From contig NZ_MWQN01000004.1 of assembly GCF_002024165.1 (NCBI RefSeq), positions 248,001 to 312,000 on the forward strand: 64,000 bases of DNA, read 5' to 3'. The position numbers and the translations under genes were made by a program. Numbering within the stretch: position 1 is the stretch's first letter; every line of letters starts with the position of its first letter. The stretch comes from Embleya scabrispora (lineage in GTDB: Bacteria; Actinomycetota; Actinomycetes; Streptomycetales; Streptomycetaceae). Shown piece by piece: positions 1-64,000 of this stretch. The notes under the pieces were generated by a model. It saw only the letters and a list, made by a program, of their open reading frames with translations. It was not told where the DNA came from and made no database searches.

Positions 1-190
1 GCGGGGATTGAGCGCGGGCAGCCGGCCCGGGGATTCGGACAGCAGGAAGATCACGGTGAGGGACCGACGCTGGGCGCCGAGGTACTTGGTGTCGAAACGG
101 TCCTGCAGTGCGGGGTCGGCGTGGATGTCCGCCGGCAGGCCGGCGACCGTCTCCCTCCCGAGCCCGCCCGGACCGGGGCCGACGCCACCC
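1..190 (-). CDS. Partial coding fragment at the left edge, unknown product
   Basis: Read on the minus strand, this stretch has an open frame with protein-like composition running off the window edge. It contains the stretches IHADPALQDRFDTKYLGAQ and RRSLTVIFLLSESPGRLPAL. I do not recognise the family. It abuts, head to head, a fragment of a different gene on the plus strand, so it may itself be truncated debris rather than the start of an intact gene. No convincing start codon with a ribosome binding site is visible. Confidence 0.25.
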
Positions 191-195
191 CTTGC

Positions 196-366
196 TCCGA
201 CCCGTTCACCGAGGTGTACCAGCTGCACCGCGAGGCCGCCCGAGAACTGGCCAACAGAACGGTGCACACCATCATGCACATGGGCTGGGTACGAACCGAC
301 GACGACAACCACGAACTGCGCATGGCCGCCCTCGTCAAGCCCAACGGAACATTCGGACGCCTCTAC
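196..366 (+). pseudogene. Fragment resembling a DUF2867-type protein
   Basis: About 57 codons translate to a segment with ELANRTVHTIMHMGWV and MAALVKPNGTFGRLY. From memory this resembles the C-terminal half of DUF2867-type actinomycete proteins, where such a segment is followed by a helix with FRH and VYPA. Here the continuation drifts off after RHWAV and there is no intact N-terminal half, start codon or ribosome binding site. I read it as a decayed remnant. The stretch from here to the next gene contains nothing else I can support. Confidence 0.35.
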
Positions 367-640
367 AGACACTGGGCCGTACCCCCGAACCCCACCGCCG
401 TGCACCGACCCGGCGCCGCCTCTCGACCGTTCTCCCGCACGCCCGACGCGCACGACCCCCACCGCCGGCCCAAAGCCGTCGACCACGCCCGCGGCCGGGC
501 CGTCACGCTCCTCGCCGAGGCCTTCGCCTCCACGTCGAGGCGACGTGACGGTCGACAACGCCGGCATCCGCTGAGACGGGGATCCGCACGCCGTTCCACT
601 CGCACGACACCGATGAGTACACGGGGTCCTCGTCCGGGTC

Positions 641-1474
641 CTATCCGGGCAGTCCCCGGAGCAGGCCCTCCAGATCGCGCTCGCCGTCGCGGGTCTGGGC
701 ACCGTGGGCCAATCCGCCGCGGATGAGACGCTCGGCCGCGGGGCGAGCAAACCGGCCCGCCCACGCGTCGTGCTCCCGCAGGAGACCCTCGGCCAGGTCC
801 TCGGGGACGATGGCGCGCTTGACCGCCGCGATCACACCCTCGGGCAAGGCGGCGATGTTGCGGGCGAGGCGGTCGACGACGTCGTCGAGTTCGTCGGCGG
901 GGACGGCCCGGTTGACCCAGCCGTAGCGCTCCGCGGTTTCGGCGTCGTACAGATCGGCACCCAACACCGCCTCCAGGGCGCGATTGCGGCCGACCCGGCC
1001 GGCGAGATACTGCGTGCCCCCTCCGCCGGGGACGATGCCCATGAGGGCTTCGATCTGGCCGATGCCGGCGCGACCGATCGCCGCGAACGTCATGTCCGCG
1101 GCTGTGACGAACTCCGCCCCTCCGCCGCGCGCCATCCCGGCAAGCTTGACGATGGTCACCTGGGGCTGGTGCCGAAGCAGTTCCCCCAGAGCCTGGAAGA
1201 CGTTGACGCCGTCCGGAAGGTCGGCCGCGAGCTCGTCGAAGGCGTCCGGAGTGTCGACGAGGGACATGTCGACGTGGGCTATGAAGAAGTCCGGATCGGC
1301 GCTGTCGAACACGATCACCCGAAGCGAGTCGTCGCTTTTCAGCGCGGTCAGCAGGTGCCGGAGGTCGGCCATCAGGGCGACGTTCAGCACGTTGACGGGC
1401 GGGTTGTCGAGGGTGACGCGGGCGATGCCGTCCTCGCGACTCACCCGCAGGGTCGAGTAGGCGTCGTGGTCCAT
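641..1474 (-). CDS. Enoyl-CoA hydratase/isomerase family protein (crotonase fold)
   Basis: A 277-residue protein of usual crotonase length. The N-terminal strand region reads VTLDNPPVNVLN. The first oxyanion-hole segment is MARGGGAEF and the second is ALMGIVPGGGGTQYL. Both positions where crotonases keep acidic residues (GGGAEF and QIEALMG) hold Glu, so hydratase activity is possible. The exact acyl-CoA substrate cannot be told. I chose the ATG with GGAGAT just upstream, ten codons inside the longest frame. The gene diverges from an HxlR-type regulator, which suggests control by it; a palindrome lies between them. It probably acts in cytosolic fatty-acid or aromatic-acid degradation. Confidence 0.85.
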   Translation of the reverse strand: MDHDAYSTLRVSREDGIARVTLDNPPVNVLNVALMADLRHLLTALKSDDSLRVIVFDSADPDFFIAHVDMSLVDTPDAFDELAADLPDGVNVFQALGELLRHQPQVTIVKLAGMARGGGAEFVTAADMTFAAIGRAGIGQIEALMGIVPGGGGTQYLAGRVGRNRALEAVLGADLYDAETAERYGWVNRAVPADELDDVVDRLARNIAALPEGVIAAVKRAIVPEDLAEGLLREHDAWAGRFARPAAERLIRGGLAHGAQTRDGERDLEGLLRGLPG

Positions 1475-1497
1475 GGAGATCTCCGATCGGTACCTGA

Positions 1498-1521
1498 TAT
1501 GCACCTGGTTCCTGATGCATA
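1498..1521. promoter_or_regulatory. Inverted repeat TATGCA-N12-TGCATA, likely HxlR operator
   Basis: Perfect 6-bp arms (TATGCA and TGCATA) with centres 18 bp apart lie between the divergent crotonase and HxlR-family genes. Dimeric winged-helix HxlR proteins usually bind such two-fold sites beside their own gene. That this regulator binds here is inferred from position only. Confidence 0.45.
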
Positions 1522-1595
1522 CTTACGGTGCGATGGCGAGCGACCGGCGTCAATAACGCACTTTTGGCATCGCAAGGATCACGAGGGATACCGAC

Positions 1596-1979
1596 ATGGC
1601 CACTTCCGAAACCGGCGCCGACGCCGGCGTCGTCTACCGGGCCGACTGCCCCAGCCGCCCGATCCTCGACCAGATCGCCGACAAGTGGTCGATGATGGTG
1701 ATGGCAGTCCTTGACAAGCCCACTCGGTTCAACGAGATCAAGCGCCGCCTCGAAGGCGTGACCCAGCGGGTCTTGACCCAGACCCTGCGCCGCCTGGAGC
1801 GCAACGGGATGATCACGCGCCGCGTGCTGCCCACCTCGCCGGTGGGGGTCGAGTACTCCCTCACCCCGCTCGGCGAATCCCTCCAGGAGCCGTTCGGCCG
1901 GTTGTACGCCTGGACGGTCGACAACACGGACGAGATTCGGGCGCACCAAGCCGACTACGACCAACGCGTTCAAGGCTGA
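1596..1979 (+). CDS. HxlR-family winged-helix transcriptional regulator
   Basis: A 127-residue single-domain protein. It begins with the family's typical Cys region (YRADCPSRPILDQIADKW), followed by the winged-helix core with RFNEIKRRLEGVTQRVLTQ as the recognition region and a wing with LPTSPVGVEYSLTPLG. Family members regulate divergent detoxification or catabolic genes, often through a redox- or aldehyde-sensing Cys near the N-terminus, which is present here (about residue 15). It is divergent from the crotonase gene, its likely target. The start ATG has AGGGATA-like sequence upstream. Confidence 0.9.
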   Translation: MATSETGADAGVVYRADCPSRPILDQIADKWSMMVMAVLDKPTRFNEIKRRLEGVTQRVLTQTLRRLERNGMITRRVLPTSPVGVEYSLTPLGESLQEPFGRLYAWTVDNTDEIRAHQADYDQRVQG

Positions 1980-2276
1980 GCAGGCGTACCCGAACCCCAT
2001 CGCCCGGTCCTGAGCCACCTCCCAGGGGCGGACGATCGCATCGACACGCGCGGCGGGTTCGAGCGCCACGCGGGTTCCCCGCCCTGCCGCGAGGCCGGAT
2101 CAGGCACCTTGGCCGGCAACACCAAGCCGTGGGGCGCCGGGTTTTCGCGCCCCACCGAGTGTGGTTTGTCCCACTCGGGAGTATCGATCGACGGAATCGG
2201 GGCATCCGATGTCGTGTACACCGGGTCCACCGACCCGGTGACCGAATCGACACCAACCCCGAGGAGTCGTAGCACC

Positions 2277-2750
2277 ATGGCCGTCGTCAAGAGCCCCCTG
2301 TCCGACGATGCACGCAAGATCACCGGCGAGGCGCTCCAGGGCGCCCTCGTCGACCTGCTGGATCTCTCTCTCGTCGCCAAGCAGACGCACTGGAACGTGG
2401 TGGGCCCGCGCTTCCGCTCGATCCATCTCCAGTTGGACGAGGTGGTTGCCTCGGCACGCACGTTCGCGGACACCGTCGCCGAGCGGGCCTCGGCGATCGG
2501 GTACAACCCCGACGGCCGGGCCGCGAGCATCACTGCGGGCAGCGGCGTACCCCAGCCGGACTCCGGCTGGATCAAGGACGCCGACGTGGTCGGTTACTTC
2601 GTCGGCGTCTACGGCGCGGTGATCGAGCGCATGCGCGAGCGGATCGCGGCCACCGAGGAGGCGGACCCCGTCAGCCAGGACCTGTTCATCACCATCGCCG
2701 CAGACCTGGAGAAGATGAGCTGGATGTTCCAGGCCGAGAACCAGGGCTGA
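2277..2750 (+). CDS. dps: Dps-family DNA-protecting ferritin-like protein
   Basis: A 157-residue four-helix-bundle protein. The inter-subunit ferroxidase ligands of the family are all visible: H38 in KQTHWN, H50 and D54 in HLQLDEVV, and D65 and E69 in FADTVAER. Dps oxidises Fe(II) with peroxide, stores iron in a dodecamer and protects the nucleoid under stress. I chose the ATG with GAGGAG eleven bases upstream over the longer frame, whose N-terminal 56 residues look non-coding. It is monocistronic, with a strong hairpin directly after the stop. It has no long charged N-terminal tail, so DNA binding may be weak. Confidence 0.93.
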   Translation: MAVVKSPLSDDARKITGEALQGALVDLLDLSLVAKQTHWNVVGPRFRSIHLQLDEVVASARTFADTVAERASAIGYNPDGRAASITAGSGVPQPDSGWIKDADVVGYFVGVYGAVIERMRERIAATEEADPVSQDLFITIAADLEKMSWMFQAENQG

Positions 2751-2765
2751 GCCGCGAGCACCGCC

Positions 2766-2798
2766 GGAGGACGCCCGCTCGGCAAGCGGGCGTCCTCC
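2766..2798 (+). terminator. Rho-independent-type hairpin after dps
   Basis: A perfect 14-bp GC-rich stem with a 5-base loop begins 15 bases after the dps stop codon. There is no long T run, which is normal in actinomycetes. Confidence 0.8.
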
Positions 2799-2910
2799 GC
2801 CATGAGGCAGCGGGGCCGCATCACGACCTCACGTCCGGACGGACGCTCGTCCAACGACGATCGGGGAGCACAGCGCGTGCGGGGCACCGGGTCGCGTGAG
2901 AACGTCCCTC

Positions 2911-3702
2911 CTACGGTTCGTCCAGGCGGAGCGGCCGGTCGCGCTCTGCCCGGTGGTGCTCCATCGCGTGCTCGACCTGTTCGCGGGTCACTTCCCTGTG
3001 GAAGCCCTCTCCGTTCGCGTCGGTGAGGTCGATCACGACGCTGGTCCATTCCTGGGCGGGTTCCTCCGGGACATGCCCCAGCAGGTACGCGGAGTTGTCC
3101 AGCAGGTCCTCCGTCAGCCGCACACCGGTCAGCCGTTCGGCGAGTGCGAGGACTGCGGCTTTCCGGTCGTAGGTGTCGACGTCGGACTCCTCGCGCAGGT
3201 CGAACCCGGACTCGCGCATCATCGGGAGCAGGTCGTCGGGGGCGCTCCCGTAGCGAACCGTGGGCCATTCGAAACCGGTCCGCAATTCCCCGTCTTCGTA
3301 CCAATCGAACGTGTGGATGGGTTTTCCCCCGTTGCTGGAGTGCGTGACGGCGCGCGACCTTGCCGACAGGGTCTCCAGGAATCTCGGCCGCATGCCGATG
3401 CCTCCGTCGAAGTGCAGGACGAGGGCCCAGTCTCCGCCCTCGCCCGGCACCGCGCATACGCCGGCGATGAAGGACTCGTCCCACTCGTCGGCCTCGGCGA
3501 CAAGCTCCTCCTGCCGCTCGAAGAGTTCATCGGCGCCCCGGCACACACCGGCCGGCTCGGCCCCCATCACCCGCAGCACCTCCTCGGGCGGGACACCCCG
3601 CACCAGCGTCAAGCTGTATCCGACTTCCAGCCCCAGGGGAAACACGAACGAGGAAGGTATCCAGCCGTAATCGGCCGCAGTCGCTGAACTCGTGCCGCAC
3701 AC
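2911..3702 (-). CDS. DUF6461 domain-containing protein
   Basis: A protein of about 263 residues. The N-terminal part reads DYGWIPSSF and YSLTLVRGVPPEEVLRVMG, followed by a FIAGVCAVPGEGGDWALVLH segment, which is how I remember DUF6461 proteins of actinomycetes starting. The C-terminal half is rich in acidic residues and contains PTVRYGSAPDDLLPMM. No signal peptide or membrane segment is seen, so it is probably cytosolic. Function is unknown. The start is uncertain: a GTG has GGGAAGG only two bases away, and an ATG lies 36 codons upstream in frame. It ends convergent to dps. Confidence 0.7.
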   Translation of the reverse strand: MCGTSSATAADYGWIPSSFVFPLGLEVGYSLTLVRGVPPEEVLRVMGAEPAGVCRGADELFERQEELVAEADEWDESFIAGVCAVPGEGGDWALVLHFDGGIGMRPRFLETLSARSRAVTHSSNGGKPIHTFDWYEDGELRTGFEWPTVRYGSAPDDLLPMMRESGFDLREESDVDTYDRKAAVLALAERLTGVRLTEDLLDNSAYLLGHVPEEPAQEWTSVVIDLTDANGEGFHREVTREQVEHAMEHHRAERDRPLRLDEP

Positions 3703-4742
3703 CTTCCCAGCACCCACCGACGCCCAGGGGCCGGCTCCCGAAGAACGGCCCACCTCCGCCCTGTGGCAGACACGTCCGGCCAGGCAACGCAAGGCGCGAT
3801 GTCGAGGCATCCCAGCTCAAAGCGCGCACCGAACGAGCTGTGACGGGTGACGGCGGGTTGTCATGCGCGATCGGGGCGAATCCGCCTTTGAAGGGGTGCG
3901 CGACCGATCCGTCGCGCACGACGGCTGGGTCCGGGCGCCGAGGTTTTGGCCGTCGCCGAGGGCAGGTTCTGTAGGTCGGCGCCGGCGGGCAGCCGGCGGG
4001 CCACGTCGTATACGGTCACGTGTTCATCCAACTCCCCGCCGTCGACGCTCGGTTGCCCGCCGGGCGCGTCGTGGGCAACCCGATTCCAAGCCGTCCGCGA
4101 AACGCTGGAGCACGACGTGCGCCGGAGCATCCGTACCACCGCCCGAAGCTCCGACCGAACACCTGCGACTGAGCCTGTCGAGCCACGGCCGTGGGCGATT
4201 CCCGGCCGAGCGCCGCGCGACGAAGCGGGCCGCGGCGACCGGTTCGGGCGCGGGCCTGGCGGTGGCGTGGTCGAACTCGCGTGCCGGGTCGGGTGATCCA
4301 GGAGTCGCAGCGCGAGCGGTGTGGTCGTTCACACGACCGCAGGCAGACGGCACCGGGTGGGTGCCAAAAGCCGAGCTGTGGGCCTCGTGCGGCGCGGTCC
4401 GCGGGCGGATCTCGGCGGGATTGCGCCGGTGGGCCAGGTGCCGTCCCTCCTTGACGCGTCGTTCCACCATCCCGCTGCGCACGCCCTCGAACCGGTGTTT
4501 TCACTGGAGGAAAAGGTGTCCAGGGCTTCGTGGGACGCCGCGCTGCCCTTCGCACTCCCGGGGAGGGATTCGGCTTTGAGCGCCTGCAGGACGGCGGCCT
4601 GTTCGTGGAGCTTGGGGGTGTTGTCGTTCTTGGTGTCCGCGACCGTGCTCTTGTCGGGGGTCGTCTCCAGCACGGAATCATGTCGCACCACAGGTCGACA
4701 CCGACGCAGCCGACGTCGTGGCGCTCGGTGGCGCGGTCCGAC
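3703..4742. other. Gene-poor stretch with decayed coding remnants
   Basis: No frame here looks like an intact gene. On the minus strand, around 3963-4028, about 20 codons read DEHVTVYDVARRLP. From memory this is a phrase found in conserved hypothetical actinomycete proteins, but no frame continues it in either direction. The minus-strand frame ending near 4691 begins with plausible codons (MVRHDSVLETTPDKS) but degenerates. I read the stretch as eroded gene remains. Confidence 0.35.
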
Positions 4743-5282
4743 CTATGTGGGGCGGGCGCGGTCCGCGCCGATGGCGACGCCGACGAGTGTGCAGGGCTCG
4801 GTGCCCTGATTGCGCCAGGCGTGTCGGGTGCCGTTCTGGACAACCACGTCGCCCGCCCGCAACAGGGTCTGCTCGCCGTCGTCGAGTTCCAGTGCGACCT
4901 CGCCCGAGACGACCAGGACGTAGTCCATGCTGTCGGTGACGTGCATCCCCGGGACGTCGGGTTCCATCGCGGCCATCGCGCCCGGCATCGTCCGGTCCAA
5001 CTCCTCCAGAGCCGCCCGCGTGTCGAGATCCGAAGGCGGGGCCGGCTCGCCCGGCGCTATCACGTTGATCATGAAGCGCGATCCGTCCTGCGGCGGATAC
5101 CACGCCCGGGCAGGACGCGGGGAGCCGTCGTCCGGGAAGGTGGGTCGCTCGTCCCGCCCCCACAGCCGGTAGGCCGCGCAGCCGGGCATGAGTTCGGAGG
5201 TGATGGGCTCGACAGCGCGGTCGTCGACCACGCGGGACCTGCCTTCGGCGTCGTGTCCGGTGACCACTCGGCGAATCTCCAT
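4743..5282 (-). CDS. Cupin domain-containing protein
   Basis: A 179-residue protein with a C-terminal single cupin barrel. It shows HVTDSMDYVLVVSGEVALEL, then GDVVVQNGTRHAWRN, the two conserved cupin motifs with the usual spacing and with candidate metal ligands (His, Asp/Glu, His). The N-terminal 90 residues precede the barrel and include an RVVDDRAVEPIT segment, as in small actinomycete cupins tied to aromatic or sugar metabolism. Substrate unknown. A good ribosome site (GGAGAG) lies 5 bases before the ATG. It diverges from a TetR regulator across three palindromes, so it is probably that regulator's target. Confidence 0.82.
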   Translation of the reverse strand: MEIRRVVTGHDAEGRSRVVDDRAVEPITSELMPGCAAYRLWGRDERPTFPDDGSPRPARAWYPPQDGSRFMINVIAPGEPAPPSDLDTRAALEELDRTMPGAMAAMEPDVPGMHVTDSMDYVLVVSGEVALELDDGEQTLLRAGDVVVQNGTRHAWRNQGTEPCTLVGVAIGADRARPT

Positions 5283-5323
5283 GTGCTCTCCATCCCATCG
5301 CGCTCGGATACCCCAGCGTATTG

Positions 5324-5389
5324 ATACGGCGGCGTATTGATACGGTACCGTATCCCCGCCGGGAGTCCGGGGTCAATACGGTGGCGTAT
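5324..5389. promoter_or_regulatory. Three ATACG-N4-CGTAT palindromes between cupin and tetR
   Basis: The 14-bp motif ATACG-N4-CGTAT occurs at 5324-5337, 5340-5353 and 5376-5389. The middle copy is extended to a perfect 16-bp palindrome, GATACGGTACCGTATC. The first two copies overlap a direct repeat of GCGTATTGATACGG with a 16-bp period. The last copy ends 10 bases before the regulator's start codon, so binding there would block its own transcription. This is a textbook arrangement for a TetR autorepressor. Confidence 0.7.
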
Positions 5390-5398
5390 CATGCTCCC

Positions 5399-5959
5399 GT
5401 GGTGAACGATTCGCTCCGCCTGTCCGCCCAGGACTGGGCGAAGGCCGCGCTGAGGGCAATGGCGGACGGCGGGCTGGCGGCGGTCGCGGTCGAGCCCCTG
5501 GCGCGGACCCTCGGCGTGACCAAGGGAAGCTTCTACGCGCACTACCGCAACCGCGACGAGCTCATCACGGCCGCACTCGCGGAGTGGACGCGAAGCCACG
5601 GCCCGGAAGCACTCGCCGAATTCGCCGCGATCACCGACCCGGCGGCGCGGTTGCGCGACCTGCTCACCGTCGTCGTACAGGCCGTCCAACCCCTGGCTCC
5701 CTCCGTACACCTGAGCCTGCTCGGCGACCGCAACGACCCCCGCGTCAAGGACGCGGTCAGCAAGGTGAACCAGGCCCGACTGGAACTCCTGACCCACACC
5801 TACCGCGAACTCGGCCTGCCCCCGGACCGCGCCGCATCCCGCGCACGGGTCGCCTACGCCGCCATCCTCGGGCTGTTGCACCTGGCGCAAACCGATCCCG
5901 ATGCCCCGCACTCCGCCGCGCTCGCCGACGAGGCCACCGCCGTCTTCCTGACGCCGTGA
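5399..5959 (+). CDS. TetR/AcrR-family transcriptional regulator
   Basis: A protein of about 186 residues. The N-terminal helix-turn-helix reads VAVEPLARTLGVTKGSFYAHYRNR, followed by DELITAALAEW, which is classic TetR. The C-terminal ligand domain has LLTVVVQAVQP and an LGLLHLAQTDPD ending, as in small regulators that sense hydrophobic ligands. Two tandem GTG codons could start it; neither has a strong ribosome site, so the message may be leaderless. It is divergent from the cupin gene, with three palindromes in between, so it probably represses both. Confidence 0.87.
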   Translation: MVNDSLRLSAQDWAKAALRAMADGGLAAVAVEPLARTLGVTKGSFYAHYRNRDELITAALAEWTRSHGPEALAEFAAITDPAARLRDLLTVVVQAVQPLAPSVHLSLLGDRNDPRVKDAVSKVNQARLELLTHTYRELGLPPDRAASRARVAYAAILGLLHLAQTDPDAPHSAALADEATAVFLTP

Positions 5960-6215
5960 CGACCGCCCCTCACCACGGCTCGAGGCCAAGGCCCACACAC
6001 CGCGCCGCCGGATGACCCCGGCGGTATTGAAAGCGCAACGAGAAATCCACCGAAGCCCAAACGAGCCTCACCCCCGAGACTCGCCACGCCGGCGTCGACG
6101 TCGAGGCGCTGCGTCGCCGCCCGTCGGGGACACGCCGAGCGAGCCTTTCCGGACGCCGTCGAGACGCGGGCCGACGGGGCATATGGGGAGGCGTTGCGCG
6201 CGGTGCCGGCGGGGG

Positions 6216-7121
6216 TCAGCCTGCCAAGCGGGCGCGGGCCAGGGTGAGGGCGCGGTCCAGCGCGTCGGCGGGAGCGCAGGCGATGTCCGGCTGTACGCCG
6301 GTGCCTTCCCAGTTCGTGCCGGAGACGGGATTGATGGCACGCCCGATGGGGATCGAGGCTTCCAGGTGTGGGTGCACCGTCCAGCCGTCCCGAGGGTGTG
6401 CGCCGCCGCGGGTGCGCTCGCCGACGATCACCGCGCGGCCGAGCTGCTGCAGGTCGTATGCCAGCTCCTCGGCGGCCGAGAAGGTGTGGTTGCTGGTCAG
6501 GACGTACACCGGCTTGCTGCCGCCGAAGCGGGCGCCGGGGACGTGCGGCTGGCTCCAGGACTGCTCGGTGCGTTCGCCGTCGCGCCAGTACATGGAGTTG
6601 AGGTGGGTGCGCTTGTCCAGCAGATGGCTGCAGACGAAGGCGACCGTGTCCGGGTCGCCGCCCCGGTTGGCCCGGAGGTCGACGATCAGCGCTTGGGCAC
6701 GGGAGGTCAGGGCGAGCGCGGCGCTCAGCGGTTCGGCGGCCCACTCCAGTGGAAACAGCATCGGCGCCAGCTCCAGCAGCGCGATCCCTCCGTCGAGCGA
6801 CGCGACCCGGGGTACACCCCCCAGCGAGGTGTCGAAGTCCCCGCGGATGGACTCCAGGACCGCCGCCCCCTGCTTCTCGGGCACCCGGTCGGCGTGGTAC
6901 TGCAGGCTCAGATGCCGATCCCCGTTGACGGACTGCAGGTCCGCGGTGACCAGCCGGGCGAGTTCCTCGGCGTCGTCGACGGCGTAGGCGCCTTCGGCAT
7001 GGCGCCGGCGCAGCAGGTCCGCGAGTTGCCCGGCTGTCTCGGGAAAGACGTAGTGCTCGACCAGGAGCCGGACGGTCTCGTCGATCACAGGGCCGGGCTG
7101 AAGCTTCGTCACGGTCGTCAT
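6216..7121 (-). CDS. S41-family (tail-specific/IRBP-like) peptidase
   Basis: A 301-residue protein. The N-terminal helical part (VIDETVRLLVEHYVFPE) matches the IRBP-type N-domain, followed by the core with ALIVDLRANRGGDPDTV and SNHTFSAAEELAYDLQ. The Ser of the latter is the expected nucleophile. VIVGERTRGGAHP and the C-terminal TGVQPDI are also typical of S41. There is no PDZ domain and no signal peptide, so it is probably cytosolic. It may act on peptides or, like several IRBP-type members, bind hydrophobic ligands. Neighbours give no hint: the gene stands alone between a tetR and a permease. Confidence 0.85.
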   Translation of the reverse strand: MTTVTKLQPGPVIDETVRLLVEHYVFPETAGQLADLLRRRHAEGAYAVDDAEELARLVTADLQSVNGDRHLSLQYHADRVPEKQGAAVLESIRGDFDTSLGGVPRVASLDGGIALLELAPMLFPLEWAAEPLSAALALTSRAQALIVDLRANRGGDPDTVAFVCSHLLDKRTHLNSMYWRDGERTEQSWSQPHVPGARFGGSKPVYVLTSNHTFSAAEELAYDLQQLGRAVIVGERTRGGAHPRDGWTVHPHLEASIPIGRAINPVSGTNWEGTGVQPDIACAPADALDRALTLARARLAG

Positions 7122-7310
7122 GGCACGAAGTAGATCACCGCGCTCGCGAAAGCGTCCATACGGGTGGCCGGCGTGCGGTGGCGCGCGCGCAGCACCGCTC
7201 GTTCGGGGTCGAATCGCGGTACGGGGGCGGCGACCCGGGCGCGGGCCGCGCCGCGGCGGTTGTGGTTTGCCGAGCAGCGCCGTTGTGGCAGTGGTCGGTG
7301 CCGCAAGCGG

Positions 7311-8834
7311 TCAGGCGGTGGTCGGTGTGGTCGCGGTGGTGGCGTCGGTCGGGGCGGGCCGGGCGGATCGGGCGGCGGACTCTTGGCGGACCTGGTGGAG
7401 CTGTCGGCGGTAAAGGGCGCGGAAGAGGACTGTGTACGTCACCCCGCCGACGAGGGGGCCGAGCAGCGCGGAGATGTCCGCTCCGTTCAGCGCTGACGCG
7501 ACGGGGCCGCTGTACCACGTGTCGAGGCACAACAATGCGGCGCCGGTGCCCAGGAGTTGCGCGGCGAGCCCGGCGAGGTTGACACCGCCGTGGTACCAGT
7601 AGGCGCTGGTGGGGGTCTCGTTGTGCAGTTCGGGGCCGCGGTAGTGGTTGCGGCGCAGGAGTACGTCGGCGACGCTGACGGCGAGCGCGGGGCCCAGGAC
7701 GGCGACGGTGAGGTCGAGCACGTCGCCCAGCGCGTCGAGGAAGTCGGTGACGAACAGCGCGTACACGGCGATGGCGGCAGCGGCGACGCCGTCCAGCAGG
7801 ACCGCCGCCCACTGTCCGATGCGGATGCCCACGGCCTGCAGGGCGAGGCCGGAGCTGTAGGTGGTGAGGATGTTGTTGGCGACCGAGCCCGTGACGATGG
7901 CGGCCAGCAGCAGCGGGTGGAACCAGCCGGGCACGATCGCTTCGAGGGAGGTCTGCGGGTCGGTCATGTCGACGGCGGTGCCGGCCAGGACGCCCACGAT
8001 TCCGAGCAGGACGGTGGGTACGTAACCGCCGAGCATGGTCCACCATGCGACGGCGCGCCGGGAGGCATCGGCGGGCAGGTAGCGGGCGTAGTCGGCGCCG
8101 CTGCCCCAGGAGAGCGGGACGGACGCCATGATCGTGAAGCCGACGAGCGCGGCGGCGGCGAGGTCGGTGCCGTGCGGGGCGCCGTCGGGGGCGCGGCCGG
8201 GTTCGGCGTGCGCGAGGACGAAGCAGGCGAGCAGGACCAGGGTGAGTGTGAGCAGCGTGGTGAAGACCGGGCTGAGCCGCAGGATGAGGCGGTGGCCGTA
8301 CACGCTGATGAGCGAGGTGGCGCCGGCGAGGACGGTGACCACGGCGGCTTCGACGGTGGTGGTGACGGTGACGCCGAGGTGGTCCAGGAGCGCGTATCCG
8401 GCGAGTGATCCCGTGCCGAGGTTGACCGCGGCGTAGGCCACACATACGGACCAGTTGGTGGCCAGTGTGCCGATGCGGTTGCCGCGGATGCCGAAGGTCG
8501 CGCGGGTGAGGACGCTGCAGGGGGTTCCGGAGACGGGGCCGGTGATGGCGAGGACGCCGTTGAAGGCCCAGAAGAGGTTGCCGAGCACGATCACGCCGAT
8601 GCTCTGCCAGGTGTCGAGGCCGAGCAGGACGAGTGAGCCGCCGAGGATGACCGACAGGAAGTTGACGTTGGCACCGGCCCAGACGAAGAACATGTCCCGG
8701 GGCTTGCCGTAGCGCTCGGTTTCGGGGATGTGCTCGATGCCGTGGGTCTCGACGTGGACGGTGTCGGTGGCCTGGTGGGGCGCGGGCTCGTGGACGGGTG
8801 CCGCGGCGTGTCTGGCGCTTTCGGACGTGGTCAT
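7311..8834 (-). CDS. NCS1-family purine/cytosine-type permease
   Basis: A 507-residue membrane protein with about 12 hydrophobic helices. The family features are a soluble N-terminus ending IEHIPETERYGKPRDMFFVW, helix 1 with GANVNFLSVILGGSLV, and the GPVSGTPCSVLTRATFGIRG stretch. NCS1 carriers import nucleobases, hydantoins, thiamine or related compounds with Na+ or H+. It lies just downstream of a ureohydrolase on the same strand (142-base gap), with a divergent tetR upstream. The solute is therefore probably a guanidino compound or nucleobase product handled by that enzyme. This is inference. Confidence 0.88.
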   Translation of the reverse strand: MTTSESARHAAAPVHEPAPHQATDTVHVETHGIEHIPETERYGKPRDMFFVWAGANVNFLSVILGGSLVLLGLDTWQSIGVIVLGNLFWAFNGVLAITGPVSGTPCSVLTRATFGIRGNRIGTLATNWSVCVAYAAVNLGTGSLAGYALLDHLGVTVTTTVEAAVVTVLAGATSLISVYGHRLILRLSPVFTTLLTLTLVLLACFVLAHAEPGRAPDGAPHGTDLAAAALVGFTIMASVPLSWGSGADYARYLPADASRRAVAWWTMLGGYVPTVLLGIVGVLAGTAVDMTDPQTSLEAIVPGWFHPLLLAAIVTGSVANNILTTYSSGLALQAVGIRIGQWAAVLLDGVAAAAIAVYALFVTDFLDALGDVLDLTVAVLGPALAVSVADVLLRRNHYRGPELHNETPTSAYWYHGGVNLAGLAAQLLGTGAALLCLDTWYSGPVASALNGADISALLGPLVGGVTYTVLFRALYRRQLHQVRQESAARSARPAPTDATTATTPTTA

Positions 8835-8976
8835 GGCGTCCTTCCGGGCTCGGGGGCGAACGGGCGGAGCGGGGGCGTCTTCCGGGTGGCCGGCGGTGGC
8901 GCCTGTGCCGGGTGTCGGGCGGCCGGAACGTCGCGCGCGGTCCCGGCCGCCGCGTGGATCGGCGAGGTGTGGTCGG

Positions 8977-9993
8977 TCACCGTGCGGCGCGGCCGCGTCC
9001 TTCGAGCAGCGGGCGGTCGGGGCGCCACGTGTCGCCGCGGCGACGCGCAGCCATCCCGGACAGGCATTCGAGGACGATGCGGTTGGCGAGCATGGCGGTG
9101 ATGTCCGCGTGGTCGTAGGGCGGTGACACCTCGACCACGTCCACGCCGACGACGGGCAATTGGAAGGCCAACCGCCTTACGGTGTCCAGGAGTTGCCGGG
9201 AGGTGAGGCCGCCGGGTTCGGGGGTTCCGGTGCCCGGGGCCATGCCCGGGTCGACGACGTCGACGTCGATGGACAGGAAGACGCCGTCGCAGTCGTCGAG
9301 GGCGATGGCCATCGCCTCGTCGACGCACGTGTCCAGGCCGCGGGCGACGATCTCGCTCATCTCGTACGAGCGCATGTCCCGGTCGGCCATCCAGTCCAGG
9401 GTCTCCGCGTCGGGCCAGTAGCCGCGCAGGCCCATCTGGAGGAACCGGTCGCCGCGGACCGCGCCGGACTCCAAGAGGCGGCGCATCGGCTGGCCGTGGC
9501 CGTGCAGGTGTCCGAACTCGATGTGGGCGGTGTCGGCGTGCGCGTCGAAGTGGACGACGGAGATCCGGCCGAAGCCGTGGTGGCGGGCCACGCCGGTGAT
9601 GTCCGGGAGGGCGACGGTGTGGTCGCCGCCGAGGACGAGCGGGATCGCGCCGGAGGAGGCGATCGTGTACACGGCGTTCTCGATGGCGGTGATGCTGTTC
9701 TCGATGTCGCCGGCGAACATCTCCACGTCGCCCGCGTCCACCACGCGCAGGTCGGCGAGGGCGTCGACGCGCAGCGGCAGCGACGGGCGGGAGGCGTCGG
9801 GCGCGAGGTAGTCGGTCGACCGGATCGCCTGGGGGCCGAACCGGGTGCCGGGGCGGTGGCTGACCCCGCCGTCGAAGGGCGCACCGACGATCACGACGTC
9901 GGCATCCCGGTACGTGTCGGGCTCGTCGAGGGTGCAGGGCTCGACTCCGTGGAAGGTGATGTCGGGGCCGAACATCGTGCCGTAGCGGCTCAT
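8977..9993 (-). CDS. Ureohydrolase (agmatinase/guanidino-hydrolase family)
   Basis: A 338-residue protein of the arginase superfamily. The binuclear metal motifs are intact: GGDHT, FDAHADT, and SIDVDVVDPGMAPGTGTPEPGG. The early segment GAPFDGGVSHRPGTRFGPQAIR is the usual agmatinase opening. The enzyme should release urea from a guanidino substrate such as agmatine, guanidinobutyrate, guanidinopropionate or guanidine. The loop after the DAHAD motif (HIEFGHLHGHGQPMRR) carries four His and may set specificity. The ATG has GGAG about 6 bases upstream. The gene is divergent from a tetR over two palindromes and is followed by a permease, suggesting an inducible uptake-and-hydrolysis unit. Confidence 0.9.
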   Translation of the reverse strand: MSRYGTMFGPDITFHGVEPCTLDEPDTYRDADVVIVGAPFDGGVSHRPGTRFGPQAIRSTDYLAPDASRPSLPLRVDALADLRVVDAGDVEMFAGDIENSITAIENAVYTIASSGAIPLVLGGDHTVALPDITGVARHHGFGRISVVHFDAHADTAHIEFGHLHGHGQPMRRLLESGAVRGDRFLQMGLRGYWPDAETLDWMADRDMRSYEMSEIVARGLDTCVDEAMAIALDDCDGVFLSIDVDVVDPGMAPGTGTPEPGGLTSRQLLDTVRRLAFQLPVVGVDVVEVSPPYDHADITAMLANRIVLECLSGMAARRRGDTWRPDRPLLEGRGRAAR

Positions 9994-10013
9994 GCTGCTC
10001 CTGAAGAGAAAAG

Positions 10014-10058
10014 CTGATTTTTAAGTCAGCACCGGATGTCGACTGACTTTAAAGTCAG
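10014..10058. promoter_or_regulatory. Two TetR-type operators between ureohydrolase and tetR
   Basis: CTGACTTTAAAGTCAG at 10043-10058 is a perfect 16-bp palindrome. A second copy at 10014-10029 differs at two positions (CTGATTTTTAAGTCAG). The copies start 29 bp apart. One sits directly before the ureohydrolase start and the other at the regulator's promoter, so one repressor could shut both genes. Confidence 0.72.
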
Positions 10059-10097
10059 ACAGTCGGACGGGGCAAGGGGTGTGCCACGATCGAGACC

Positions 10098-10865
10098 GTG
10101 AGCAACCGCATCGACACCACCGCGCCGACACCCCGCACCGACCCGCCCGGCACCGCGCCCGGCGGCTCCACGGGCGCTCGCGAGGCCATCCTGCGGGCGG
10201 CGGTGGAACTCATCGCCCGCGACGGCTTCGACGGCGTCCGCCTCGCCGAGATCGCCGGTCACGCCGGGGTCTCCACCGCCCTGGTGCACTACCACTTCAC
10301 CGGCCGCGACCGCCTGCTGACCGACGCGCTCGCCTACTCCCTGGCCCGCGCCGAAGCACGCCTGGAAGCCCGCGCCGACGACGCCGACCGGGACACGCCG
10401 GCCGAACGCCTGGCCGACCTGGTCGACTTCGGCCTCCCGCTGACCCGCGACGACGTCCTGGAATGCCGGCTGTGGAGCGAACTGGAGATCCGCTCCACCC
10501 GATCCGCGCCACTCGCCGACGCCCTGGCCGAACTGCGCCGCGGCATCCTGAACCGGCTCGCCGCCGTCGTCGTCGACGGCCTCGACCGCGGCGACTTCCG
10601 CGACTGCGACCCGCACGAGACGGCCACCGTCGCCATGGCCCTCCTGGACGGGCTGACCAACCGGCTGATCACCGACCCGGCCGCCCCGTCCCTCGACGAC
10701 GCACGCCGCATGGCCGGCCGCCAGCTCGCCCTCGCGATCGGCTACAGCGGCGAACTCCCGTTCCAGCCCCTCCCCGACCCGGGACCGCCCCCGCCCCAAC
10801 CCCCGCCCACCCGGACCGGCCGGCGCCGAGCCCCTCGCGCCCCCTCCCACCCCGCCGCCACCTGA
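10098..10865 (+). CDS. TetR-family transcriptional regulator of the ureohydrolase locus
   Basis: A 255-residue regulator. The helix-turn-helix reads GVRLAEIAGHAGVSTALVHYHFTGRD. The ligand domain has WSELEIRSTRSAPLADAL and a terminal helix (LARQLA-like), followed by a Pro-rich low-complexity tail. It starts with a GTG without a clear ribosome site. The divergent layout and the two operator-like palindromes make autoregulation and control of the ureohydrolase-permease unit likely. The ligand is unknown; a guanidino compound is a reasonable guess. Confidence 0.87.
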   Translation: MSNRIDTTAPTPRTDPPGTAPGGSTGAREAILRAAVELIARDGFDGVRLAEIAGHAGVSTALVHYHFTGRDRLLTDALAYSLARAEARLEARADDADRDTPAERLADLVDFGLPLTRDDVLECRLWSELEIRSTRSAPLADALAELRRGILNRLAAVVVDGLDRGDFRDCDPHETATVAMALLDGLTNRLITDPAAPSLDDARRMAGRQLALAIGYSGELPFQPLPDPGPPPPQPPPTRTGRRRAPRAPSHPAAT

Positions 10866-11192
10866 CCACGATGGCGCACCGGCCGTACGTCGAAGTCGTT
10901 CGAAGCGGCCGGCAACGCACGAACTGCACCATATAGTGGCCCGGTTGGTGGCCAAGGGCGACGAACGCCGGCAGGGACTCCCGGCCGGCGGTGCCCCGAA
11001 GCCCAGGCGCGGGGGGCGACGGGCGAAGGGTAGGCGCGGGCGCGAATCCGCGAACTACCCGGTCTCAGGCGCGCGTTGATCGTGCCGGGTACGGGTCGCC
11101 GCCTGCTCGGTGCCGCTGGGCCGGGGGTTGTGATCGTACGCGCGTGCGGCGGCTGTGGACCTCGGCCGGACCGGAGCCGCGACGGCGCGGGC
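10866..11192. other. Intergenic stretch between convergent tetR and response regulator
   Basis: No gene is supported. The only structure seen is a near-perfect GC-rich inverted repeat at 10966-10990, annotated separately as a terminator. Confidence 0.5.
10966..10990. terminator. Probable bidirectional hairpin terminator
   Basis: Arms CGCCGGC and GCCGGCG enclose GGGA and TCCC, giving a stem of about 11 pairs with one mismatch and a very small loop. It lies between two convergent genes. Confidence 0.45.
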
Positions 11193-11867
11193 TCAGCTCG
11201 GTGGGGCCACCAGGCCCGCCTCGTAGGCGGCGATGACCAGTTGCACCCGGTCGCGGGCGCCCAGTTTGGTCAGCAGGCGGCCGACGTGGGTCTTGGCGGT
11301 GGCGGGGCCGATGTGCAGCTCGGCGGCGATCTCGGTGTTCGTCAGGCCGCGTCCGACCAGGGTGAGTACTTCGCGTTCGCGGGTGGTGATGGACAGCGCC
11401 GGGCCCGGGCGGGCCACTCGTCCCGGGACGCCGGCGGGGTCGGGGCGGCCGGCGAATTCGGCGATCAGGCGCCGGGTGACGCTCGGTGCGATCAGGCCGT
11501 CGCCGTCGGCGACCACCCGGACGGCCGCGAGGATGTCCACCAGGGCCATGTCCTTGACCAGGAACCCGGCGGCGCCCGCGCGCAGCGCGCCGTACACGTT
11601 CTCGTCGTCGTCGAACGTGGTCAGCACCAGGACCCGGGTGGCCGGGCACTCGGCGGTGATGATCCGGGTGGCCTCGATGCCGTCCATGTCGGGCATCCGG
11701 ATGTCCATCACCACCACGTCCGGGCGCAGTCGGGCGGCCAGTTCGACGGCGCGCGTTCCGGTGCCGGCCTCGCCGACCACCTCCAGGTCGGGCAGGCCGG
11801 CGATGACCATGCCCAGGCCGGCGCGGATCAGTTCCTGGTCGTCGACCAGGACGACGCGGGTGCTCAC
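11193..11867 (-). CDS. NarL/FixJ-family response regulator
   Basis: A 224-residue two-domain regulator. The receiver has the acidic pair D9/D10, the phosphoacceptor D55 in VVMDIRMPDMDG and the switch Lys near 105 (FLVKDMA). The LuxR-type helix-turn-helix (REREVLTLVGRGLTNTEIA) is at about residues 160-205. It begins with GTG overlapping the kinase stop by four bases (GTGA), so it is translationally coupled to the kinase upstream. The receiver should be phosphorylated by that kinase. The target genes are not evident here. Confidence 0.95.
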   Translation of the reverse strand: MSTRVVLVDDQELIRAGLGMVIAGLPDLEVVGEAGTGTRAVELAARLRPDVVVMDIRMPDMDGIEATRIITAECPATRVLVLTTFDDDENVYGALRAGAAGFLVKDMALVDILAAVRVVADGDGLIAPSVTRRLIAEFAGRPDPAGVPGRVARPGPALSITTREREVLTLVGRGLTNTEIAAELHIGPATAKTHVGRLLTKLGARDRVQLVIAAYEAGLVAPPS

Positions 11868-13135
11868 GCGGGCAACCTGGCCGCGACCCGGAAGCCGCCC
11901 TCGGGCCGCGCCCCGGCGCCGAACCGCCCGCCGACCAGGGCCACCCGCTCGCGCATCCCGGCGATGCCGAGGCCGCCATCACCGGCCGAACCGGTGCCGG
12001 TCGAGCCGGTACCTGCCGAAGTGGTGCCGGTCTCGCCGCCCCCGCCGTCGTCGACCACCTCGATCGCCAGTTCCTCGGCCAAGTACTCCACGCAGACCCG
12101 ACACCGCCGGGTGCCGGAGTGGCGCACCGTGTTGGTGACCGACTCCTGGATGATCCGGAACGCGGTCAGATCGATCTCGGGTGGCAGCGGGCGCCGTTGG
12201 CCGTGCCAGGTCACGTCCACCCGTACACCCGCCTCCGCCGCGGTCGCGACCAACCGCTCGACCCCCTCCAGGCCCACCGCCGGCGCGAGCCGGGCGCCGC
12301 CGGGCCCGGTGTCCCCGTCGACCCGGCGCAGCGAGACCAGCATCCGGCGCAGCTCCGCCAGGGTCTGCCGACTGGTGCTCTCGATCGCGTCGAGCGCGGT
12401 GCGCGCGCCGGCCGGCTGCGAGTCCAGGACCAGGCTCGCCGCGCCCGCCTGGATCGCGATCACGCCGATGCTGTGCGCCACCATGTCGTGCAACTCCCGG
12501 GCGATCCGCAGCCGTTCGGCCAATACCGCGCGGGCCGCCGCCTCGGCGTGCAGCGCCTGGAGGTGGTCGTGGCGTTGGCGGGCCGAGGTGCCCATCATCC
12601 AGCCGATCAGCAACACGACGAAACCGGCCGCGAGTTGGATGAGCACGTCGCCCAAGGCGTCGCTGTCGGTGTCGACCGCCCAGCGGCCGACGAACGCGGC
12701 GCCCCAGGCGGCCCATACCAGCCCGGCAGCCACCGTGCCGTTACGGCGCGACGCATCGGCGGCGTACCGGCCGACCAGAATGGCAAGTGCCGGGATCAGC
12801 GGCCAGACCCGGTCGCGCAGGAGCAGTGCCGCGATCGCCTCGGCCGTCATGATCGCGAGCACCGGCAACGGCCGCTTGCGCAACGGCCCCAGCGGCAAGG
12901 CGAGCAGCACAGCCGCGATCGCCGCAGCCGTCGTCGTCACCATCGTGTAGGACTGCTCCGCCGCATACAACCACGGATGCAGCGCGAACCACAGGCCAAC
13001 CACGATCAGGCCGACCAGCGCGGCGCGCACGGCACGGACAACGGCGGACAGGGTCGGACGGGGTCGACGAAGCGGCGAGCGCGGCTTCGTGGGCACCGGG
13101 GTCGAGATCGGCGGAGACGAACTGTCTGCGGGCAC
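11864..13135 (-). CDS. Sensor histidine kinase (HisKA_3 type)
   Basis: A 423-residue kinase. A Pro/Ser-rich N-terminus of about 30 residues is followed by four to six hydrophobic helices with almost no extracellular loop, then the HisKA_3 dimerisation helix with phosphoacceptor His near residue 216 (RIARELHDMVAHSIG). The ATPase domain has FRIIQESVTNTVRHS and VVDDGGGG. A run of Thr/Gly/Ser (TGTTSAGTGSTGTGSAG) interrupts the domain before GLGIAGMRERV. The GTG start sits just after a drop in coding character. Such kinases sense membrane or cell-wall state. It is coupled to the response regulator by a GTGA overlap. Confidence 0.92.
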   Translation of the reverse strand: MPADSSSPPISTPVPTKPRSPLRRPRPTLSAVVRAVRAALVGLIVVGLWFALHPWLYAAEQSYTMVTTTAAAIAAVLLALPLGPLRKRPLPVLAIMTAEAIAALLLRDRVWPLIPALAILVGRYAADASRRNGTVAAGLVWAAWGAAFVGRWAVDTDSDALGDVLIQLAAGFVVLLIGWMMGTSARQRHDHLQALHAEAAARAVLAERLRIARELHDMVAHSIGVIAIQAGAASLVLDSQPAGARTALDAIESTSRQTLAELRRMLVSLRRVDGDTGPGGARLAPAVGLEGVERLVATAAEAGVRVDVTWHGQRRPLPPEIDLTAFRIIQESVTNTVRHSGTRRCRVCVEYLAEELAIEVVDDGGGGETGTTSAGTGSTGTGSAGDGGLGIAGMRERVALVGGRFGAGARPEGGFRVAARLPA

Positions 13136-14081
13136 GGGCCGATCGTAGCCGGCGCCCTCCCCACCGAGCGTCCACCGCCGGGCGTACACCCGGGCGGCTA
13201 CCCGGCCCGAACGGCTACCGCGAGTATGACGCCGGCCCCGCAGGCCAGGGCCGGCAACGGCGGCGTCGACGAGCAACCGGGTGGCCGCCGGGCAGACCGC
13301 GCCGGCATTGTCGTACAGCTCGAAGGCCGGCTCCACGGCCAGGTCGGCGTCGGCAAGAGCCAACAACGTTGATATGCCCCCGAGTTCAAGGCGACCGGGG
13401 TGAGCTTGTCGGCCGCGGCGGCGCCGATGCGGCGGGCCGGTTCGCCGTTGCGATCGCGGCGATTCGATGGGCTTCCCGCCCGAGTCGCGGATCCGTTCGT
13501 GTTCGACCGCGACACACGGGCGGTTTCGGCCGGCGGTCGACGCCCGGGGACGGTGTCGCGAAAACCGTCGCCGATCGTGGCGTCCGAGTTGCGGAACCGT
13601 CACCAGCGTCGGGCGACACATAACCGGTGATCCCTCCGGATAGAGGCATAAAGCTACAAAGTCTCAAAACCATCTGGTTTGCACCTTGCTCGTTCTCCTA
13701 ACGTCGGATGCGAACCGCGGTCGTCCGACCGGCGGACGTCGCACGAGGCAGAGGAACGGACATGGACAAGGGGACCGTCGCCCGGACTCCCCTGAACCGG
13801 AGTCGGTTCGGTGCTTGTTCGCCCTGTATCGGCCGGCGCCGACGCGACGCCGGTCCCGACGCGACACTGTTCGACGAGGTCTTCGGCGGCGGCCTCGGAC
13901 GCACGATCCCCGTGCCGGCGTCGTGCTCTCCCTCTCGGCTCGGAACGGACGTGGTCGCCGCCCCGCGGTATTCGGTGAAACAACCGCTCATCGGCTGTTG
14001 CAGGGCGATCGGTTCGCGCGATCGCCCTGTCCCGGCCGCCGACCCGGGCCGAAGTTCCGGTGGACAACGAAAGGGATGATC
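13136..14081. other. Long non-coding stretch with a possible remnant and two palindromes
   Basis: No intact gene. On the minus strand, about 13238-13381, a protein-like segment (LLALADADLAVEPAFELYD) has no start or continuation and may be a remnant. AAACCA-TC-TGGTTT at 13667-13680 is an operator-like palindrome in an AT-richer patch. A perfect 11-bp stem (14001-14011 with 14019-14029) lies about 50 bases before the next start codon and would fall in that gene's 5' untranslated region. Confidence 0.4.
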
Positions 14082-14441
14082 ATGCTCAGGAAGTTGACGG
14101 CGAGCGGTGCCGCGATCGCGGCAGCCGCCATGGGCCTGGCCGTGGGATCGGCCACGCCGGCCGTCGCCGACCCGTGCCCCTCGGGTGCACTCTGCGCGTA
14201 CCTGTCCGCGAACTATGCGGGCGACCCGGGCACGGTATACGGCGACAACAACAACCTGCTCCAGTACAACAAGTTCAACAACGCGGTGTCGGTGTCCAAC
14301 AGCGGAACCCAGTGCACCGTGACCATCTACAGCGGCCTCAACAAGACCGGCAGCCACCAGGCCATCCCCCGCGGCTACGGCATCGGCAACCTCTCCGGCA
14401 CCCCGTACTACAAGAACATCGCCTCCAATAAATGGTGTTGA
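14082..14441 (+). CDS. Small secreted peptidase inhibitor family I36 protein
   Basis: A 119-residue exported protein. The signal peptide has a hydrophobic core (AIAAAAMGLAVGSA) and a likely cleavage after AVA (residue ~29). The mature domain begins DPCPSGALCAYLSANYAGD and contains a beta/gamma-crystallin-like fold signature: an early CPSG-LC motif, four Cys in all, and a terminal ASNKWC. This is typical of Streptomyces I36 (SMI-like metalloproteinase inhibitor) proteins. I chose the second of two ATGs, since AAAGGG lies 6 bases before it. The stop overlaps the start of a lipoprotein gene, suggesting co-translation. Confidence 0.85.
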   Translation: MLRKLTASGAAIAAAAMGLAVGSATPAVADPCPSGALCAYLSANYAGDPGTVYGDNNNLLQYNKFNNAVSVSNSGTQCTVTIYSGLNKTGSHQAIPRGYGIGNLSGTPYYKNIASNKWC

Positions 14442-15391
14442 GGACACGTTCCCGACCAGCGGTCGTGATCGCTCTGTGCCTGCTGGTGGTGGGCGGGTGC
14501 TCCCGAGGACCCGCCCACCGGGGCGACGACCCGCTGCCCGCCCCCTTCGACGGGGCAGCCGTGGCCTCCCCGGAACAGGAGAGGTTCCTCCACGAGTCCG
14601 AGGAGCGGGCCGTCGCCGCCTGCATGCGGCAGCGGGGCCTCTCGTACCGTGAGGTTCCCGCCGGTCGCGCGGTGGCGGAGAACCCGTACGGATTGCTGAC
14701 CGAGACGCAGGCCGCGCGGAACGGGTACGGCCTCACCGCCGACCTCCTCGCCGGGCCACCCGACGATCCCAACGCGGAACTCCTCGCCCGCTTGGACCCC
14801 GAGGGCCGCGCCGCCTGGCGTGCCGCGCTGACGGGAACGGGCAAGGACGAGCGCACGCTCAGCGCGCCGGACAGTCCGGACCTGCGAATCAACACGGACG
14901 GCTGCGTCTACCTCGGACGGATGGCGCTGTACGGCAGCGAGTGGGAGCAGGCCGCACTCACCGTCGCGGGGCTGACTACACGGGTGATCGACCAAGTCCT
15001 CGCCGACCCGGGGTTCCGCAGCGCGCAGCGGAGGTGGGCCGACTGCATGCGCGCCAACGGCGAGCAGTTCGCGACCCTGCAGGATGCGCGCGGCGCCATC
15101 CAGAATGCCGCGCACGACGCCGGCGGCGACCGTGTGGCTCTTCAGGCCGTCGGCCGCCGCGAACTCCGTCTGGCCGAGCGGGACGCCGCCTGCCAGCGGC
15201 AGAGCGATCTCCCCGAAGCCGTGCGCACGGCCCAGAAACGCGTCGAGGCCGCCTTGCCCGCTTCGTCCCGCCGACAGGCGGCCGAATTGGCCGACTTGCG
15301 CAAGCGGGCACTCGGTCCCGACCCGACCGGCCACCGGCGCGAGCCAAGCGCGCCGAAACGGCCCGCGACGATGCCGCGCGGCGGTCGCTGA
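14432..15391 (+). CDS. Putative lipoprotein of unknown function
   Basis: A 319-residue protein with a lipoprotein signal: basic start, hydrophobic stretch AVVIALCLLVVGGC, with the lipobox Cys at about residue 23. The mature part is charged and helical, with repeated CMRQRG/CMRANG phrases. CMRQRGLSYREVP and WADCMRANGEQF recall a pattern I know from actinomycete lipoproteins found beside secreted small proteins. The ATG overlaps the I36 reading frame by ten bases; a TTG two codons on would give a TTGA overlap instead. Probably on the outer face of the membrane; role unknown. Confidence 0.75.
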   Translation: MVLRTRSRPAVVIALCLLVVGGCSRGPAHRGDDPLPAPFDGAAVASPEQERFLHESEERAVAACMRQRGLSYREVPAGRAVAENPYGLLTETQAARNGYGLTADLLAGPPDDPNAELLARLDPEGRAAWRAALTGTGKDERTLSAPDSPDLRINTDGCVYLGRMALYGSEWEQAALTVAGLTTRVIDQVLADPGFRSAQRRWADCMRANGEQFATLQDARGAIQNAAHDAGGDRVALQAVGRRELRLAERDAACQRQSDLPEAVRTAQKRVEAALPASSRRQAAELADLRKRALGPDPTGHRREPSAPKRPATMPRGGR

Positions 15392-15793
15392 CGGCGGTCC
15401 GGCGACGCTCGAACATTCCGCCCCAGGGCCCGCGGCCCGGACGACCGAACCTGGGGCCATGAGGCGCCTCGTGCCCGCGGCCGGCCCGCCCGGCACGGGA
15501 AGTTCCGCCCGCACCGCACCACATGGTGCCGCCCGCGGTGGCCAAGACGTCTCGAGTCGGGCTCCGGCAGTCCCGCAGACATCGTTTTTCGGGCATCACG
15601 TGCGCCGGATCGCAGCGGCTCTCCCGAACGAGAATGGTCCAGACCATTGCCCGGGGGGTCCCGGTCCTTCTACCTTGAGGGCGCACGTCCCCGGCAAGGC
15701 ACGCTCGGACACCGTACGGCGTCCCCATCACCACTGCTTTCGGTGGCCGAGCGGTCCTTGTCTCCGCATGTCTTCGTCCACGAGGAGAGTTCC
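15392..15793. other. Promoter region of the AA10 gene
   Basis: No gene. It contains the dre box annotated separately. I see no other clear structure. Confidence 0.4.
15633..15648. promoter_or_regulatory. dre-like box (DasR operator) upstream of the AA10 gene
   Basis: AATGGTCCAGACCATT has perfect 7-bp arms around a CA centre. The DasR-responsive element of streptomycetes is A-S-TGGTCTAGACCA-S-T; the core TGGTC-N2-GACCA is fully kept. DasR, a GntR-type repressor released by glucosamine phosphates, controls chitinase and chitin-binding protein genes in this way. It lies about 145 bp before an AA10 gene, which fits. Confidence 0.72.
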
Positions 15794-16393
15794 ATGCGCA
15801 AAAGGACCATCGTGTCGACCGTGTCGGCGCTGGCGGCGTCCGCTGTCGCCGCCCCGCTGATGCTGGCGAGCCCCGCCGCGTCCCATGGGTTCGTCACCGG
15901 ACCGGCCAGCCGTTCCGCGCTGTGCGGAAACGGCACCGTCAGGAACTGCGGCCAGATCCAGTGGGAGCCCATGAGCGTCGAGGGCCCCAAGGGCTACCCG
16001 TCCGGTGGCCCGGCCGACGGCAGGCTGTGCGCCGGCGCCGACGGTCGCTGGTCTCCGCTCGACGACCCGCGCGGGGGCAACTGGCCCGCCACGGCCGTGA
16101 CTTCGGGCGCTTCCACGACCTTCACCTGGAAGATCACCGCACGCCACTCGACCAGCACGTTCCGGTACTACGTCACCAAGCCGAGTTGGGATCCCACCAC
16201 GCCGATCACCCGCGCCCAATTGGAGAGCACGCCGTTCCTGACCGTGCCCTACCAGGGTGCGAAGCCGGCCGCGCTCACCTCCCACACCGGCACGCTGCCG
16301 GCCGGGCGCACCGGCCGCGCGGTGGTCTTCGCCGTCTGGGACGTGGCGGACACCAACAACGCGTTCTACTCGTGCTCGGACGTCACGTTCTGA
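15794..16393 (+). CDS. Secreted AA10 lytic polysaccharide monooxygenase (chitin-active type)
   Basis: A 199-residue exported copper enzyme. The signal peptide is followed by H31, which becomes the N-terminal residue of the mature protein (SHGFVTGPASR). The second histidine-brace residue is H118 in TARHSTSTF, and the axial Phe is kept in NAFYSCSDVTF. These match CBP21-type AA10 proteins, which cleave crystalline chitin (or cellulose) oxidatively. It has the single catalytic domain only, with no carbohydrate-binding module. GAGGAGAG precedes the ATG. A dre box upstream points to DasR control and a chitin substrate; a strong hairpin follows. Confidence 0.93.
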   Translation: MRKRTIVSTVSALAASAVAAPLMLASPAASHGFVTGPASRSALCGNGTVRNCGQIQWEPMSVEGPKGYPSGGPADGRLCAGADGRWSPLDDPRGGNWPATAVTSGASTTFTWKITARHSTSTFRYYVTKPSWDPTTPITRAQLESTPFLTVPYQGAKPAALTSHTGTLPAGRTGRAVVFAVWDVADTNNAFYSCSDVTF

Positions 16394-16405
16394 CGTCGGT
16401 GTGAG

Positions 16406-16450
16406 CACGGGTCCGGCGGCGCGGCCCAGGGGCACGCCGCCGGACCCGTG
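16406..16450 (+). terminator. Hairpin terminator after the AA10 gene
   Basis: A perfect 16-bp GC-rich stem with a 13-base loop begins 13 bases after the stop codon. Confidence 0.85.
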
Positions 16451-17042
16451 CGGTCCGATCCGCCCGCTCTACGACGCGGAGGTGTCCGCCGCCGGCCCGG
16501 CCGGCACCGTCGTCGCCTTCACCAGGTCGACGCGACGGAAAACCAAATTGGTTGAACGACCAGGGCGGTCGGCCTCTTCGGGAGCAGAAAGTCGGGCACC
16601 GAGGCCCCCGTTGGGGCAAGGCTTGCCTGTGGGCCGGCCCCGGGTGTGCCGTGCCACGCGGGCGGGTCCGGGGTCGCCGGGTCGGACAGTCCCGCCCGGC
16701 CGGGATAGCCTTTCCTCTCGAAAATCACCATGGCCGTAAAGTTGGCGGGATCGAACGACAGGACCCCGTGATCGGATTCGCCGGAGAACGGTTCACCCGC
16801 ATGATCGCCGTCAGTCCCAGCCCGGGCCGCGGCGGTGCAACTCGGCGGCGTGAAACGATTGTTGCTCCGACGGATCACGGAACCGACCCTCGCCGGCCAG
16901 GACAACGACCGGCCGGCCGCCCACCCCCGGAGACCCCCACCGACCGGCCTCCACGCGGCCCCGCCCCCGCGGCCCGTGCCCCGGGATGTCGACGTGGCGC
17001 CGGATGCGGGGCGCCCGACCGACACATCGAATGGAGTTTGTG
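16451..17042. other. Gene-free stretch before the S9 peptidase
   Basis: No frame looks coding. AACCAA-A-TTGGTT at 16541-16553 is a short perfect palindrome in an otherwise unremarkable region and could be a regulator site. Nothing else is seen. Confidence 0.4.
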
Positions 17043-19031
17043 TTGACTCCCGATTACTTCGACACCGTCGAACGGCACTTCCGGCGACTGCACGAGCCGG
17101 CGTTCGGCGCGCCGCACGCGGCGGCCGATCCGAGCATCCGGCCCGACGGCGCGGCGATCGCCTTTACCGGTTCGGTGTTCACCGAGCTCGTCGGCCGTCC
17201 GCGCACCCGCGTGTGTGTGGCAGAGGCGACCCGCGTCCGGATCCTGACCGAGGGCGCGGGCAGCCAACGCATGCCCCGGTTCTCACCGGACGGGAGGCTG
17301 CTCGCCCACCTCACCGACGCCGAGAGCCCGGGCGACTTCCAGCTCGACGTACTCGACGTGGCCACCGGGACGAGCGTGTGGCGGCCCCGGGTGCCCGGCG
17401 GCGCGGTGGAATACCTGAGTTGGTCGCCGGACGGTTCGGCGCTGCTGCTCGGAGTGGCCGCGTACGGCGCCGACCTCGCCGGCGGTCAGGGCTCCGGGAC
17501 GATCGCGGACGGGCCCGGGGAGATGCCCGACTGGGCGCCCGAGGTCGACTCGAACTCGTCCGAGGACGGGGCACGTTCGGTGTGGATCGCGGAGCTGGGC
17601 ACAGAGCCGGGGAACGGGACCGTGCGGCAGGTCAGCCGGGCCGGGACGAATGTGTGGGAGGCGTGTTGGGCGGGCCCCGACGCACTGGTGTGCGTGGCCG
17701 GCTCGGGCGCCGGTGAGGAGTCCTGGTACACCGCCGACCTTCGTCGGATCGCCGTGGCCGACGGGTCGGAGACCGTACTGCGCACCGGCGGGCGGCAGTT
17801 CGGTGTGCCGTCCGCGTCACCGTCGGGCCGCGCGGTGGCCGTGGTGGAGGCGCTGTGCTCCGATCGCGGGGTGGTCGCCGGGGACCTGGTGCTGATCGCG
17901 GTGGATTCGGCCGGGGGCGCCGCGGATTCGGTACGGATCGACACGAACGGCGTCGACGTGACCTCGACCGGCTGGCCGGCCGAGGATCGGCTCGGGTGGG
18001 CCGGAATAGGCGGGCTGGACACGGTGGTCGGGGAGGTCGATCGGGCCTCCGGCAAGGTCACCGAGGTCTGGCGAGGCACCGAGACGTTCGGCGGCCGATA
18101 CCCCGAACTGTCCTTCTCTCCGCACGGGCACGCCGGCGTCCGGCACGGCTGGGACCGCTTTCCGGAACTGGCGATCGTGGCGGGCCGGTCGGTCCGTACG
18201 GTCGCGTCGCTGACCCACCCGGGCGCGGACTACGTGAGTGCGAAGGCGGGTGTCGCCGAGGAGGTGACCTGGACTGCCCCCGACGGCACGGCGATTCAGG
18301 GGATCCTGTGCCGACCGGCCGGCCCCGGGCCGTTTCCGCTGATCACCCACCTGCACGGCGGTCCGGTCTGGAGCTTCCGCAACAGTTGGTCACTGGCCTT
18401 CCAGGGCACACCCCTGCTGGTGAGTCGCGGGTACGCGGTCCTCAACCCGAACCCGCGTGGCAGCGCCGGCCGCGGACAGCGGTTCGCCGAGGGGGTGTTC
18501 GGCGACATGGGCGGTGCCGGCGCGCAGGACGTACTGTCGGGGATCGACGCGATGGTCGCCCGGGGCATCGCCGATCCGGAGCGGCTCGGCGTGATGGGCG
18601 GCTCGTACGGCGGATTCCTGTCCGCGTGGCTGATCACCCAGGACGAGCGGTTCGCGGCGGCGGCGCCCACCGCGCCGGTCACCGACTGGATCTCACTCCA
18701 CCACACCACCAACATGCCGCACTTCGACCGGACCTTCCTGGCCGACGAGCCACGCTCATTCACCGGCCACTACGTCGAGCGCAGCCCCCTGCGCCACGCG
18801 TCGAACGTGCGCACGCCCACCCTCCTGACGGGGGGCGCCCTCGACCGGTGCACCCCGCCCGGACAAGCCCGGGAGTTCCACCGCGCGCTGGTGGAGTCGG
18901 ACGTGGAATCGACACTCGTCGTCTACCCCCAAGAGGGCCACGGAGTAAGCGGCTTCCCCGCCGTGATCGACCACTGCGCCCGCGTCCTGGCCTGGTTCGA
19001 CGCCTACATGGCCCCCGAGCCCACGGTCTGA
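17043..19031 (+). CDS. S9-family prolyl oligopeptidase-like serine peptidase
   Basis: A protein of about 662 residues in two parts: an N-terminal beta-propeller with WD40-like/PD40 phrases (FSPDGRLLAHLTD, LSWSPDGSALLLG) and a C-terminal alpha/beta-hydrolase domain. The catalytic Ser is in GGSYGGFLSAW, Asp in GGALDRCTPPGQA and His in PQEGHGVSG. HLHGGPVWSF supplies the oxyanion region. No signal peptide, so a cytosolic peptidase for short peptides. The start is a choice: GGAG at 17033-17036 stands six bases from a TTG, three from a GTG, and is inside the codon run of an upstream ATG (17031). I favour the TTG. Confidence 0.88.
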   Translation: MTPDYFDTVERHFRRLHEPAFGAPHAAADPSIRPDGAAIAFTGSVFTELVGRPRTRVCVAEATRVRILTEGAGSQRMPRFSPDGRLLAHLTDAESPGDFQLDVLDVATGTSVWRPRVPGGAVEYLSWSPDGSALLLGVAAYGADLAGGQGSGTIADGPGEMPDWAPEVDSNSSEDGARSVWIAELGTEPGNGTVRQVSRAGTNVWEACWAGPDALVCVAGSGAGEESWYTADLRRIAVADGSETVLRTGGRQFGVPSASPSGRAVAVVEALCSDRGVVAGDLVLIAVDSAGGAADSVRIDTNGVDVTSTGWPAEDRLGWAGIGGLDTVVGEVDRASGKVTEVWRGTETFGGRYPELSFSPHGHAGVRHGWDRFPELAIVAGRSVRTVASLTHPGADYVSAKAGVAEEVTWTAPDGTAIQGILCRPAGPGPFPLITHLHGGPVWSFRNSWSLAFQGTPLLVSRGYAVLNPNPRGSAGRGQRFAEGVFGDMGGAGAQDVLSGIDAMVARGIADPERLGVMGGSYGGFLSAWLITQDERFAAAAPTAPVTDWISLHHTTNMPHFDRTFLADEPRSFTGHYVERSPLRHASNVRTPTLLTGGALDRCTPPGQAREFHRALVESDVESTLVVYPQEGHGVSGFPAVIDHCARVLAWFDAYMAPEPTV

Positions 19032-19116
19032 GCCCCACCCCGCGCCCCGTGCCCGCCCAACCGCCTACGGGAACGAGGAAGGGTGACTGCGGTAGCGGGC
19101 GAGGCCGGCGTCGCGG

Positions 19117-20100
19117 TCAGCGTTCGGCGTGTTGGCCCAGGGCGAAGATGGTGGGGGCGCCGGGCGGTTCGGGGGCGGGTCCGAGCGCCTGCGCCACGGC
19201 CTGTACGCCGTCGTGCAGGGACACTTCGGGGCGGTATCCGAGCGTCCTGATCTTCGTGATGTCCGCGACGAGACGGTAGGTGTCGTCCTCGATCTCCGGA
19301 ATCACCTCGACGGCGGGTTCGCGCCCGGTGGCCGCGCCGATCACGTCGACGAGTCGGCGCATCGAGGTCTCGGTGCCCGAGCCGATGTTGTACACCTCTC
19401 CCAGTCGACCCCGGTCGGCGAGCGTCAGCAGTCCGGCGACCAGGTCGGTGACGTATACGAAATCGCGGGTCTTGCGGTCGATGTCGCCGACGATCTGGAT
19501 CGGCGCGCCATTGAGGTGCCAGCGCAGGAACCGCCCGACCTCGACCATTGCCTCGCGCGGGTTTTCGCCGGGGCCGTAGACGCAGAACGGCCGACCCACG
19601 ACCACCGGCAGCCCCCGCGCGTGATGCAGGGCCAGGCAGGAGACCTCCCCGCCGAGTTTGGACGCGCCGTAGGGGACGAAGGGCCGGTTCGGATGCTCCT
19701 CGTCCATGGGGAATCTGCGCGGTGTGCCGTACGTGGACGCGGACGACACGTACACGACCCGCCGCACCCCGGCGGCAAGCATCGCCTCGGCGAACGAGAA
19801 CGTGCCGAGCGCGTTGATCTCGAAGTCCAGGCGCGGCTCGGTGACCGACAAGGTTCCGTTGGCGTTGGCGGCGATGTGGAAGGCGAGGTCCGCCCCGGCT
19901 GCCAGTTCGGCAACCTTGTCCGTCTCGCGAATGTCCACCGGGAACAGCGTGACCCCCGGCGGGGGGTTCTCCGAGAGCGAGGTGCGGCCGGTGTCGATGA
20001 TCCTCACCCGCTTTCCGAGGGCGAGGAGGGCGCGGGTCATGTGCGTTCCGATGAAACCGAGACCACCGGAGACGAGGACCGTGTCATAGGTATCAAGCAC
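19117..20100 (-). CDS. NAD-dependent sugar-nucleotide epimerase/dehydratase (extended SDR)
   Basis: A 327-residue enzyme. The N-terminal Rossmann motif is GGLGFIG, and the acidic residue after strand 2 (RIIDTG) indicates NAD(H). The catalytic set is SSAST plus YGASK. The C-terminal part (FVYVTDLVAGLL, EVYNIGSGTETSM) is that of UDP-glucose/GDP-sugar epimerases and dehydratases. The substrate cannot be decided. The GTG start has no ribosome site and lies in an AT-rich patch. It is divergent from a glycosyltransferase, so it probably supplies the sugar nucleotide for the polysaccharide made there. Confidence 0.88.
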   Translation of the reverse strand: MLDTYDTVLVSGGLGFIGTHMTRALLALGKRVRIIDTGRTSLSENPPPGVTLFPVDIRETDKVAELAAGADLAFHIAANANGTLSVTEPRLDFEINALGTFSFAEAMLAAGVRRVVYVSSASTYGTPRRFPMDEEHPNRPFVPYGASKLGGEVSCLALHHARGLPVVVGRPFCVYGPGENPREAMVEVGRFLRWHLNGAPIQIVGDIDRKTRDFVYVTDLVAGLLTLADRGRLGEVYNIGSGTETSMRRLVDVIGAATGREPAVEVIPEIEDDTYRLVADITKIRTLGYRPEVSLHDGVQAVAQALGPAPEPPGAPTIFALGQHAER

Positions 20101-20879
20101 AAAACATCACATTAATAACGAATTGAGCAGTTTGCACGATATGGGGACTTGAGCGAAGCACATGGGTGATCCGGGGCCCGTGGGCGCTCGGCGCCGGGCG
20201 CGCTTTCCCGAGCCGACGCGATCTCCGACACCTTCGAGGCGGCGAGGCGCCCGAGCGGCCGGCGGGTCGAGGCCGCCACGCGGTGCGCTCGACACGCCCC
20301 CACCGCCGGACGGATCGGCGACCGATCCGGCGCCGCGCCGGCGAAATCGTTCGCGCTTGGGCTCGGCGCTCTTCCACTTCGACGACGCCTCGGTTGAACC
20401 GACTCCCCTGCGGCGCGGGCCTGTCGTTCTGCTCGTCGGTCCGTGCGGCGATCCGTACACACGGGAGGAAGGTCGGCTGCCGGAAGGCGGCTCGTGTGCC
20501 ATTTCGCCTTGCTCGGGCAGGACGCCTGCTCGGCGAGGCCGCTCCACTGCCGGCCATACCGGCTTTTGCTGCCTTATGCCCGGCAATTCCCCCGGTTGTA
20601 CTTGTATCGCCGGCCATACATCCGGTTGTACGGCCTCGCCGGCTATGCATGTGCTTGTGCTCACATCTCGGGCTTTGCGATGTACAAGATCGTCGGGATC
20701 CCGCATTCTTGGTCCTCCTGGGTGGGGACCCGGGGGGGAAGGGATGATTCGCGTCCCGCGCCGGCCGAAGTCTCGTGGCTTCGTGCTGCCCGAATGCCGG
20801 TCACGTCCACGGCATCCACTCGGGCCTGCGATGCGAACTCGTCCGTTCGCCATGGCTCGATCCGGAATGCGATGGCGAG
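20101..20879. other. Long divergent promoter region with AT-rich patch
   Basis: No gene is supported in nearly 780 bp. The first 50 bases after the epimerase start are unusually AT-rich for this genome (TTATTAATG-like on the minus strand). Around 20549-20662 there is a degenerate 30-bp repeat, annotated separately. A long untranslated leader for the glycosyltransferase is possible. Confidence 0.4.
20549..20662. repeat. Degenerate tandem repeat, about four 30-bp units
   Basis: GCCGGCCATAC recurs exactly 60 bp apart (20549 and 20609), with weaker copies midway (CCCGGCAATT at 20579) and after (GCCGGCTATGC at 20638). CCGGTTGTA recurs exactly 30 bp apart (20592 and 20622), with a weaker copy at about 20652. 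The period is a multiple of three and both strands stay open over it, so it could encode a ten-residue repeat, but no start with a ribosome site is seen. Confidence 0.55.
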
Positions 20880-22172
20880 ATGAAGGACACGGGGTACGTG
20901 AGCGGCGTGCCCGGCGGGCGGCACCGGGGACGTGCCGAGCACACGGTTGCGGCGGACGCGCCGACCGAGACCATGGCGCCGGTTCGCGATGAGCCGCGCC
21001 CCGCCCCGCGACCGGAGCCGACCGGCGCCACCCGGCCCCGGAAGCACCGGGCGCGCAAGGCGGAGCCGTTCCGGCTCAGGACCAAGCGCCGGCGGCGGCG
21101 CTCGCTGCCGGCCGTGGACGTGCACACGATGCGGATCACCGCGCTGGTGCCCGCGCACAACGAGGAAGCACAGATCGGCGAAACCATCGAGTCGCTGCAC
21201 GGTCAGCGCCGACCGCCGGAGACGATCATCGTCATCGCGGACAACTGCACCGACCGCACCGTCGAGATCGCCCGCGGCATGGGTGTGCAGGTCTACGAGA
21301 CCGTCGACAACAAGCACAAGAAGGCCGGCGGTCTCAATCAGGTCATCGACCACATCCTGCCGAACCTCGGGCCGGCCGACGCGATCCTGGTGATGGACGC
21401 CGACTCCACCCTCGGGCCCGAATTCCTCAGTCACGGCCTGGAGCGCCTGGCCACCGGCGAGTTCGGGGCCGTCGGCGGGACGTTCACCGGCAAACCGGGC
21501 GGCGGCTTCGTCGGCATGCTGCAGCGCAACGAATACGCCCGCTACGTCCGCGACGTCGAACGGCTCCAGGGCAAGGCCCTCGTACTGACCGGCACCGCCA
21601 CCCTCTTTCGCGCACTCACCCTGCAAGAGGTGGTCGCCGCACGGGCGAGCGGCGAACTGCCCGGCGCAGCCCACGTCTACGACACGCGCGTACTCACCGA
21701 GGACAACGAACTCACCCTGGGCATCCTCCACTTGGGCCTGCGCATCGTCTGCCCGCCCAAGTGCACGCTGATGACCGAGGTCATGGGCACCTGGTCGGAC
21801 CTGTTCCAACAGCGGCTGCGCTGGAAGCGCGGCGCCCTGGAGAACCTGACCGACTACGGCTGGACCCACATCACCCGCACCTACTGGGGACGACAGGCAC
21901 TCTCGTTGATCGGCCTGCTGGTCATCACGATCTACCTGGGATCCCTGCTGCTGTCCCTCGTCTTCACCGGCCACGTGCGCATCCAGCCGGTGTGGATGGT
22001 GGTGACGTTGATCTTCTCCGTCGAACGCGCCGTGAGTGTCCGCAAACGCGGTCCGCTCCAGGTGGTACTCGGCGGACTCATCGTGGTCGAGATGGCCTTC
22101 GACCTCTACCTGCAAGCGGCCCAGGCTCAAGCGTTCTGGGACGCGATCCGAAGAAAAGAAAGGAAATGGTGA
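20880..22172 (+). CDS. Processive family 2 glycosyltransferase (membrane polysaccharide synthase)
   Basis: A protein of about 430 residues. A basic, Pro/Arg-rich N-terminus of about 80 residues precedes the GT-A domain: ALVPAHNEEAQIGETI, ADNCTDRT, metal-binding MDADST, the acid TEDNELT and the QQRLRWKRG (QxxRW) motif. Two to three membrane helices follow (LIGLLVITIYLGSLLLSLVF). This is the layout of cellulose/hyaluronan/poly-GlcNAc synthases, which polymerise and extrude the chain. The start is uncertain; the ATG used has only weak GCGAG upstream. The stop overlaps a mini-gene by GTGA, and a secreted deacetylase follows, so a partly deacetylated amino-sugar polymer is a reasonable inference. 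Confidence 0.88.
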   Translation: MKDTGYVSGVPGGRHRGRAEHTVAADAPTETMAPVRDEPRPAPRPEPTGATRPRKHRARKAEPFRLRTKRRRRRSLPAVDVHTMRITALVPAHNEEAQIGETIESLHGQRRPPETIIVIADNCTDRTVEIARGMGVQVYETVDNKHKKAGGLNQVIDHILPNLGPADAILVMDADSTLGPEFLSHGLERLATGEFGAVGGTFTGKPGGGFVGMLQRNEYARYVRDVERLQGKALVLTGTATLFRALTLQEVVAARASGELPGAAHVYDTRVLTEDNELTLGILHLGLRIVCPPKCTLMTEVMGTWSDLFQQRLRWKRGALENLTDYGWTHITRTYWGRQALSLIGLLVITIYLGSLLLSLVFTGHVRIQPVWMVVTLIFSVERAVSVRKRGPLQVVLGGLIVVEMAFDLYLQAAQAQAFWDAIRRKERKW

Positions 22173-22327
22173 CCATGTATCACGCAAGTACGGGAGCGGC
22201 CGCAGCCGGTGCCGGAGGCGCCCTGGCGGCGACCGGCGCGAACGTCATGTGGGCGGTCGTGGCCGCGTTCACGCTGTTCAGTGCCGGCCTCGCGCTCAAG
22301 CGGATCCTGCCCGCGCGCACCCGCTGA
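22169..22327 (+). CDS. 52-residue membrane mini-protein with sortase-type C-terminus
   Basis: Translation-coupled to the glycosyltransferase: its GTG overlaps that stop (GTGA), with AGGA four bases before. After a short Gly/Ala N-terminus comes LAATGAN, a hydrophobic helix (WAVVAAFTLFSAGLAL) and a basic tail (KRILPARTR). This order (LAxTG, helix, positive tail) is that of class E sortase substrates in Streptomyces, but no signal peptide precedes it. It could be a one-helix partner that stabilises the synthase, or a bare sorting signal. It is too short for default gene callers. Confidence 0.65.
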   Translation: MTMYHASTGAAAAGAGGALAATGANVMWAVVAAFTLFSAGLALKRILPARTR

Positions 22328-22405
22328 CGTTCGACCCCGCAGGTCCCGCCTCGCCCCGGGAGCAATCGGTAAGCCGTTCCCGAATGCTCTCGGAGCGGGC
22401 GGTTG

Positions 22406-22435
22406 TGCGGCCACCATCCTTCGATGGTGGCCGCA
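22406..22435 (+). terminator. Hairpin between the synthase operon and the deacetylase
   Basis: A perfect 13-bp GC-rich stem with the stable CTTC loop, 78 bases after the mini-protein and 38 bases before the next start. It may end the synthase message or attenuate read-through into the deacetylase. Confidence 0.75.
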
Positions 22436-22472
22436 TTCGTGGTGGTGCCACCTCTTCGAAAGGTTGACCGAG

Positions 22473-23201
22473 ATGAAGTCGAGCGTTCGATTCCGCGCCT
22501 GGACGGTCGGGGCGGTGGCCGCGCTTGCGGGCCTGGTCCTGGGGCCGACGACGGCCGCACACGCGGATCCCGCGCCGCCGGCCCCCTGCGCCGCCGGTTA
22601 CGCGGCGATCTCGTTCGACGACGGGCCCTCGACGCTGACCCCCGCCTATGTCCAGGCGCTGAACGACGCCGGGTGGGTGAAGGCGACGTTCTTCCTGACC
22701 GGAGCGCACGCGCTGGACTATCCGCAGTACGTGGACCGGATCGCCGCCGGTGGCCACTGGATCGGCAACCACTCGTTCTCCCACCCCTTCCTGGACGAGG
22801 CGGGCGAGCCGGACGCGTTCAACGAACTGCTGGGCACCAACCAGATCCTCCAGGCCCGCACCGGCCACGCGCCGACGCTGTTCCGCCCGCCGTACGGACG
22901 GACCAATTCGGGAATCCGACAGGACGCGACCACGCTCGGGATGACCGAAGTGCTGTGGACCACCGACTCCTTCGACTACAACGGCATCTCCACCGACGAC
23001 ATCGTCGCCAACGCGCTCCAGGTCCAGCCGGGCGGCATCATCCTGCTGCACGAGGGCTACCAGACCACCCTTGCCGCGATCCCGCGCATCGTGGACGGAT
23101 TGGCCGCGCGCGGAATGTGCGCGGGCAAGATCGTCCCCTCGACGACCCCGGTACAGGCGTGGCCGGGCGCCACCTACTACGCGACCGCCGCGCACTGGTG
23201 A
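22473..23201 (+). CDS. Secreted polysaccharide deacetylase (NodB domain, CE4)
   Basis: A 242-residue exported enzyme. The signal peptide ends near AHADPAP. The NodB motifs are in order: ISFDDGPS (catalytic base and metal Asp), NHSFSHP (metal His pair), RPPYG, then DSFDYN and LLHEG. CE4 enzymes remove N- or O-acetyl groups from chitin, peptidoglycan, xylan or poly-GlcNAc. Lying after a processive synthase, it probably trims the polymer made by that enzyme. GAAAGG lies nine bases before the ATG. Confidence 0.92.
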   Translation: MKSSVRFRAWTVGAVAALAGLVLGPTTAAHADPAPPAPCAAGYAAISFDDGPSTLTPAYVQALNDAGWVKATFFLTGAHALDYPQYVDRIAAGGHWIGNHSFSHPFLDEAGEPDAFNELLGTNQILQARTGHAPTLFRPPYGRTNSGIRQDATTLGMTEVLWTTDSFDYNGISTDDIVANALQVQPGGIILLHEGYQTTLAAIPRIVDGLAARGMCAGKIVPSTTPVQAWPGATYYATAAHW

Positions 23202-23846
23202 CGAAACCGCCGGACGGCGCCCTCGGGCGCTGACACCGGTTCGACGCCAACCGGGGGGAGACATCCCCCTCTTGCGAATCGCCCCGCCGCGGTGGCACCG
23301 GCGGCCTTGCCGGTGCCGACCGTGCGCCACCGAACCGACGCACCCCTTCACCGCCCGGTTCGATGCGGCCGGGCTCGGGCTGCATCCTGCTCCCCCGCGA
23401 TGTCGACGTCACCACGCTCGGTCCCCGGAAAGTGCGGACCCGTGGATGGGCTCGCAGCCGTGAATCCCGCTGCGGGATCCGGCGGTTGATGGGAGTCGTC
23501 CCGCAGGCCCGGCCGCCGGGATCATCCTCGATGCCGCGCTCTTCCGAGGAGTACCCGCCCGTTCCGCGACTCCCCGACCACGCCGGCCCGGGAACCGCGT
23601 GCGGGTCCGTCGTCCTGCCGAGCGGGGCGGCGGCCCCTGTGATTCCGGCCGTACCGCGCCTGCCGCTGCGCCGCCTCGAGTGAAACCCGGTCGCCGGTGC
23701 GGGTGCTCGGCCGGTTACCGGGTAGGCGCGCCACCGGCAGCGGGACCGAACCCGTAGCCGGACGGCGCCGCGCCGGGCCCGCACTGCTTACGGGCGCCGG
23801 CGTGCGGCCATCCGGTGGCAGCGGGAGAAAGGCAAGGTGAAGACTC
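23202..23846. other. Gene-free stretch after the deacetylase
   Basis: No frame is convincing over 645 bp. It contains a hairpin (23294-23317) that probably ends the deacetylase message. The rest shows nothing I can name. Confidence 0.45.
23294..23317 (+). terminator. Hairpin downstream of the deacetylase
   Basis: GGCACCGGC and GCCGGTGCC form a perfect 9-bp stem with a 6-base loop, 92 bases after the stop. Confidence 0.6.
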
Positions 23847-24260
23847 GTGAGCAGCGCTGATCGGCACGCGCACGACTCCGATGACTCGGTGGGCGCGCTG
23901 GTGGCCCGTGCCTCCCGGCAGCTGTCGGAGCTGGTGCGCGAGGAGATGCAGCTGGCCCGGTCGGAGATGGCCGAGAAGGGCAAGCGGTTCGGGGCCGGCG
24001 GGGGTCTGTTCGGCGGGGCCGGCCTGATCGGTTTCCTGGCCGCGCAGGCCCTGACCGTGGCGGTGATCGCCGCCGTGGCGCTGCTGCTTCCCGTATGGGC
24101 CGCGGCCCTGATCGTCGCCGCCGTGTTGGCAGCGGTCACCGCCCTCATGGCGACGGCCGGGAAGAAGCAGTTCGCGAAGGCCGGCCCGCCCGTGCCGGAG
24201 CAGACCATCGACAGCGTCAAGGCCGACGTGACCGAGATCAAGGAGCACACACACCGATGA
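23847..24260 (+). CDS. Phage-holin-family-like membrane protein (holin superfamily III type)
   Basis: A 137-residue protein. The acidic N-terminus is followed by an amphipathic helix (LVARASRQLSELVREEMQLA), a Gly-rich hairpin, two membrane helices (GLIGFLAAQALTVAVIAAVA and AALIVAAVLAAVTALMA) and a charged tail. This is the usual arrangement of the actinobacterial DUF1469/holin-III family, in spite of whose name no phage role is known. The GTG start has AAGG upstream. ATGA overlap with the next gene indicates a coupled three-gene membrane operon, common in actinomycetes and often linked to envelope stress. Confidence 0.87.
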   Translation: MSSADRHAHDSDDSVGALVARASRQLSELVREEMQLARSEMAEKGKRFGAGGGLFGGAGLIGFLAAQALTVAVIAAVALLLPVWAAALIVAAVLAAVTALMATAGKKQFAKAGPPVPEQTIDSVKADVTEIKEHTHR

Positions 24261-24721
24261 CCAAGCAGACCCCCGACGACGAGACCGCGCCCACACCCGA
24301 GGAACTGCGCGAGAAAGTCGAGCAGACCCGCGACCAACTCGGCCGGACCGTCGAGGCGCTGGCCGGCAAGGCCGACGTGAAGGCCCGGGCGCAGAAACAG
24401 GCCGCCGACGTCAAGGAACAAGCGGCGGAGAAGACCGCACAGGTCACCGCCCGGATCCGCGACAAGGCGGAGCAAACCAAGCAGACGTTGAAGGACAAGA
24501 CCCCGGACCCGGTCCTCGACAAGGCCGCCCACGCCGCGGCACAGGTCCGCGAGACCGCGTCCCGTGCCGGACAACTCGCCGCGGACAAGACCCCGGACCC
24601 CGTACGGGAGAAGACCGGCCGGGCGGCGGCCACGGCGCGGACGAAGCGCACCCCGCTGCTCGCCGCGGGCGGCGTCCTGGTCGTGTTCCTGCTCGTACGG
24701 CGCAGCCGGAGGCGGCGATGA
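24257..24721 (+). CDS. DUF3618 domain-containing membrane-anchored protein
   Basis: A 154-residue protein. The N-terminal DUF3618 signature is ELREKVEQTRDQLGRTVEALAGKADV. A long Lys/Ala/Glu-rich helical region follows with the repeated phrase DKTPDPV (three near-copies, the last as ADKTPDPVREK), then a single C-terminal helix (LLAAGGVLVVFLLV) and an Arg-rich end. Likely a coiled, tail-anchored protein on the inner face of the membrane. It starts inside the holin-like gene's stop (ATGA) and ends inside the next start (ATGA). Function unknown. Confidence 0.88.
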   Translation: MTKQTPDDETAPTPEELREKVEQTRDQLGRTVEALAGKADVKARAQKQAADVKEQAAEKTAQVTARIRDKAEQTKQTLKDKTPDPVLDKAAHAAAQVRETASRAGQLAADKTPDPVREKTGRAAATARTKRTPLLAAGGVLVVFLLVRRSRRRR

Positions 24722-24984
24722 AGGCGTCCGAGGTCGCCTACAAGCCGGTCGGTCTGGCCATCGGCGCGGTCAGCGGAATGCTCGCCGGTGTGGCCTTCAA
24801 GCAGGCGTGGAAGACGATCGGGCACGAGGAGGACGCGCCCGACGCCACCGACGAGGATCGTACGTGGCGTGAGATCCTCTTCGCCGCGGCTCTCCAAGGC
24901 GCGATCTTCGCCGTCGTCAAGGCCGCCGTCGACCGGGCGGGCGCCACCGCCACCAAGCGGCTGACGGGCACCTGGCCGGGCTGA
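24718..24984 (+). CDS. DUF4235 domain-containing membrane protein
   Basis: An 88-residue protein of the DUF4235 family. The first helix is GLAIGAVSGMLAGVAFKQAW, followed by an acidic loop (EEDAPDATDEDRTWREIL) and a second helix with AALQGAIFAVVKAAVDRAG. Members are almost always encoded with DUF3618 and holin-like genes, as here, where all three are coupled by ATGA overlaps. No biochemical role is known. A strong hairpin closes the operon. Confidence 0.9.
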   Translation: MKASEVAYKPVGLAIGAVSGMLAGVAFKQAWKTIGHEEDAPDATDEDRTWREILFAAALQGAIFAVVKAAVDRAGATATKRLTGTWPG

Positions 24985-24995
24985 TCCAGCCGAGA

Positions 24996-25034
24996 CCGGT
25001 GGGGGCGCCGCGCGAAGGCCGGCGCCCCCGCCGG
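24996..25034 (+). terminator. Hairpin ending the holin/DUF3618/DUF4235 operon
   Basis: CCGG plus GGGGGCGCC pair with GGCGCCCCC plus CCGG across a wobble, about 14 pairs with an 11-base loop, 12 bases after the stop. Confidence 0.75.
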
Positions 25035-25283
25035 CACGGTCTCGTGAGGTCGCCCGCGCCGTCTCCGAGCCGACCCCGGGCGCTGACGGCGTCACGGACC
25101 GCGGTGCGGAGCCGGCGCAGGGTGCCGGGACCGCGCGTGAGAGTCCGACTCCGGGCGACCGTGGGCGAGTTGGGTATGGGCGACGGCTTCGGCCACGGGC
25201 GTCCGAACGCCGACAGGTGCAATCCATGGCCGAGCGTCGGTGGACCACCGCCCAGTGGTCGCGTCACTGCGGGCGCCCTCCGC

Positions 25284-25853
25284 TTACCCGTACCACGCCA
25301 CACCCGGGATCCACCGGCGCGGCAGTATGCGTGGGGCGCGACGCACGAGCCAGGCGGCGGCGAGGCCGACGGCGGCGCCCGCGGCGACGTCGGTGGGATA
25401 GTGGGCGCCGGATTGCACACGTTCGAGGGCGACCATGGCGGCCGGCAGCGCGCAAACGGCGGCCGCGCCGGGCCAGGACGGCGCGACAGCGGTGGTGAAC
25501 GCGACGGCGGCGGCGGTGTGCCCCGAAGGGAACGACGAGGAATCGGGGCGGTCCTCGACCTCGTCGTGGGGAATCCACTCCTTCGGCGGCCGCGGACGGT
25601 CGACCACACGCTTGCACAGGCCATTCGACGCCACCTGCGCGAGCACCAGCGCGGACAACCCGGCCGCCGCGGCGACACACCCGCGCCGGCCGCCGGTGGC
25701 GGCCATCACCGCGGCGGCGGCACACCACAACTTGGAACTCTCCGCCGCCTCTTCCACCTCGGACAGAACCCGGCCCACCCCGGCCGGCACGCGCGACGCC
25801 GCCGCCCGCGTCCAGGCGCGGTCGACATCGCCCGTCCCCCACGGCATCCTCAT
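25284..25853 (-). CDS. PAP2-family lipid phosphatase
   Basis: A 189-residue membrane protein. The three acid-phosphatase motifs are present: C1 as KRVVDRPRP, C2 as PSGHTAA and C3 as SGAHYPTDV. It has four to five hydrophobic segments. Likely substrates are phosphatidic acid, undecaprenyl or other prenyl diphosphates. An N-terminal acidic stretch (SEVEEAAESSKLW) is usual in actinobacterial members with single-domain PAP2. It is not obviously in an operon; a dehalogenase-like hydrolase lies upstream on the same strand across an 80-base gap. About 300 bases downstream hold no gene. Confidence 0.87.
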   Translation of the reverse strand: MRMPWGTGDVDRAWTRAAASRVPAGVGRVLSEVEEAAESSKLWCAAAAVMAATGGRRGCVAAAAGLSALVLAQVASNGLCKRVVDRPRPPKEWIPHDEVEDRPDSSSFPSGHTAAAVAFTTAVAPSWPGAAAVCALPAAMVALERVQSGAHYPTDVAAGAAVGLAAAWLVRRAPRILPRRWIPGVAWYG

Positions 25854-25936
25854 GACAGTGCGAATGTCCCCTCACCCGTCGCCCTATTCCTCACCACGGC
25901 CACGACCCACGTCCACCTGTCGCGGACTCGCGGACC

Positions 25937-26797
25937 TCAGCAGGTGAAGAAGGCGCCCAAGGCGGCGGATAGCGGGCCGGGGGCTTCCTCGGCCACATGG
26001 TGGCCGGCGTCGATGCCGTGGCCCCGCACGTCATCGGCCCAGTCGCGCCAGATGGCGCGCGGGTCGCCGTACAGGTCCTCCAGATCGTCCCGTAGCGACC
26101 ACAGGACCAGGACGGGGCAGTCGATGCGTGCGCCTCGGGCTCGGTCCGCTTCCTCGTGTCGGCGGTCCACGGTGAGCCCGGCACGGTAGTCCTCCAGCAT
26201 GGCGCGGACCACGTCCGGATTTCTGGTGGCGGCCCGCCATTCGTCGTGATTCTCCTGCCCCATGGCCTCGGGGGTGCCGCGGTACCAGGCGTCGGGATCG
26301 GCGTTGATGACGCGTTCGGGAATCTCCGGCTGGGCGAAGAAGAACCAGTGCCACCACGCGGTGGCGAACCGGGCGTCGGCGCGGACCAGGTGCTCGCTCA
26401 GCGGCAGGCCGTCCACGAACGCTACCCGGGTCACCATCGAGGGGTGGTCCAGCACCAGGCGGAGCGCCACGGCAACCCCACGGTCGTGGCCGACGAGCCC
26501 GAAGCGTCGGTGCCCGAGCGCCCGCATGACTTCGATCATGTCCTCGGCGACGGCGCGCTTGGAGTGCGGGACGTGATCGGGAGTGGGCTCCGGGCCGCGA
26601 GAGCGCCCGTAACCGCGCAGGTCGGGGCAGACGACGCTGAAGCCACGCCGTACCAGGAGGGGCGCGACCCGGTGCCAGGTCGCCGACGTGCGCGGGTGGC
26701 CGTGCAGCAACAGGAGAGGCGGGCCCTCGCCTCCGTACCGAACGAAGACGGATGCCTCGCCGGTGCGCACCGTCCTGGTATCGAACTCCTCGAACAC
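25937..26797 (-). CDS. Alpha/beta hydrolase of the haloacetate dehalogenase-like group
   Basis: A 286-residue enzyme. LLLHGHPRTSATWHRVAP forms the oxyanion loop, GHDRGVAVALRL holds the nucleophile Asp, and AGHHVAEEAP the His. The cap-domain phrase WWHWFFFAQPEIPE is strongly like fluoroacetate dehalogenases, whose His-Trp pair binds fluoride. In those enzymes two Arg bind the carboxylate: one directly follows the nucleophile (kept), the other comes three residues later (here Ala). A different substrate, such as an epoxide or a non-acid halide, is possible. GTG start with GGGAG seven bases before. Confidence 0.83.
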   Translation of the reverse strand: MFEEFDTRTVRTGEASVFVRYGGEGPPLLLLHGHPRTSATWHRVAPLLVRRGFSVVCPDLRGYGRSRGPEPTPDHVPHSKRAVAEDMIEVMRALGHRRFGLVGHDRGVAVALRLVLDHPSMVTRVAFVDGLPLSEHLVRADARFATAWWHWFFFAQPEIPERVINADPDAWYRGTPEAMGQENHDEWRAATRNPDVVRAMLEDYRAGLTVDRRHEEADRARGARIDCPVLVLWSLRDDLEDLYGDPRAIWRDWADDVRGHGIDAGHHVAEEAPGPLSAALGAFFTC

Positions 26798-26980
26798 GCA
26801 GTGCTCCCTTCGGCTGCGGGGCCCCGGTCTGCGACGCCCCGCCGTTCCGTCTGCCCGGAATGGGCCCCGGCACGTCACCTGGACGTCGAGGAGACGGCGT
26901 TCCGCTCGACGGCGCGTCGGCGGCGACCCGTTGTGGTCGGCGCCGGCGTCGCGTTGCCTGCCGTCGGCCCCTGGCGTGTC

Positions 26981-27811
26981 TCACCGCACCGTGGGTACCC
27001 GTTCGCTCAACGCGCGGGCCAAGTGCGCGTCGGTGCCGGGTGGTCGGGTCTCGACCCACCAGCGGGCGCGCCGTTGCCCGTCGCCGTGCGCGCACGCGGC
27101 GGCGCAGGCCATGAGCAGGGCGAGTCGGGGCGCGGTCACCCAGTGTTCGTCGGGCGGCCGGCGGCACGGGCAGCGGCGTCCGCTCGAACGGATCGCGGCG
27201 GCGACGCTGTGGTTGTACCGGCCGACCAGGCGCAGGATGTCGGACTCCGTGAGCCGCGTCGACGGCTGGTCGGAGGCCTCCCAGGCGCGGACCAGGAGGT
27301 CGGCCAGGGCGTATCCCAGCGGCGCGAGGGTCGGTGTGCCGCCGAGTCGTCCGGGACGCGGGTCGACGGCGATGGTGGCCGGCCCCCGGTCGTCGAGCAG
27401 GGCGCGCTCGAGGTCTTCGGCGGTCCGGTTCCGGGCGACCCGGCCACACAGCAGGGGCTCGGCGTCGAGCGTGGCGCGTACGGCGTTCCGGCGGGCGGCG
27501 TACCCGAACTCGGGTATGTCCCACCGGTGTCGGCGGCCGGCCGGGATCGCGAGTCCGGCGGCGGGGGCGGCGTGCGCGCCGAACACCCGGTGGATGCGCG
27601 CGTCGGCGAGACCGAGTCGGGTCACGCTCTCGTGGAGGTCCGCGCGCCCGCGCGGGGTCACCCGCCTCGCGGTGATCAGGGCGTCGAGCAGGTCGTGGTA
27701 GGCCTCGGCGACGAGCGCCGAATCCGAAGTCGCGGTGTCGACCGATACCGGAGCGGCGACCGGTACCGGAGCGGCGGGCCGGCCGGAGGGAGAAGCGGGG
27801 TGGCGGGTCAC
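26981..27811 (-). CDS. Hypothetical protein, His/Arg-rich with C-terminal Cys cluster
   Basis: A protein of about 276 residues that I do not recognise. The N-terminal 30 residues are Pro/Ala-rich. A helical middle follows (ALVAEAYHDLLDALITARRV and an ARATLDAEPLLCGRVARNRTAEDLE-like region). The C-terminal part has a Cys cluster (RCPCRRP) and a helix with LALLMACAAACAHG. The GTG start has GGGAGAG just upstream. It lies downstream of the propeller-like gene on the same strand across a 255-base gap, so cotranscription is uncertain. No signal peptide or membrane helix is evident. Confidence 0.6.
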   Translation of the reverse strand: MTRHPASPSGRPAAPVPVAAPVSVDTATSDSALVAEAYHDLLDALITARRVTPRGRADLHESVTRLGLADARIHRVFGAHAAPAAGLAIPAGRRHRWDIPEFGYAARRNAVRATLDAEPLLCGRVARNRTAEDLERALLDDRGPATIAVDPRPGRLGGTPTLAPLGYALADLLVRAWEASDQPSTRLTESDILRLVGRYNHSVAAAIRSSGRRCPCRRPPDEHWVTAPRLALLMACAAACAHGDGQRRARWWVETRPPGTDAHLARALSERVPTVR

Positions 27812-28066
27812 GGTCTCTCCCGAGGTATCACGGTGTGGGTGTCGCGGTGGGCGGGGACGGCGCGGTGGAGGCGGCCGGTCGGTCCCGTGGTCCGCCGGAG
27901 AAGCGGGGACGGGCGCGGGACGCGGTATGCCCGCGCCGTACGGGTGGAACGTGGCCCTCACCTCGCGGTGGACCGCAGTGCGGCCCGGCCCGCGCGATGG
28001 ACGGCAGCGCGGGCCGGGCCGGTCGGGGGGCGTGCCCGGCGGCGAGGTCGGACACCGCACGCGCGG

Positions 28067-29092
28067 TCACGTCGCGGCCCGTTCCTCCGGGGCCTCGGGC
28101 GGGGCGAGTGCGACGGGGGAATCGGCGTCGGGGATCACGAGCCTGGGAACTCCGGACCCGTCCGCGGGAACGTGCCAGACGTCGGCGTGCCCGCGCCCGC
28201 GTGGCAGTGCGTACGCCACCGTGCGCGCGTCGACCCAGGTGGCCTGGTCGTCGACGGAGCGGGTTTCGGCGAGTGGGGTCACCGTGCCGCCGGCCAGGTC
28301 CAAGACCGACAGGCGCCAGCCGTGTCGCGGGTCGCCGTCGACGGCGGATTTGAAGGCCAGCCTGGTCCCGTCCGGGGACAGGGAGGGGCACTCGACGTTC
28401 TCCCGCACGGTGCGCAGCGTGCGTGTGGCCAGGTCGCCGTGGACGAGCCGGCGCCGTCCGGCGGTGGACATGGTCGCGTAAAAGTGCCCGTCGTCGCGGG
28501 TGAACGTGACGCCCCAGAAGTTGAGGTCCGCGGCTTCGTAGGGCTTGTCGTCCACCAGCACCGACCAGTCCTCCAGGGTCGAGACGAGTTCCCCGGTGCG
28601 GGTGTCGAGGATGCCGACGCGCGTGGAGAAGTGGCCGCCGTTGTAGGAGTCTCCGGTGACGAAGACCGTCCAGGTGACCATGCGTCCGCTGGGCGAGACC
28701 TGGGCCCGGTTGGGCACTCCGACGAGTGGGAGCGTTCGCCGCGGGTCCAGGTCCGGGCCCAGTACGACCGCCTCGAAGGTCCTCAGACCGCCGTCCAATC
28801 GCAGGCAGATCCCGGTGCCCGCGGCGGCGTACAGCCGCACACACGAGGTCGTGGACACGGTGCGGCCGCCACCGGTGTCGGGCGTGGCGACCGAGATCAG
28901 GTGGTCGCGGCTGTCGGCTGCGAGGCTGCGCGCGAGCAGGCGCGGTCCCGGAGCGAGGGATACCGCGCCCGGGGTGCCGGCGTCGGCGATCCGCCGGGCG
29001 GGCCCGGCGGCGGTGCCGATCGCGACGATCGCGACCGCCAGGAGCGCGACGAAGCCGGCGACGGCGATCAGGATGCGCGGGCGCGGTTTCAT
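28067..29092 (-). CDS. Membrane-anchored beta-propeller-like protein
   Basis: A 341-residue protein with one N-terminal helix (ILIAVAGFVALLAVAIVAIG) serving as signal or anchor, then an extracytoplasmic domain built of short beta phrases. Among them SLSPDGTRLAFKSAVDGD and QVSPSGRMVTWTVF are TolB/PD40-type propeller blades. Its ATG overlaps the stop of the MFS transporter upstream (ATGA), so the two are made together. A role as an extracellular partner or sensor of that transporter is inferred only from this coupling. Confidence 0.72.
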   Translation of the reverse strand: MKPRPRILIAVAGFVALLAVAIVAIGTAAGPARRIADAGTPGAVSLAPGPRLLARSLAADSRDHLISVATPDTGGGRTVSTTSCVRLYAAAGTGICLRLDGGLRTFEAVVLGPDLDPRRTLPLVGVPNRAQVSPSGRMVTWTVFVTGDSYNGGHFSTRVGILDTRTGELVSTLEDWSVLVDDKPYEAADLNFWGVTFTRDDGHFYATMSTAGRRRLVHGDLATRTLRTVRENVECPSLSPDGTRLAFKSAVDGDPRHGWRLSVLDLAGGTVTPLAETRSVDDQATWVDARTVAYALPRGRGHADVWHVPADGSGVPRLVIPDADSPVALAPPEAPEERAAT

Positions 29093-30387
29093 TCCGCGGC
29101 CTCCTCGGGCGTGGGAGCAGGGGTGCGGGTGGGCCCCGTGAGTACGACCGCCGTGACGGCGATCGCGGCGAGCACGGCCGCGGCGGCGACCCGGGTCGCG
29201 GTCGCGGGCCCCCAGGTCACCCATGCGAAGCCGAAGGCGACCGACGAGGCGAGGTAGGCGAGTGCCTGGGCGGTCTGTACGAGCGCCAGTCCGGTCGTGC
29301 GCAGCGCGGCCGGCAGCACCGGTGCGGCAAGGGCCATCAGCACGCCGTCGCCGGCCGCGTAGAACGTCCCCAGGCACAGGAGCACGAGGGCGGTGGTCCA
29401 GGTGCCGGGGAGCGGGCCGAACAGCAGGAGGTATCCGATGCCCAGGCACAGGTAGCCGCACAGCAGCATCCGCTTGCGCCCCCAGCGGTCGGCGAGTGCG
29501 CCCAACGGTGCGGCAAGGGTCAGGTAGACGAGGTTGGTGCCCACCGCGTAGAGGGGGAACCAGCCGGCCGGAAATCCCTGACGGTCCATCAGGACGAGGT
29601 AGACGAAGCCGTCGCCGATGGTGGCCAGTCCGAGTACCCCGGCCGCGTACACCGGCCCGCGCACGCGTGGCGAGGCGAGCAGCGCGACGGCGGCGCGCAC
29701 GGTGACGGGCTTCGCGCGCGGGTGTTCGTCGCGGTGGTCGCGGGTGAACAGCGCCAGGGTCAGGACGCCGGCGCACGCGATGCAGAAGCTGGTCACGAAC
29801 AGGGCGTCGAACGCGGTCGGTGTCGTGGCGCCCACGATCGACAGCAGACCCAGCGCGACCAGTGGCCCGAGGAAGGCGCCCGCGCTGTCCATGGCGCGGT
29901 GGACGCCGAAGGCCCGGCCGAGCAGGGGCTCGGGGGTGGACAGGGTGATGAGCGCGTCCCGCGGCGCCGAGCGCAGGCCCTTGCCGGCGCGGTCCGCGAC
30001 GATCACCGCGCCGAGTGCCGGCGCGGAGGCGCCCGCGCCGAGGAGGCCCAGCTTGGCCACCGCGGAGATCGTGTAGCCGACGCCGGCGATCCGCTTGCGG
30101 CGCCGGGTGCGGTCGGCGATGTAGCCGCCGACCAGGCGCAGCAGTGCGGTTGCCCCGGTGTAGAGGCCGTCCATGACGCCGTATGCGGCGGGGCTGAGGT
30201 TCAGTGCGAGGACGAAGTACAGCGGCAGGACGGCGGTGACCATTTCCGAGGAGACGTCGGTCAACAGGCTCACGGCGCCGAGCGCGAGCACGTTGGGGCC
30301 GATGGCGACCCGCCCGCGGCGCGGCCGGGCGCGGCGGCGGGGGCGTGGGGTGTCCCGGGCCGGTCGGTCGATGGTCGAGAGGTACAC
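29089..30387 (-). CDS. MFS transporter
   Basis: A 432-residue transporter of 12 hydrophobic helices. The first loop reads ALGAVSLLTDVSSEMVTAVL, and loop 2-3 has ADRTRRRKRIAG, the MFS signature position. A second copy of it, ADRWGRKRMLL, is in the second half. The SLLTDVSSEM phrase recalls the group of MFS permeases near YfcJ/tetracycline-type exporters with unknown cargo. GTG start with GAGAAGGG upstream. It is coupled downstream to the propeller-like protein and preceded by a secreted phosphoesterase, all on the minus strand. Confidence 0.88.
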   Translation of the reverse strand: MYLSTIDRPARDTPRPRRRARPRRGRVAIGPNVLALGAVSLLTDVSSEMVTAVLPLYFVLALNLSPAAYGVMDGLYTGATALLRLVGGYIADRTRRRKRIAGVGYTISAVAKLGLLGAGASAPALGAVIVADRAGKGLRSAPRDALITLSTPEPLLGRAFGVHRAMDSAGAFLGPLVALGLLSIVGATTPTAFDALFVTSFCIACAGVLTLALFTRDHRDEHPRAKPVTVRAAVALLASPRVRGPVYAAGVLGLATIGDGFVYLVLMDRQGFPAGWFPLYAVGTNLVYLTLAAPLGALADRWGRKRMLLCGYLCLGIGYLLLFGPLPGTWTTALVLLCLGTFYAAGDGVLMALAAPVLPAALRTTGLALVQTAQALAYLASSVAFGFAWVTWGPATATRVAAAAVLAAIAVTAVVLTGPTRTPAPTPEEAAE

Positions 30388-30491
30388 GGTGCGTTGCCCT
30401 TCTCGGTGGACGAGCGGAAGCGGGGACCACGGGTGCGGTGACCGAGGGGGAAGACTGCGGTCACCGCACCGTTCGCGAGGGTGGGCGCGGG

Positions 30492-32210
30492 TCAGCCGGT
30501 GATCGTGACGTCGTCGACCTGTGCCTCGATGAGACTGGCGGTACCGGCGTCGGCGGCTTCGATCTCCACCCGGACGGTTCGGCCCGCGAAGGCCGACAGA
30601 TCCACGTTGGCGACCTGCCACGTACCGGCTACCTCGGTCGCCGTACCGTTGCGTTCGAACACGGTCGTCGCCTGTGTTCCGTCGAGCACCCGGACGCGGA
30701 AGTGGTCGTCCGCCCCGGAGTTGTCGCCGGTGGCCAGGTTGTACGAGAACCGCAGATTCGGCGCCGTCGCGCCGGCGGGCAACGTGATCGCGGGAGAGCG
30801 CACCGAACTCGCGCCGCCGTCCAGGTCGTTGGCACCGTATTCGGCACCGGCGCGGGCGCCGGTGGACAGCGCGTTGGTACCGGAGACGGTCGTCCCCAGT
30901 TGCTTGACCTGTTTGGGGCCGTAGGTGGAGCGCGTCTCGTCGGGATCGCCACGCTCCCAAGCTCCGGAGGTCGCCGTATCGGTTCCGGAGGCGTTCACCG
31001 TCCAGCCCCGGTCCGCTTCGAAGTCGTCGTCGAACAGCACGGATCCGCTGCCGGCGGGGCGCACCGTCCAGGTGAACGACGTGGTCGCGACGGCGCCTGC
31101 GGCGTCCTTGGCGGTCACGGTGACCGACGCGGTGCCGGGCGTGGTCGGGGTGCCGGACACCCGGCCCAGGGTCGGGTCGAGCGACAGCCCGGCGGGCAGC
31201 CCGGTGGCGGCCCAGGTGTAGGGCGCGGTGCCGCCAGAGGCGGACAGTTGCAGGGTGGTCGCGGTGCCCGCGGTGGCGCCCTGGTTGCCGGGGGCGGTGA
31301 TCACCGGTCCGGCCGTGGCGCTCCAGGCGTCGGTCACGGCGGTCTTGCGGGTCGCCTCGCCCAGTGGCGGCAGGCCGTGCATGTCCTCCAGGGTGCGCAG
31401 GACGCTGTAGTGGTTGATCTGGGTCGGTGACTGGTAGCCGGCCTTGACGTTTTGGCCGACGAAGACGGTGTGGATCTGATTGACCGAGCGGAAGTCGTCC
31501 TCGTCGAAGGTGGTGATCAGCAGGCTGTTGTGCGTCTTGGCCCACTGCACGTAGCCGTCGAGGTTGCGTTTGAGCCAGGTGTCACCCGTGCCGGTCGAAC
31601 AGTCGTGCATGTCGTTGCACATGTCCGGTACCACGAACGACACGTCCGGGAGTTTGGCGTAGTCCGACGGGAAGGACGAGAACGGGACGTGGGTGCTCGA
31701 CCCCGCGGTGCCGGCGAAACTGGCCCAGGGAGCGTGCTTTCGGCGGTACTTGCCGCTCTTGCAGGTCCTGGAACCGGCACTGGGCAGACCCTCCGAGTAC
31801 GCCTTGAACGTCTTGCCCACCGCGGCGAGTTGTTGCCCGAGGTTGTCGCCGCTCAGGTCGGTGCAGTCGTCGCCGGTCACGCCGTGCTGCGAGCCGGAGA
31901 ACAGTCCGATGTAGTTCGGCTGGCTGGGGTGGGTGATGCCGAACGAGTTGGTGAACAGGGTGCCCTGCGCGGCCAGGGAGTTGAAGTAGGGGGCCTTGGA
32001 ACTGCCTTTGATCGTCTCGTAGTTGGTGTTCTCGAACAGCACGACCACCACGTGGTCGAACTCGGGTACGGCCGACGACGACATGGCGGCGGCGGGCGTG
32101 GCCGCGTGCCGTTCGGTGGCGTTCGCGGCGGGCGAGAGCGAGGCGGTTGCCGCGACCAGTAGGGCCAGCGCGGGGAAACCGAGCGTGGCCGGGACGCGTT
32201 TGATCCGCAT
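30492..32210 (-). CDS. Secreted phosphoesterase (acid phosphatase/PLC-like) with Ig-like and C-terminal beta domains
   Basis: A 572-residue exported protein. A signal peptide (ALALLVAATASLSPAANA) is followed by a PF04185-type phosphoesterase domain: HVVVVLFENTNYETI at the metal site, FGITHPSQPNYIGLFSG with the putative nucleophile region, and TTFDEDDF plus NQIHTVFVGQ with further ligands. From about residue 345 an Ig-like putative domain (GLPAGLSLDPTLGRVSGTP) is followed by a jelly-roll-like C-terminal domain starting FDDDFEADRGW. AGGAGG six bases before the inner ATG decides the start. It may scavenge phosphate from organic phosphates or phospholipids. Confidence 0.85.
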   Translation of the reverse strand: MRIKRVPATLGFPALALLVAATASLSPAANATERHAATPAAAMSSSAVPEFDHVVVVLFENTNYETIKGSSKAPYFNSLAAQGTLFTNSFGITHPSQPNYIGLFSGSQHGVTGDDCTDLSGDNLGQQLAAVGKTFKAYSEGLPSAGSRTCKSGKYRRKHAPWASFAGTAGSSTHVPFSSFPSDYAKLPDVSFVVPDMCNDMHDCSTGTGDTWLKRNLDGYVQWAKTHNSLLITTFDEDDFRSVNQIHTVFVGQNVKAGYQSPTQINHYSVLRTLEDMHGLPPLGEATRKTAVTDAWSATAGPVITAPGNQGATAGTATTLQLSASGGTAPYTWAATGLPAGLSLDPTLGRVSGTPTTPGTASVTVTAKDAAGAVATTSFTWTVRPAGSGSVLFDDDFEADRGWTVNASGTDTATSGAWERGDPDETRSTYGPKQVKQLGTTVSGTNALSTGARAGAEYGANDLDGGASSVRSPAITLPAGATAPNLRFSYNLATGDNSGADDHFRVRVLDGTQATTVFERNGTATEVAGTWQVANVDLSAFAGRTVRVEIEAADAGTASLIEAQVDDVTITG

Positions 32211-32391
32211 CGGGGACCTCCTCATGGGGACTTCCTCGAAGGACGGTGAGTGGTGACGGCGAGGTGAGCCGCCGTGGACGGATACGGGCGCAAGGGGCGG
32301 ACGGGTCGGCCCGCGCTCGGCCGGGGGGCCGCGGGCGGCGGGGCGCGCGGCGAGGGAGGTGCCCGCCGGGGGCACGGGCCGGCGCACCGGC

Positions 32392-33630
32392 TCAGCTCGT
32401 CGGCGCGGTCGAGGCGGCGGGAGGCGTCGAAGCGGCCGAGGGGCCGACGTGCAGTAGGCGATTGGGCGTTCCGGCGCGAACGTCGGCGATCTTGCCGACG
32501 GTGGCGTCGGCGATCAGCGCGCGTTCCACCTCGGCGGGGGTCGCCGTGGGGTGTTCGGACAGCCACAGGGCGGCGGCACCGGTCACGTGCGGCGCGGCCT
32601 GCGAGGTACCGGTCCTGGTGTTCGTGGCCGTGTCACCGGTGTACCAGGCCGACTTGATGTCCGTTCCGGGGGCGAACAGGTCCGTGCAGGAGCCGTAGTC
32701 GGAATCACCACGTCGTCGATCGCGGGAGTCGGCGTTGTTCACCACGATGGCCTGTGTGATCGCGCCCGGCGTGTTGCGGCACGCGTCCGCGCCGTCGTTA
32801 CCGGAGGAGACGACCCAGGTGACGCCCGAGGCTATCGAGTTGCGGATCGCGGTCTCCTCGCTGCGGCTGCGCGAACCGTTGATGCTCATGTTGACCACGG
32901 CCGGCTTCACGGCGTGCGCGGTGATCCAGTCGGCGGCGGCGATGATGTTCGAAGTGCTCGCGCTGTCCTTGCAGTCGAGCACCCGTACGGAGACCAGGTG
33001 CACGCCCTTGGCCACTCCGTAGTCCCGGCCGCCGATGGTGCCGGCCACGTGGGTGCCGTGCCCGAAACAGTCCTGACCGGCCCGGCCGTCCCCCACCTCG
33101 TCGACACCGACGCTCGCGCGTCGCTCGAACTGGCCGTGCGAGGTGCGGATGCCGCTGTCCACGACGTACACGGTCACCGCGCTCGCGGTGTTCGGGTAGG
33201 TGTACGCGTGATCCAGGGGCAGGCCGCGCTGGTCCACCCGGTCCAACCCCCAGGAAGGGGGATCGAACTGGGTGGACGCGGCGGTGTGTGCCTCGGTGTC
33301 CGGCTCCACGTAGGCCACCTGTGCGTCCGCGGCGATCCGGCGCACCTGCCCGGCGTCGAGGTCGGCGGTGAACCCGGCGAGGGCCGAGGCGTAGGTACGC
33401 ACGATCGTGCCGCCGTACGCCTCGACGAGGCGGGTGGACCGCGCTCGGATCGTGTCGGGTGGCAGGGTCGTGTCCTTGAACACCACGATGTGGCGACCCG
33501 TCGGTGGCCGGGCGGCGAAGTCGCTCGGATTCGCGGGGGCGTTGCCGGCGTGGGACTGCTGAACGGCGAGGAATGGAAGGAGGACCGCCGAGACGACGAC
33601 CGCGATCGACTTTCGGACTCGTGTGCGCAC
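32392..33630 (-). CDS. Secreted subtilisin-like S8 serine peptidase with I9 propeptide
   Basis: A 412-residue exported protease. The signal peptide ends near SHAG. The I9 inhibitor propeptide has HIVVFKDTTLPPD and AYVEPDTEAHT. The catalytic triad is Asp in VYVVDSGIRTSHG, His in GHGTHVAGTIGG and Ser in GTSQAAPHVTG; the oxyanion Asn lies in SSGNDGAD. The short C-terminal tail is Pro/Ala/Ser-rich with no added domain. GTG start with GGAG five bases before. It is divergent from a TrmB/LuxR-type regulator, in the arrangement commonly seen beside secreted peptidases in Streptomyces. Confidence 0.94.
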   Translation of the reverse strand: MRTRVRKSIAVVVSAVLLPFLAVQQSHAGNAPANPSDFAARPPTGRHIVVFKDTTLPPDTIRARSTRLVEAYGGTIVRTYASALAGFTADLDAGQVRRIAADAQVAYVEPDTEAHTAASTQFDPPSWGLDRVDQRGLPLDHAYTYPNTASAVTVYVVDSGIRTSHGQFERRASVGVDEVGDGRAGQDCFGHGTHVAGTIGGRDYGVAKGVHLVSVRVLDCKDSASTSNIIAAADWITAHAVKPAVVNMSINGSRSRSEETAIRNSIASGVTWVVSSGNDGADACRNTPGAITQAIVVNNADSRDRRRGDSDYGSCTDLFAPGTDIKSAWYTGDTATNTRTGTSQAAPHVTGAAALWLSEHPTATPAEVERALIADATVGKIADVRAGTPNRLLHVGPSAASTPPAASTAPTS

Positions 33631-33872
33631 ATCTGCTCCAGACGGGAGGGCTTCGACGCCTTGACGCCCCGACGCCATGCCGGATGCGGGATCCGGGATA
33701 CGGGGTTCGCAGGTCTACTCCCGATCCGAGTCGGCGGCGGCACACGTTCGCCAATGACACGAATGGGCGCACCACGCCAACCGGTTCGCCGTCCTGTCAT
33801 TCTTTTCCCGGATCGGGCAGCCTGTCCGCTCCACGGGACACGACGCCCGACCGGAAGGCGAAGGGGACGGCC

Positions 33873-34859
33873 ATGCGCGACGAGGAACTCCCCACACACC
33901 TGGCCCGCCTCGGTTTGGGGGATCGGGAGACCCTGCTGTACCTGGGCCTGCTGCGCACCGGACCCCTCGCGCCGGCGGAGGCGGCCGCACGCCTGGGCCT
34001 CGATCTCGACGAAGCGGACGAGTGCGTGAACCACCTCGTGGACCTGGGCCTGGTCTCCGCCGGCGGACCCGACCCGGCGGCCGTCACCCCGATCGAGCCG
34101 AGCATCGGCATCGAACGCCTCGCGCACACGCGCTCCGCGGAACTGCGCGAAGCCCAACTGGCGGCGATCGACGCCTACCGGCGATATCGTCGCTCCGTCC
34201 ACCCCCACGCCGCCATGGACGAACTGGTCGAAGTACTCACCGGATCGCGGGTCGAAGAGCGCATCCACCAGGCCGAGGGCGCCGCGAGATCCGAGGTGCT
34301 GCGCTTCGACTCGCCGCCGTACCACACGGGAGGGGTCCCCAACGAGACGGAGGAGCACAACCTCGCCCACGGCGTCGAGTACCGCATCGTCTACTCGAAG
34401 TCCGCCGTGCAGAACAATCGTTACTACGCGTGCAACATCCAGCCGTGCATCGCCGCCGGCGAACAGGCCCGCGTACTGCCCACCGTCCCCGTGAAACTGA
34501 CCATCTTCGACCGCCGCCAGGCCCTGGTGTCGATGTCGTTCGTCGAGGCCGACATCAACGACTCGATCCTCATCGTTCGCCCGTCGAGCCTGCTGTCGGC
34601 CCTGATCGGCCTGTTCGAATCCTCGTGGCGCTCGGCGTTCCCGCTACACCTGGGCGGCCGCGTCCCGACGACGCTGCGCCCCCTACACCGCCGCATCCTG
34701 GAACTGCTCGCCGGCGGCCTGACCGACGAGAACATCGCCGAACTGCTCGGCATCAGCCGCCGCACCCTGTCGCGCAACCTCGAACAACTCAACGCCGGCG
34801 CCGGCGCCACCACCCGCTTCCAACTCGCCCTGTACGCAACCCGAAAGGGCTGGATCTGA
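33873..34859 (+). CDS. TrmB-like/LuxR-type transcriptional regulator
   Basis: A 328-residue regulator. The N-terminal winged helix (LGLGDRETLLYLGLLRTGP, then EAAARLGLDLDEADECVNHL) resembles TrmB-type DNA-binding domains. The middle resembles a PLD-like sensing domain (RSEVLRFDSPPYH and LVSMSFVEADINDSILIV). The C-terminal LuxR-type helix-turn-helix reads RILELLAGGLTDENIAELLGIS. Such two-HTH proteins are common in streptomycetes and often sit beside exported hydrolases. GAAGGGGA precedes the ATG. It is probably the regulator of the divergent subtilase or of the whole minus-strand secreted set. Confidence 0.88.
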   Translation: MRDEELPTHLARLGLGDRETLLYLGLLRTGPLAPAEAAARLGLDLDEADECVNHLVDLGLVSAGGPDPAAVTPIEPSIGIERLAHTRSAELREAQLAAIDAYRRYRRSVHPHAAMDELVEVLTGSRVEERIHQAEGAARSEVLRFDSPPYHTGGVPNETEEHNLAHGVEYRIVYSKSAVQNNRYYACNIQPCIAAGEQARVLPTVPVKLTIFDRRQALVSMSFVEADINDSILIVRPSSLLSALIGLFESSWRSAFPLHLGGRVPTTLRPLHRRILELLAGGLTDENIAELLGISRRTLSRNLEQLNAGAGATTRFQLALYATRKGWI

Positions 34860-35298
34860 CAGCCGCCATCCACCGCATCGGGCGCGACGGCGGGGTACCG
34901 GGCCTGGTGGCCACGCTCGATCTCCTCCCCCGACCGTGAGCGCCTGGCAACGCGCCGGGCGGGCGGCACACACCGAACGGCGTTCCGGTGTCGGTGTCGA
35001 CGCGTCCAACTCCGTCCGGTGGGCCTGGAGGCCTGGCGGCTGCGCGCCAAGGTCGCTCCCGAAGGCGAAAGCCTGCGCCCGTGGCTCTTCGGGGTCGCCG
35101 TCAACGTTCTGCGCAACAGCGCCCGCGCGGCCCGCCGCTATCAGGTGGCCCCGGCCCGGGTCCCGGCCTGCGAGCCCGTCCCCGGGCAGCGTGTACCGCA
35201 TCGAGTGTCCCGAAGTTGTCGGGCCACCTCCCGGGCGGGGTGCGCGCTCGGCGCTCGACCGCCCGACGGCAACGGGCGCGACCACTACCGTGCTCCAC
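34860..35298. other. Stretch holding a sigma-factor fragment
   Basis: No intact gene. Apart from the sigma-70 fragment annotated separately, the sequence shows no protein-like frame. Confidence 0.4.
35019..35190 (+). pseudogene. Fragment of an ECF sigma factor (region 2)
   Basis: About 57 codons give LEAWRLRAKVAPEGESLRPW followed by LFGVAVNVLRNSARAARRY. This is the sigma-70 region 2 phrase found in ECF sigma factors of actinomycetes (normally preceded by VFLEAWR and followed by a linker and region 4). There is no helix before it, no region 4 after it, and the frame runs out into unrelated sequence. It is a decayed gene. Confidence 0.6.
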
Positions 35299-35727
35299 AT
35301 GGACTTGCAGACGAGCATGACGGGCCTGACCGACGAGGCCCGACAGCAGGTGCGCGACCGCGTATGGGTGCTGACCTCCCACGACCACGCCCTCGCCCTC
35401 CAGGTGGAAGCCGGCCTGCGCGAGGCGGTCGGCTCACCGGAGACCCATCAGGACCTGCCGGCCATCAACCGGCTCGAACGGCTACGGGAAACCCTCGCCG
35501 TCCTGGCGATCTCCCTCGCCCGCACCCACGGACACCTGGCGTGGTTCCTCTCCGGCGCCCTCACCGTCCTCGAACCCGTCCTGCGCTGGCGCGCCCTGCC
35601 CGCCGAGCGCCGTGAATCCTTCGGCACCGTCGTCCCCGACCCCGGGCAGTACACCCAAGCCGAGAACGCCGTCCGCCACCTCCAGGACACCATGGCCCAA
35701 ATCACCGCCACGCCACCGCAGCAGTGA
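35299..35727 (+). CDS. Small conserved-looking hypothetical protein
   Basis: A 142-residue, largely helical acidic protein without signal peptide or membrane segment. It opens MDLQTSMTGLTDEARQQV and contains INRLERLRETLAVLAISLA and a Trp-rich stretch (LAWFLSGALTVLEPVLRWRA). I do not recognise it. A second ATG six codons in is an alternative start. It ends convergent to the CrtI-like oxidoreductase gene. Confidence 0.55.
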   Translation: MDLQTSMTGLTDEARQQVRDRVWVLTSHDHALALQVEAGLREAVGSPETHQDLPAINRLERLRETLAVLAISLARTHGHLAWFLSGALTVLEPVLRWRALPAERRESFGTVVPDPGQYTQAENAVRHLQDTMAQITATPPQQ

Positions 35728-35806
35728 CCCGAGTCCGAGTCTTCCCGGGCCATCATCCGCCGAAGAAGTGGAGGAGGTGCCATACCCGAGCCGTCGGCCG
35801 GACACC

Positions 35807-37267
35807 TCACCGCGCCCCTCGGTCACACGGCCCCAGGCGCGGGGCGGTGCTCACGTCGAACTCCCTGTGCAGGGCGGCCCGGGCTGCGAAGTACCCGCAC
35901 ATGCCGTGCACGCCGGGGCCCGGGGGTGTCGACGCCGAGCACAGGTACACGCCGGGCAGGGGCGTACGGTACGGATTCCAGGCCGCCACCGGCCGGAAGA
36001 CGGACTGGGTGAGCGTGACGGCTCCCGCGCCGATGTCGCCGCCGGGATAGTTCGGGTTGTACGTCTCGTATGCGGCCGCCGACACACCGCGCGAGGCGAT
36101 CACCGTGTCGGTGAAGCCGGGGGCATACCGTTCGATGCGCCGGGTGATCAGCGGCACCGGATCCCGGGTGTCGCCGTTGGGCACATGGGCGTAGGCCCAC
36201 ACCGGGCGGCGGCCGCCGACGGCGCGGCCGGGGTCGGTCACGGCGGGGTCGACCAGGAGTACGAACGGTTCTTCGCCGGCTTCGCCCCGGACCGCCGCGT
36301 TCTCCGTCGCGATTGTCGCCGGGCGGGTACCTCCCAGGTGCACGGTCCCGGCCCGGCCCACCTCCGGGGCGGCCCACGGGATGGGCCCACCGACCAGGAA
36401 ATCGGCCTTCGCCGCGCCGGGACCGTAGCGGTAGCGGTCCAACGCGCGACGGTAGCGCGGCGGCAGCCGGTCGCCGGCCAGCGCGGCCAGGCCGCGCGGT
36501 GTGGTGTCCAGCATGATCACCCGGGCGTCGAGTTCCGCGAGGTCGGTGATCCGGCGGTCGGTGTGCACCGTACCGCCGTGCGCTCGCAGGTCGTCGGCCA
36601 GGGCATCGGCGATGCGAACGCTGCCGCCTTGCGGCAGCGGCCAGCCGGTCGCGTGGGCCAGGTGCCCGAGCAGCAGTGCGATGGCGCCTGCGGGCGCGCT
36701 GGGCAGTCGGCCCATCGCGTGCGCCGCGACTCCGGTGAGCAGTGCCCGGCCGGCCTCGGTACGCAACCCGTTGGTCCGCAGGAGGTGTCCGAGCACGCGC
36801 GGGCCCAGCAGCAGCGGGGCGGCGAAGTCGGGCGGCAGGGACCGCTGGCTGGACAACAGGAAGTCGGTCACGCCCGTACTGTGCCGCATCAGCGGCGCCA
36901 TCAGCCGTCGCCAGCGGCGGCCGTCCGGGCCGAGACCCTCGCAGGTCTCGGTGAGGTCGTGGTGGGCCAACGCGGCGGCGCCGCCGTCCAGGGGATGCGC
37001 GTAGGCGATCGGCGCCCGCAGCAGCGTCACGCCGCGCGCCGCGAGGTCGAACTCCCGGAAGAACGCGGACGCGGCGGCCATGGGGTGCACTGCCGCGCAG
37101 ACGTCGTGCCGGACCTCGGCGTCGAAGAGCGCCTGGGCGCGAAGGCCGCCGCCGATGGTGGCGGCCTGTTCGTGGACGTGCACGGTCAGCCCGGCGCGCG
37201 CCATGGTGACCGCGGCGGCCAGGCCGTTCGGGCCGCTGCCCACGACGGCGACGTCGACGCGCGTCAT
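35807..37267 (-). CDS. CrtI/phytoene-desaturase-like FAD oxidoreductase of the linaridin-type operon
   Basis: A 486-residue flavoprotein. The dinucleotide motif is VAVVGSGPNGLAAAVTMARAG, continuing through HEQAATIGGGLRA, as in CrtI, PDH-type desaturases and isomerases. The C-terminal FAD motif reads NPYRTPLPGVYLCSASTPPG with GMCGYFAARA. No carotenoid gene is nearby. It is the last gene of the precursor-methyltransferase-exporter operon and its ATG overlaps the exporter's stop (ATGA), so it is a tailoring enzyme candidate: reduction of dehydroamino acids or another redox step on the peptide. From memory, CrtI-like genes do occur in some linaridin clusters. Confidence 0.88.
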   Translation of the reverse strand: MTRVDVAVVGSGPNGLAAAVTMARAGLTVHVHEQAATIGGGLRAQALFDAEVRHDVCAAVHPMAAASAFFREFDLAARGVTLLRAPIAYAHPLDGGAAALAHHDLTETCEGLGPDGRRWRRLMAPLMRHSTGVTDFLLSSQRSLPPDFAAPLLLGPRVLGHLLRTNGLRTEAGRALLTGVAAHAMGRLPSAPAGAIALLLGHLAHATGWPLPQGGSVRIADALADDLRAHGGTVHTDRRITDLAELDARVIMLDTTPRGLAALAGDRLPPRYRRALDRYRYGPGAAKADFLVGGPIPWAAPEVGRAGTVHLGGTRPATIATENAAVRGEAGEEPFVLLVDPAVTDPGRAVGGRRPVWAYAHVPNGDTRDPVPLITRRIERYAPGFTDTVIASRGVSAAAYETYNPNYPGGDIGAGAVTLTQSVFRPVAAWNPYRTPLPGVYLCSASTPPGPGVHGMCGYFAARAALHREFDVSTAPRLGPCDRGAR

Positions 37268-38997
37268 GCCGGCGCTTCCTCGGTGGCGAACTGCAGGCCG
37301 GCAAGCCGCCGATACACCTCGTCCGACTCCACGAGTTCCCGGTGGGTACCGATCGCTCGCACGCGTCCCTCCTCCATGACGATGATGCGGTCGGCTTGCA
37401 CGATGGTGGACAGTCGATGGGCGATGGCCAGCACCGCGCACTCGCGAGCGGCTTCCGCCATCGCGTCGCGCAGCGCGGCCTCGGTCTCGCTGTCCAGGTG
37501 TGCGGTGACCTCGTCCAACAGAATCACCGCCGGCCTCTGCAACAACGTGCGGGCGATCGCGAGCCGCTGCCGCTGGCCGCCGGACAAGCCTGCGCCGCGC
37601 TCCCCGAGTTCGGTGTCGAGCCCGTCGGGCAGGGCGGCGACGAAGCCCGCCAGGCTGGCGAGCCGCAGCGCACGGGCGATCTCGGCCGGGTCGGCCTCGG
37701 GATTCGCATAGGTCAGATTCTCCCGGATCGTACCGCGCAGCAATGGCGTGTCCTGCTCGACGTAGCCCACCAACGACCGCAGTTCGGCGAGCCCGAGGCC
37801 GGCGACGTCACGGCCCGCGACCCGGATCGTGCCGGAATCCGGCCGGTGGAAACGCTCGATGAGCTGGAACATCGTCGTCTTCCCGGCGCCGGAGGCACCG
37901 ACGATCGCGGTCAGGCCGCGACACGGCAGGGTGAAGGAGACGCCCCGCAACACCGGGGCGTGCTCGCGATACGCGAATCCGACATTCTCGAAGCGGATCG
38001 CGGACGTCCACTGCGCGACGGGCTCGCACTCCCGCCCCTTCCCGGGTTCCGCGTGCACGTCCTCCTCCTGCGGAATCGCTCCCAGCTCCGCCACGCGCTG
38101 AACCGCGGCACGGCCCTGCTGGATCTGGCCGATCGACATGAACAGCACCACCAGCGGCGTCACCAGGTAGAACAGGTACATCACGAACGACGTGAGCTCG
38201 GCGGCCGACAGCGACCCCGTGGCGACGCGGGCCATGCCCCAGCAGACGACGACGGCGAGCGAGAGTTGGGTACCGACGTTGATCGCCGGAGTCAGGAGCG
38301 AACCGAACCCGGTGACCCGGATTCCGCTGCGCCGCGCCCGCGCCGCCAAAAGTGTCAGTTCCTCGGTCTCGCGCTCCTCCGCGCGCGACGCCTTGACCGT
38401 GGTGAGCGCGCCGAGCACCCGTTGCAGACCCGAACCGAACGCGCCGATGTCCTCCCGGTTCCGCAGGGCGGCGATGCGCACCCGACGGGCCAGCAGCAGC
38501 GCACAGCCACTGGCCAGGCCGAGGCAGCCGACCGCGGCAAGCAGCAGTCTCCAGTCGAGCCTGGCCATCAGCACGATCCCACCGCCCAGCATGAAGACGG
38601 AGGTCACCATCTGCGCCATCGCCTGAGCAATCGTCAGGCAGGCGATGGAGGTGTCGGACACGGTCCGCGCGAAGACGTCTCCGTGCTCCAGGCGCGAGAA
38701 GTGCGGGATCCGGCTGCGGAGCAGGCGGGCGCCGAGAACGCGCCGGACGTCGAAGACGATGTTCTCGCCGGCCCGGCCGATCGTATAGGCGTGTCCCGCG
38801 CTCAGCCCCGCGTCCACGAGGAAGAACAGCGCGATGAACGCGATGGGCCGCGCGATCGACTCGTCCAAAGACACGGCCCGGATCAGCCGACCCAGCATCC
38901 AGGGCTGAGCGAGCTTGGCCGCCGCACCGGCCAGGCCCAGGACCAGACCGCAGATCAGCAGGATTCGATGGCGGCGGACGATTTCTCGCAGGTTCAT
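37264..38997 (-). CDS. ABC exporter, fused permease and ATPase (linaridin LinT-like)
   Basis: A 577-residue half-transporter. Six N-terminal membrane helices (residues ~10-300; for example ILLICGLVLGLAGAAAKLA) precede an ATPase with Walker A GASGAGKTT, Q-loop VEQDTPLLRG, signature LSGGQRQRLA, Walker B VILLDE and switch IAHRLST. No N-terminal C39 peptidase domain is present, so leader removal must be done elsewhere. It probably works as a homodimer exporting the modified peptide. ATGA overlaps on both sides tie it to the methyltransferase and the CrtI-like enzyme. Confidence 0.93.
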   Translation of the reverse strand: MNLREIVRRHRILLICGLVLGLAGAAAKLAQPWMLGRLIRAVSLDESIARPIAFIALFFLVDAGLSAGHAYTIGRAGENIVFDVRRVLGARLLRSRIPHFSRLEHGDVFARTVSDTSIACLTIAQAMAQMVTSVFMLGGGIVLMARLDWRLLLAAVGCLGLASGCALLLARRVRIAALRNREDIGAFGSGLQRVLGALTTVKASRAEERETEELTLLAARARRSGIRVTGFGSLLTPAINVGTQLSLAVVVCWGMARVATGSLSAAELTSFVMYLFYLVTPLVVLFMSIGQIQQGRAAVQRVAELGAIPQEEDVHAEPGKGRECEPVAQWTSAIRFENVGFAYREHAPVLRGVSFTLPCRGLTAIVGASGAGKTTMFQLIERFHRPDSGTIRVAGRDVAGLGLAELRSLVGYVEQDTPLLRGTIRENLTYANPEADPAEIARALRLASLAGFVAALPDGLDTELGERGAGLSGGQRQRLAIARTLLQRPAVILLDEVTAHLDSETEAALRDAMAEAARECAVLAIAHRLSTIVQADRIIVMEEGRVRAIGTHRELVESDEVYRRLAGLQFATEEAPA

Positions 38998-39749
38998 GCG
39001 GGCTTGGTGTAGGACGCGACGAACAGGCCGGCGTCGAGTGTGTAATCGGCCCGCTGCCAGTTGCCGTAGTGGCCCTCGGGCCGCAGTCCGCAGTCCCGGG
39101 CATAGCCGTCGACCTCGTCGGGCGTGAGCAGCCGCGCGGTCTCGGTCCCGATCCGGTGCGTGCCGTCGCTCTCGAACAACACGGTGGAGACCTGCCAGAT
39201 CCGGTCGTCGGCCAGGAGAGTGGCGTGCAGTTGAAGGCCGGTGTCGCGCTCCGGGTACGGCACGAACAAGGTGGTGCGGACCAGCCCCTGATGCAGGTTC
39301 ACGATGCCGGGTTGGTTGTGCGTCTCGACCAGCAATCTGCCGCCGGGCCGCAGGTGTTCGGCCGCGCGGGCGACGGCGTCCCGCTGCCCCTCGGGGTCGA
39401 GGATCAGGGAGAGCGTGGAGCAGACGCAGTAGACGAGGCCGTACCGTCGGTCGCCGCGGTAGGTCCGGATATCGCCGAGTTCGGCGATCACCTCGCCCTC
39501 GTCGGCCTTCTCTTCGAGAGCTGCCAACATCTCCGGCGAGGAGTCCACGCCGACGACCGGGCCGACACGGTGGGACAGCGGCAGCGCGATACGGCCGGTC
39601 CCGACCCCGAACTCCAGCGTGCCCCGGGCCGGGTCCGGGTGGAATCGTGCCAGGGCGTCGACGGTGGCGCGGGTGGCGGCGGCGCTCGGGAAGACGCGGT
39701 CGTACCAGCCGCGGAACTGCCCTCCGTAGCCGATGTCTTCGATCGTCAT
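38994..39749 (-). CDS. SAM-dependent methyltransferase of the linaridin-type operon
   Basis: A 251-residue class I methyltransferase. Motif I is TLEFGVGTGRIALPL, the acidic end of strand 2 is VVGVDSSPEML, and motif IV is RYGLVYCVCSTLSLI. Size and position match CypM-type enzymes, which dimethylate the N-terminal alpha-amino group of linaridins. The predicted core here would start with Ala, as in cypemycin, which fits. The start was set by GGAGA five bases before an ATG eleven codons inside the longest frame. The stop overlaps the exporter start (ATGA). Confidence 0.85.
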   Translation of the reverse strand: MTIEDIGYGGQFRGWYDRVFPSAAATRATVDALARFHPDPARGTLEFGVGTGRIALPLSHRVGPVVGVDSSPEMLAALEEKADEGEVIAELGDIRTYRGDRRYGLVYCVCSTLSLILDPEGQRDAVARAAEHLRPGGRLLVETHNQPGIVNLHQGLVRTTLFVPYPERDTGLQLHATLLADDRIWQVSTVLFESDGTHRIGTETARLLTPDEVDGYARDCGLRPEGHYGNWQRADYTLDAGLFVASYTKPA

Positions 39750-39831
39750 GGGTTCTCCGTTTCCGTGGAAGGAGCTCGGCATGAGACGCCGCCGCGCCCG
39801 CGTCGATCCGCAGCCGACGCGTCCGAGCGGC

Positions 39832-40713
39832 TCACGGAGCGAGGGCGAGGCAGGGAGCGAGCCGGGTCGCGGCGGTCGATTCGCGGCGGCGCTGGGACAG
39901 CACGTAGTGGATCGCCGGATGCGTGGCGCCGAACGCGAGAACGAAGCGGTTGAGTCCCATGAACTCGCCGATGCCGACGTGGAACACCAACATCGTGGCG
40001 AGGTAGGCGCGAGCCGCGGGTTTGGGGAGCACGTAGATGAGGGGGAAGCCGCATTCGATGACGATGGTGCCCCAGGACAGTGCCGTGGAGATGACCGGGT
40101 AGCGGGTGATCAGGCGATGCGCGCGCGGATCACCGTAACTCTTCGTCCGCATCACCCCGGCAACGGCGTCACCCTTGAGCCAGACCGGGGAGACGGCTTT
40201 CACCACCCCGGAGGCGACGTAGGAGAGCGAGGTCTCCAGTGCCAGTGTCCGCATCGCCAGATCGTCGGCCTGTTCGAGGTCTCGGATCAGCCCGGTGGAG
40301 GCCATCGTGACGTTGATGACCTGCTGCAACTGGTCGGCGCCGTCGCGCCCGAACGGAATGAAGGCGGATTGCGCGCTCTGTAGGACGGCCAGCGTCAGGC
40401 CGCCGGCGATCCGCAGCGGCCGGTTTCCGGGCCACAGGAAGGTGGCCGCCGACACGGCGGCCTGCGTGCCGTAGAGCGTGTAGGGGAACGCCCTCGACGC
40501 CAGCGCGCGATTCACGCGGGGGAATCTCTGCGCGAGTCTCGGATGGAAGCTCTCGACCTGGCTTCCCAGCAGATCGCCCTTCACGAATCGTTTGTGTTGG
40601 CTGAGCGTCTCCAACGCCGCCACGAACGTGCCGGCGGAGGCGAGGCGGCGCACCGCGATGGACGGACGCGACGGGGCCAGGGACGAGGCCGCCCGGGTCA
40701 GGCGACGGAACAC
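39832..40713 (-). CDS. HTTM/LinL-like membrane protein, first gene after the precursor
   Basis: A 293-residue membrane protein with about four to six hydrophobic helices (RIAGGLTLAVLQSAQSAFIPF, ISTALSWGTIVIECGFPLIYV, LATMLVFHVGIGEFMG). The phrase FGRDGADQLQQVINV and the His in FHVGIGEF recall HTTM/vitamin K carboxylase-like transmembrane proteins. Linaridin clusters contain membrane proteins of unknown catalytic type (LinL, LinH) needed for Thr dehydration; this is the best candidate for that role here. GTG start with AAGGAG upstream. A strong hairpin separates it from the precursor. Confidence 0.75.
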   Translation of the reverse strand: MFRRLTRAASSLAPSRPSIAVRRLASAGTFVAALETLSQHKRFVKGDLLGSQVESFHPRLAQRFPRVNRALASRAFPYTLYGTQAAVSAATFLWPGNRPLRIAGGLTLAVLQSAQSAFIPFGRDGADQLQQVINVTMASTGLIRDLEQADDLAMRTLALETSLSYVASGVVKAVSPVWLKGDAVAGVMRTKSYGDPRAHRLITRYPVISTALSWGTIVIECGFPLIYVLPKPAARAYLATMLVFHVGIGEFMGLNRFVLAFGATHPAIHYVLSQRRRESTAATRLAPCLALAP

Positions 40714-40739
40714 GGAGTCTCCTTCCGGTGAGGGTGGGG

Positions 40740-40770
40740 GCCGGGGACAGGAAGGGCACCTGTCCCCGGC
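40740..40770 (-). terminator. Hairpin between precursor and downstream genes
   Basis: GCCGGGGACAGG and CCTGTCCCCGGC form a perfect 12-bp stem with a 7-base loop, lying after the precursor gene and 27 bases before the next start. In RiPP operons a leaky terminator at this place gives excess precursor message over enzyme message. Confidence 0.8.
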
Positions 40771-40956
40771 TGTGACGGTGTCGGGCGGCGCGGGGCGGTT
40801 CGCCGTACGCCGAACATCGCGCGGCGCGCACGAGCAGCGCGCCGCCGTTGGGAACGTCGGCGGCCCCGGCGCCTGCGAGGCACGGCCGGTACGGTCACCG
40901 GCCGCCGGTGGTCCCGGCCGGGTCCCCGCCCGCGACACCGGGTTCGGCGCCGACCG

Positions 40957-41154
40957 TCAGTGAGCGTTTCGGTTGACGTAGTTGGCGATGTTCTGCGCCA
41001 GCATGTCCGTTGCGACCGCGAAGACGGCCGTGATGAGCGGGGTGGCCATCACGGGGTCGGCGGGGCTGTCCAGGCGGGCGGCGTCGATTCCCGAGAGCAT
41101 CCCCGGGGAGACATCGGTCAGGGATGCGTTGGCGAATTGGGCTACTGGCGACAT
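40957..41154 (-). CDS. Linaridin-like RiPP precursor peptide (65 residues)
   Basis: A short ORF with a fine ribosome site (AAAGGGAAC before ATG). The leader-like half includes AQFANASLTDVSPGML; then comes DSPADPVMATP, containing P-x-x-x-T-P (PVMATP), the motif that spans the cleavage site in linaridins. CypA of cypemycin has PAMATP there and a related FAN..L phrase in the leader (from memory). Cleavage after Met36 would free a 29-residue core beginning ATPLITAVFAVATD and ending NYVNRNAH. It has three Thr, no Ser and no Cys, so no AviCys ring is possible. Surrounding genes fit a precursor role. Confidence 0.82.
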   Translation of the reverse strand: MSPVAQFANASLTDVSPGMLSGIDAARLDSPADPVMATPLITAVFAVATDMLAQNIANYVNRNAH

Positions 41155-41306
41155 GTGTTCCCTTTCATAGTGATCCTTCGGTGGATCTCCGACGGTGCGG
41201 TGACTGCTCCCCAGCGGGGCACGAGGCCCGTCTCGGCTGGGGGTCCCGCTCTCACGTGCGGGTGTGGGTGATTCGGCGTGAGGGCGAGGCTCCCGGCCGA
41301 CGCGGT

Positions 41307-41873
41307 CTACCGCGCGGCTGCGGCTGCCGACGAATCGGGGCGCAGCGGGATGTGCCGAGAGGCGAACAAGGGTTCCACCGCGTACGGTTGCCCGCGTTCG
41401 GGGTGACCCCGCAGCAGCATGAACTGCGTGTGGTCGGCGCCCGGGTCGTGCGGGATCCGGGTGGTCAGGTAGTCCCGAAGGATCAGGTAGCCGGGGCTGG
41501 AGGTGATCCGGACCATGTCGGCGCACGAATCGTTGGACACCTTGATGATGACCTGGAGCGTGTCGAGGAGGACCTTGGGGGCGCGGTTGCCCGCGTTCCA
41601 GGCCAGGGCATACCACGGCCGGTCCGGGGTCACCTCGATTTCCTTCCAGGGAGCCGCCGTGCCCGCGGTGATGTCCCGGTAGAGCAGGTGTGCGTCGTCC
41701 ACGCCGGGATTGGGGCCGAAGAACCGCCAGTTGGGCGCCGGAAGGAGGCGAAAGGGGCCTCTTGCCAGAAGACGGTCGAATCGCTGGTCGGGAAGCTGGC
41801 CGGCGACGGTGCTGACCAGCCATGCCGCGAGCCCGGTGGATACCGCCGAGTAGACGACGCGTTGCCCGTTCAT
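41307..41873 (-). CDS. HTTM-associated/LinH-type protein of the linaridin-like operon
   Basis: A 188-residue protein. One N-terminal helix (VVYSAVSTGLAAWLVSTVAG) is followed by a soluble part with RLLPAPNWRFFGPNPGVDD and AHLLYRD. Phrases of this kind occur in the soluble tails of HTTM/DUF5819-like actinomycete proteins. It has no known catalytic motif. Its ATG overlaps the hydrolase stop (ATGA), and it lies directly upstream of the precursor. In linaridin clusters two membrane proteins are thought to act together in dehydration and epimerisation; this may be part of such a complex. Confidence 0.7.
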   Translation of the reverse strand: MNGQRVVYSAVSTGLAAWLVSTVAGQLPDQRFDRLLARGPFRLLPAPNWRFFGPNPGVDDAHLLYRDITAGTAAPWKEIEVTPDRPWYALAWNAGNRAPKVLLDTLQVIIKVSNDSCADMVRITSSPGYLILRDYLTTRIPHDPGADHTQFMLLRGHPERGQPYAVEPLFASRHIPLRPDSSAAAAAR

Positions 41874-42817
41874 GCCCTGCCCCCGGGGACGATCAGTTCG
41901 GCGATGGTCTTCGCGGGGGTCTCCTCCGCGACGACCCCCATGTGGTCGGCGTCCTCCCGCACGTGATGCGAGGACACATCCGACAGCTCCAGCATCCGTT
42001 CCTGCGACGCGCGGTGCGCGACACCGCGCGTGCCCTTCAACGCCGTCACCACGTGCAGCGGGACGGCCACCTTCCCGACGGGCGGGTAGGTGCGCGCCGC
42101 CATGTACTCCCGGTACGCGGTGGCCCACACCCGCGGCCGGGCGTGGTACGCGGTGAGACTCTCCTTGACGTCCTCGGCGTAGTGTTCGCGAACCGGTGTC
42201 ATCGGGCGTAGGACGTTGAGCCCGGAGGCGGCCCACAGGCATTCCATCAGCAGCCGCTGGCGCGTCCACCAGTCGGGCAACAGGCCGAGACTGGCCTGCA
42301 GGTCGGCGATGATCGTGGGGTCGACCATCACCACGTGGGACAGATTCGCGTCGGTCCGCGAGGCGGCGTACGCGGCGGCCATGTAGCCGCCGATCGAGTG
42401 CCCCACCAGGACCAGCGGCAGGCCGTCGAGATAGTGCCCGCGCAACTCGTCGACGATGCGGAACTGTTCCGCCAAGCCGATGTCCGGCAGCGGACTGCTG
42501 AGCCCGTGACCGGGCCGGTTGTAGCCCACGCAGGCCGCGTTCTCGGGCAGGTGCTCGCGTACCCGGGCCCATTGTTCGTGCGGAAGACCGAGGCCGTTGA
42601 AGAAGATCACCCCGAACTCCGCGCCGGACGGGCGCAGGTGGTCGACCTCGACCACGCGGCCGTCGGCGCGGGCCATCGTGGAGAACGCCGCCCTCCGCCG
42701 CCGGCTGCCGAGAAGCCGCGTCCGCGCACCGACCGCCCAACCGCCGACGCACAAGGCCGCCACGCCGACGGCCACCTTCCGCTCCATGGACATCATTCCC
42801 ACTGTCCGCGCGCCCAT
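41870..42817 (-). CDS. Membrane-anchored alpha/beta hydrolase (LinH/CypH-like), first gene of the operon
   Basis: A 315-residue protein. An N-terminal anchor (VAVGVAALCVGGWAVGA) precedes an alpha/beta-hydrolase fold: FFNGLGLPHEQWARV, nucleophile elbow VGHSIGGYMAA (Ser), a candidate acid in the later loop, and His in EDADHMGVV. CypH-type linaridin proteins combine a membrane part with a hydrolase-like domain and are essential in the pathways studied. A very strong AGGAGGAG site six bases before the ATG decides the start. Twin palindromes about 135 bp upstream may control the operon. Confidence 0.83.
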   Translation of the reverse strand: MGARTVGMMSMERKVAVGVAALCVGGWAVGARTRLLGSRRRRAAFSTMARADGRVVEVDHLRPSGAEFGVIFFNGLGLPHEQWARVREHLPENAACVGYNRPGHGLSSPLPDIGLAEQFRIVDELRGHYLDGLPLVLVGHSIGGYMAAAYAASRTDANLSHVVMVDPTIIADLQASLGLLPDWWTRQRLLMECLWAASGLNVLRPMTPVREHYAEDVKESLTAYHARPRVWATAYREYMAARTYPPVGKVAVPLHVVTALKGTRGVAHRASQERMLELSDVSSHHVREDADHMGVVAEETPAKTIAELIVPGGRA

Positions 42818-43152
42818 CTGCTCTCCTCCTGTGTGATCTCGGAGCCGGGCCTCACCCCGGGCCGACGGCCCCGAAGGCGCATCGTCCCCGCCCCGGTGCG
42901 CCCTTCGAACCTGGGCCACCGGGTGTCGGGCGGGCAAGCGGCACCGCCGTCCGGGACATGTCCGGATCGGTGCGGGACATGTCCGGGACACCTCACGAAC
43001 ACGCCCGGCGCCTGAACGCGCGGGCATTGCACCGCACGTCACGGCGACACCATCGCGAAGGGCATCCCTGGAGGCGCGTTCGAACGGGTCGACGATCAAT
43101 AGGCTCTCCTGAGCGCCACGAACCGTGGTTCGAGCCGAGCCAAGGGGGATTC
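42818..43152. other. Divergent promoter region of the linaridin-like operon
   Basis: No gene. It contains the two GGACATGTCC palindromes annotated separately; the rest shows no clear -10/-35 pair that I trust. Confidence 0.45.
42951..42986. promoter_or_regulatory. Twin GGGACATGTCCGG palindromes
   Basis: GGACATGTCC occurs as a perfect 10-bp palindrome at 42954-42963 and again at 42975-42984, each flanked by G and GG. The spacing is 21 bp, two helical turns, so two dimers would sit on one face. It lies between the divergent RiPP operon and a propeller-like gene. The regulator is not in the window as far as I can tell. Confidence 0.65.
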
Positions 43153-44085
43153 ATGCGGGATTCGATCAAGACGACGCGCGTCGAGGTTCCGACCGCCTTC
43201 GACGCGGACCCCGAGCACCGCGCCCTGTGCTGGACCGTCGGACCGACAGGTGACTTGGCCGTTCTCCTGGTCCACCGACGGCACCTGGAGCACATGGGTT
43301 ACATCAAGGGCTGGGTGGGGTGGGTCCCGAAGCCCCCGTTCGACGGCGTCCTGGTGACCCGCCGGTCCGACGGCTCCGTCGACCGCCTACCGCTCGAAGA
43401 CGTGCCGATACGCCCCAGCCACATCGCGCTCCTTCCCGACGCCCGACTGCTCGTGGCCGGCGGCCGTGCACCTCGCAGCGAAGCGGGAGTCTGGGAGCCG
43501 AACACCGTCGTCTACTCCCCGGAAGGCGAGCCCGAGCACAGCTTCTGCCTCGGCGACGACATCCCCGTGCTGACCACCGACCGCAGCGGACGAGTCTGGA
43601 CGGCCTACGGCGACGAGGGCATCTACGGCGGCCACCCCGAGTCCACGGCAGGGCTTGCGGGCTGGAGCTCCACCGGACAAGCAGTCTGGGCGCCGGAGGG
43701 ACGACTTCCCGACTTGCCCCTGCAAGGCTGTACCGCGGCCACCGACGGCGACGACGTCTGGCTCGTGTGGTACTCCGGCACCCGCCACGGCGGCACCTTC
43801 CTCACGCGCATCACCTCGTCCACCGGCGAAGTCGCCAGTTGGCCGAGCCCGGTACGCGTCCCGGACGGCTTCGCCGTACGGGACGGGCGGGCCGTCCTGA
43901 CCCGCCGCAACCACAATCAGCGATCGACGAACGTCACCCGAGCCGAACTCGACGGCGACACATGGGTCATCACCGACGAGCGCAGGATCACCGTCCCCGA
44001 CCGCGTCGTCATGCACTGCGGACAAGGTCGAGACGGCACACTCCGGCTCCGAGCCGGCGACGCCTGGGTCCACATTCGGGCATGA
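43153..44085 (+). CDS. Beta-propeller-like hypothetical protein
   Basis: A 310-residue protein without signal peptide. Short beta phrases repeat through it (LLPDARLLVAGG, VLTTDRSGRVWTAYGDEGIYG, TDGDDVWLVWYSG, VRDGRAVLTRR), suggesting a six- or seven-bladed propeller. Family and role unknown. AAGGGGG stands before the ATG. It is divergent from the RiPP operon across the twin palindromes and could share their control, but I see no functional link. Confidence 0.68.
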   Translation: MRDSIKTTRVEVPTAFDADPEHRALCWTVGPTGDLAVLLVHRRHLEHMGYIKGWVGWVPKPPFDGVLVTRRSDGSVDRLPLEDVPIRPSHIALLPDARLLVAGGRAPRSEAGVWEPNTVVYSPEGEPEHSFCLGDDIPVLTTDRSGRVWTAYGDEGIYGGHPESTAGLAGWSSTGQAVWAPEGRLPDLPLQGCTAATDGDDVWLVWYSGTRHGGTFLTRITSSTGEVASWPSPVRVPDGFAVRDGRAVLTRRNHNQRSTNVTRAELDGDTWVITDERRITVPDRVVMHCGQGRDGTLRLRAGDAWVHIRA

Positions 44086-44295
44086 CCGAACGCCGGCGGC
44101 ATCGATCACGTCAACGCCCCCGGGTAGGGCGCACGTGGCTCGTCACCGTTCCGGCCTGCCCGACGGGAGCAATTCGCCATCACCCACGGCAATACGTGGC
44201 GCGAGGCCAAGGCCGACGCCGACGTTGTGAAGCGAGCTCGGATCGCGCCCGCGGTGAAGTGGCCCGCGCCCACGGGGTGCAGCGGCGATGTGTCG

Positions 44296-44853
44296 CTAGC
44301 CGCTGGAGGACAGGCGGCTTGCAGCTTGATCCCACGGCTGCGGCTCGACCACGTCGTCCCTGTCGCAGGCGCCCTCCTCGAACCAACCCGTTCCCGCGAG
44401 CCATGTCTCCAGCCACGCGGCCAGGCCGGCGGAATCGAGGAACCAGCACTCCTCCCACGACCCGCCGCCATAGGGGTTCGGCTCGAAGAGCAGGACTTGA
44501 CCATCCTCATCGAAACAGTCCACACCTGCATACATGGCACAGCCCCAGGTCATGATCGGCACGACACCTTCGGGCCAGTCCGGATGCTCCTCTCCAGCGG
44601 ATTCCTCCCGTCGCGCGAGATACTCGCCAACGACGCCGGTGCCCGGACCGAGCAGTGGCAACAGTTGGTAATCGGGGCCGAAGCCGCCGTCGGCGACCTC
44701 GCGATACAGGCGCGCAAGCAGCGGGTGCAGCGCGAACCCCAGTCGCGCCTCGGCCTCCGCGATCTGCCGAGGGCCGACCCGAGCGGGAAGGACGCGGTTG
44801 TCGGATGCGGCCCGGATGGCGACGCGCCGCACAAGGTCATCGATGTCCGTCAT
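44296..44853 (-). CDS. SMI1/KNR4 (SUKH) family protein
   Basis: A 185-residue protein of the SUKH group. EAEARLGFALHPLLARLYREVADGGFGPDY is the family's N-terminal phrase (written here as one helix-loop unit), followed by a TWGCAMYAGVDCFDEDGQVLLF region and a Trp-rich end. Bacterial SUKH proteins are often immunity proteins against polymorphic toxins, but many are solitary, as this one. No toxin gene is adjacent. The ATG has no strong ribosome site; an in-frame ATG about 64 codons upstream (within 45043-45045) is a less likely alternative. Confidence 0.75.
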   Translation of the reverse strand: MTDIDDLVRRVAIRAASDNRVLPARVGPRQIAEAEARLGFALHPLLARLYREVADGGFGPDYQLLPLLGPGTGVVGEYLARREESAGEEHPDWPEGVVPIMTWGCAMYAGVDCFDEDGQVLLFEPNPYGGGSWEECWFLDSAGLAAWLETWLAGTGWFEEGACDRDDVVEPQPWDQAASRLSSSG

Positions 44854-45105
44854 GGCCGTGATGCTGCCGGCCCCTACCGACGTCCTGACGGTACGCGCAC
44901 GGTGTCGCCGTAGCGCCAGGAGACCGAAAGACCGCCCGTGCTCGTCGCCTTCGAAGCGGACGCCGGTGGGGCGCATCCGGTCTCGTGCCTCATCGACGCG
45001 GCGAAGGCACGCGGTGGGGATCCGGATCGCTTCATAACGATCCATTATGTCGAGCACGCAGATATTGCGGTTCCCGATGATCGGAGCCGTATCTACGCTG
45101 GCCCC

Positions 45106-46011
45106 ATGGCCCCTCCTTCCGTCGGATACCACCACGTGGACGTGTTCGCCGAACTGCCCTACACCGGCAACAGCTTGGCCGTGTTCGTCGATCCGCCGAC
45201 GCTGTCGGTCGATCGGATGCTCCGGATCACCCGGGAGCTTCGGCACTTCGAGTCGATCTTCGTGGGCCGTCGAACGGACAACGTGATCCACGCGCGTGTG
45301 TTCGACCTGATCGAGGAACTCGGCTTCGCCGGGCACCCCGTCATGGGCGCCGCCGCAGTGCTTCACCTGCGGAGCGCGGTCGCCTCGGGCGAAGAACTCC
45401 GATGGACGTTCGAACTGCCCGCGCGGACCGTACGGGTCACCACCAGCGGCGACGACGCGGGCCGCGTGTTCGCCCTGCTCGACCAGGGCCGTCCCGAACT
45501 GGTCGCCCGCGCAGACGCCATCGACCGGGTGGCGGTCGCCGCCTCGCTGGGTCTGAGCCCGGACGAACTCCGAGAGGACCTGCCGACGGAGGTGCACTCC
45601 ACCGGCCTGCGCTACCTGATCGTGCCGGTGCGCGACGCCGACGTGCTCGGCAGAGCGCACATTCGCCGCGCGGACTTCGATGCCTTTCTCGCCGCCCTCG
45701 GGGCGGAGTTCGTCTACGTCCTCGACGTCGACTCGCTTCAGGGCAGGCACTGGAACAACGACGGCGTCCGGGAGGACGTCGCCACCGGAAGCGCCGCAGG
45801 CTGCGTGGCGGCGTACCTGATGCGCCACGGGCACGCGTGCCACGGCCGTCCATCGGCGCTCGGCCAGGGGCGGTTCGTGGGCAGGCCCAGCACGATCACG
45901 ATCACCGCGTACGGTCGGCCCGACGAGGTCGAACGGGTCATCGTGGGCGGCACGGTGACGCCGGTGGGCACCGGTACGCTGCACGCTCTCCCGGCCGAGG
46001 GGCGGCCGTGA
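45106..46011 (+). CDS. PhzF-family isomerase/epimerase-like protein
   Basis: A 301-residue protein with the two-lobed PhzF fold. HVDVFAELPYTGNSLAVF is the family start, the catalytic Glu is in LRHFESIFV, the conserved GHPVMGAAAVL carries His, and DVATGSAAGCVAAYL holds the second-lobe Asp. PhzF isomerises a dihydroanthranilate in phenazine synthesis, but most members, including solitary ones like this, have unknown substrates. The ATG has no ribosome site and may be read from a leaderless message (TACGCT seven bases before as -10). An inverted repeat CATAA-N7-TTATG lies about 60 bp upstream. Confidence 0.87.
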   Translation: MAPPSVGYHHVDVFAELPYTGNSLAVFVDPPTLSVDRMLRITRELRHFESIFVGRRTDNVIHARVFDLIEELGFAGHPVMGAAAVLHLRSAVASGEELRWTFELPARTVRVTTSGDDAGRVFALLDQGRPELVARADAIDRVAVAASLGLSPDELREDLPTEVHSTGLRYLIVPVRDADVLGRAHIRRADFDAFLAALGAEFVYVLDVDSLQGRHWNNDGVREDVATGSAAGCVAAYLMRHGHACHGRPSALGQGRFVGRPSTITITAYGRPDEVERVIVGGTVTPVGTGTLHALPAEGRP

Positions 46012-46555
46012 CCCCGGCGGGCACGCGGCCGGCCCCGGAGGTCTTCCCCGCCGCGTCCATGCGGCACGCCGTCGGGCTCGCGGACCTGCTCGAAACGGGT
46101 CGCTCGACGCCCTGCCGCACTCGCCGGCCGCGCGGCAATGGGCCGAGGACGTCCTTCGGGGTGCCCTCATGCCCCCCGACGCACCGAGCGCGGTTGACGC
46201 TGCGCGCCTGGTTCGCCGCCGACGCGCACGCCGGCTGGGCCGCCGCCGCGATCGGCATCTCCGTGTCCGCACTCCTGGACGTCCCCAAAGGAAGCCTGGA
46301 CGCCGGTACGGCTCGGCGTTCCAGAACGGGAGGAGTGGCTACGTGCTGGATATACAGGGTGGTTCGGACCGGTCCGGCACCGTGGCGATCCAGTGGCCCC
46401 GGAACGGCGGCTACAACCAGCAGTGGTCCAGGGTGTAGCGCCGGATCCGTCCCTCCACACCCGCACGGATCGCGGACAGCCATGCGAACACTCCCTCGCC
46501 GCACCGCACATGGAGCCGTGCGGGCGACGATCGGCAGCGACCCGGCCCCCCTGTC
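46012..46555. other. Stretch of gene remnants after phzF-like gene
   Basis: No intact gene in 540 bp. Around 46190-46300 a segment reading LRAWFAADAHAGWAAAAIG looks protein-like but has no start. A lectin-domain remnant follows and is annotated separately. Confidence 0.4.
46307..46438 (+). pseudogene. C-terminal remnant of a ricin-B-type lectin domain
   Basis: The last 43 codons of a frame read SGYVLDIQGGSDRSGT, then VAIQWPRNGGYNQQW before the stop. This is a complete beta-trefoil lobe with the QxW signature (NQQW). Nothing upstream in the frame resembles the rest of such a protein and no signal peptide is present. The natural stop is kept, the 5' part is lost. Confidence 0.6.
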
Positions 46556-47827
46556 TCACGAAGGTCGGGCGCCTCGGCCTTTCGCGATGGCGCCCGCCCC
46601 CCGGTCCGGCAGCCGGGTCGCTCGTGCCGTGGCGAGCCCCGCGATGAGACCCAGTGGGAGCGCCGAGAGCCACACCAGCGTCGGCGGTCCGATCCGGGCG
46701 AGAGCGAGTCCGGAGGTCGGGCCGATCGCGGTGCCGATGTCCTGTGACGTGGACAGGGCGGCCTGGTAGGTGGCGCTGTGTCCCGGCGGGGCGTGGCGGC
46801 TGACGAACGCCGAGGTGGTGGGGCCGGTGATCATCATGCCGAAGGAGGTGACGAGGACGGCCGCGAGCAGGGCCGGGTAGCCGATTCCGGCGGCGGCGAA
46901 TCCCGCGAGGCCCACGCCTTGCAGGGCCGCGCCCAGGAAGAGCAGGCGGCCGGTGTCCCGGCGGCCGGCCCAGCGGCTGACGGGTATCTGGAACAGGATG
47001 ATGGCGAGGGCGTCGACGGCGAACAGCGCCGCGTAGGCGGTGGTGCCGAGGGAGTCGATGCGGTTCAGCAGGACCAGGCCGTCGGCTTCCCACCAGGTGA
47101 ACGTGATGCTCAGCAGGCTGCCGCCGAGGACGAGGAGCGCCAATCGGCGGTCGCGCAGAATCCGGGTGAGCGCCCCGTACACCTCCTTGGCCTCCTCTCC
47201 GATGTCGGCCCGGGTTGTCTCCGGGCCGATGGCACGGTCGGAGGGAACGGCGACGAACACCGCCAGGACGGCGCCGATCAGCAGGACGCCTGCCACGGCG
47301 AACACGCTCGACAGCGACAGGGTGACGGCCGCGGCGCCCAGGATCGGGCCGATCACGCCGCCGATACTGGCCACCACGCGGGTCGTCCCGTAGGCGCGGT
47401 GGAGTTCCTCCTCGGCGTGCAGGTCGCCGATGAGCGCCGCGATGGTGGGGTGGAAGGCGGATTCGAAGAGCCCTGCGGTGAGGAACAGACCGAGGGCGAG
47501 TACCGGGTGGTGGACCAGGACGAGGCTGCCGTAGCCCAGGGCCATCCCCGTGGTGGAGAGCAGCAGCATGCGGCGGTGTCCGATGCGGTCGGCCACGGCG
47601 CCCCCGGCAAGGCCGCCGACGAACTCACCGGCGGCCTGGACGAGGAAGAGCGCGCCCGCCGCCGCCCCGCTGAGCCCGCCGACCCGGTGAGCCCACAGAA
47701 TCACGAAGGGCAGCATGACGCCGCTTGCCAGAGCGCCGAGCAGCCGCACGGCCAAGAGCCCGCGGAAGGCGGACGTGACCCGCCGCGCGGTCGCCGCGTC
47801 GCGCGTCCCGGGAACCGCGCCCGTCAC
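46556..47827 (-). CDS. MFS exporter coupled to a siderophore-interacting protein
   Basis: A 423-residue transporter with 12 hydrophobic helices. The loop 2-3 signature is GGAVADRIGHRRMLLL, and helix 5-like phrases (ASIGGVIGPILGAAA) are those of drug/siderophore exporters. Its GTG overlaps the stop of the siderophore-interacting protein gene (GTGA). This association suggests export of a siderophore or release of iron-chelating metabolite, but drug efflux is equally possible. A divergent TetR stands upstream of the pair. Confidence 0.9.
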   Translation of the reverse strand: MTGAVPGTRDAATARRVTSAFRGLLAVRLLGALASGVMLPFVILWAHRVGGLSGAAAGALFLVQAAGEFVGGLAGGAVADRIGHRRMLLLSTTGMALGYGSLVLVHHPVLALGLFLTAGLFESAFHPTIAALIGDLHAEEELHRAYGTTRVVASIGGVIGPILGAAAVTLSLSSVFAVAGVLLIGAVLAVFVAVPSDRAIGPETTRADIGEEAKEVYGALTRILRDRRLALLVLGGSLLSITFTWWEADGLVLLNRIDSLGTTAYAALFAVDALAIILFQIPVSRWAGRRDTGRLLFLGAALQGVGLAGFAAAGIGYPALLAAVLVTSFGMMITGPTTSAFVSRHAPPGHSATYQAALSTSQDIGTAIGPTSGLALARIGPPTLVWLSALPLGLIAGLATARATRLPDRGAGAIAKGRGARPS

Positions 47828-48534
47828 GCGGGGTTGCCCGAGGTCGCGGGGCGCAGGTCGGCGGTCCAGTAGCCCTTGGCGAAGACGTGGTCGGGTCCGA
47901 TGCCCGCGCCGTGCACCAGGTTGCGGATCGCCCCGGTGATGTGGGCCTCGGCGAGGATGTAGACCTGTTCGAAGTCCCGCGCCCGCAACTCCCGGGCGAC
48001 CGCGGCGAGCAGCGACTCCGGGTCGCCGGGCAGGCGGTCGCCGCGCTCGAGCCAGCGCACCGAGGCGGCACCGATCGGAACCCGGTCGGCGGGCGACCCC
48101 GTCTCCACGACGGCGGTGGCCTCCTGGCCGGCCGGCAGGGCTTCGGCCAGGGCTGCGATCGCCGGCAGTGCGGCCTCGTCGCCGACGAACAGGTGGCCGT
48201 CGGCCGCGCGCAGTTCCAACTTCCCTCTGGGGCCGACCAACTCCACGTCGGAGCCGGGCCGGGCGCTCGCCGCCCATGCGCTGCCCGGCCCGCCGTCCGC
48301 GTGCAGGAACGCGTCCACGTCCCACTCGCCCACCTGCGGGCGGGCGTTCCGGATGGTGTACCGGCGCTTGACCCGGTTGCCGCCGGCGTCGGCGAGCAGC
48401 ACCTCGATGTCCTGCGCCGGGCGGGGAACGAGTCCGACCAGGCTCGGGCCGGCCAAGGTCAGCCTGACCATGCGCGGGGTGAGGTCACGCCGGGCGAGCA
48501 CCGTACAGCGATGAATCGTCTTCGGTTTCTTCAT
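47824..48534 (-). CDS. Siderophore-interacting protein (FAD-binding ferric reductase type)
   Basis: A 236-residue SIP-family protein. The FAD-binding barrel has RRYTIRNARPQVGEWDVDAFLH. GPRGKLELRA and LFVGDEAALPAIAALAEALP form the start of the nucleotide-binding lobe, and the C-terminal phrase AEAHITGAIRNLVHGAGI with FAKGYWTADLR is typical. Such proteins reduce ferric siderophores in the cytosol with NAD(P)H or ferredoxin. GGGGAAG precedes the ATG. It is first in a two-gene unit with the MFS exporter; a TetR gene diverges. Confidence 0.92.
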   Translation of the reverse strand: MKKPKTIHRCTVLARRDLTPRMVRLTLAGPSLVGLVPRPAQDIEVLLADAGGNRVKRRYTIRNARPQVGEWDVDAFLHADGGPGSAWAASARPGSDVELVGPRGKLELRAADGHLFVGDEAALPAIAALAEALPAGQEATAVVETGSPADRVPIGAASVRWLERGDRLPGDPESLLAAVARELRARDFEQVYILAEAHITGAIRNLVHGAGIGPDHVFAKGYWTADLRPATSGNPA

Positions 48535-48631
48535 GGGGCTTCCCCTGACATCCGGGGGTCGACCGGGCATGTCGCCGGCCGTCCGCATCCTTTTCGAGGC
48601 ATGGTGACTCGGAAAGGAGACTAGCACCATT

Positions 48632-48643
48632 ACGAGGCATCGT
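48632..48643. promoter_or_regulatory. ACGA-GGCA-TCGT palindrome, candidate TetR operator
   Basis: Four-base arms around GGCA, 20 bases before the regulator's start codon in the short divergent region. The form ACGA-N4-TCGT is seen in operators of drug-responsive TetR proteins. Confidence 0.45.
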
Positions 48644-48662
48644 GTCTTGTTAAGCTGGCCCC

Positions 48663-49258
48663 ATGTCGCACACCCCCCACGAGCAGACCTCGCCCGGACG
48701 CCCACGCAGCGAAGCGGCGCGGATCGCCGTGCTCCACGCCGTCGACGACATGCTCGTCGAGCAGGGGTACGCGGCGATGACCATGAAGGGCATCGCCGAG
48801 CGCGCCGGCGTCGGGCGCCAGACCGTCTACCGGTGGTGGTCCACCAAGGCGGAGATCCTGTTGGAGGCGAGCATCTCCGACGCCGCCCACGAACTGGCCA
48901 CCGAGCCGAGGCCCCGTCCCGCCGACGACCTCGTCGCCTTCCTGCGGGCGCTGACCGCCTTCCTCACCGTCTCCCCGGCCGGCCTCGCCTATCGCGCCCT
49001 GCTCGGCGAAGCCCAACACGACATCGCAGTACGCGACTTGGTCCGCACCGCCGATCTCGTCGGCACCGCCGCCAACGCCGTGCTCACCCGAGTACGCCCA
49101 ACCGCCCCCGGCATGCCCCCTCAGCCGCTGGCCGCCGCCCAACTCGCCGGCCCCGTCCTCGCCGCCATCCTGGAAACCGGCGACCCCCTACCCCCGCCCT
49201 GCTCGTCCACCACGCGAAGCTCCTGCTCACCGCGTGGACAACCGCCCCCACCACCTGA
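48663..49258 (+). CDS. TetR-family regulator, apparently frameshifted near the C-terminus
   Basis: The N-terminal helix-turn-helix (TMKGIAERAGVGRQTVYRWW) and the ligand domain (LVAFLRALTAFLTVSPAGLAY, AAQLAGPVLAAILETGDPLP) are normal. At about 49185 the frame enters a C-rich run; continuing in the same frame gives a 305-residue protein with a basic, Pro-rich nonsense tail overlapping the next gene by some 185 bases. Stepping back one base restores a proper ending (ALLVHHAKLLLTAWTTAP then stop), given here as the end. Either a real 1-base deletion or a sequencing error in the homopolymer. It is divergent from the siderophore-interacting protein gene. Confidence 0.75.
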
Positions 49259-49394
49259 GCGCCGCCGTCGTGCGAAGGCGGCCCTGTCGCAACCGCCTCC
49301 CGCCCGTGCGACGCGGGCTCCGCGCCGTCGCGCCCCGACGTTGCGAGCGCGGACGGGCAAGCCGCCCGCCATTGCCCACCGTCGCCCCCGCCGG

Positions 49395-50333
49395 TCACAG
49401 GCGGGCGGCGGCCTTGGGGACGAGTCGCGGCAACAGGTCGGCCTCCCAGCCGCGTTGGGGGTATCCGTCCGGCGTGGACAGGTGGCCGAGAGGGGTGATC
49501 CGGACGATGAACTCGTCCTTGCGAAACTGCACGCTTCCCTGCGCGCTGTAGCCGGCATCCGCGCCTGCCGAGGGCGGTAGTTCCCGGTAGTCGGCGAGCC
49601 GGCGCGGGCCGGAGGTGCTGAAGTCCCAGTCGTGGGTCATCTCGGCACCGGTGGCGATCGACACGATGTCCACGGTGAGGCTGATCGTGCTGTACGCGTC
49701 GATCACCCGAGGCGTGTCCAGCGTGAGTTTGCACGTCGTACTGCGCAGCGCGGGCCCCTTGCTCTTGAGGAATCCGCGGGCGTCGGCGGTGCCGACGACT
49801 TCGACGCCGCGTACATCGGGAAAGACCTCCCGGACGTCGGTGGCGGTGACGATGTCGCACGCGTCCGGCCACGTGGTCGGGTCCTCGGATCGAGCCGTGA
49901 ATCTGCCGTCCTTCGCGGGCGCGGGCGGCGCCGAGGGCCGGACATCGGCGGTGCGCACCGGCTTCGCGCTCGCTGTCGGCATCCGGCCCGTGGTGTCGAT
50001 CGACGGGACGAGTGGCATCGGCTGTTGCCCCGCGGCCGCGGGTGGCCCCGCCCCGGCGGGATCCTGGAACGGCTTGCGATCGTGTCCGCCGCCCCCGTCC
50101 GAGCCGTTGATCAACAAGGCGGCGACCACGGTCGATACGATGCCGGCCGCGACCAGTGCGACCCAACCGGCCGGACCACCCGCAAACGCGCCGGAGCGCT
50201 CCCGCGCACCGACCTCCCCCGGCCCGACCGGAGGCGGAAAGGGCGGAGACGCCGGAGTGGGCGGAGCCACAGGAGGCGGCGGGGCGTGTGCGGGTCGAGG
50301 CGGGTCGGGTACGTCGCGCGGGCCTTCGGACAC
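49395..50333 (-). CDS. Membrane-anchored hypothetical protein with Pro-rich N-terminus
   Basis: A 312-residue protein. The cytosolic N-terminus is very Pro-rich, followed by a single helix (AGWVALVAAGIVSTVVAALLI), a Gly/Pro/Ser linker and an extracytoplasmic domain from about residue 150. That domain begins with DACDIVTATDVREVFPDV, which recalls DUF3558-like actinomycete lipoprotein domains, and contains one further Cys (STTCKLTL). The GTG start has GGAG six bases before. About 295 bases upstream of it hold no gene. Role unknown. Confidence 0.68.
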   Translation of the reverse strand: MSEGPRDVPDPPRPAHAPPPPVAPPTPASPPFPPPVGPGEVGARERSGAFAGGPAGWVALVAAGIVSTVVAALLINGSDGGGGHDRKPFQDPAGAGPPAAAGQQPMPLVPSIDTTGRMPTASAKPVRTADVRPSAPPAPAKDGRFTARSEDPTTWPDACDIVTATDVREVFPDVRGVEVVGTADARGFLKSKGPALRSTTCKLTLDTPRVIDAYSTISLTVDIVSIATGAEMTHDWDFSTSGPRRLADYRELPPSAGADAGYSAQGSVQFRKDEFIVRITPLGHLSTPDGYPQRGWEADLLPRLVPKAAARL

Positions 50334-50628
50334 ACTGAACTCCAGGAAATCACGGTTCCGTTCGGCGCCGGGCGCCGTCCGCCACCCTGCACGCGAGCGG
50401 CCCCGACCACGGCACGCTAGACGCCCCGCTCCACACTCGGCATCCAACGAGCGCAGGAGAACCGGGTAAACCCTGGCGGTATGCGGGCGCGATCGGTACG
50501 CTCCGGCAGCCGCGCGGCGCCCCCACTGCGGCGCTTCGCCGATCCCACCCGGACTGCGGTATCGAACGACGACGCGGAACCGGGACAATGCCGGGGTGAC
50601 GAGCGTTTCGACCCGGAGGTGACCGCCG

Positions 50629-50865
50629 ATGCCCACCAGCCGCCACGAGGCGCTACGCGCGGCGATCATCCACGCGCGTGAGGTACTCGCAGAGCACCCG
50701 GACGCCGAGACCTCCGCGGTGTTGGACGCGTTGATCGCGGCCGCGGAGCCGTTCGCGAACTTCTCCCAGGCCGTGGGGCCCCCGCCTCGGCGGGTGGCGG
50801 CGCTGCGTGAGGACGCCGAGCCGGGGACGGTCCTTCCGATCGCTCCCCGGGCGGACGAACCGTAG
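50629..50865 (+). CDS. Small helical hypothetical protein (78 residues)
   Basis: A short acidic protein with a clear ribosome site (GGAGGTGA six bases before ATG). The first half is helical (ALRAAIIHAREVLAEHPDAE, then SAVLDALIAAAEPF), the second half Pro/Ala-rich. I do not recognise it. It has no operon partner; 550 bases without genes follow. Confidence 0.6.
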   Translation: MPTSRHEALRAAIIHAREVLAEHPDAETSAVLDALIAAAEPFANFSQAVGPPPRRVAALREDAEPGTVLPIAPRADEP

Positions 50866-51416
50866 CGGCCCGCCGTCGGCCCCGGTCGAGACCCGTGGTC
50901 GTGCCACTCGTCGGCGGTGGAGCGACCCACCGCGGTCGTCGGTGGCGACGTACGGCGTCCTCCGATCCGAGACGCGGCGAGGCGCGCGCGTGATCGCCCC
51001 GGAGGGCACACCGGGCCCGCCCACGGGGCCCATTCGCCCCCGACCGGCCCGAACACGGACGCCGATCCCGTCGCCTCTCTATCGGCGACGGGGCAGCCGG
51101 CGACACCCGGAACGACGGGCGATCGGTCGGGGCGGGTCGCGTGCGCGGTGGGCGCAGGGCCGATGTGTGGTTCGCGCCGGGTGCGTGGTTACGCGGGTCT
51201 TCGGGGTGGTGCCGCGCGAGAGCGCGCGGATCCGCGTCTCACCTTTGGTAGTCACCAGACTCCCCACGGTTTCCCGCACGTGTTAGCGTTCGCTGATCGT
51301 CGGTCGGCCATGCTCTCCGGCCCATCGGGCGGAGGGCGTTTCGCGTGCGTCGGCCGACGCCATCTCGTGGGCGCGGTGTCGAGGCATGCGAATCCGGTCC
51401 GTCGGGGGGATGCGCG
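50866..51416. other. Gene-free stretch before the HAD-GT20 gene
   Basis: I see no gene, repeat or hairpin that stands out. It may be the promoter and leader of the following gene. Confidence 0.4.
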
Positions 51417-53528
51417 ATGGGGGTCCTGGTCACCGATCTGGACGGCACGCTCCTGGGCGGCACGGACGCCGAACGCCGTCGATTGCACGGCCTTCTGTCT
51501 CGTCATCCGCAGATCACGGTGGTCTTCGCAACCGGTCGCGGTTTGGCCTCGCTGCGCGAAGTGCTCGCCGATCCGCTCGTGCCCGGACCACGGTGGATCA
51601 TTGCCGACGTCGGATCCAGCGTGGCCGACGGCAGGGACCTGAGTACCGTCACGCACGTACAGTCCCGGTTGCGCGAGGGTTGGCCCGGCGCGACCCGGGT
51701 GCGTGACGCACTCTCCGGATTTCCCACCCTGATGTATCAGGAAGGGGTGGCGCAGGACGGACGGTGTTCCTTTCACCTGCGTCCGGGCGACCTGACCGGC
51801 GAACTCGTCGCCGCTGTCGCCGCGTTGGGGTGCTCGTGGGCGTACTCGGCCGATCGGTTCTTCGACGTACTGCCGCCGAGGGCGGGCAAGGGTGCCGCGG
51901 TGCGGGCCCTGGCCCACGCGCAGGGTTGGGCGCTCACGGACGTGCTGGTCGCCGGCGACTCGCTGAACGATCTGTCGATGTTCGGAATCGGCGCACACGG
52001 CGTGGTGGTCGGTGGCGCCGAACCCGCCCTCGATCGGGCGGTGGCCGGGGACGAGAGGGTGTACCGCACCGAGCGGCACGGCGCGGCGGGAATCGCCGCC
52101 GGTTTGCGGAACCTGGGCTGGGTGGAGCCGGAACACGCCTTGGTCGTGGGTTACCACCGGCCGCCACGGGTGTGGACGTCGACCGGTTGGCGCGCTCCGA
52201 CCAGCCCGAACGGAATTCTGCCGACGCTGGGTGCGGTTCTGGGCGCCGAGCGCGGGGACGACCGCGCGGCCTCGGCCCTGTGGGTCGCGGGAGCGGTGGT
52301 CGACGACGAGCTGTCCGATCCGGACATCGGGGACCACGATCTTCGCCCCGCGATGTCGCTGCAACGGTTCGAGGGCGCCGCCTGGTCGGCGTACTTCCAC
52401 CGAGCCTGCAAGGAGACGTTGTGGCCGGCGCTGATGTCGCAGCCGGAGCGCATGCGCTTCGACGGCGCGGCCTGGTCCGCGTACCGCACCGTGAACCGCC
52501 GCTTCGCCGAACACATCGCGGACCGAGCCGCCGAAGGGGCGACCGTCTGGCTGCACGACTACAACCTGTGGCTGGTACCGGGACTGCTCCGTTCCGCGCG
52601 GCCGGATCTGCGCGTGGGACTGTTTCATCACACGCCCTTCCCGCCGGTGCGGGTCTTCGATGCGCTGCCGGTCGCGGCGGAGGTGCGAGCCTCCCTGACG
52701 GCGCTGGACTGGGCCGGGTTCCATACCGAGGGGTTCGCCGCCAACTTCCGGGCCGCCCTGGGCGGGACCGATGTGGCGCCGCGGGTGGGCGTGCATCCGC
52801 TGGGCGTCGACCGTGAGGCCATCGACGCGCTGGTGCGGGCCCGAGGCTCGCATGCGGGCTCCGGCACGGGGAGTCTGGTGCTTTCGGTCGAGCGCCTGGA
52901 CTACGTGAAAGCCCCCGAGCGCAAGGTCGCCGCCGTCGCCGCCCTCCTCGCGGCCGACCCGGCCCTGCACGGCCGCCTTCGGTTCCGACTCGTCTGCCCG
53001 CCACCCGAACCGGGCATCACCGCCTACGACTCGACCCGCGTGGCCCTCGAACACCGCATCGCCGACGTGAACGATCGGTACGGCACCGCGACCTGGCAAC
53101 CGGTGGAGTACCTCCCGCACAACCTCTCCTTCGTCGAGGTTGTCGACGAATACCTCGCCGCGGACGTGTTCTGGGTAACCTCGCTCCAGGACGGGATGAA
53201 CCTCACGGCGAAGGAGTTCGTGGCGGCGCAGTCGGCAGCGGGCGGCTCCGGAGTGCTGGTGCTGTCGCGCCACGCCGGAGCGGCCGTGCAACTCGGCGGC
53301 GGCGCGCTGCTGACGGATCCGTGCTCGCCGATCGACCTCGTGCGAGTCCTGCGGCGGGCGTTGCGGATGCCCCGGCGCGAACGAGGTGCCCGGATGACGC
53401 GGCTGTCCGCCGCCCTCGGGCGCGAGCACCCCCGACACTGGGCGGCCGCGATCATCGCCGCCATCGAGGGCGGCGCCCCCGACCCGGGCCCGCCACCCGT
53501 CGTGACCTCGGCCACGGGCACCGCCTGA
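51417..53528 (+). CDS. HAD phosphatase-GT20 fusion, glucosylglycerol-phosphate synthase/phosphatase type
   Basis: A 703-residue fusion. Residues 1-240 form a HAD phosphatase of the sucrose-phosphatase subgroup: VLVTDLDGTLLGG at the nucleophile, ATGRGLASL, and VAGDSLNDLSMFG. Residues ~290-690 form a GT20 synthase: VWLHDYNLWLVPGLLR, LFHHTPFPP, LSVERLDYVKAP and the acidic LQDGMNLTAKEF. In OtsA-OtsB fusions the order is the reverse; N-terminal HAD plus GT20 matches bifunctional glucosylglycerol synthases (GgpPS). The product is thus probably the compatible solute glucosylglycerol, with trehalose less likely. ATG start follows GGGGGG eight bases before. Confidence 0.82.
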   Translation: MGVLVTDLDGTLLGGTDAERRRLHGLLSRHPQITVVFATGRGLASLREVLADPLVPGPRWIIADVGSSVADGRDLSTVTHVQSRLREGWPGATRVRDALSGFPTLMYQEGVAQDGRCSFHLRPGDLTGELVAAVAALGCSWAYSADRFFDVLPPRAGKGAAVRALAHAQGWALTDVLVAGDSLNDLSMFGIGAHGVVVGGAEPALDRAVAGDERVYRTERHGAAGIAAGLRNLGWVEPEHALVVGYHRPPRVWTSTGWRAPTSPNGILPTLGAVLGAERGDDRAASALWVAGAVVDDELSDPDIGDHDLRPAMSLQRFEGAAWSAYFHRACKETLWPALMSQPERMRFDGAAWSAYRTVNRRFAEHIADRAAEGATVWLHDYNLWLVPGLLRSARPDLRVGLFHHTPFPPVRVFDALPVAAEVRASLTALDWAGFHTEGFAANFRAALGGTDVAPRVGVHPLGVDREAIDALVRARGSHAGSGTGSLVLSVERLDYVKAPERKVAAVAALLAADPALHGRLRFRLVCPPPEPGITAYDSTRVALEHRIADVNDRYGTATWQPVEYLPHNLSFVEVVDEYLAADVFWVTSLQDGMNLTAKEFVAAQSAAGGSGVLVLSRHAGAAVQLGGGALLTDPCSPIDLVRVLRRALRMPRRERGARMTRLSAALGREHPRHWAAAIIAAIEGGAPDPGPPPVVTSATGTA

Positions 53529-54029
53529 CGCGCGCCGGCGCGGCCTGCCGGCCGAGCTTGCCTTGTGGGACGGAAAACGGCCGCGTACCGGCAAGCCGTT
53601 GCGGACGGCCGTACAGGGCACGGAGTGCGCGACGGAGCCGGCCGACTCGTCGCCGGCGTGCCACTGCGCATGTATCGGCGGTCGGCGGACCATGTCACAG
53701 TGCGCCGCACCGGCTCGTCTCGGGGCCACTCACCGGGTTCGAGACGAGCGCCGGGAAGCCACCATCGGCTACGCGTGGTCGGCGTCGGGCACGAGCGGGC
53801 GATCCGCCGTGGTCGCGAGTCCCGGCAATACATGACCTTGAGCGGGGCACACTCACCCCCGGGAAACGCACCACACCGGCCTCGCAGGCAGGCGAGACCC
53901 ACTCGCCGTTTCAGGGTTCGATCCCGACTTTCCGGGGTCGGCGGGGACGGGTTCCCGCCGCGATGCGTCGCGGTTGTGGCTGTTGTCGTTTCGGCACGGA
54001 GGAGTGCCGGTGGCCCGGGGAGTGATCCG
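53529..54029. other. Gene-free stretch between the synthase and the phosphatase gene
   Basis: Open frames cross it but none has natural codon use or a ribosome site. No hairpin or repeat stands out. Confidence 0.4.
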
Positions 54030-55256
54030 GTGAACGAACGAATTGGACTGGCCGAGGTGTTGGCGGCGGCGGAAGGTGCCGCGCCGGTGCGTTCCCTCGA
54101 CGTCGTGGCACGCAACCTGCGCGAGCGTTTCGACGCGCGATATGTGTCCTTCCTGTTCGTCGACATCGTCGGACGACGACTGCTGCGGGTCAACGAGGCC
54201 CCCGACACCGACCACGAGCACCACACCGAACAGGTCCCCGTCGCCGGCAGCACCGTCTACGACGAGGTCCTGCGCACCCAGAAACCGGTCGTGACACCCC
54301 AGGGTGAGCAGGGGCAGCGGGTGCTCACCCCCGTCACCAACCGCGGCGACACCATCGGTGTCCTGGAGCTGTTCCTCACCCACGTCACCGCGGACGTGCT
54401 GGCCCAGGTCGACGAGGCCGCTCACGCGCTGGCGTACATCATCGTCACCGACCGCCGCTTCACCGACCTCTATCACTGGGGCAACCGCACCACCACCGTC
54501 AGCCTGGCCGCGGAGATCCAACGCCAACTCCTGCCCTCCGCCCCCACCTGCGAAGCCCCCGAATTCACCCTCGCGGGCGCGCTGGTCCCCGCCTCCGACA
54601 TCGCCGGCGACACCTACGACTACTCCGTCGACCACGACACCGTGCACCTGTCCGTCACCGACGCCATGGGCCACGACGTCGACGCCTCCCTCATGGCCAC
54701 CCTGCTGGTCAACGCCTCCCGAGGCGCCCGCCGAGCCGGGGCCGATCTCGCCGAACAGGCCCGCCAGACCCACCAGGCCCTCCTCGACCACGGCCGGCAG
54801 ACCTTCGCCACCGGCCAACTCCTGCGCATCGCCCTCGACGGAAGCAGCGCCCAACTCGTCAACGCCGGCCACCCCTGGCCCCTGCGACTGCGCGACGGAA
54901 CGGTCGAAACACTGCGCCTGGCGGTGAACCTGCCCTTCGGCGTCGTCGGGCAGGGCGCGTACCGCGTACAGGAACTCGACCTGCGCCCCGGCGACCGCCT
55001 ACTGCTCCACACCGACGGCATGCAGGAACGCCAAGCGCACACCGTCGACCTGCCCGGCCTCGTCCGCAAGACCGCAGCCGAGCACCCGCGCGAGGTCGTA
55101 AGCACCCTGGTCGCCGCCGTCGCCGACGCCTACGACGGCAAACCGCCCAAAGACGACGCCACGGTCCTGTGCCTGGACTGGCACGGCCCCCAACCCGGCC
55201 CCGGCCGGGAGAGCCGGCACCCGGATTCGTCCCGGTCCTCCTATGGCCGAAGCTGA
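54030..55256 (+). CDS. GAF-SpoIIE serine phosphatase (PPM family)
   Basis: A 408-residue protein. Residues ~10-150 form a GAF-like sensor ([30 protein letters not shown]). Residues ~170-390 form the SpoIIE/RsbU phosphatase: [31 protein letters not shown] (metal Asp), [29 protein letters not shown] and [12 protein letters not shown]. Such proteins dephosphorylate anti-sigma-factor antagonists in partner-switching pathways. In RsbU-type enzymes the first metal motif is usually GGDFYD; here it is AGDTYDY, a conservative change. GTG start with GGGGAG upstream. No antagonist or anti-sigma gene is adjacent. Confidence 0.9.
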
Positions 55257-55358
55257 CCGTCGACGGTGCCACGCGACCGCCGCCAGTCGGCATGCATCCT
55301 CGAACTGCGGGCAGCAAAGGGTTACTTGCGATCAGATGCGATCGATCTGGGGGATGAG

Positions 55359-56198
55359 ATGAGCACGAATATCAATGTTCGGACCCGTGGTCTCGCGGTG
55401 GCCTCCGTCGCGGGGCTTCTGCTGCTCGCCGGCTGTGGTGACGACGCGAAGGACGACAAGAAGACCGTCCCGGCGGGTGATACGGCCGCGCCGTTGCCCG
55501 GCGCGTCGAGCACCGATACCGGAAAGAACTCGGGCTCGGACGAGGGCGACAACTCCAAGCTGGACGACGCGGCGCTGCGCACGAAGGTCCAGGCGTCCGC
55601 GGGCGCGACCAAGACGGTGCACACCGTGGGCACCGTGCGCGGCCAGAAGGGGGAGACCCGGTTGGACCTGCACGTGGACAACGTCACGAAAAACTACGCG
55701 GGAACGTTGACCGCCTCGGGCCGGGTCGTCGAAGTGATGCGACTGGGGCCGGACATGTACCTCAAGGCCGGCGCCGACTTCTGGACGAAGGACGCGAAGG
55801 TGAACGACCCGAATGTGGTCGCTCTGCTCCAGGACAAGCACGTCAAGCTCAAGGCCGACGACCCCAGGTTCAAGAACATCACCGCGATCGCCGAACTGGG
55901 CGACATCAAATCGGCCGTGAGCGACTGGGGCCCCACCGTCCAGCGCCGACCGGAAGCAGAGGTGAACGGCAAGCGGATGATCGTTTTCGCGGACAACGAT
56001 CCGCAGGACGGCGAGACCCTTCTGTACATTCCGGCGAAGGGTGATCCCGCTCCGGTTCGCCTGGAGAACAAGAACCCCACCGACGGTGGAACGATCGACT
56101 GGAGCGAACACAACAAGCCGGTGACCGTCACCGCGCCCGGTCCGGAAACCACGGTCAACCTGCCCGCCCTGACCGGCGAGACCCCCGCCGCAGGCTGA
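55359..56198 (+). CDS. Putative lipoprotein, LppX/LprG-like
   Basis: A 279-residue lipoprotein. The signal helix (LAVASVAGLLLLAGC) ends in a lipobox Cys near residue 26, followed by an acidic Gly/Ser/Asp linker. The mature domain has alternating strands (TVHTVGTVRGQKGETRLDL, LTASGRVVEVMRLGPDMYL, FWTKDAKV), resembling the half-barrel of LppX/LprG-type carriers common in actinomycetes. It probably sits on the outer face of the membrane and may bind a lipid or act as an envelope sensor. ATG start after GGGGGATG. A 300-base gap without genes follows. Confidence 0.75.
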   Translation: MSTNINVRTRGLAVASVAGLLLLAGCGDDAKDDKKTVPAGDTAAPLPGASSTDTGKNSGSDEGDNSKLDDAALRTKVQASAGATKTVHTVGTVRGQKGETRLDLHVDNVTKNYAGTLTASGRVVEVMRLGPDMYLKAGADFWTKDAKVNDPNVVALLQDKHVKLKADDPRFKNITAIAELGDIKSAVSDWGPTVQRRPEAEVNGKRMIVFADNDPQDGETLLYIPAKGDPAPVRLENKNPTDGGTIDWSEHNKPVTVTAPGPETTVNLPALTGETPAAG

Positions 56199-56498
56199 AC
56201 CGAAGCTGCGGCGCCGGTGGTGCTCGGCGCCCTCGCCGTACGCCGCTCCGGCGTGGCCGCACAGGGTGACGCCACTCGCTCGCCGGCTTCGTGCCGCACC
56301 GTGGAAGAGCACGGTCGGCCGGTCGGCGAGCCGAGGCGCTCGTCCGGTAACCACCGTAGCCGGGCTTCCCCTTCGGCCGGTAGCAACGCGCACGGCGTCG
56401 ACGCCGTCGCCCGCCGGCAATGTGGAGGAGGGGTGTAACCGAACCGGCGGTTCGACACGTCAAGACTCTGCGGGGTCGTCGACGGAGCGGGGAGCGGG
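56199..56498. other. Promoter region of the sigma factor gene
   Basis: No gene or striking structure seen in 300 bases. Confidence 0.35.
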
Positions 56499-57029
56499 AT
56501 GGGTTGGTTCCACAGGGAGCGCACCGGATTCGTCGAATTCGCCGAGGCGAACCAGACCGGGCTGCGCCGCACCGCCTACCTGCTCTGCGGCGACTGGCAT
56601 TCGGCCGAGGACCTCGCGCAGACCGCGCTGGAGAAGGTCTACGTCGCGTGGCCGAAGCTCGAGCGGCAGGAGCACCCGGAGGCGTACGCCAAGCGCATCC
56701 TGATCAACACGTTCCTGGACGGGCGCCGCCTCAAGAGCAGCGGTGAGATGACGGGCATAGATGCCGACGCGCTGGCCCGCACCCCCGCCCCTGCCCATGG
56801 CGATCCCGAACTGCGGCTCACCCTCGTCGACGCCCTGCACACCCTCGAACCACGCGACCGCGCCCTGCTGGTGCTGCGGTACTGGGAGGACCTGAGCGTC
56901 GAGGAGACCGCACGGCGGCTGGGCATGGGCGGGTCCGCGGTGAAGACCGGCGCGATGCGCGCACTCGCCAGGCTGCGCGAGCGCGTGCCGGAGCTGACTC
57001 GCAAGGCCGCGGCGGAGGGACGGCCGTGA
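56499..57029 (+). CDS. SigE-family (ECF) RNA polymerase sigma factor
   Basis: A 176-residue sigma factor with region 2 (LRRTAYLLCGDWHSAEDLAQ, TALEKVYVAWPKL) and region 4 (ALHTLEPRDRALLVLRYWED, SVEETARRLGMGGSAVKTGA), no extra domains. The GFVEFAEANQTGLRR opening is the hallmark of the actinobacterial SigE-family subgroup. GGGGAGCGGG precedes the ATG. The stop overlaps the GTG of the next gene (GTGA), whose product has a single membrane helix and is likely a partner, as is common for this subgroup. Confidence 0.94.
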   Translation: MGWFHRERTGFVEFAEANQTGLRRTAYLLCGDWHSAEDLAQTALEKVYVAWPKLERQEHPEAYAKRILINTFLDGRRLKSSGEMTGIDADALARTPAPAHGDPELRLTLVDALHTLEPRDRALLVLRYWEDLSVEETARRLGMGGSAVKTGAMRALARLRERVPELTRKAAAEGRP

Positions 57030-57961
57030 GGGAACGGCGCACGGCGAGATGGCGGGTGGCGGACACAACGACACACATGAGGGGAACCGACGTCGTGGAA
57101 GCGCAGGCAGTGGAGACCGAAGACCTGTTTCGCAACGAACTGCGCGCCCAATTGGACGAGTTGGTGATCCCGCCGGGCGCGGGGCTGGCCGCCCGGGCAG
57201 CCGAGGGCGGCCGCCGCCGGGCCCGGCGGCGCGCGTTGGGGCAGGCCGTCGGCGCGACCCTGGCGGTGGGAGTGATCGCGGCGGGCATACTGGGCGCGGC
57301 ACAACTGGGGCCGAGTCCGGCTGCCACGGCGGGCCCCGCGGCGGATCCGTCGCCGTCCTCGATCGACGGCGAACTCGGCGGCCTGAACCCTGAACTGCCG
57401 ACGCAGCCGGTGGCGCCCAATCCCCTCGCCGAGCGGCTCGGTCCGATCATCAAGACCCTGCTGCCGGGGGGCACGAAGGACGTCACGACCAACACCGCCA
57501 TCGACGGCGGCCTCTACGCGAAGGTCACCTGGGACACCGGCCAGGGCGTGGTCGAAGTGACGTTCAACATGGTGGGCAAGCGGTTCTTCGGGTGCACCAT
57601 GACCGACGGCAAACCGAAGCCCAAGGAGAACAACTTCGGCGGGTGCCGCAACGCACCCGACGGAACGCTGCTCGGCACCTTCGAGAAGCCCTTCCCGGAC
57701 AAGGGCATCGCCTGGAAAGCCGTCAACTACGTCATCGGCGAGACCATGGTCGAACTGTCCTACGGAAACGGCGAACTGTCGGACAACGGCAAGCCCACCC
57801 GCAGCACCTTGCCGCTGACCGACGAGCAGGCCCTGTCCATTCTGAAGAACCCGGCCTGGGCACCGATCCTGGCCGCCTACGTGCCGCCGCCCGCCGCGCT
57901 ACCCTCCCCGGGCCCGACGCGGTTTCCGACCACCCCGCTCAGCCCGGCAGGGCGGCCCTGA
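57026..57961 (+). CDS. Membrane-anchored partner of the SigE-type sigma factor
   Basis: A 311-residue protein. About 65 cytosolic residues, ending in an Arg-rich stretch (GGRRRARRRALG), are followed by one helix (TLAVGVIAAGILGAAQL), a Pro/Ser linker and an extracytoplasmic domain of about 200 residues with two Cys (FFGCTMTDG, NFGGCRNAP). The N-terminal part lacks a clear zinc anti-sigma motif (HxxxCxxC). GTG start overlaps the sigma stop and has GGAGGG six bases before; ATG at 57077 is an alternative. Position suggests an anti-sigma or sensor role. Confidence 0.78.
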   Translation: MRERRTARWRVADTTTHMRGTDVVEAQAVETEDLFRNELRAQLDELVIPPGAGLAARAAEGGRRRARRRALGQAVGATLAVGVIAAGILGAAQLGPSPAATAGPAADPSPSSIDGELGGLNPELPTQPVAPNPLAERLGPIIKTLLPGGTKDVTTNTAIDGGLYAKVTWDTGQGVVEVTFNMVGKRFFGCTMTDGKPKPKENNFGGCRNAPDGTLLGTFEKPFPDKGIAWKAVNYVIGETMVELSYGNGELSDNGKPTRSTLPLTDEQALSILKNPAWAPILAAYVPPPAALPSPGPTRFPTTPLSPAGRP

Positions 57962-58217
57962 CCGACCCGCCCACACCGAGGGTGCCCCCGCCGGTCCCGG
58001 CCGGGGCGCCCCGCGATCTGCCGCAGGCGCCCGCCCCGGTTGCCGCCGGTTTTCGCCGAGCAACACGCCCGTCTCGCCCGAAACCCCGGGCTTCGGAACC
58101 CCGAACGCCGGCAACGGCCCACGAAGAACGGCACTGGAGAGCCGGGAGCGGCGGCGACAAGCCGAACGCCCGGTTCGGGAAGGGGCCGGCTCCACTCCGG
58201 CGTCCTGTCCCAGGCAC

Positions 58218-58799
58218 CTACGGCGGCGGGCGGTCCCCCACGATGCGGTCGGCCGGCACCTCGTGGATGATTCCGAGGCCGTCCTCCTCGTCCATCTCCT
58301 CGCCCATCTCGACGAACCCGAAGCCCCGGATGGTCGCGAGCGACGCGACGTTGTCGGGAGAGATGGTGACCCTGACGACGTTCACCCCGGGCTCCTCGGC
58401 GGCGCGCAGGAGAAGCGAGCGCAGCATCGCCCTGGCGTAGCCTCGGCGGCGTGCCTCCGGCACCACGGTGTAGCCGATCTCGACCACGCCGTCCGCGTCC
58501 GGCGGACCGTGGTAGCCGGCGTAGCCGACCACCGCGCCGTCCGGCTCGGAGACCGCGGCCCGAACCACCCACGGCGCGCTCGCCGGGTCGGCCGTCACCT
58601 GGTCGAAGCGGCGGCGCCACAGACGACGCGCTTGTTCGGACACGAAGAACTCGGGCAGGTCCAGGCCGGTCCGCGCACGGGCCCCGGCCAGATCGCCGGC
58701 CACCAGGCAGGTCAGCGGTCGGCCCGTCAACGGGACCCAGCGCACCTGCCGCACGGAAGCGGCGGATCCGGGCCGAGCGGCATCATCGGGGTTGGTCAT
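58218..58799 (-). CDS. GNAT-family N-acetyltransferase
   Basis: A 193-residue protein of the RimJ-like GNAT group. Motif D/A reads EIGYTVVPEARRRGYARAML, with the acetyl-CoA pyrophosphate loop (RRRGYA) and LLRAAEEPGVNVVRVTISPDNVAS, then IRGFGFVEMGE. The N-terminal part (LPEFFVSEQARRLWRRR) matches members that modify small molecules or protein N-termini. Substrate unknown. The start is set at an ATG twelve codons inside the longest frame, without a strong ribosome site. It is convergent with the preceding sigma-operon, about 256 bases away. Confidence 0.87.
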   Translation of the reverse strand: MTNPDDAARPGSAASVRQVRWVPLTGRPLTCLVAGDLAGARARTGLDLPEFFVSEQARRLWRRRFDQVTADPASAPWVVRAAVSEPDGAVVGYAGYHGPPDADGVVEIGYTVVPEARRRGYARAMLRSLLLRAAEEPGVNVVRVTISPDNVASLATIRGFGFVEMGEEMDEEDGLGIIHEVPADRIVGDRPPP

Positions 58800-59150
58800 C
58801 AACGGATCATCGGCGACAACCGCCCGCCGGTCCAACGCATTTCACCGGGCCCCGCACGAGCGAGGACACCGCCCATCGACCCGGGCGGCGTCTTCGGCCT
58901 GCGGGACATGGAGTCCACGCCGATGCCCGAACCGCTGAGCCGGGCGGTTCTTCGATTCGCCGGCGTGGCGATCTCCCATCGGCGGCCGTCGTCCGACCCA
59001 TCCGTGCCCGACCTCCGCCCACCGCCACCTCCGGGCTATAGCGGTCGGACAGCCCTGTGTTCCACCGACGTGGATCGAACTCGGCGCTTCCGCCCGGTGG
59101 TTGGGTCTCGGATACACTGCCGGCGGTTCATCCGGGGGAAGGGGGCAGGC
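58800..59150. other. Intergenic region before the first kinase
   Basis: No gene. TACACT at 59113-59118 is a possible -10 element about 35 bases before the kinase start, but I see no matching -35. Confidence 0.3.
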
Positions 59151-60812
59151 GTGTCCGGACCGGGCATCGAGCCGTTGCACGACGATGATCCGACGTGGCT
59201 CGGGCCCTATCGGCTACTCGGCCGGATCGCTTCGGGCGGGATGGGCCGGATCTATCTCGGTCGCGGCGCCGATGGTGATCTCGCCGCGCTCAAAACGCTG
59301 CTCACCGACGGTGAGGTGGGCGCGGTGAATCGGCGTCGGTTCGCCCGTGAGGTCAAGGTCGCCCAGCAGGTGCGCGCGGAGCACACGGCGCGCGTCCTGG
59401 CCGCCGACCCGGACGCCGAGCGCCCGTGGATGGCCACCGAGTACGTCCCTGCCCCGTCGCTCGCCGAACTGGTGCGGCATGCCGGGACGTTGACGGGTTC
59501 GGCGGTGCGCTGGGTGGCCCGCGGCACCGTGGAGGCGCTGGTCGGCCTGCACCGCCAGGGCATCGTGCATCGGGACGTCAAGCCGCAGAACCTGCTGCTG
59601 CCCGCCGAGGGGCCGTGCCTGATCGACTTCGGGATCTCGCACGCCCAGGACCTGACCCGGACGTCGCTCTCGCTCGGGACCGTCGCGTTCACCTCCCCCG
59701 AACAGGCCCGCGGCGAGGAGTCCACCGCCGCGTCCGACGTCTACTCGCTGGGGGCCACGCTCTTCCACCTCGCGGTGGGCCGTGCGCCCTATCCCGTGGG
59801 CGAGGACATGATGCGGCTGCTCGCCCGGGTGGCCGAGGCGGATGTGGATCTCACCGGTCTGCCGGCCGAGTTGGCGCCGGTGATCGCACCGTGCCTGGCG
59901 CTGGAGCCGGGTGATCGACCCACCTCGGCGGAGGTGCTGTCGAGGGTGGCGGTAGACCTCGCGGAGGCACCCACGGCAGAGCGGATCGTTGGTTGGTTGC
60001 CGCCGGAATGGTCCGCGTTGGTGGCGGAATACGCCCGGCACGGAAGGGACTTGGCTGCGTGGTCGTGGGACGGGGACGGGGACGGGGACGGGTACGGGGA
60101 CGCCACCCACGCCGATACCGGCAGTGCCGCCGTCACCACAGACGCCGCCGTCACCACCAACTCCGCCACCACCCCTACCGCTACCGACCCGCCGGAGCCT
60201 CCGCCCGGAAGGCGGGCCCGGGTTCTCGTTCGAACGCCCCGGCTGCTCATGGTGTCCATCCTCGTCGCCATCGTCGGCTTCTTCGGGATCGGGTACTGGC
60301 AGAACGAGCAGGCCAAGAAGCTCAGTGCCACCGATCGTGCCTTCCAGGCACTGGCCCCGGGCGATTGTCTGGGTTCGACGCCGGTCGCCGGCGAGTGGAC
60401 GAAGCGTGCTCCGAGCGTGGTCGACTGCGGTCTGCCGAACGCCTACGCACGGGTCACCTCCGTTCCCGGCGTGAACGGCGGATCCTGCCCGAGCCGCCCC
60501 GAAACCCTCGCCTGGTTGCGCACGTTTCCCCGGTCGGCCACCTTCGTGTTGTGCGCGGAACGCCTGTACCGGGTCGGTCAGTGCACCGTGGGCAAACGCG
60601 AAGGGCAAGACATCACCGATGTGCAGGTGCACGAGGTCTGGGATTGCCGGACGACACAACTTCCGCCCGGCTACACCGAGTTGCTCAGAATCACCGAATA
60701 TCCGGCAACCGGGCGACAGTGCGGCAGAGGCGACCGGGATACGGCGGATTCCGGCGCCTACGTCCGCTATGTGGTCCGGACCGGTGAGGACGCGTGTCTG
60801 GTTCGGTTGTGA
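59151..60812 (+). CDS. Ser/Thr protein kinase with one membrane helix and extracellular domain
   Basis: A 553-residue kinase. The kinase domain (residues ~22-280) has the Gly loop IASGGMGRIYLG, Lys in DLAALKTLL, catalytic GIVHRDVKPQNLLL, metal site LIDFGISHA and SPEQARGEESTAASDVYSLG. A linker with a perfect (DG)n run and Thr/Ala-rich stretch follows, then a helix (LLMVSILVAIVGFFGIGYW) and a 170-residue extracellular part with eight Cys (CLGSTPV, VVDCGLPN, SCPSRPE, FVLCAERLY, GQCTVG, VWDCRTT, RQCGRG, DACLVRL), unlike PASTA. GTG start after GAAGGGGG. It is a paralogue of the next gene. Confidence 0.93.
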   Translation: MSGPGIEPLHDDDPTWLGPYRLLGRIASGGMGRIYLGRGADGDLAALKTLLTDGEVGAVNRRRFAREVKVAQQVRAEHTARVLAADPDAERPWMATEYVPAPSLAELVRHAGTLTGSAVRWVARGTVEALVGLHRQGIVHRDVKPQNLLLPAEGPCLIDFGISHAQDLTRTSLSLGTVAFTSPEQARGEESTAASDVYSLGATLFHLAVGRAPYPVGEDMMRLLARVAEADVDLTGLPAELAPVIAPCLALEPGDRPTSAEVLSRVAVDLAEAPTAERIVGWLPPEWSALVAEYARHGRDLAAWSWDGDGDGDGYGDATHADTGSAAVTTDAAVTTNSATTPTATDPPEPPPGRRARVLVRTPRLLMVSILVAIVGFFGIGYWQNEQAKKLSATDRAFQALAPGDCLGSTPVAGEWTKRAPSVVDCGLPNAYARVTSVPGVNGGSCPSRPETLAWLRTFPRSATFVLCAERLYRVGQCTVGKREGQDITDVQVHEVWDCRTTQLPPGYTELLRITEYPATGRQCGRGDRDTADSGAYVRYVVRTGEDACLVRL

Positions 60813-60886
60813 GCGACTGCCGCCGACCGGCGACCCCACTCGCCGACCGATATCCCCCAGGGCACGGCCTCGACGAACGGCCTCCG

Positions 60887-60932
60887 ATAAGCGGCACCCG
60901 ATGAACGGCACCCGATGAACGGCACCCGATGA
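60887..60932 (+). repeat. 14-bp tandem repeat forming a chain of five-codon mini-ORFs
   Basis: The unit GATGAACGGCACCC occurs twice in full (from 60900 and 60914) with a degenerate copy before (GATAAGCGGCACCC). Each full copy encodes Met-Asn-Gly-Thr-Arg-stop; the stop of each overlaps the next ATG as ATGA, and the last overlaps the kinase start codon. The degenerate first copy has ATA in place of ATG but keeps the same frame and stop. Confidence 0.8.
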
Positions 60933-62113
60933 ACACCCCGAGCACCCCGAACGCCCCCGACACCCCAATCCTCACGACGATCCGACTCGACCCGCTGAGC
61001 CGCGACGACCCCGACCGCCTCGGCGACTACCGCCTGATCGGCCGACTCGCCTCCGGCGGTATGGGTCGCCTGTACCTGGGTCGGTCGACCGCGGACGGCA
61101 GTCTGGCCGCCGTCAAGACGCTGCTCGCCCGGGACGGGATCGGTGCGGTCGAGCGTCGCCGCTTCGCGCGCGAGGTCGGGCTTGCGCAGCGCGTACGCGG
61201 CGAGCACACGGCGCGGGTCCTGGCCGCCGACCCCGAGGCGGCCCGTCCGTGGATGGCGATCCGGTACATCCCGGCCCCCTCGTTGGCCGAACTCGTCGCC
61301 TCCCGGGGCCCCGCCGACGAGGCGTGCGTGCGTCGGTTGGGCGCGAGTTGTGCCGCGGTATTGCTGGATCTGCACGAGGGGGGCATCGTGCATCGTGACC
61401 TCAAGCCGCAGAACATGCTGCTGCCGAGCGCGGGGCTGCGGTTGATCGACTTCGGCATCTCGCACGCCGCGGACGTCACCCGGACCCATCTGACCCTGGG
61501 CACCATCGCGTTCACCTCCCCCGAACAGGCCCGGGGCGAGCCGTCCACCGCGGCGTCGGACGTCTACTCGCTCGGGGCCACGCTCTTCCACCTCGCCGTC
61601 GGGCGGCCGCCGTACCCGGAAACGGGAAACGACCTGCGGCTGCTGGCCCTGGTCGCCCGCGCCCAGGTGGACCTCACCGATCTTCCCGCCGGACTCCGGG
61701 AGCTGGCCCTCCCCTGCCTGGCCCTCGAACCGAACCGCCGGCCACGGACCGCGGATCTGCTCGGCGCGTTCACCGAACCGGGGTGGTCGCGCAGTCTGCC
61801 GAACGCCGCCGACCTGCGGATCCCCGACGGCTGGCGCGTACTGATCGACGCGTACGCACACGAGGGCCGGCAACTCGCCGCGGTCGACCCGCACTTCGCC
61901 CACCCCACGGTCGTCACGGCACCGCCGCGGCCGACCATACCGGCGCAACCGTCCGTCGACAGCCCACGCAGGATCGCGGGCCTGTCCGCGAGCGGGTGGC
62001 GGGCCGCGGCAAGGGCCGGTACCGCGTTGACGGTGCTCGTGGTCTACGCCCTCCTGCTGCTGGCGGTCCTGGCCGTGGTGGTCGTCATCGTCGTCGCGGT
62101 CGCCCGCGACTGA
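60929..62113 (+). CDS. Ser/Thr protein kinase with C-terminal membrane helix
   Basis: A 394-residue kinase closely related to the one upstream (shared HTARVLAADP, RPWMA, YIPAPSLAEL and ATLFHLAVGR phrases). Kinase features: LASGGMGRLYLG, Lys in LAAVKTLL, GIVHRDLKPQNMLL, LIDFGISHA and SPEQARGEPSTAASDVY. A Pro-rich linker and one long helix (ALTVLVVYALLLLAVLAVVV) follow; it ends with almost no extracellular part, unlike its neighbour. The start lies in the last ATGA of a mini-ORF chain and has no ribosome site of its own, so translation may depend on re-initiation. Confidence 0.92.
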   Translation: MNTPSTPNAPDTPILTTIRLDPLSRDDPDRLGDYRLIGRLASGGMGRLYLGRSTADGSLAAVKTLLARDGIGAVERRRFAREVGLAQRVRGEHTARVLAADPEAARPWMAIRYIPAPSLAELVASRGPADEACVRRLGASCAAVLLDLHEGGIVHRDLKPQNMLLPSAGLRLIDFGISHAADVTRTHLTLGTIAFTSPEQARGEPSTAASDVYSLGATLFHLAVGRPPYPETGNDLRLLALVARAQVDLTDLPAGLRELALPCLALEPNRRPRTADLLGAFTEPGWSRSLPNAADLRIPDGWRVLIDAYAHEGRQLAAVDPHFAHPTVVTAPPRPTIPAQPSVDSPRRIAGLSASGWRAAARAGTALTVLVVYALLLLAVLAVVVVIVVAVARD

Positions 62114-62453
62114 GGCCGGAGGAGGGCCGGCGCCGCCACGGCGGTCTGCCCAAGCCCCCGGGATGGCGTGCGATCGGTTGCCGGATGACGGATGGCGTGG
62201 TGGGTCTTGTCAAGGGGTCATCAAAGGGATTCGAACAGCGAGTTGGTTGAATCTTGACAGAGACTTGCCCACCTCCACATACTACGGAGCGAAGTCCTTC
62301 CGTCACATGTAGTAGTTGACAAGGTTTTCGCCTGCCGGCATGTCACGTCGTCCGTCTCGGCGTGGGCCGTGTCGCGCCGGGCCGAAGGCCTCGACTGCAC
62401 GCTCTCGCGTACCCGTCGCGGCGGAAGGACTCGCTCTCGATTTCGGAGGAACC
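62114..62453. other. Promoter and leader region of the isocitrate lyase-family gene
   Basis: No gene. It holds the promoter and nested inverted repeats described separately. GGGATTCGAAC at 62227-62237 looks like a tRNA T-loop complement but no tRNA can be folded. Confidence 0.45.
62254..62283 (+). promoter_or_regulatory. Sigma-70-like promoter, TTGACA-N18-CATACT
   Basis: A perfect -35 hexamer and a good -10 (CATACT) with 18-bp spacing, about 170 bp before the isocitrate lyase-family gene. The following 40 bases hold nested inverted repeats: ACTAC (62281) with GTAGT (62309-62313 region) and ACGGA with TCCGT. These may be an operator or leader stem. A second TTGACA at 62316-62321 lacks a good -10. 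Confidence 0.6.
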
Positions 62454-63317
62454 GTGACTTACGGCAGCGCCCTGCGCGAAGAGATCTCCCGTCCCCGAAC
62501 GACGCCTCTCATCGGCATCTACGACATGTACTCCGCATCCATTGCGGCGCAGCACTACGGAGGCTTCTTCGTCTCCGGTTTCGGCTTCGCCGCGTCCCAC
62601 TACGGGTTGCCCGACATCGGTTTCATCGCCTGGCCCGACATGGTGCACTTCGCCGAGCGCCTACGGCTGGCCTTCCCTCGGCACCACCTGCTCGTGGACA
62701 TCGACGACGGTTACGTCGATCCCGAGGTCGCCTGCCACGTCGTCCAGCAGCTCGAACGGGCCGGCGCTTCCGGAGTCATCCTGGAGGATCAGCAACGTCC
62801 GCGCCGTTGCGGTCACGCGGACGGCAAGCAAGTGCTGCCGCTGGACGACTACTTGACGAAACTGAATTTGGTTCTCGAATCGCGTACCGACCTGCTCGTC
62901 GTGGCACGTACGGACGCGACGGAGGAGAAGGAGATCCTGCGCCGCGCCGCCGCGCTCGCGGAGACCGATGCCGACGTGGTTTTGGTGGACGGGGTCCGCA
63001 GCATCGAGTGGATCAGCCGAATCCGGGCCGTGATCGGCGACAAACCGTTGTTGTTCAACCAGATCGCGGGCGGCAAGTCACCACGGCTCTCGCTGACCGA
63101 GCTGACCGAACTGGACGTGGACGTCGCGATCTACAGCACGCCGTGCCTGTTCGCGGCGCACAGCGCCATCGACGCCGCGCTCGCCGACCTCGCCTTCGCC
63201 GACGGGCGGCTCCCGCAGGTGAACGAGGGTGCCGGCATCGGTGTCCGCGAGTCGACCGAGCTGTTGGAGAAGAACATCAGCCGCCACCACTCGGCCCGGG
63301 ACGCGGTTTCGGTGTGA
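62454..63317 (+). CDS. Isocitrate lyase/PEP mutase superfamily enzyme
   Basis: A 287-residue TIM-barrel enzyme. The early substrate loop is GIYDMYSASIAAQHYGGFFVSG, the Mg site LLVDIDDGYVDP, then GASGVILEDQQRPRRCGHADG with the catalytic RRCGH (KKCGH in lyases; PEP mutases have a different loop), and ARTDATEEKE. The second Gly of the usual D-x-D-x-G-Y-G motif is Val here. The Cys favours C-C lyase or carboxyPEP-mutase-like chemistry over PEP mutase. GTG start after GGAGGA. No phosphonate genes are seen; a small secreted protein and a transporter follow. Confidence 0.87.
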   Translation: MTYGSALREEISRPRTTPLIGIYDMYSASIAAQHYGGFFVSGFGFAASHYGLPDIGFIAWPDMVHFAERLRLAFPRHHLLVDIDDGYVDPEVACHVVQQLERAGASGVILEDQQRPRRCGHADGKQVLPLDDYLTKLNLVLESRTDLLVVARTDATEEKEILRRAAALAETDADVVLVDGVRSIEWISRIRAVIGDKPLLFNQIAGGKSPRLSLTELTELDVDVAIYSTPCLFAAHSAIDAALADLAFADGRLPQVNEGAGIGVRESTELLEKNISRHHSARDAVSV

Positions 63318-63402
63318 CCGTGCCGATCTGGTCGCCCACCCGTGCGACCACCCACGGCCACCACCGCCGGCTGCCTCTCCCCCGACGAGGAGCCCCAAGC
63401 AC

Positions 63403-63669
63403 GTGCGAGCTCTGAACACTCTCACCGTCACCACACTCGCGGCCGGCCTGCTGTACGCGGCAAGTCCAGGGGCATCGGCTGCGGCCGCCATCGCGGGAGG
63501 ACCGGCGACCGCACCCGCGGCCCCGTCCGCCCCGGTCGTGCAACTCGCGCCCACCGTGGCGGTGTTGCCGGTCGGCACGTTCAAACCCGATTCGGTGCTG
63601 GAGATCGATCGATCACTCGACGCGGCGACCGGCGGCGTCGTCGGCAGCGACCTCGAAGGAGGGGACTGA
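63403..63669 (+). CDS. Small secreted protein of unknown function
   Basis: An 88-residue protein with a signal peptide (TLTVTTLAAGLLYAASPGASA) and a mature part of about 60 residues, Ala/Pro/Val-rich, with PTVAVLPVGTFKPDSVLEID. No Cys. I do not recognise it. GTG start; GAGGAG lies eleven bases before, a little far. It stands between the isocitrate lyase-family gene and a transporter on the same strand, with gaps under 100 bases, so it may be part of that operon. Confidence 0.6.
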   Translation: MRALNTLTVTTLAAGLLYAASPGASAAAAIAGGPATAPAAPSAPVVQLAPTVAVLPVGTFKPDSVLEIDRSLDAATGGVVGSDLEGGD

Positions 63670-63765
63670 GTCCGGCGGCGGTCGAGCGGTTCGCTCCCGA
63701 CTCGGCCGCCGCCTCCGGCCCGACCCCCGTACCACCCACGCCCCACCACAGCACCGAAGGAAGCC

Positions 63766-64000
63766 ATGCAGGACGACACGCCCGGCCACCGTTCCCGGCT
63801 CCTCGGGGCAATGCGGCGACTGCCGATCGATCCCTACATCGCGGCCCTCCTCGGCACCGTCGCCCTGGCCGCGGTCCTGCCCGCTCGGGGTCACGCGGCC
63901 TCGACATTCGGCGTCGGCGCGGACGTGGCCGTCGGGCTCCTCTTCTTCCTCTACGGCGCACGACTGTCCACCGGCGAAGCGGTGGCCGGACTCCGCCACT
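63766..64000 (+). CDS. SBF-like bile acid:sodium symporter family protein, cut by window edge
   Basis: The first 78 residues of a membrane protein. After a short basic N-terminus (RSRLLGAMRRLPIDPYI) come a helix (AALLGTVALAAVLPA) and a second (DVAVGLLFFLYGARLS) ending in TGEAVAGLRH. FFLYGARLS at this place is characteristic of the SBF-like (YfeH/DUF4137) branch of the bile acid/Na+ symporter family. ATG start with GAAGGAAG before. The rest lies outside the window. Confidence 0.82.
   Translation, partial: MQDDTPGHRSRLLGAMRRLPIDPYIAALLGTVALAAVLPARGHAASTFGVGADVAVGLLFFLYGARLSTGEAVAGLRH

What the first reader, a model, noticed from the sequence alone, without database searches (positions are those of the whole stretch)
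35807..42817. Previously unannotated-looking linaridin-type RiPP operon
Seven minus-strand genes form one unit, with ATGA overlaps at three junctions: membrane-anchored alpha/beta hydrolase (CypH/LinH-like), HTTM-associated small membrane protein, 65-residue precursor with PxxxTP, HTTM/LinL-like membrane protein, SAM methyltransferase, ABC exporter without peptidase domain, CrtI-like flavoprotein. Seen: the gene set, overlaps and motif. Known: linaridin clusters (cypemycin, legonaridin) share a LinH hydrolase-type protein, LinL membrane protein, a methyltransferase and an ABC transporter, and precursors with a PxxxTP motif. Inferred: that this is a linaridin pathway, nearest to the type-B branch because no CypD-like decarboxylase and no core Cys are present.
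Basis: partly seen in the sequence, partly recalled or inferred. Interest (0 to 1): 0.92.

Follow-up and report, generated by a model that had tools for sequence, protein, structure and literature searches.

The report
Type-B linaridin peptide gene cluster
A soil actinomycete of the genus Embleya carries a seven-gene set for making and exporting a chemically modified antibiotic-like peptide of a known class (linaridins); the cluster is a member of that class, and comparing it with relatives gives a testable clue to how the class makes its unusual amino acids.

Summary
Confirmed: seven minus-strand genes at 35807-42817, three ATGA overlaps, a 65-residue precursor with PVMATP. The precursor matches NCBIfam 'linaridin-like RiPP' NF033403 at 78.1 bits (cut-off 40). 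The legonaridin producer Streptomyces sp. CT34 has homologues of all seven genes, 41-66% identical for the six enzymes. Corrections: the 187-residue protein is the LinL counterpart; the HTTM-like protein and the hydrolase are the two halves of type-A LinH, one 585-residue ORF in S. griseus. The CrtI-like flavoprotein is also in the CT34 locus. New here: (1) the cluster is mosaic: LinL groups with the CT34 type, the flavoprotein with a different linaridin type. (2) The HTTM-like protein is predicted to fold like vitamin-K gamma-carboxylase. (3) The hydrolase Ser and His are kept in 96 of 104 loci and lost in all 4 where LanB/LanC genes were found, and in 4 others at least partly; this suggests that the hydrolase takes part in Thr dehydration. 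Ordinary as a cluster, useful as a handle on linaridin chemistry.

The parts
41870..42817 (-). alpha/beta hydrolase (crdE-type; second half of type-A LinH), 315 aa, N-terminal hydrophobic stretch, candidate triad Ser141-Asp166-His292
   Evidence: Abhydrolase_6 E 1.2e-17; triad columns; 41% to CT34 homologue
41307..41870 (-). LinL-type small membrane protein, 187 aa, WRFFGPNP motif; DUF5819-related
   Evidence: aligns with the gene that follows LinH in S. griseus, 11742-12308 of L058; 16 of 36 rows hit DUF5819, the window protein itself does not
40957..41154 (-). precursor peptide, 65 aa: leader 1-36, predicted core 37-65 ATPLITAVFAVATDMLAQNIANYVNRNAH
   Evidence: NF033403 78.1 bits over cut-off 40; six related precursors also over cut-off
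39832..40713 (-). HTTM/SdpB-like membrane protein (crdG-type; first half of type-A LinH), 293 aa
   Evidence: AF2 model pLDDT 89.8, top 8 PDB matches all vitamin-K gamma-carboxylase; weak SdpB hit; K172, E220, H245 invariant in 35 rows
38994..39746 (-). SAM methyltransferase (LinM-type, predicted alpha-N-methyltransferase)
   Evidence: Methyltransf_25 E 5e-14; daptide_MTase 72.6 bits, under its cut-off of 175; 55% to CT34
37264..38997 (-). ABC exporter, 577 aa, no peptidase domain (LinT-type)
   Evidence: ABC_membrane and ABC_tran; 53% to CT34
35807..37267 (-). CrtI/CrtO-like FAD oxidoreductase, 486 aa, role unknown
   Evidence: NAD_binding_8; BCarotKetCrtO 77.4 bits, under its cut-off; 66% to CT34

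Best explanation
A type-B (legonaridin-like) linaridin cluster. Proposed course: the leader guides the precursor to a membrane complex of the hydrolase, the HTTM-like protein and LinL, which dehydrates up to three core Thr (38, 42, 49) to Dhb and may epimerise residues. A protease, not identified, cuts before Ala37 in PVM/ATP; the methyltransferase dimethylates Ala37; the ABC exporter secretes the peptide. The flavoprotein does a further redox step that cannot be named. Shown here: gene set, motifs, homology, fold prediction, mosaic history. Inferred: the complex, the order and all chemistry. Expected masses if dimethylated: 3108.618, 3090.607 or 3072.597 Da (monoisotopic, neutral) for 1, 2 or 3 dehydrations.
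For: Precursor NF033403 78.1 bits, E 3.7e-22. Streptomyces sp. CT34 (producer of a 3.6 kDa linaridin, PMC4319589, read whole; named with legonaridin in PMC9927463, passages and discussion read) has T-X-M-H-E-A-L homologues at 53, 66, 55, 41, 49, 47 (over 49 columns) and 54% identity; its precursor hits NF033402 at 132.8 bits. 24 of 73 loci have all seven homologues placed. In the type-A locus of S. griseus the HTTM part and the hydrolase are one ORF followed by LinL and a methyltransferase. The seven-gene block is conserved as a unit in E. hyalina and Embleya sp. NBC_00888; no NF033403 and no LinL-like match was found in the other 2 of 4 Embleya genomes searched. The predicted CT34 core with 8 dehydrations and dimethylation weighs 3600.9 Da; other dehydration counts give 3583-3745, so the fit to 3.6 kDa is loose.
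Against: No product is known to me for this cluster. The core is Thr-poor (3, and 2 in NBC_00888 where Thr42 is Ala) against 8 Thr in CT34, so the modifications may be few. NF033402, the family of the CT34 precursor, is hit only below its cut-off (29.1 of 35). No leader protease or regulator is in the block. The linaridin papers of Claesen and Bibb and of Georgiou were not held, so gene names rest on PMC9927463 and on recall; that paper speaks of a short-chain oxidoreductase in the legonaridin cluster, where I find the CrtI-like flavoprotein.
Confidence: 0.93

Rival explanations
1. The product is not a classical linaridin: the trio (HTTM-like, hydrolase, LinL) mainly epimerises or isomerises, and little or no dehydration occurs in this Thr-poor sub-branch.
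For: Only 2-4 Thr in the cores of the three Embleya precursors and a shared tail NIANYV(D/N)R in 6 of the 7 NF033403 precursors, window included. grmL is reported as a putative epimerase gene (PMC10373908, passage seen, citing Xiao 2022). The trio also occurs beside LanB/LanC, where dehydration is already provided.
Against: The hydrolase triad is intact here, and two Thr, that of AT(P/F) and that before D/G, are present in all 7 NF033403 precursors.
Confidence: 0.2
2. A decayed or silent remnant.
For: Accessory, patchy distribution; exporter not found in two Micromonospora relatives, methyltransferase not in S. hoynatensis.
Against: All seven ORFs are intact; the precursor differs from its two Embleya relatives by mostly synonymous changes (8:2 and 12:2); the triad residues are kept.
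Confidence: 0.05
3. Daptide or another RiPP class that uses a related methyltransferase.
For: daptide_MTase is the best NCBIfam hit of the methyltransferase (72.6 bits).
Against: The hit is far below its cut-off (175), and the precursor and the other genes match linaridin loci.
Confidence: 0.02

Closest known systems
Legonaridin-producer locus of Streptomyces sp. CT34 (type-B linaridin)
   Same: Homologues of all seven genes; H-E-A-L sub-order; PxxxTP; no Cys in the precursor
   Different: Order T-X-M-H-E-A-L there, H-E-A-L-M-T-X here; predicted core 37 aa with 8 Thr against 29 aa with 3; core residue 1 Ile against Ala; precursor model NF033402 against NF033403; flavoprotein in another clade
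Corynaridin (Corynebacterium lactis; PMC9927463, passages and discussion read)
   Same: HTTM protein (crdG), hydrolase (crdE), LinL, exporter, PxxxTP, no decarboxylase
   Different: It lacks a methyltransferase and has a short-chain oxidoreductase; here there is a methyltransferase and a CrtI-like flavoprotein
Type-A (grisemycin-like) locus in Streptomyces griseus NCTC13033, L058
   Same: HTTM part, hydrolase, LinL, methyltransferase
   Different: HTTM and hydrolase in one ORF, a gene taken for CypD-like is present, no CrtI-like flavoprotein found. Against a clean split: L032, whose precursor is over the CypA-family cut-off, does have the flavoprotein (60%)
Linaridin-like loci on Streptomyces plasmids (S. 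californicus L008 and kin)
   Same: Methyltransferase, exporter and flavoprotein 71, 78 and 81% identical
   Different: HTTM, hydrolase and LinL only 32, 25 and 31% identical, HTTM and hydrolase fused
SdpA/SdpB and DUF5819/HTTM gene pairs (SDP toxin production and kin)
   Same: HTTM-like protein matches an SdpB (hhalign E 5e-9, prob 96) and an HTTM partner of DUF5819 (E 2e-13, prob 98); LinL matches that DUF5819 protein (E 3e-6, prob 88)
   Different: LinL does not match the SdpA tested (prob 1.2); no hydrolase is part of the pair

Membership tests
Linaridin (class) | Precursor of the linaridin model families with a PxxxTP cleavage motif | tested here: met
   NF033403 over cut-off, NF033402 under cut-off; PVMATP
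Linaridin (class) | LinL homologue | tested here: met
   187-aa protein aligned with the LinL position of S. griseus and CT34; in one clade with the CT34 group, 100/100
Linaridin (class) | LinH or its split halves (HTTM protein and alpha/beta hydrolase) | tested here: met
Linaridin (class) | No lanthipeptide dehydratase or cyclase | tested here: met
   None among the seven genes or the seven flanking ORFs scanned with Pfam
Linaridin (class) | Linear peptide with dehydrobutyrine in the product | not testable with these tools
   Needs mass spectrometry
Type-B linaridin | No CypD-like decarboxylase, no C-terminal Cys | tested here: met
   Precursor has no Cys; Pfam domains of the seven genes show no such decarboxylase
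Type-B linaridin | Oxidoreductase gene in the cluster | tested here: inconclusive
   A flavoprotein 66% identical to one in the CT34 locus is present, but PMC9927463 speaks of a short-chain oxidoreductase in the legonaridin cluster, which I did not see among the ORFs of L048 looked at
Type-B linaridin | Alpha-N-dimethylation | not testable with these tools
   Methyltransferase gene present; activity not shown; corynaridin lacks it
Daptide | daptide_MTase model over its cut-off | tested here: not met
   72.6 bits against 175

The most novel reading that the evidence does not exclude
The linaridin trio is a membrane peptide-modifying machine of a kind not yet described. A carboxylase-fold (GGCX/SdpB-like) protein with an invariant Lys supplies the base for alpha-proton abstraction, and the Ser-Asp-His hydrolase supplies the step that makes Thr lose water. 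Where LanB takes over dehydration the hydrolase loses its Ser and His while the other two proteins stay, for example for epimerisation. The trio would be a derived form of the SdpB/DUF5819-HTTM type of membrane pair, which would then also be a peptide-modifying enzyme.
Probability: 0.3. Interest if true: 0.8.

Novelty: new member of a known kind. Interest (0 to 1): 0.45.

Why it matters
As a cluster it adds to the linaridins a member of a Thr-poor sub-branch with a shared Asn-rich tail. PMC9927463 (passages) calls the exact mechanism of the hydrolase and HTTM proteins unclear, while a review (PMC10880069, passages) ascribes cypemycin dehydration to kinase and lyase enzymes, neither of which is in this block. 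The comparison made here (hydrolase Ser and His lost in all 4 loci where LanB/LanC genes were found, kept in all 66 with the flavoprotein or with methyltransferase plus exporter; HTTM protein with a predicted carboxylase fold) gives a specific hypothesis that single gene removals can test. The exchange of the methyltransferase-exporter-flavoprotein part between two core types suggests that this part works independently of the core-modifying trio, which could matter for combining pathways.

Tried and rejected
Daptide reading of the methyltransferase: rejected (under cut-off). HTTM protein as LinL: rejected on the S. griseus and CT34 gene layouts. LinL as SdpA: no significant match to the one SdpA tested. 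Fold search of the LinL model: no match at E 0.001, probability 0.10 or less in the 50 rows shown (model pLDDT 79.8). The profile search of the HTTM alignment against PDB sequences found nothing, so the carboxylase link rests on the predicted fold and on weak HTTM Pfam hits in 4 of 35 rows. The equivalence of Lys172 with the catalytic Lys218 of GGCX (number recalled) was not tested. Sigma-70 promoter scan: 0 sites; terminator scan: 3 against 1.8 expected, not informative. The subtilase at 32392-33678 as leader protease: no support, since most of it with the regulator lies elsewhere in two other Embleya genomes, one of them without NF033403. Whether the genome is E. scabrispora NF3 (a linaridin is predicted there; PMC5408122, read whole): cannot tell; eight scaffolds like ours but 10.76 against 10.96 Mb. 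The CypD marker came from a wrong reading frame; its hits were ignored. Loci with a hydrolase match of 600 bases or less (500 or less) were dropped before the triad count; two of them, L074 (His column Pro, end damaged or misaligned) and L083 (Gly at the Asp column, hydrolase lying apart from the pair), departed from the triad. LanB/LanC were sought only by tblastn with the proteins of L007 and L013. The 4 LanB/LanC loci are 3 lineages (L007 and L139 are over 90% identical). Four further losses have no LanB/LanC found: L156 (lies beside a gene that looks like a radical SAM enzyme by eye), L158 and L160 (one lineage), L166 (lost Ser and Asp, keeps His); the last three loci are unexplained. Six kept-triad loci (L146, L169, L172, L174, L177, L178) have neither LanB/LanC nor the flavoprotein or methyltransferase-exporter markers.

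Full report
Observation. The seven genes are real, at the coordinates given, on the minus strand, with ATGA overlaps at three junctions. The precursor, 65 residues with PVMATP at 34-39, matches NCBIfam NF033403 'linaridin-like RiPP' at 78.1 bits (cut-off 40) and NF033402 'linaridin family RiPP' below its cut-off (29.1 of 35). The host is an Embleya: genome G020, listed as same genus, carries the block on a contig of 62,803 bases, the length of the Embleya hyalina NBRC 13850 contig found. Embleya sp. NBC_00888 has the block on a 5.7 Mb linear plasmid record.

Limits of the block. DNA similarity to those two loci covers 35795-43011 (NBC_00888) and 35813-42909 (E. hyalina) and stops there on both sides, within the stretches held. 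The left neighbours, window 32453-34871 (subtilase and TrmB-like regulator), are found elsewhere in 2 other Embleya genomes; in one of them, G020, the cluster lies on another contig. NF033403 is found in 2 of 4 Embleya genomes and in 3 of 297 genomes drawn from the family at E 0.001 (2 over cut-off), and in 2 of 396 drawn from the phylum (1 over cut-off, the window's own genome). A rare accessory cluster.

Membership. A scan of genome contigs (one genome for each of 84,980 species by the tool's description) with the alignment of HTTM proteins gave 56 loci. One is Streptomyces sp. CT34, named with legonaridin in PMC9927463 (passages and discussion read) and described as producer of a 3.6 kDa linaridin in PMC4319589 (read whole). 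It has homologues of all seven window genes: exporter 53%, flavoprotein 66%, methyltransferase 55%, hydrolase 41%, LinL 49%, HTTM-like 54%, precursor 47% over 49 columns. The order is T-X-M-H-E-A-L there and H-E-A-L-M-T-X here (H hydrolase, E the LinL-type protein, A precursor, L the HTTM-like protein, M methyltransferase, T exporter, X flavoprotein). Its precursor hits NF033402 at 132.8 bits. That this is the legonaridin precursor is inferred; its core from Ile with 8 dehydrations and dimethylation would weigh 3600.9 Da, but other dehydration counts give 3583-3745 Da, so the agreement is loose.

Names. In S. griseus NCTC13033 (L058, type A) one 585-residue ORF spans the HTTM part and the hydrolase; an overlapping 188-residue ORF follows, then a gene that I take by recall for the CypD-like flavoprotein, then a methyltransferase. 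HTTM and hydrolase share one ORF in 26 of the 63 loci in which both were placed. PMC9927463 names the separate proteins crdG (HTTM), crdE (hydrolase) and crdL (LinL). PMC5719810 (passage seen) reports cypH, cypL, cypD and cypT homologues in Brevibacterium 239c; L078, titled Brevibacterium sp. 239c, shows the fused ORF followed by a LinL-like ORF (97 codons as called here).

Sub-branch. NF033403 is over cut-off in the window precursor and in six others: L005, L034, L035, L036, L037, L038. L039 (S. hoynatensis) is close in its HTTM-like, hydrolase and LinL proteins, but its precursor is over the NF033402 cut-off instead. Six of the seven cores share the tail NIANYV(D/N)R; L038 has NVYNYVAR. Thr38 and a Thr before D/G are present in all seven. 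Thr is scarce in the Embleya cores: 2 in NBC_00888, 3 in the window, 4 in E. hyalina, against 8 in the CT34 core. The exporter was not found in L035 and L038, the methyltransferase not in L039.

Mosaic history. The S. californicus plasmid locus L008 has methyltransferase, exporter and flavoprotein at 71, 78 and 81% identity to the window, but HTTM, hydrolase and LinL at only 32, 25 and 31%; DNA similarity covers window 35828-39761 only. In trees of 20 chosen rows, the flavoprotein puts 6 window-group rows with 4 swap rows (L008, L142, L144, L145) at 100/100 and rejects window group plus CT34 group (p-AU 9e-81); LinL puts the window group with the CT34 group at 100/100 and rejects window group plus swap rows (p-AU 1e-65). 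The groups were chosen after an earlier tree, so these p-values are not from a blind test; trees of exporter, methyltransferase, hydrolase and HTTM protein were not made. The direction of transfer is open.

Mechanism, HTTM protein. The AF2 model (pLDDT 89.8, 35 rows) has as its eight best PDB matches only vitamin-K-dependent gamma-carboxylase (GGCX), probability 0.99-1.00, TM by query 0.51-0.60, Foldseek E 0.005-0.11; none reaches E 0.001. The HTTM Pfam model is hit by 4 of 35 rows (best 7.5e-6; not by the window protein), the SdpB model by 26 of 35 (best 9.5e-7), the window protein at 2.4e-4 and 20.8 bits against a cut-off of 178.4. Lys172, Glu220 and His245 are invariant in the 35 rows, and the hhalign pairs keep Lys172 and His245 in one SdpB and in one HTTM partner of DUF5819 (E-values are for one comparison each).

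Mechanism, hydrolase. Ser141, Asp166 and His292 are a plausible triad. Of 104 rows, 96 keep Ser and His. The 8 that do not include all 4 loci in which LanB and LanC were found beside the trio (L007, L139, L013, L167), and none of the 66 loci with the flavoprotein or with methyltransferase plus exporter. Fisher p 1.5e-5; after clustering the hydrolases at 60% identity, 3 of 3 LanB clusters against 3 of 29 others, p 0.004. The LanB proteins of L007 and L013 match Lant_dehydr_N and Lant_dehydr_C over nearly their whole profiles; that of L167 was matched by tblastn only, at 48%. I read this as a sign that the hydrolase serves dehydration. The losses without LanB/LanC (L156, L158, L160, L166) show that other causes exist. 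No chemical route by which a Ser hydrolase would dehydrate Thr is known to me, and PMC10880069 (passages seen) ascribes cypemycin dehydration to kinase and lyase enzymes, no such gene being in this block.

Mechanism, other genes. The exporter has no peptidase domain. CypM dimethylates the N-terminal Ala of cypemycin (PMC11285071, passage seen); the window core is also predicted to begin with Ala. The flavoprotein was placed in 37 of the 70 loci with both LinL and the HTTM protein, and not in L058 and its type-A kin, so it seems dispensable for the type-A chemistry. One locus cuts across this: L032, with a precursor over the CypA-family cut-off, has the flavoprotein at 60%. Its substrate is unknown.

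Verdict. A new member of a known kind, type-B linaridin, with an unusual Thr-poor core and a mosaic history. What is worth following is the hydrolase and HTTM comparison.

Literature. In the listings of paper searches I saw no title or abstract opening that links the linaridin hydrolase triad to LanB or the HTTM protein to the carboxylase fold. Most listed papers were not opened and the main linaridin papers are not held, so this says little about print at large.

Noticed in passing
   Followed up: partly
L211 1521-3483, L213 1853-3531, L212 1988-3513: Two-gene pairs DUF5819 + HTTM and SdpA + SdpB that resemble the LinL + HTTM pair, in Bacillus, Streptomyces and Rhodococcus plasmids.
   Followed up: partly
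L081, L083, L084, L086, L088: LinL-like and HTTM-like genes next to each other without an adjacent hydrolase match, in Nocardia, a Mycobacteriaceae MAG and an Anaerolinea MAG contig.
   Followed up: no
L008 2898-5850 and 7310-14408: S. californicus plasmid seems to carry two linaridin-like sets in opposite orientation, one with the flavoprotein and one without (from the record's annotation, and two LinL places).
   Followed up: no
L035, L038 between methyltransferase and flavoprotein: The exporter gene was not found in two Micromonospora relatives of the cluster.
   Followed up: no
window 35259-35735: Stretch just downstream of the cluster has a copy elsewhere in the same genome (83% on contig 5; a part at 82% on contig 3); the ORF has no Pfam match.
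   Followed up: partly
window 32392-34859: Secreted subtilase with I9 propeptide and an opposite-strand TrmB-like regulator, found elsewhere in two other Embleya genomes.
   Followed up: partly
window 44296-46272: PhzF-like gene on the plus strand opposite an ORF with a SUKH (SMI1/KNR4) domain.
   Followed up: no
L156 6073-7860: A protein that looks like a radical SAM enzyme by eye, with a possible small precursor, beside a trio whose hydrolase lacks its Ser, Asp and His.
   Followed up: no
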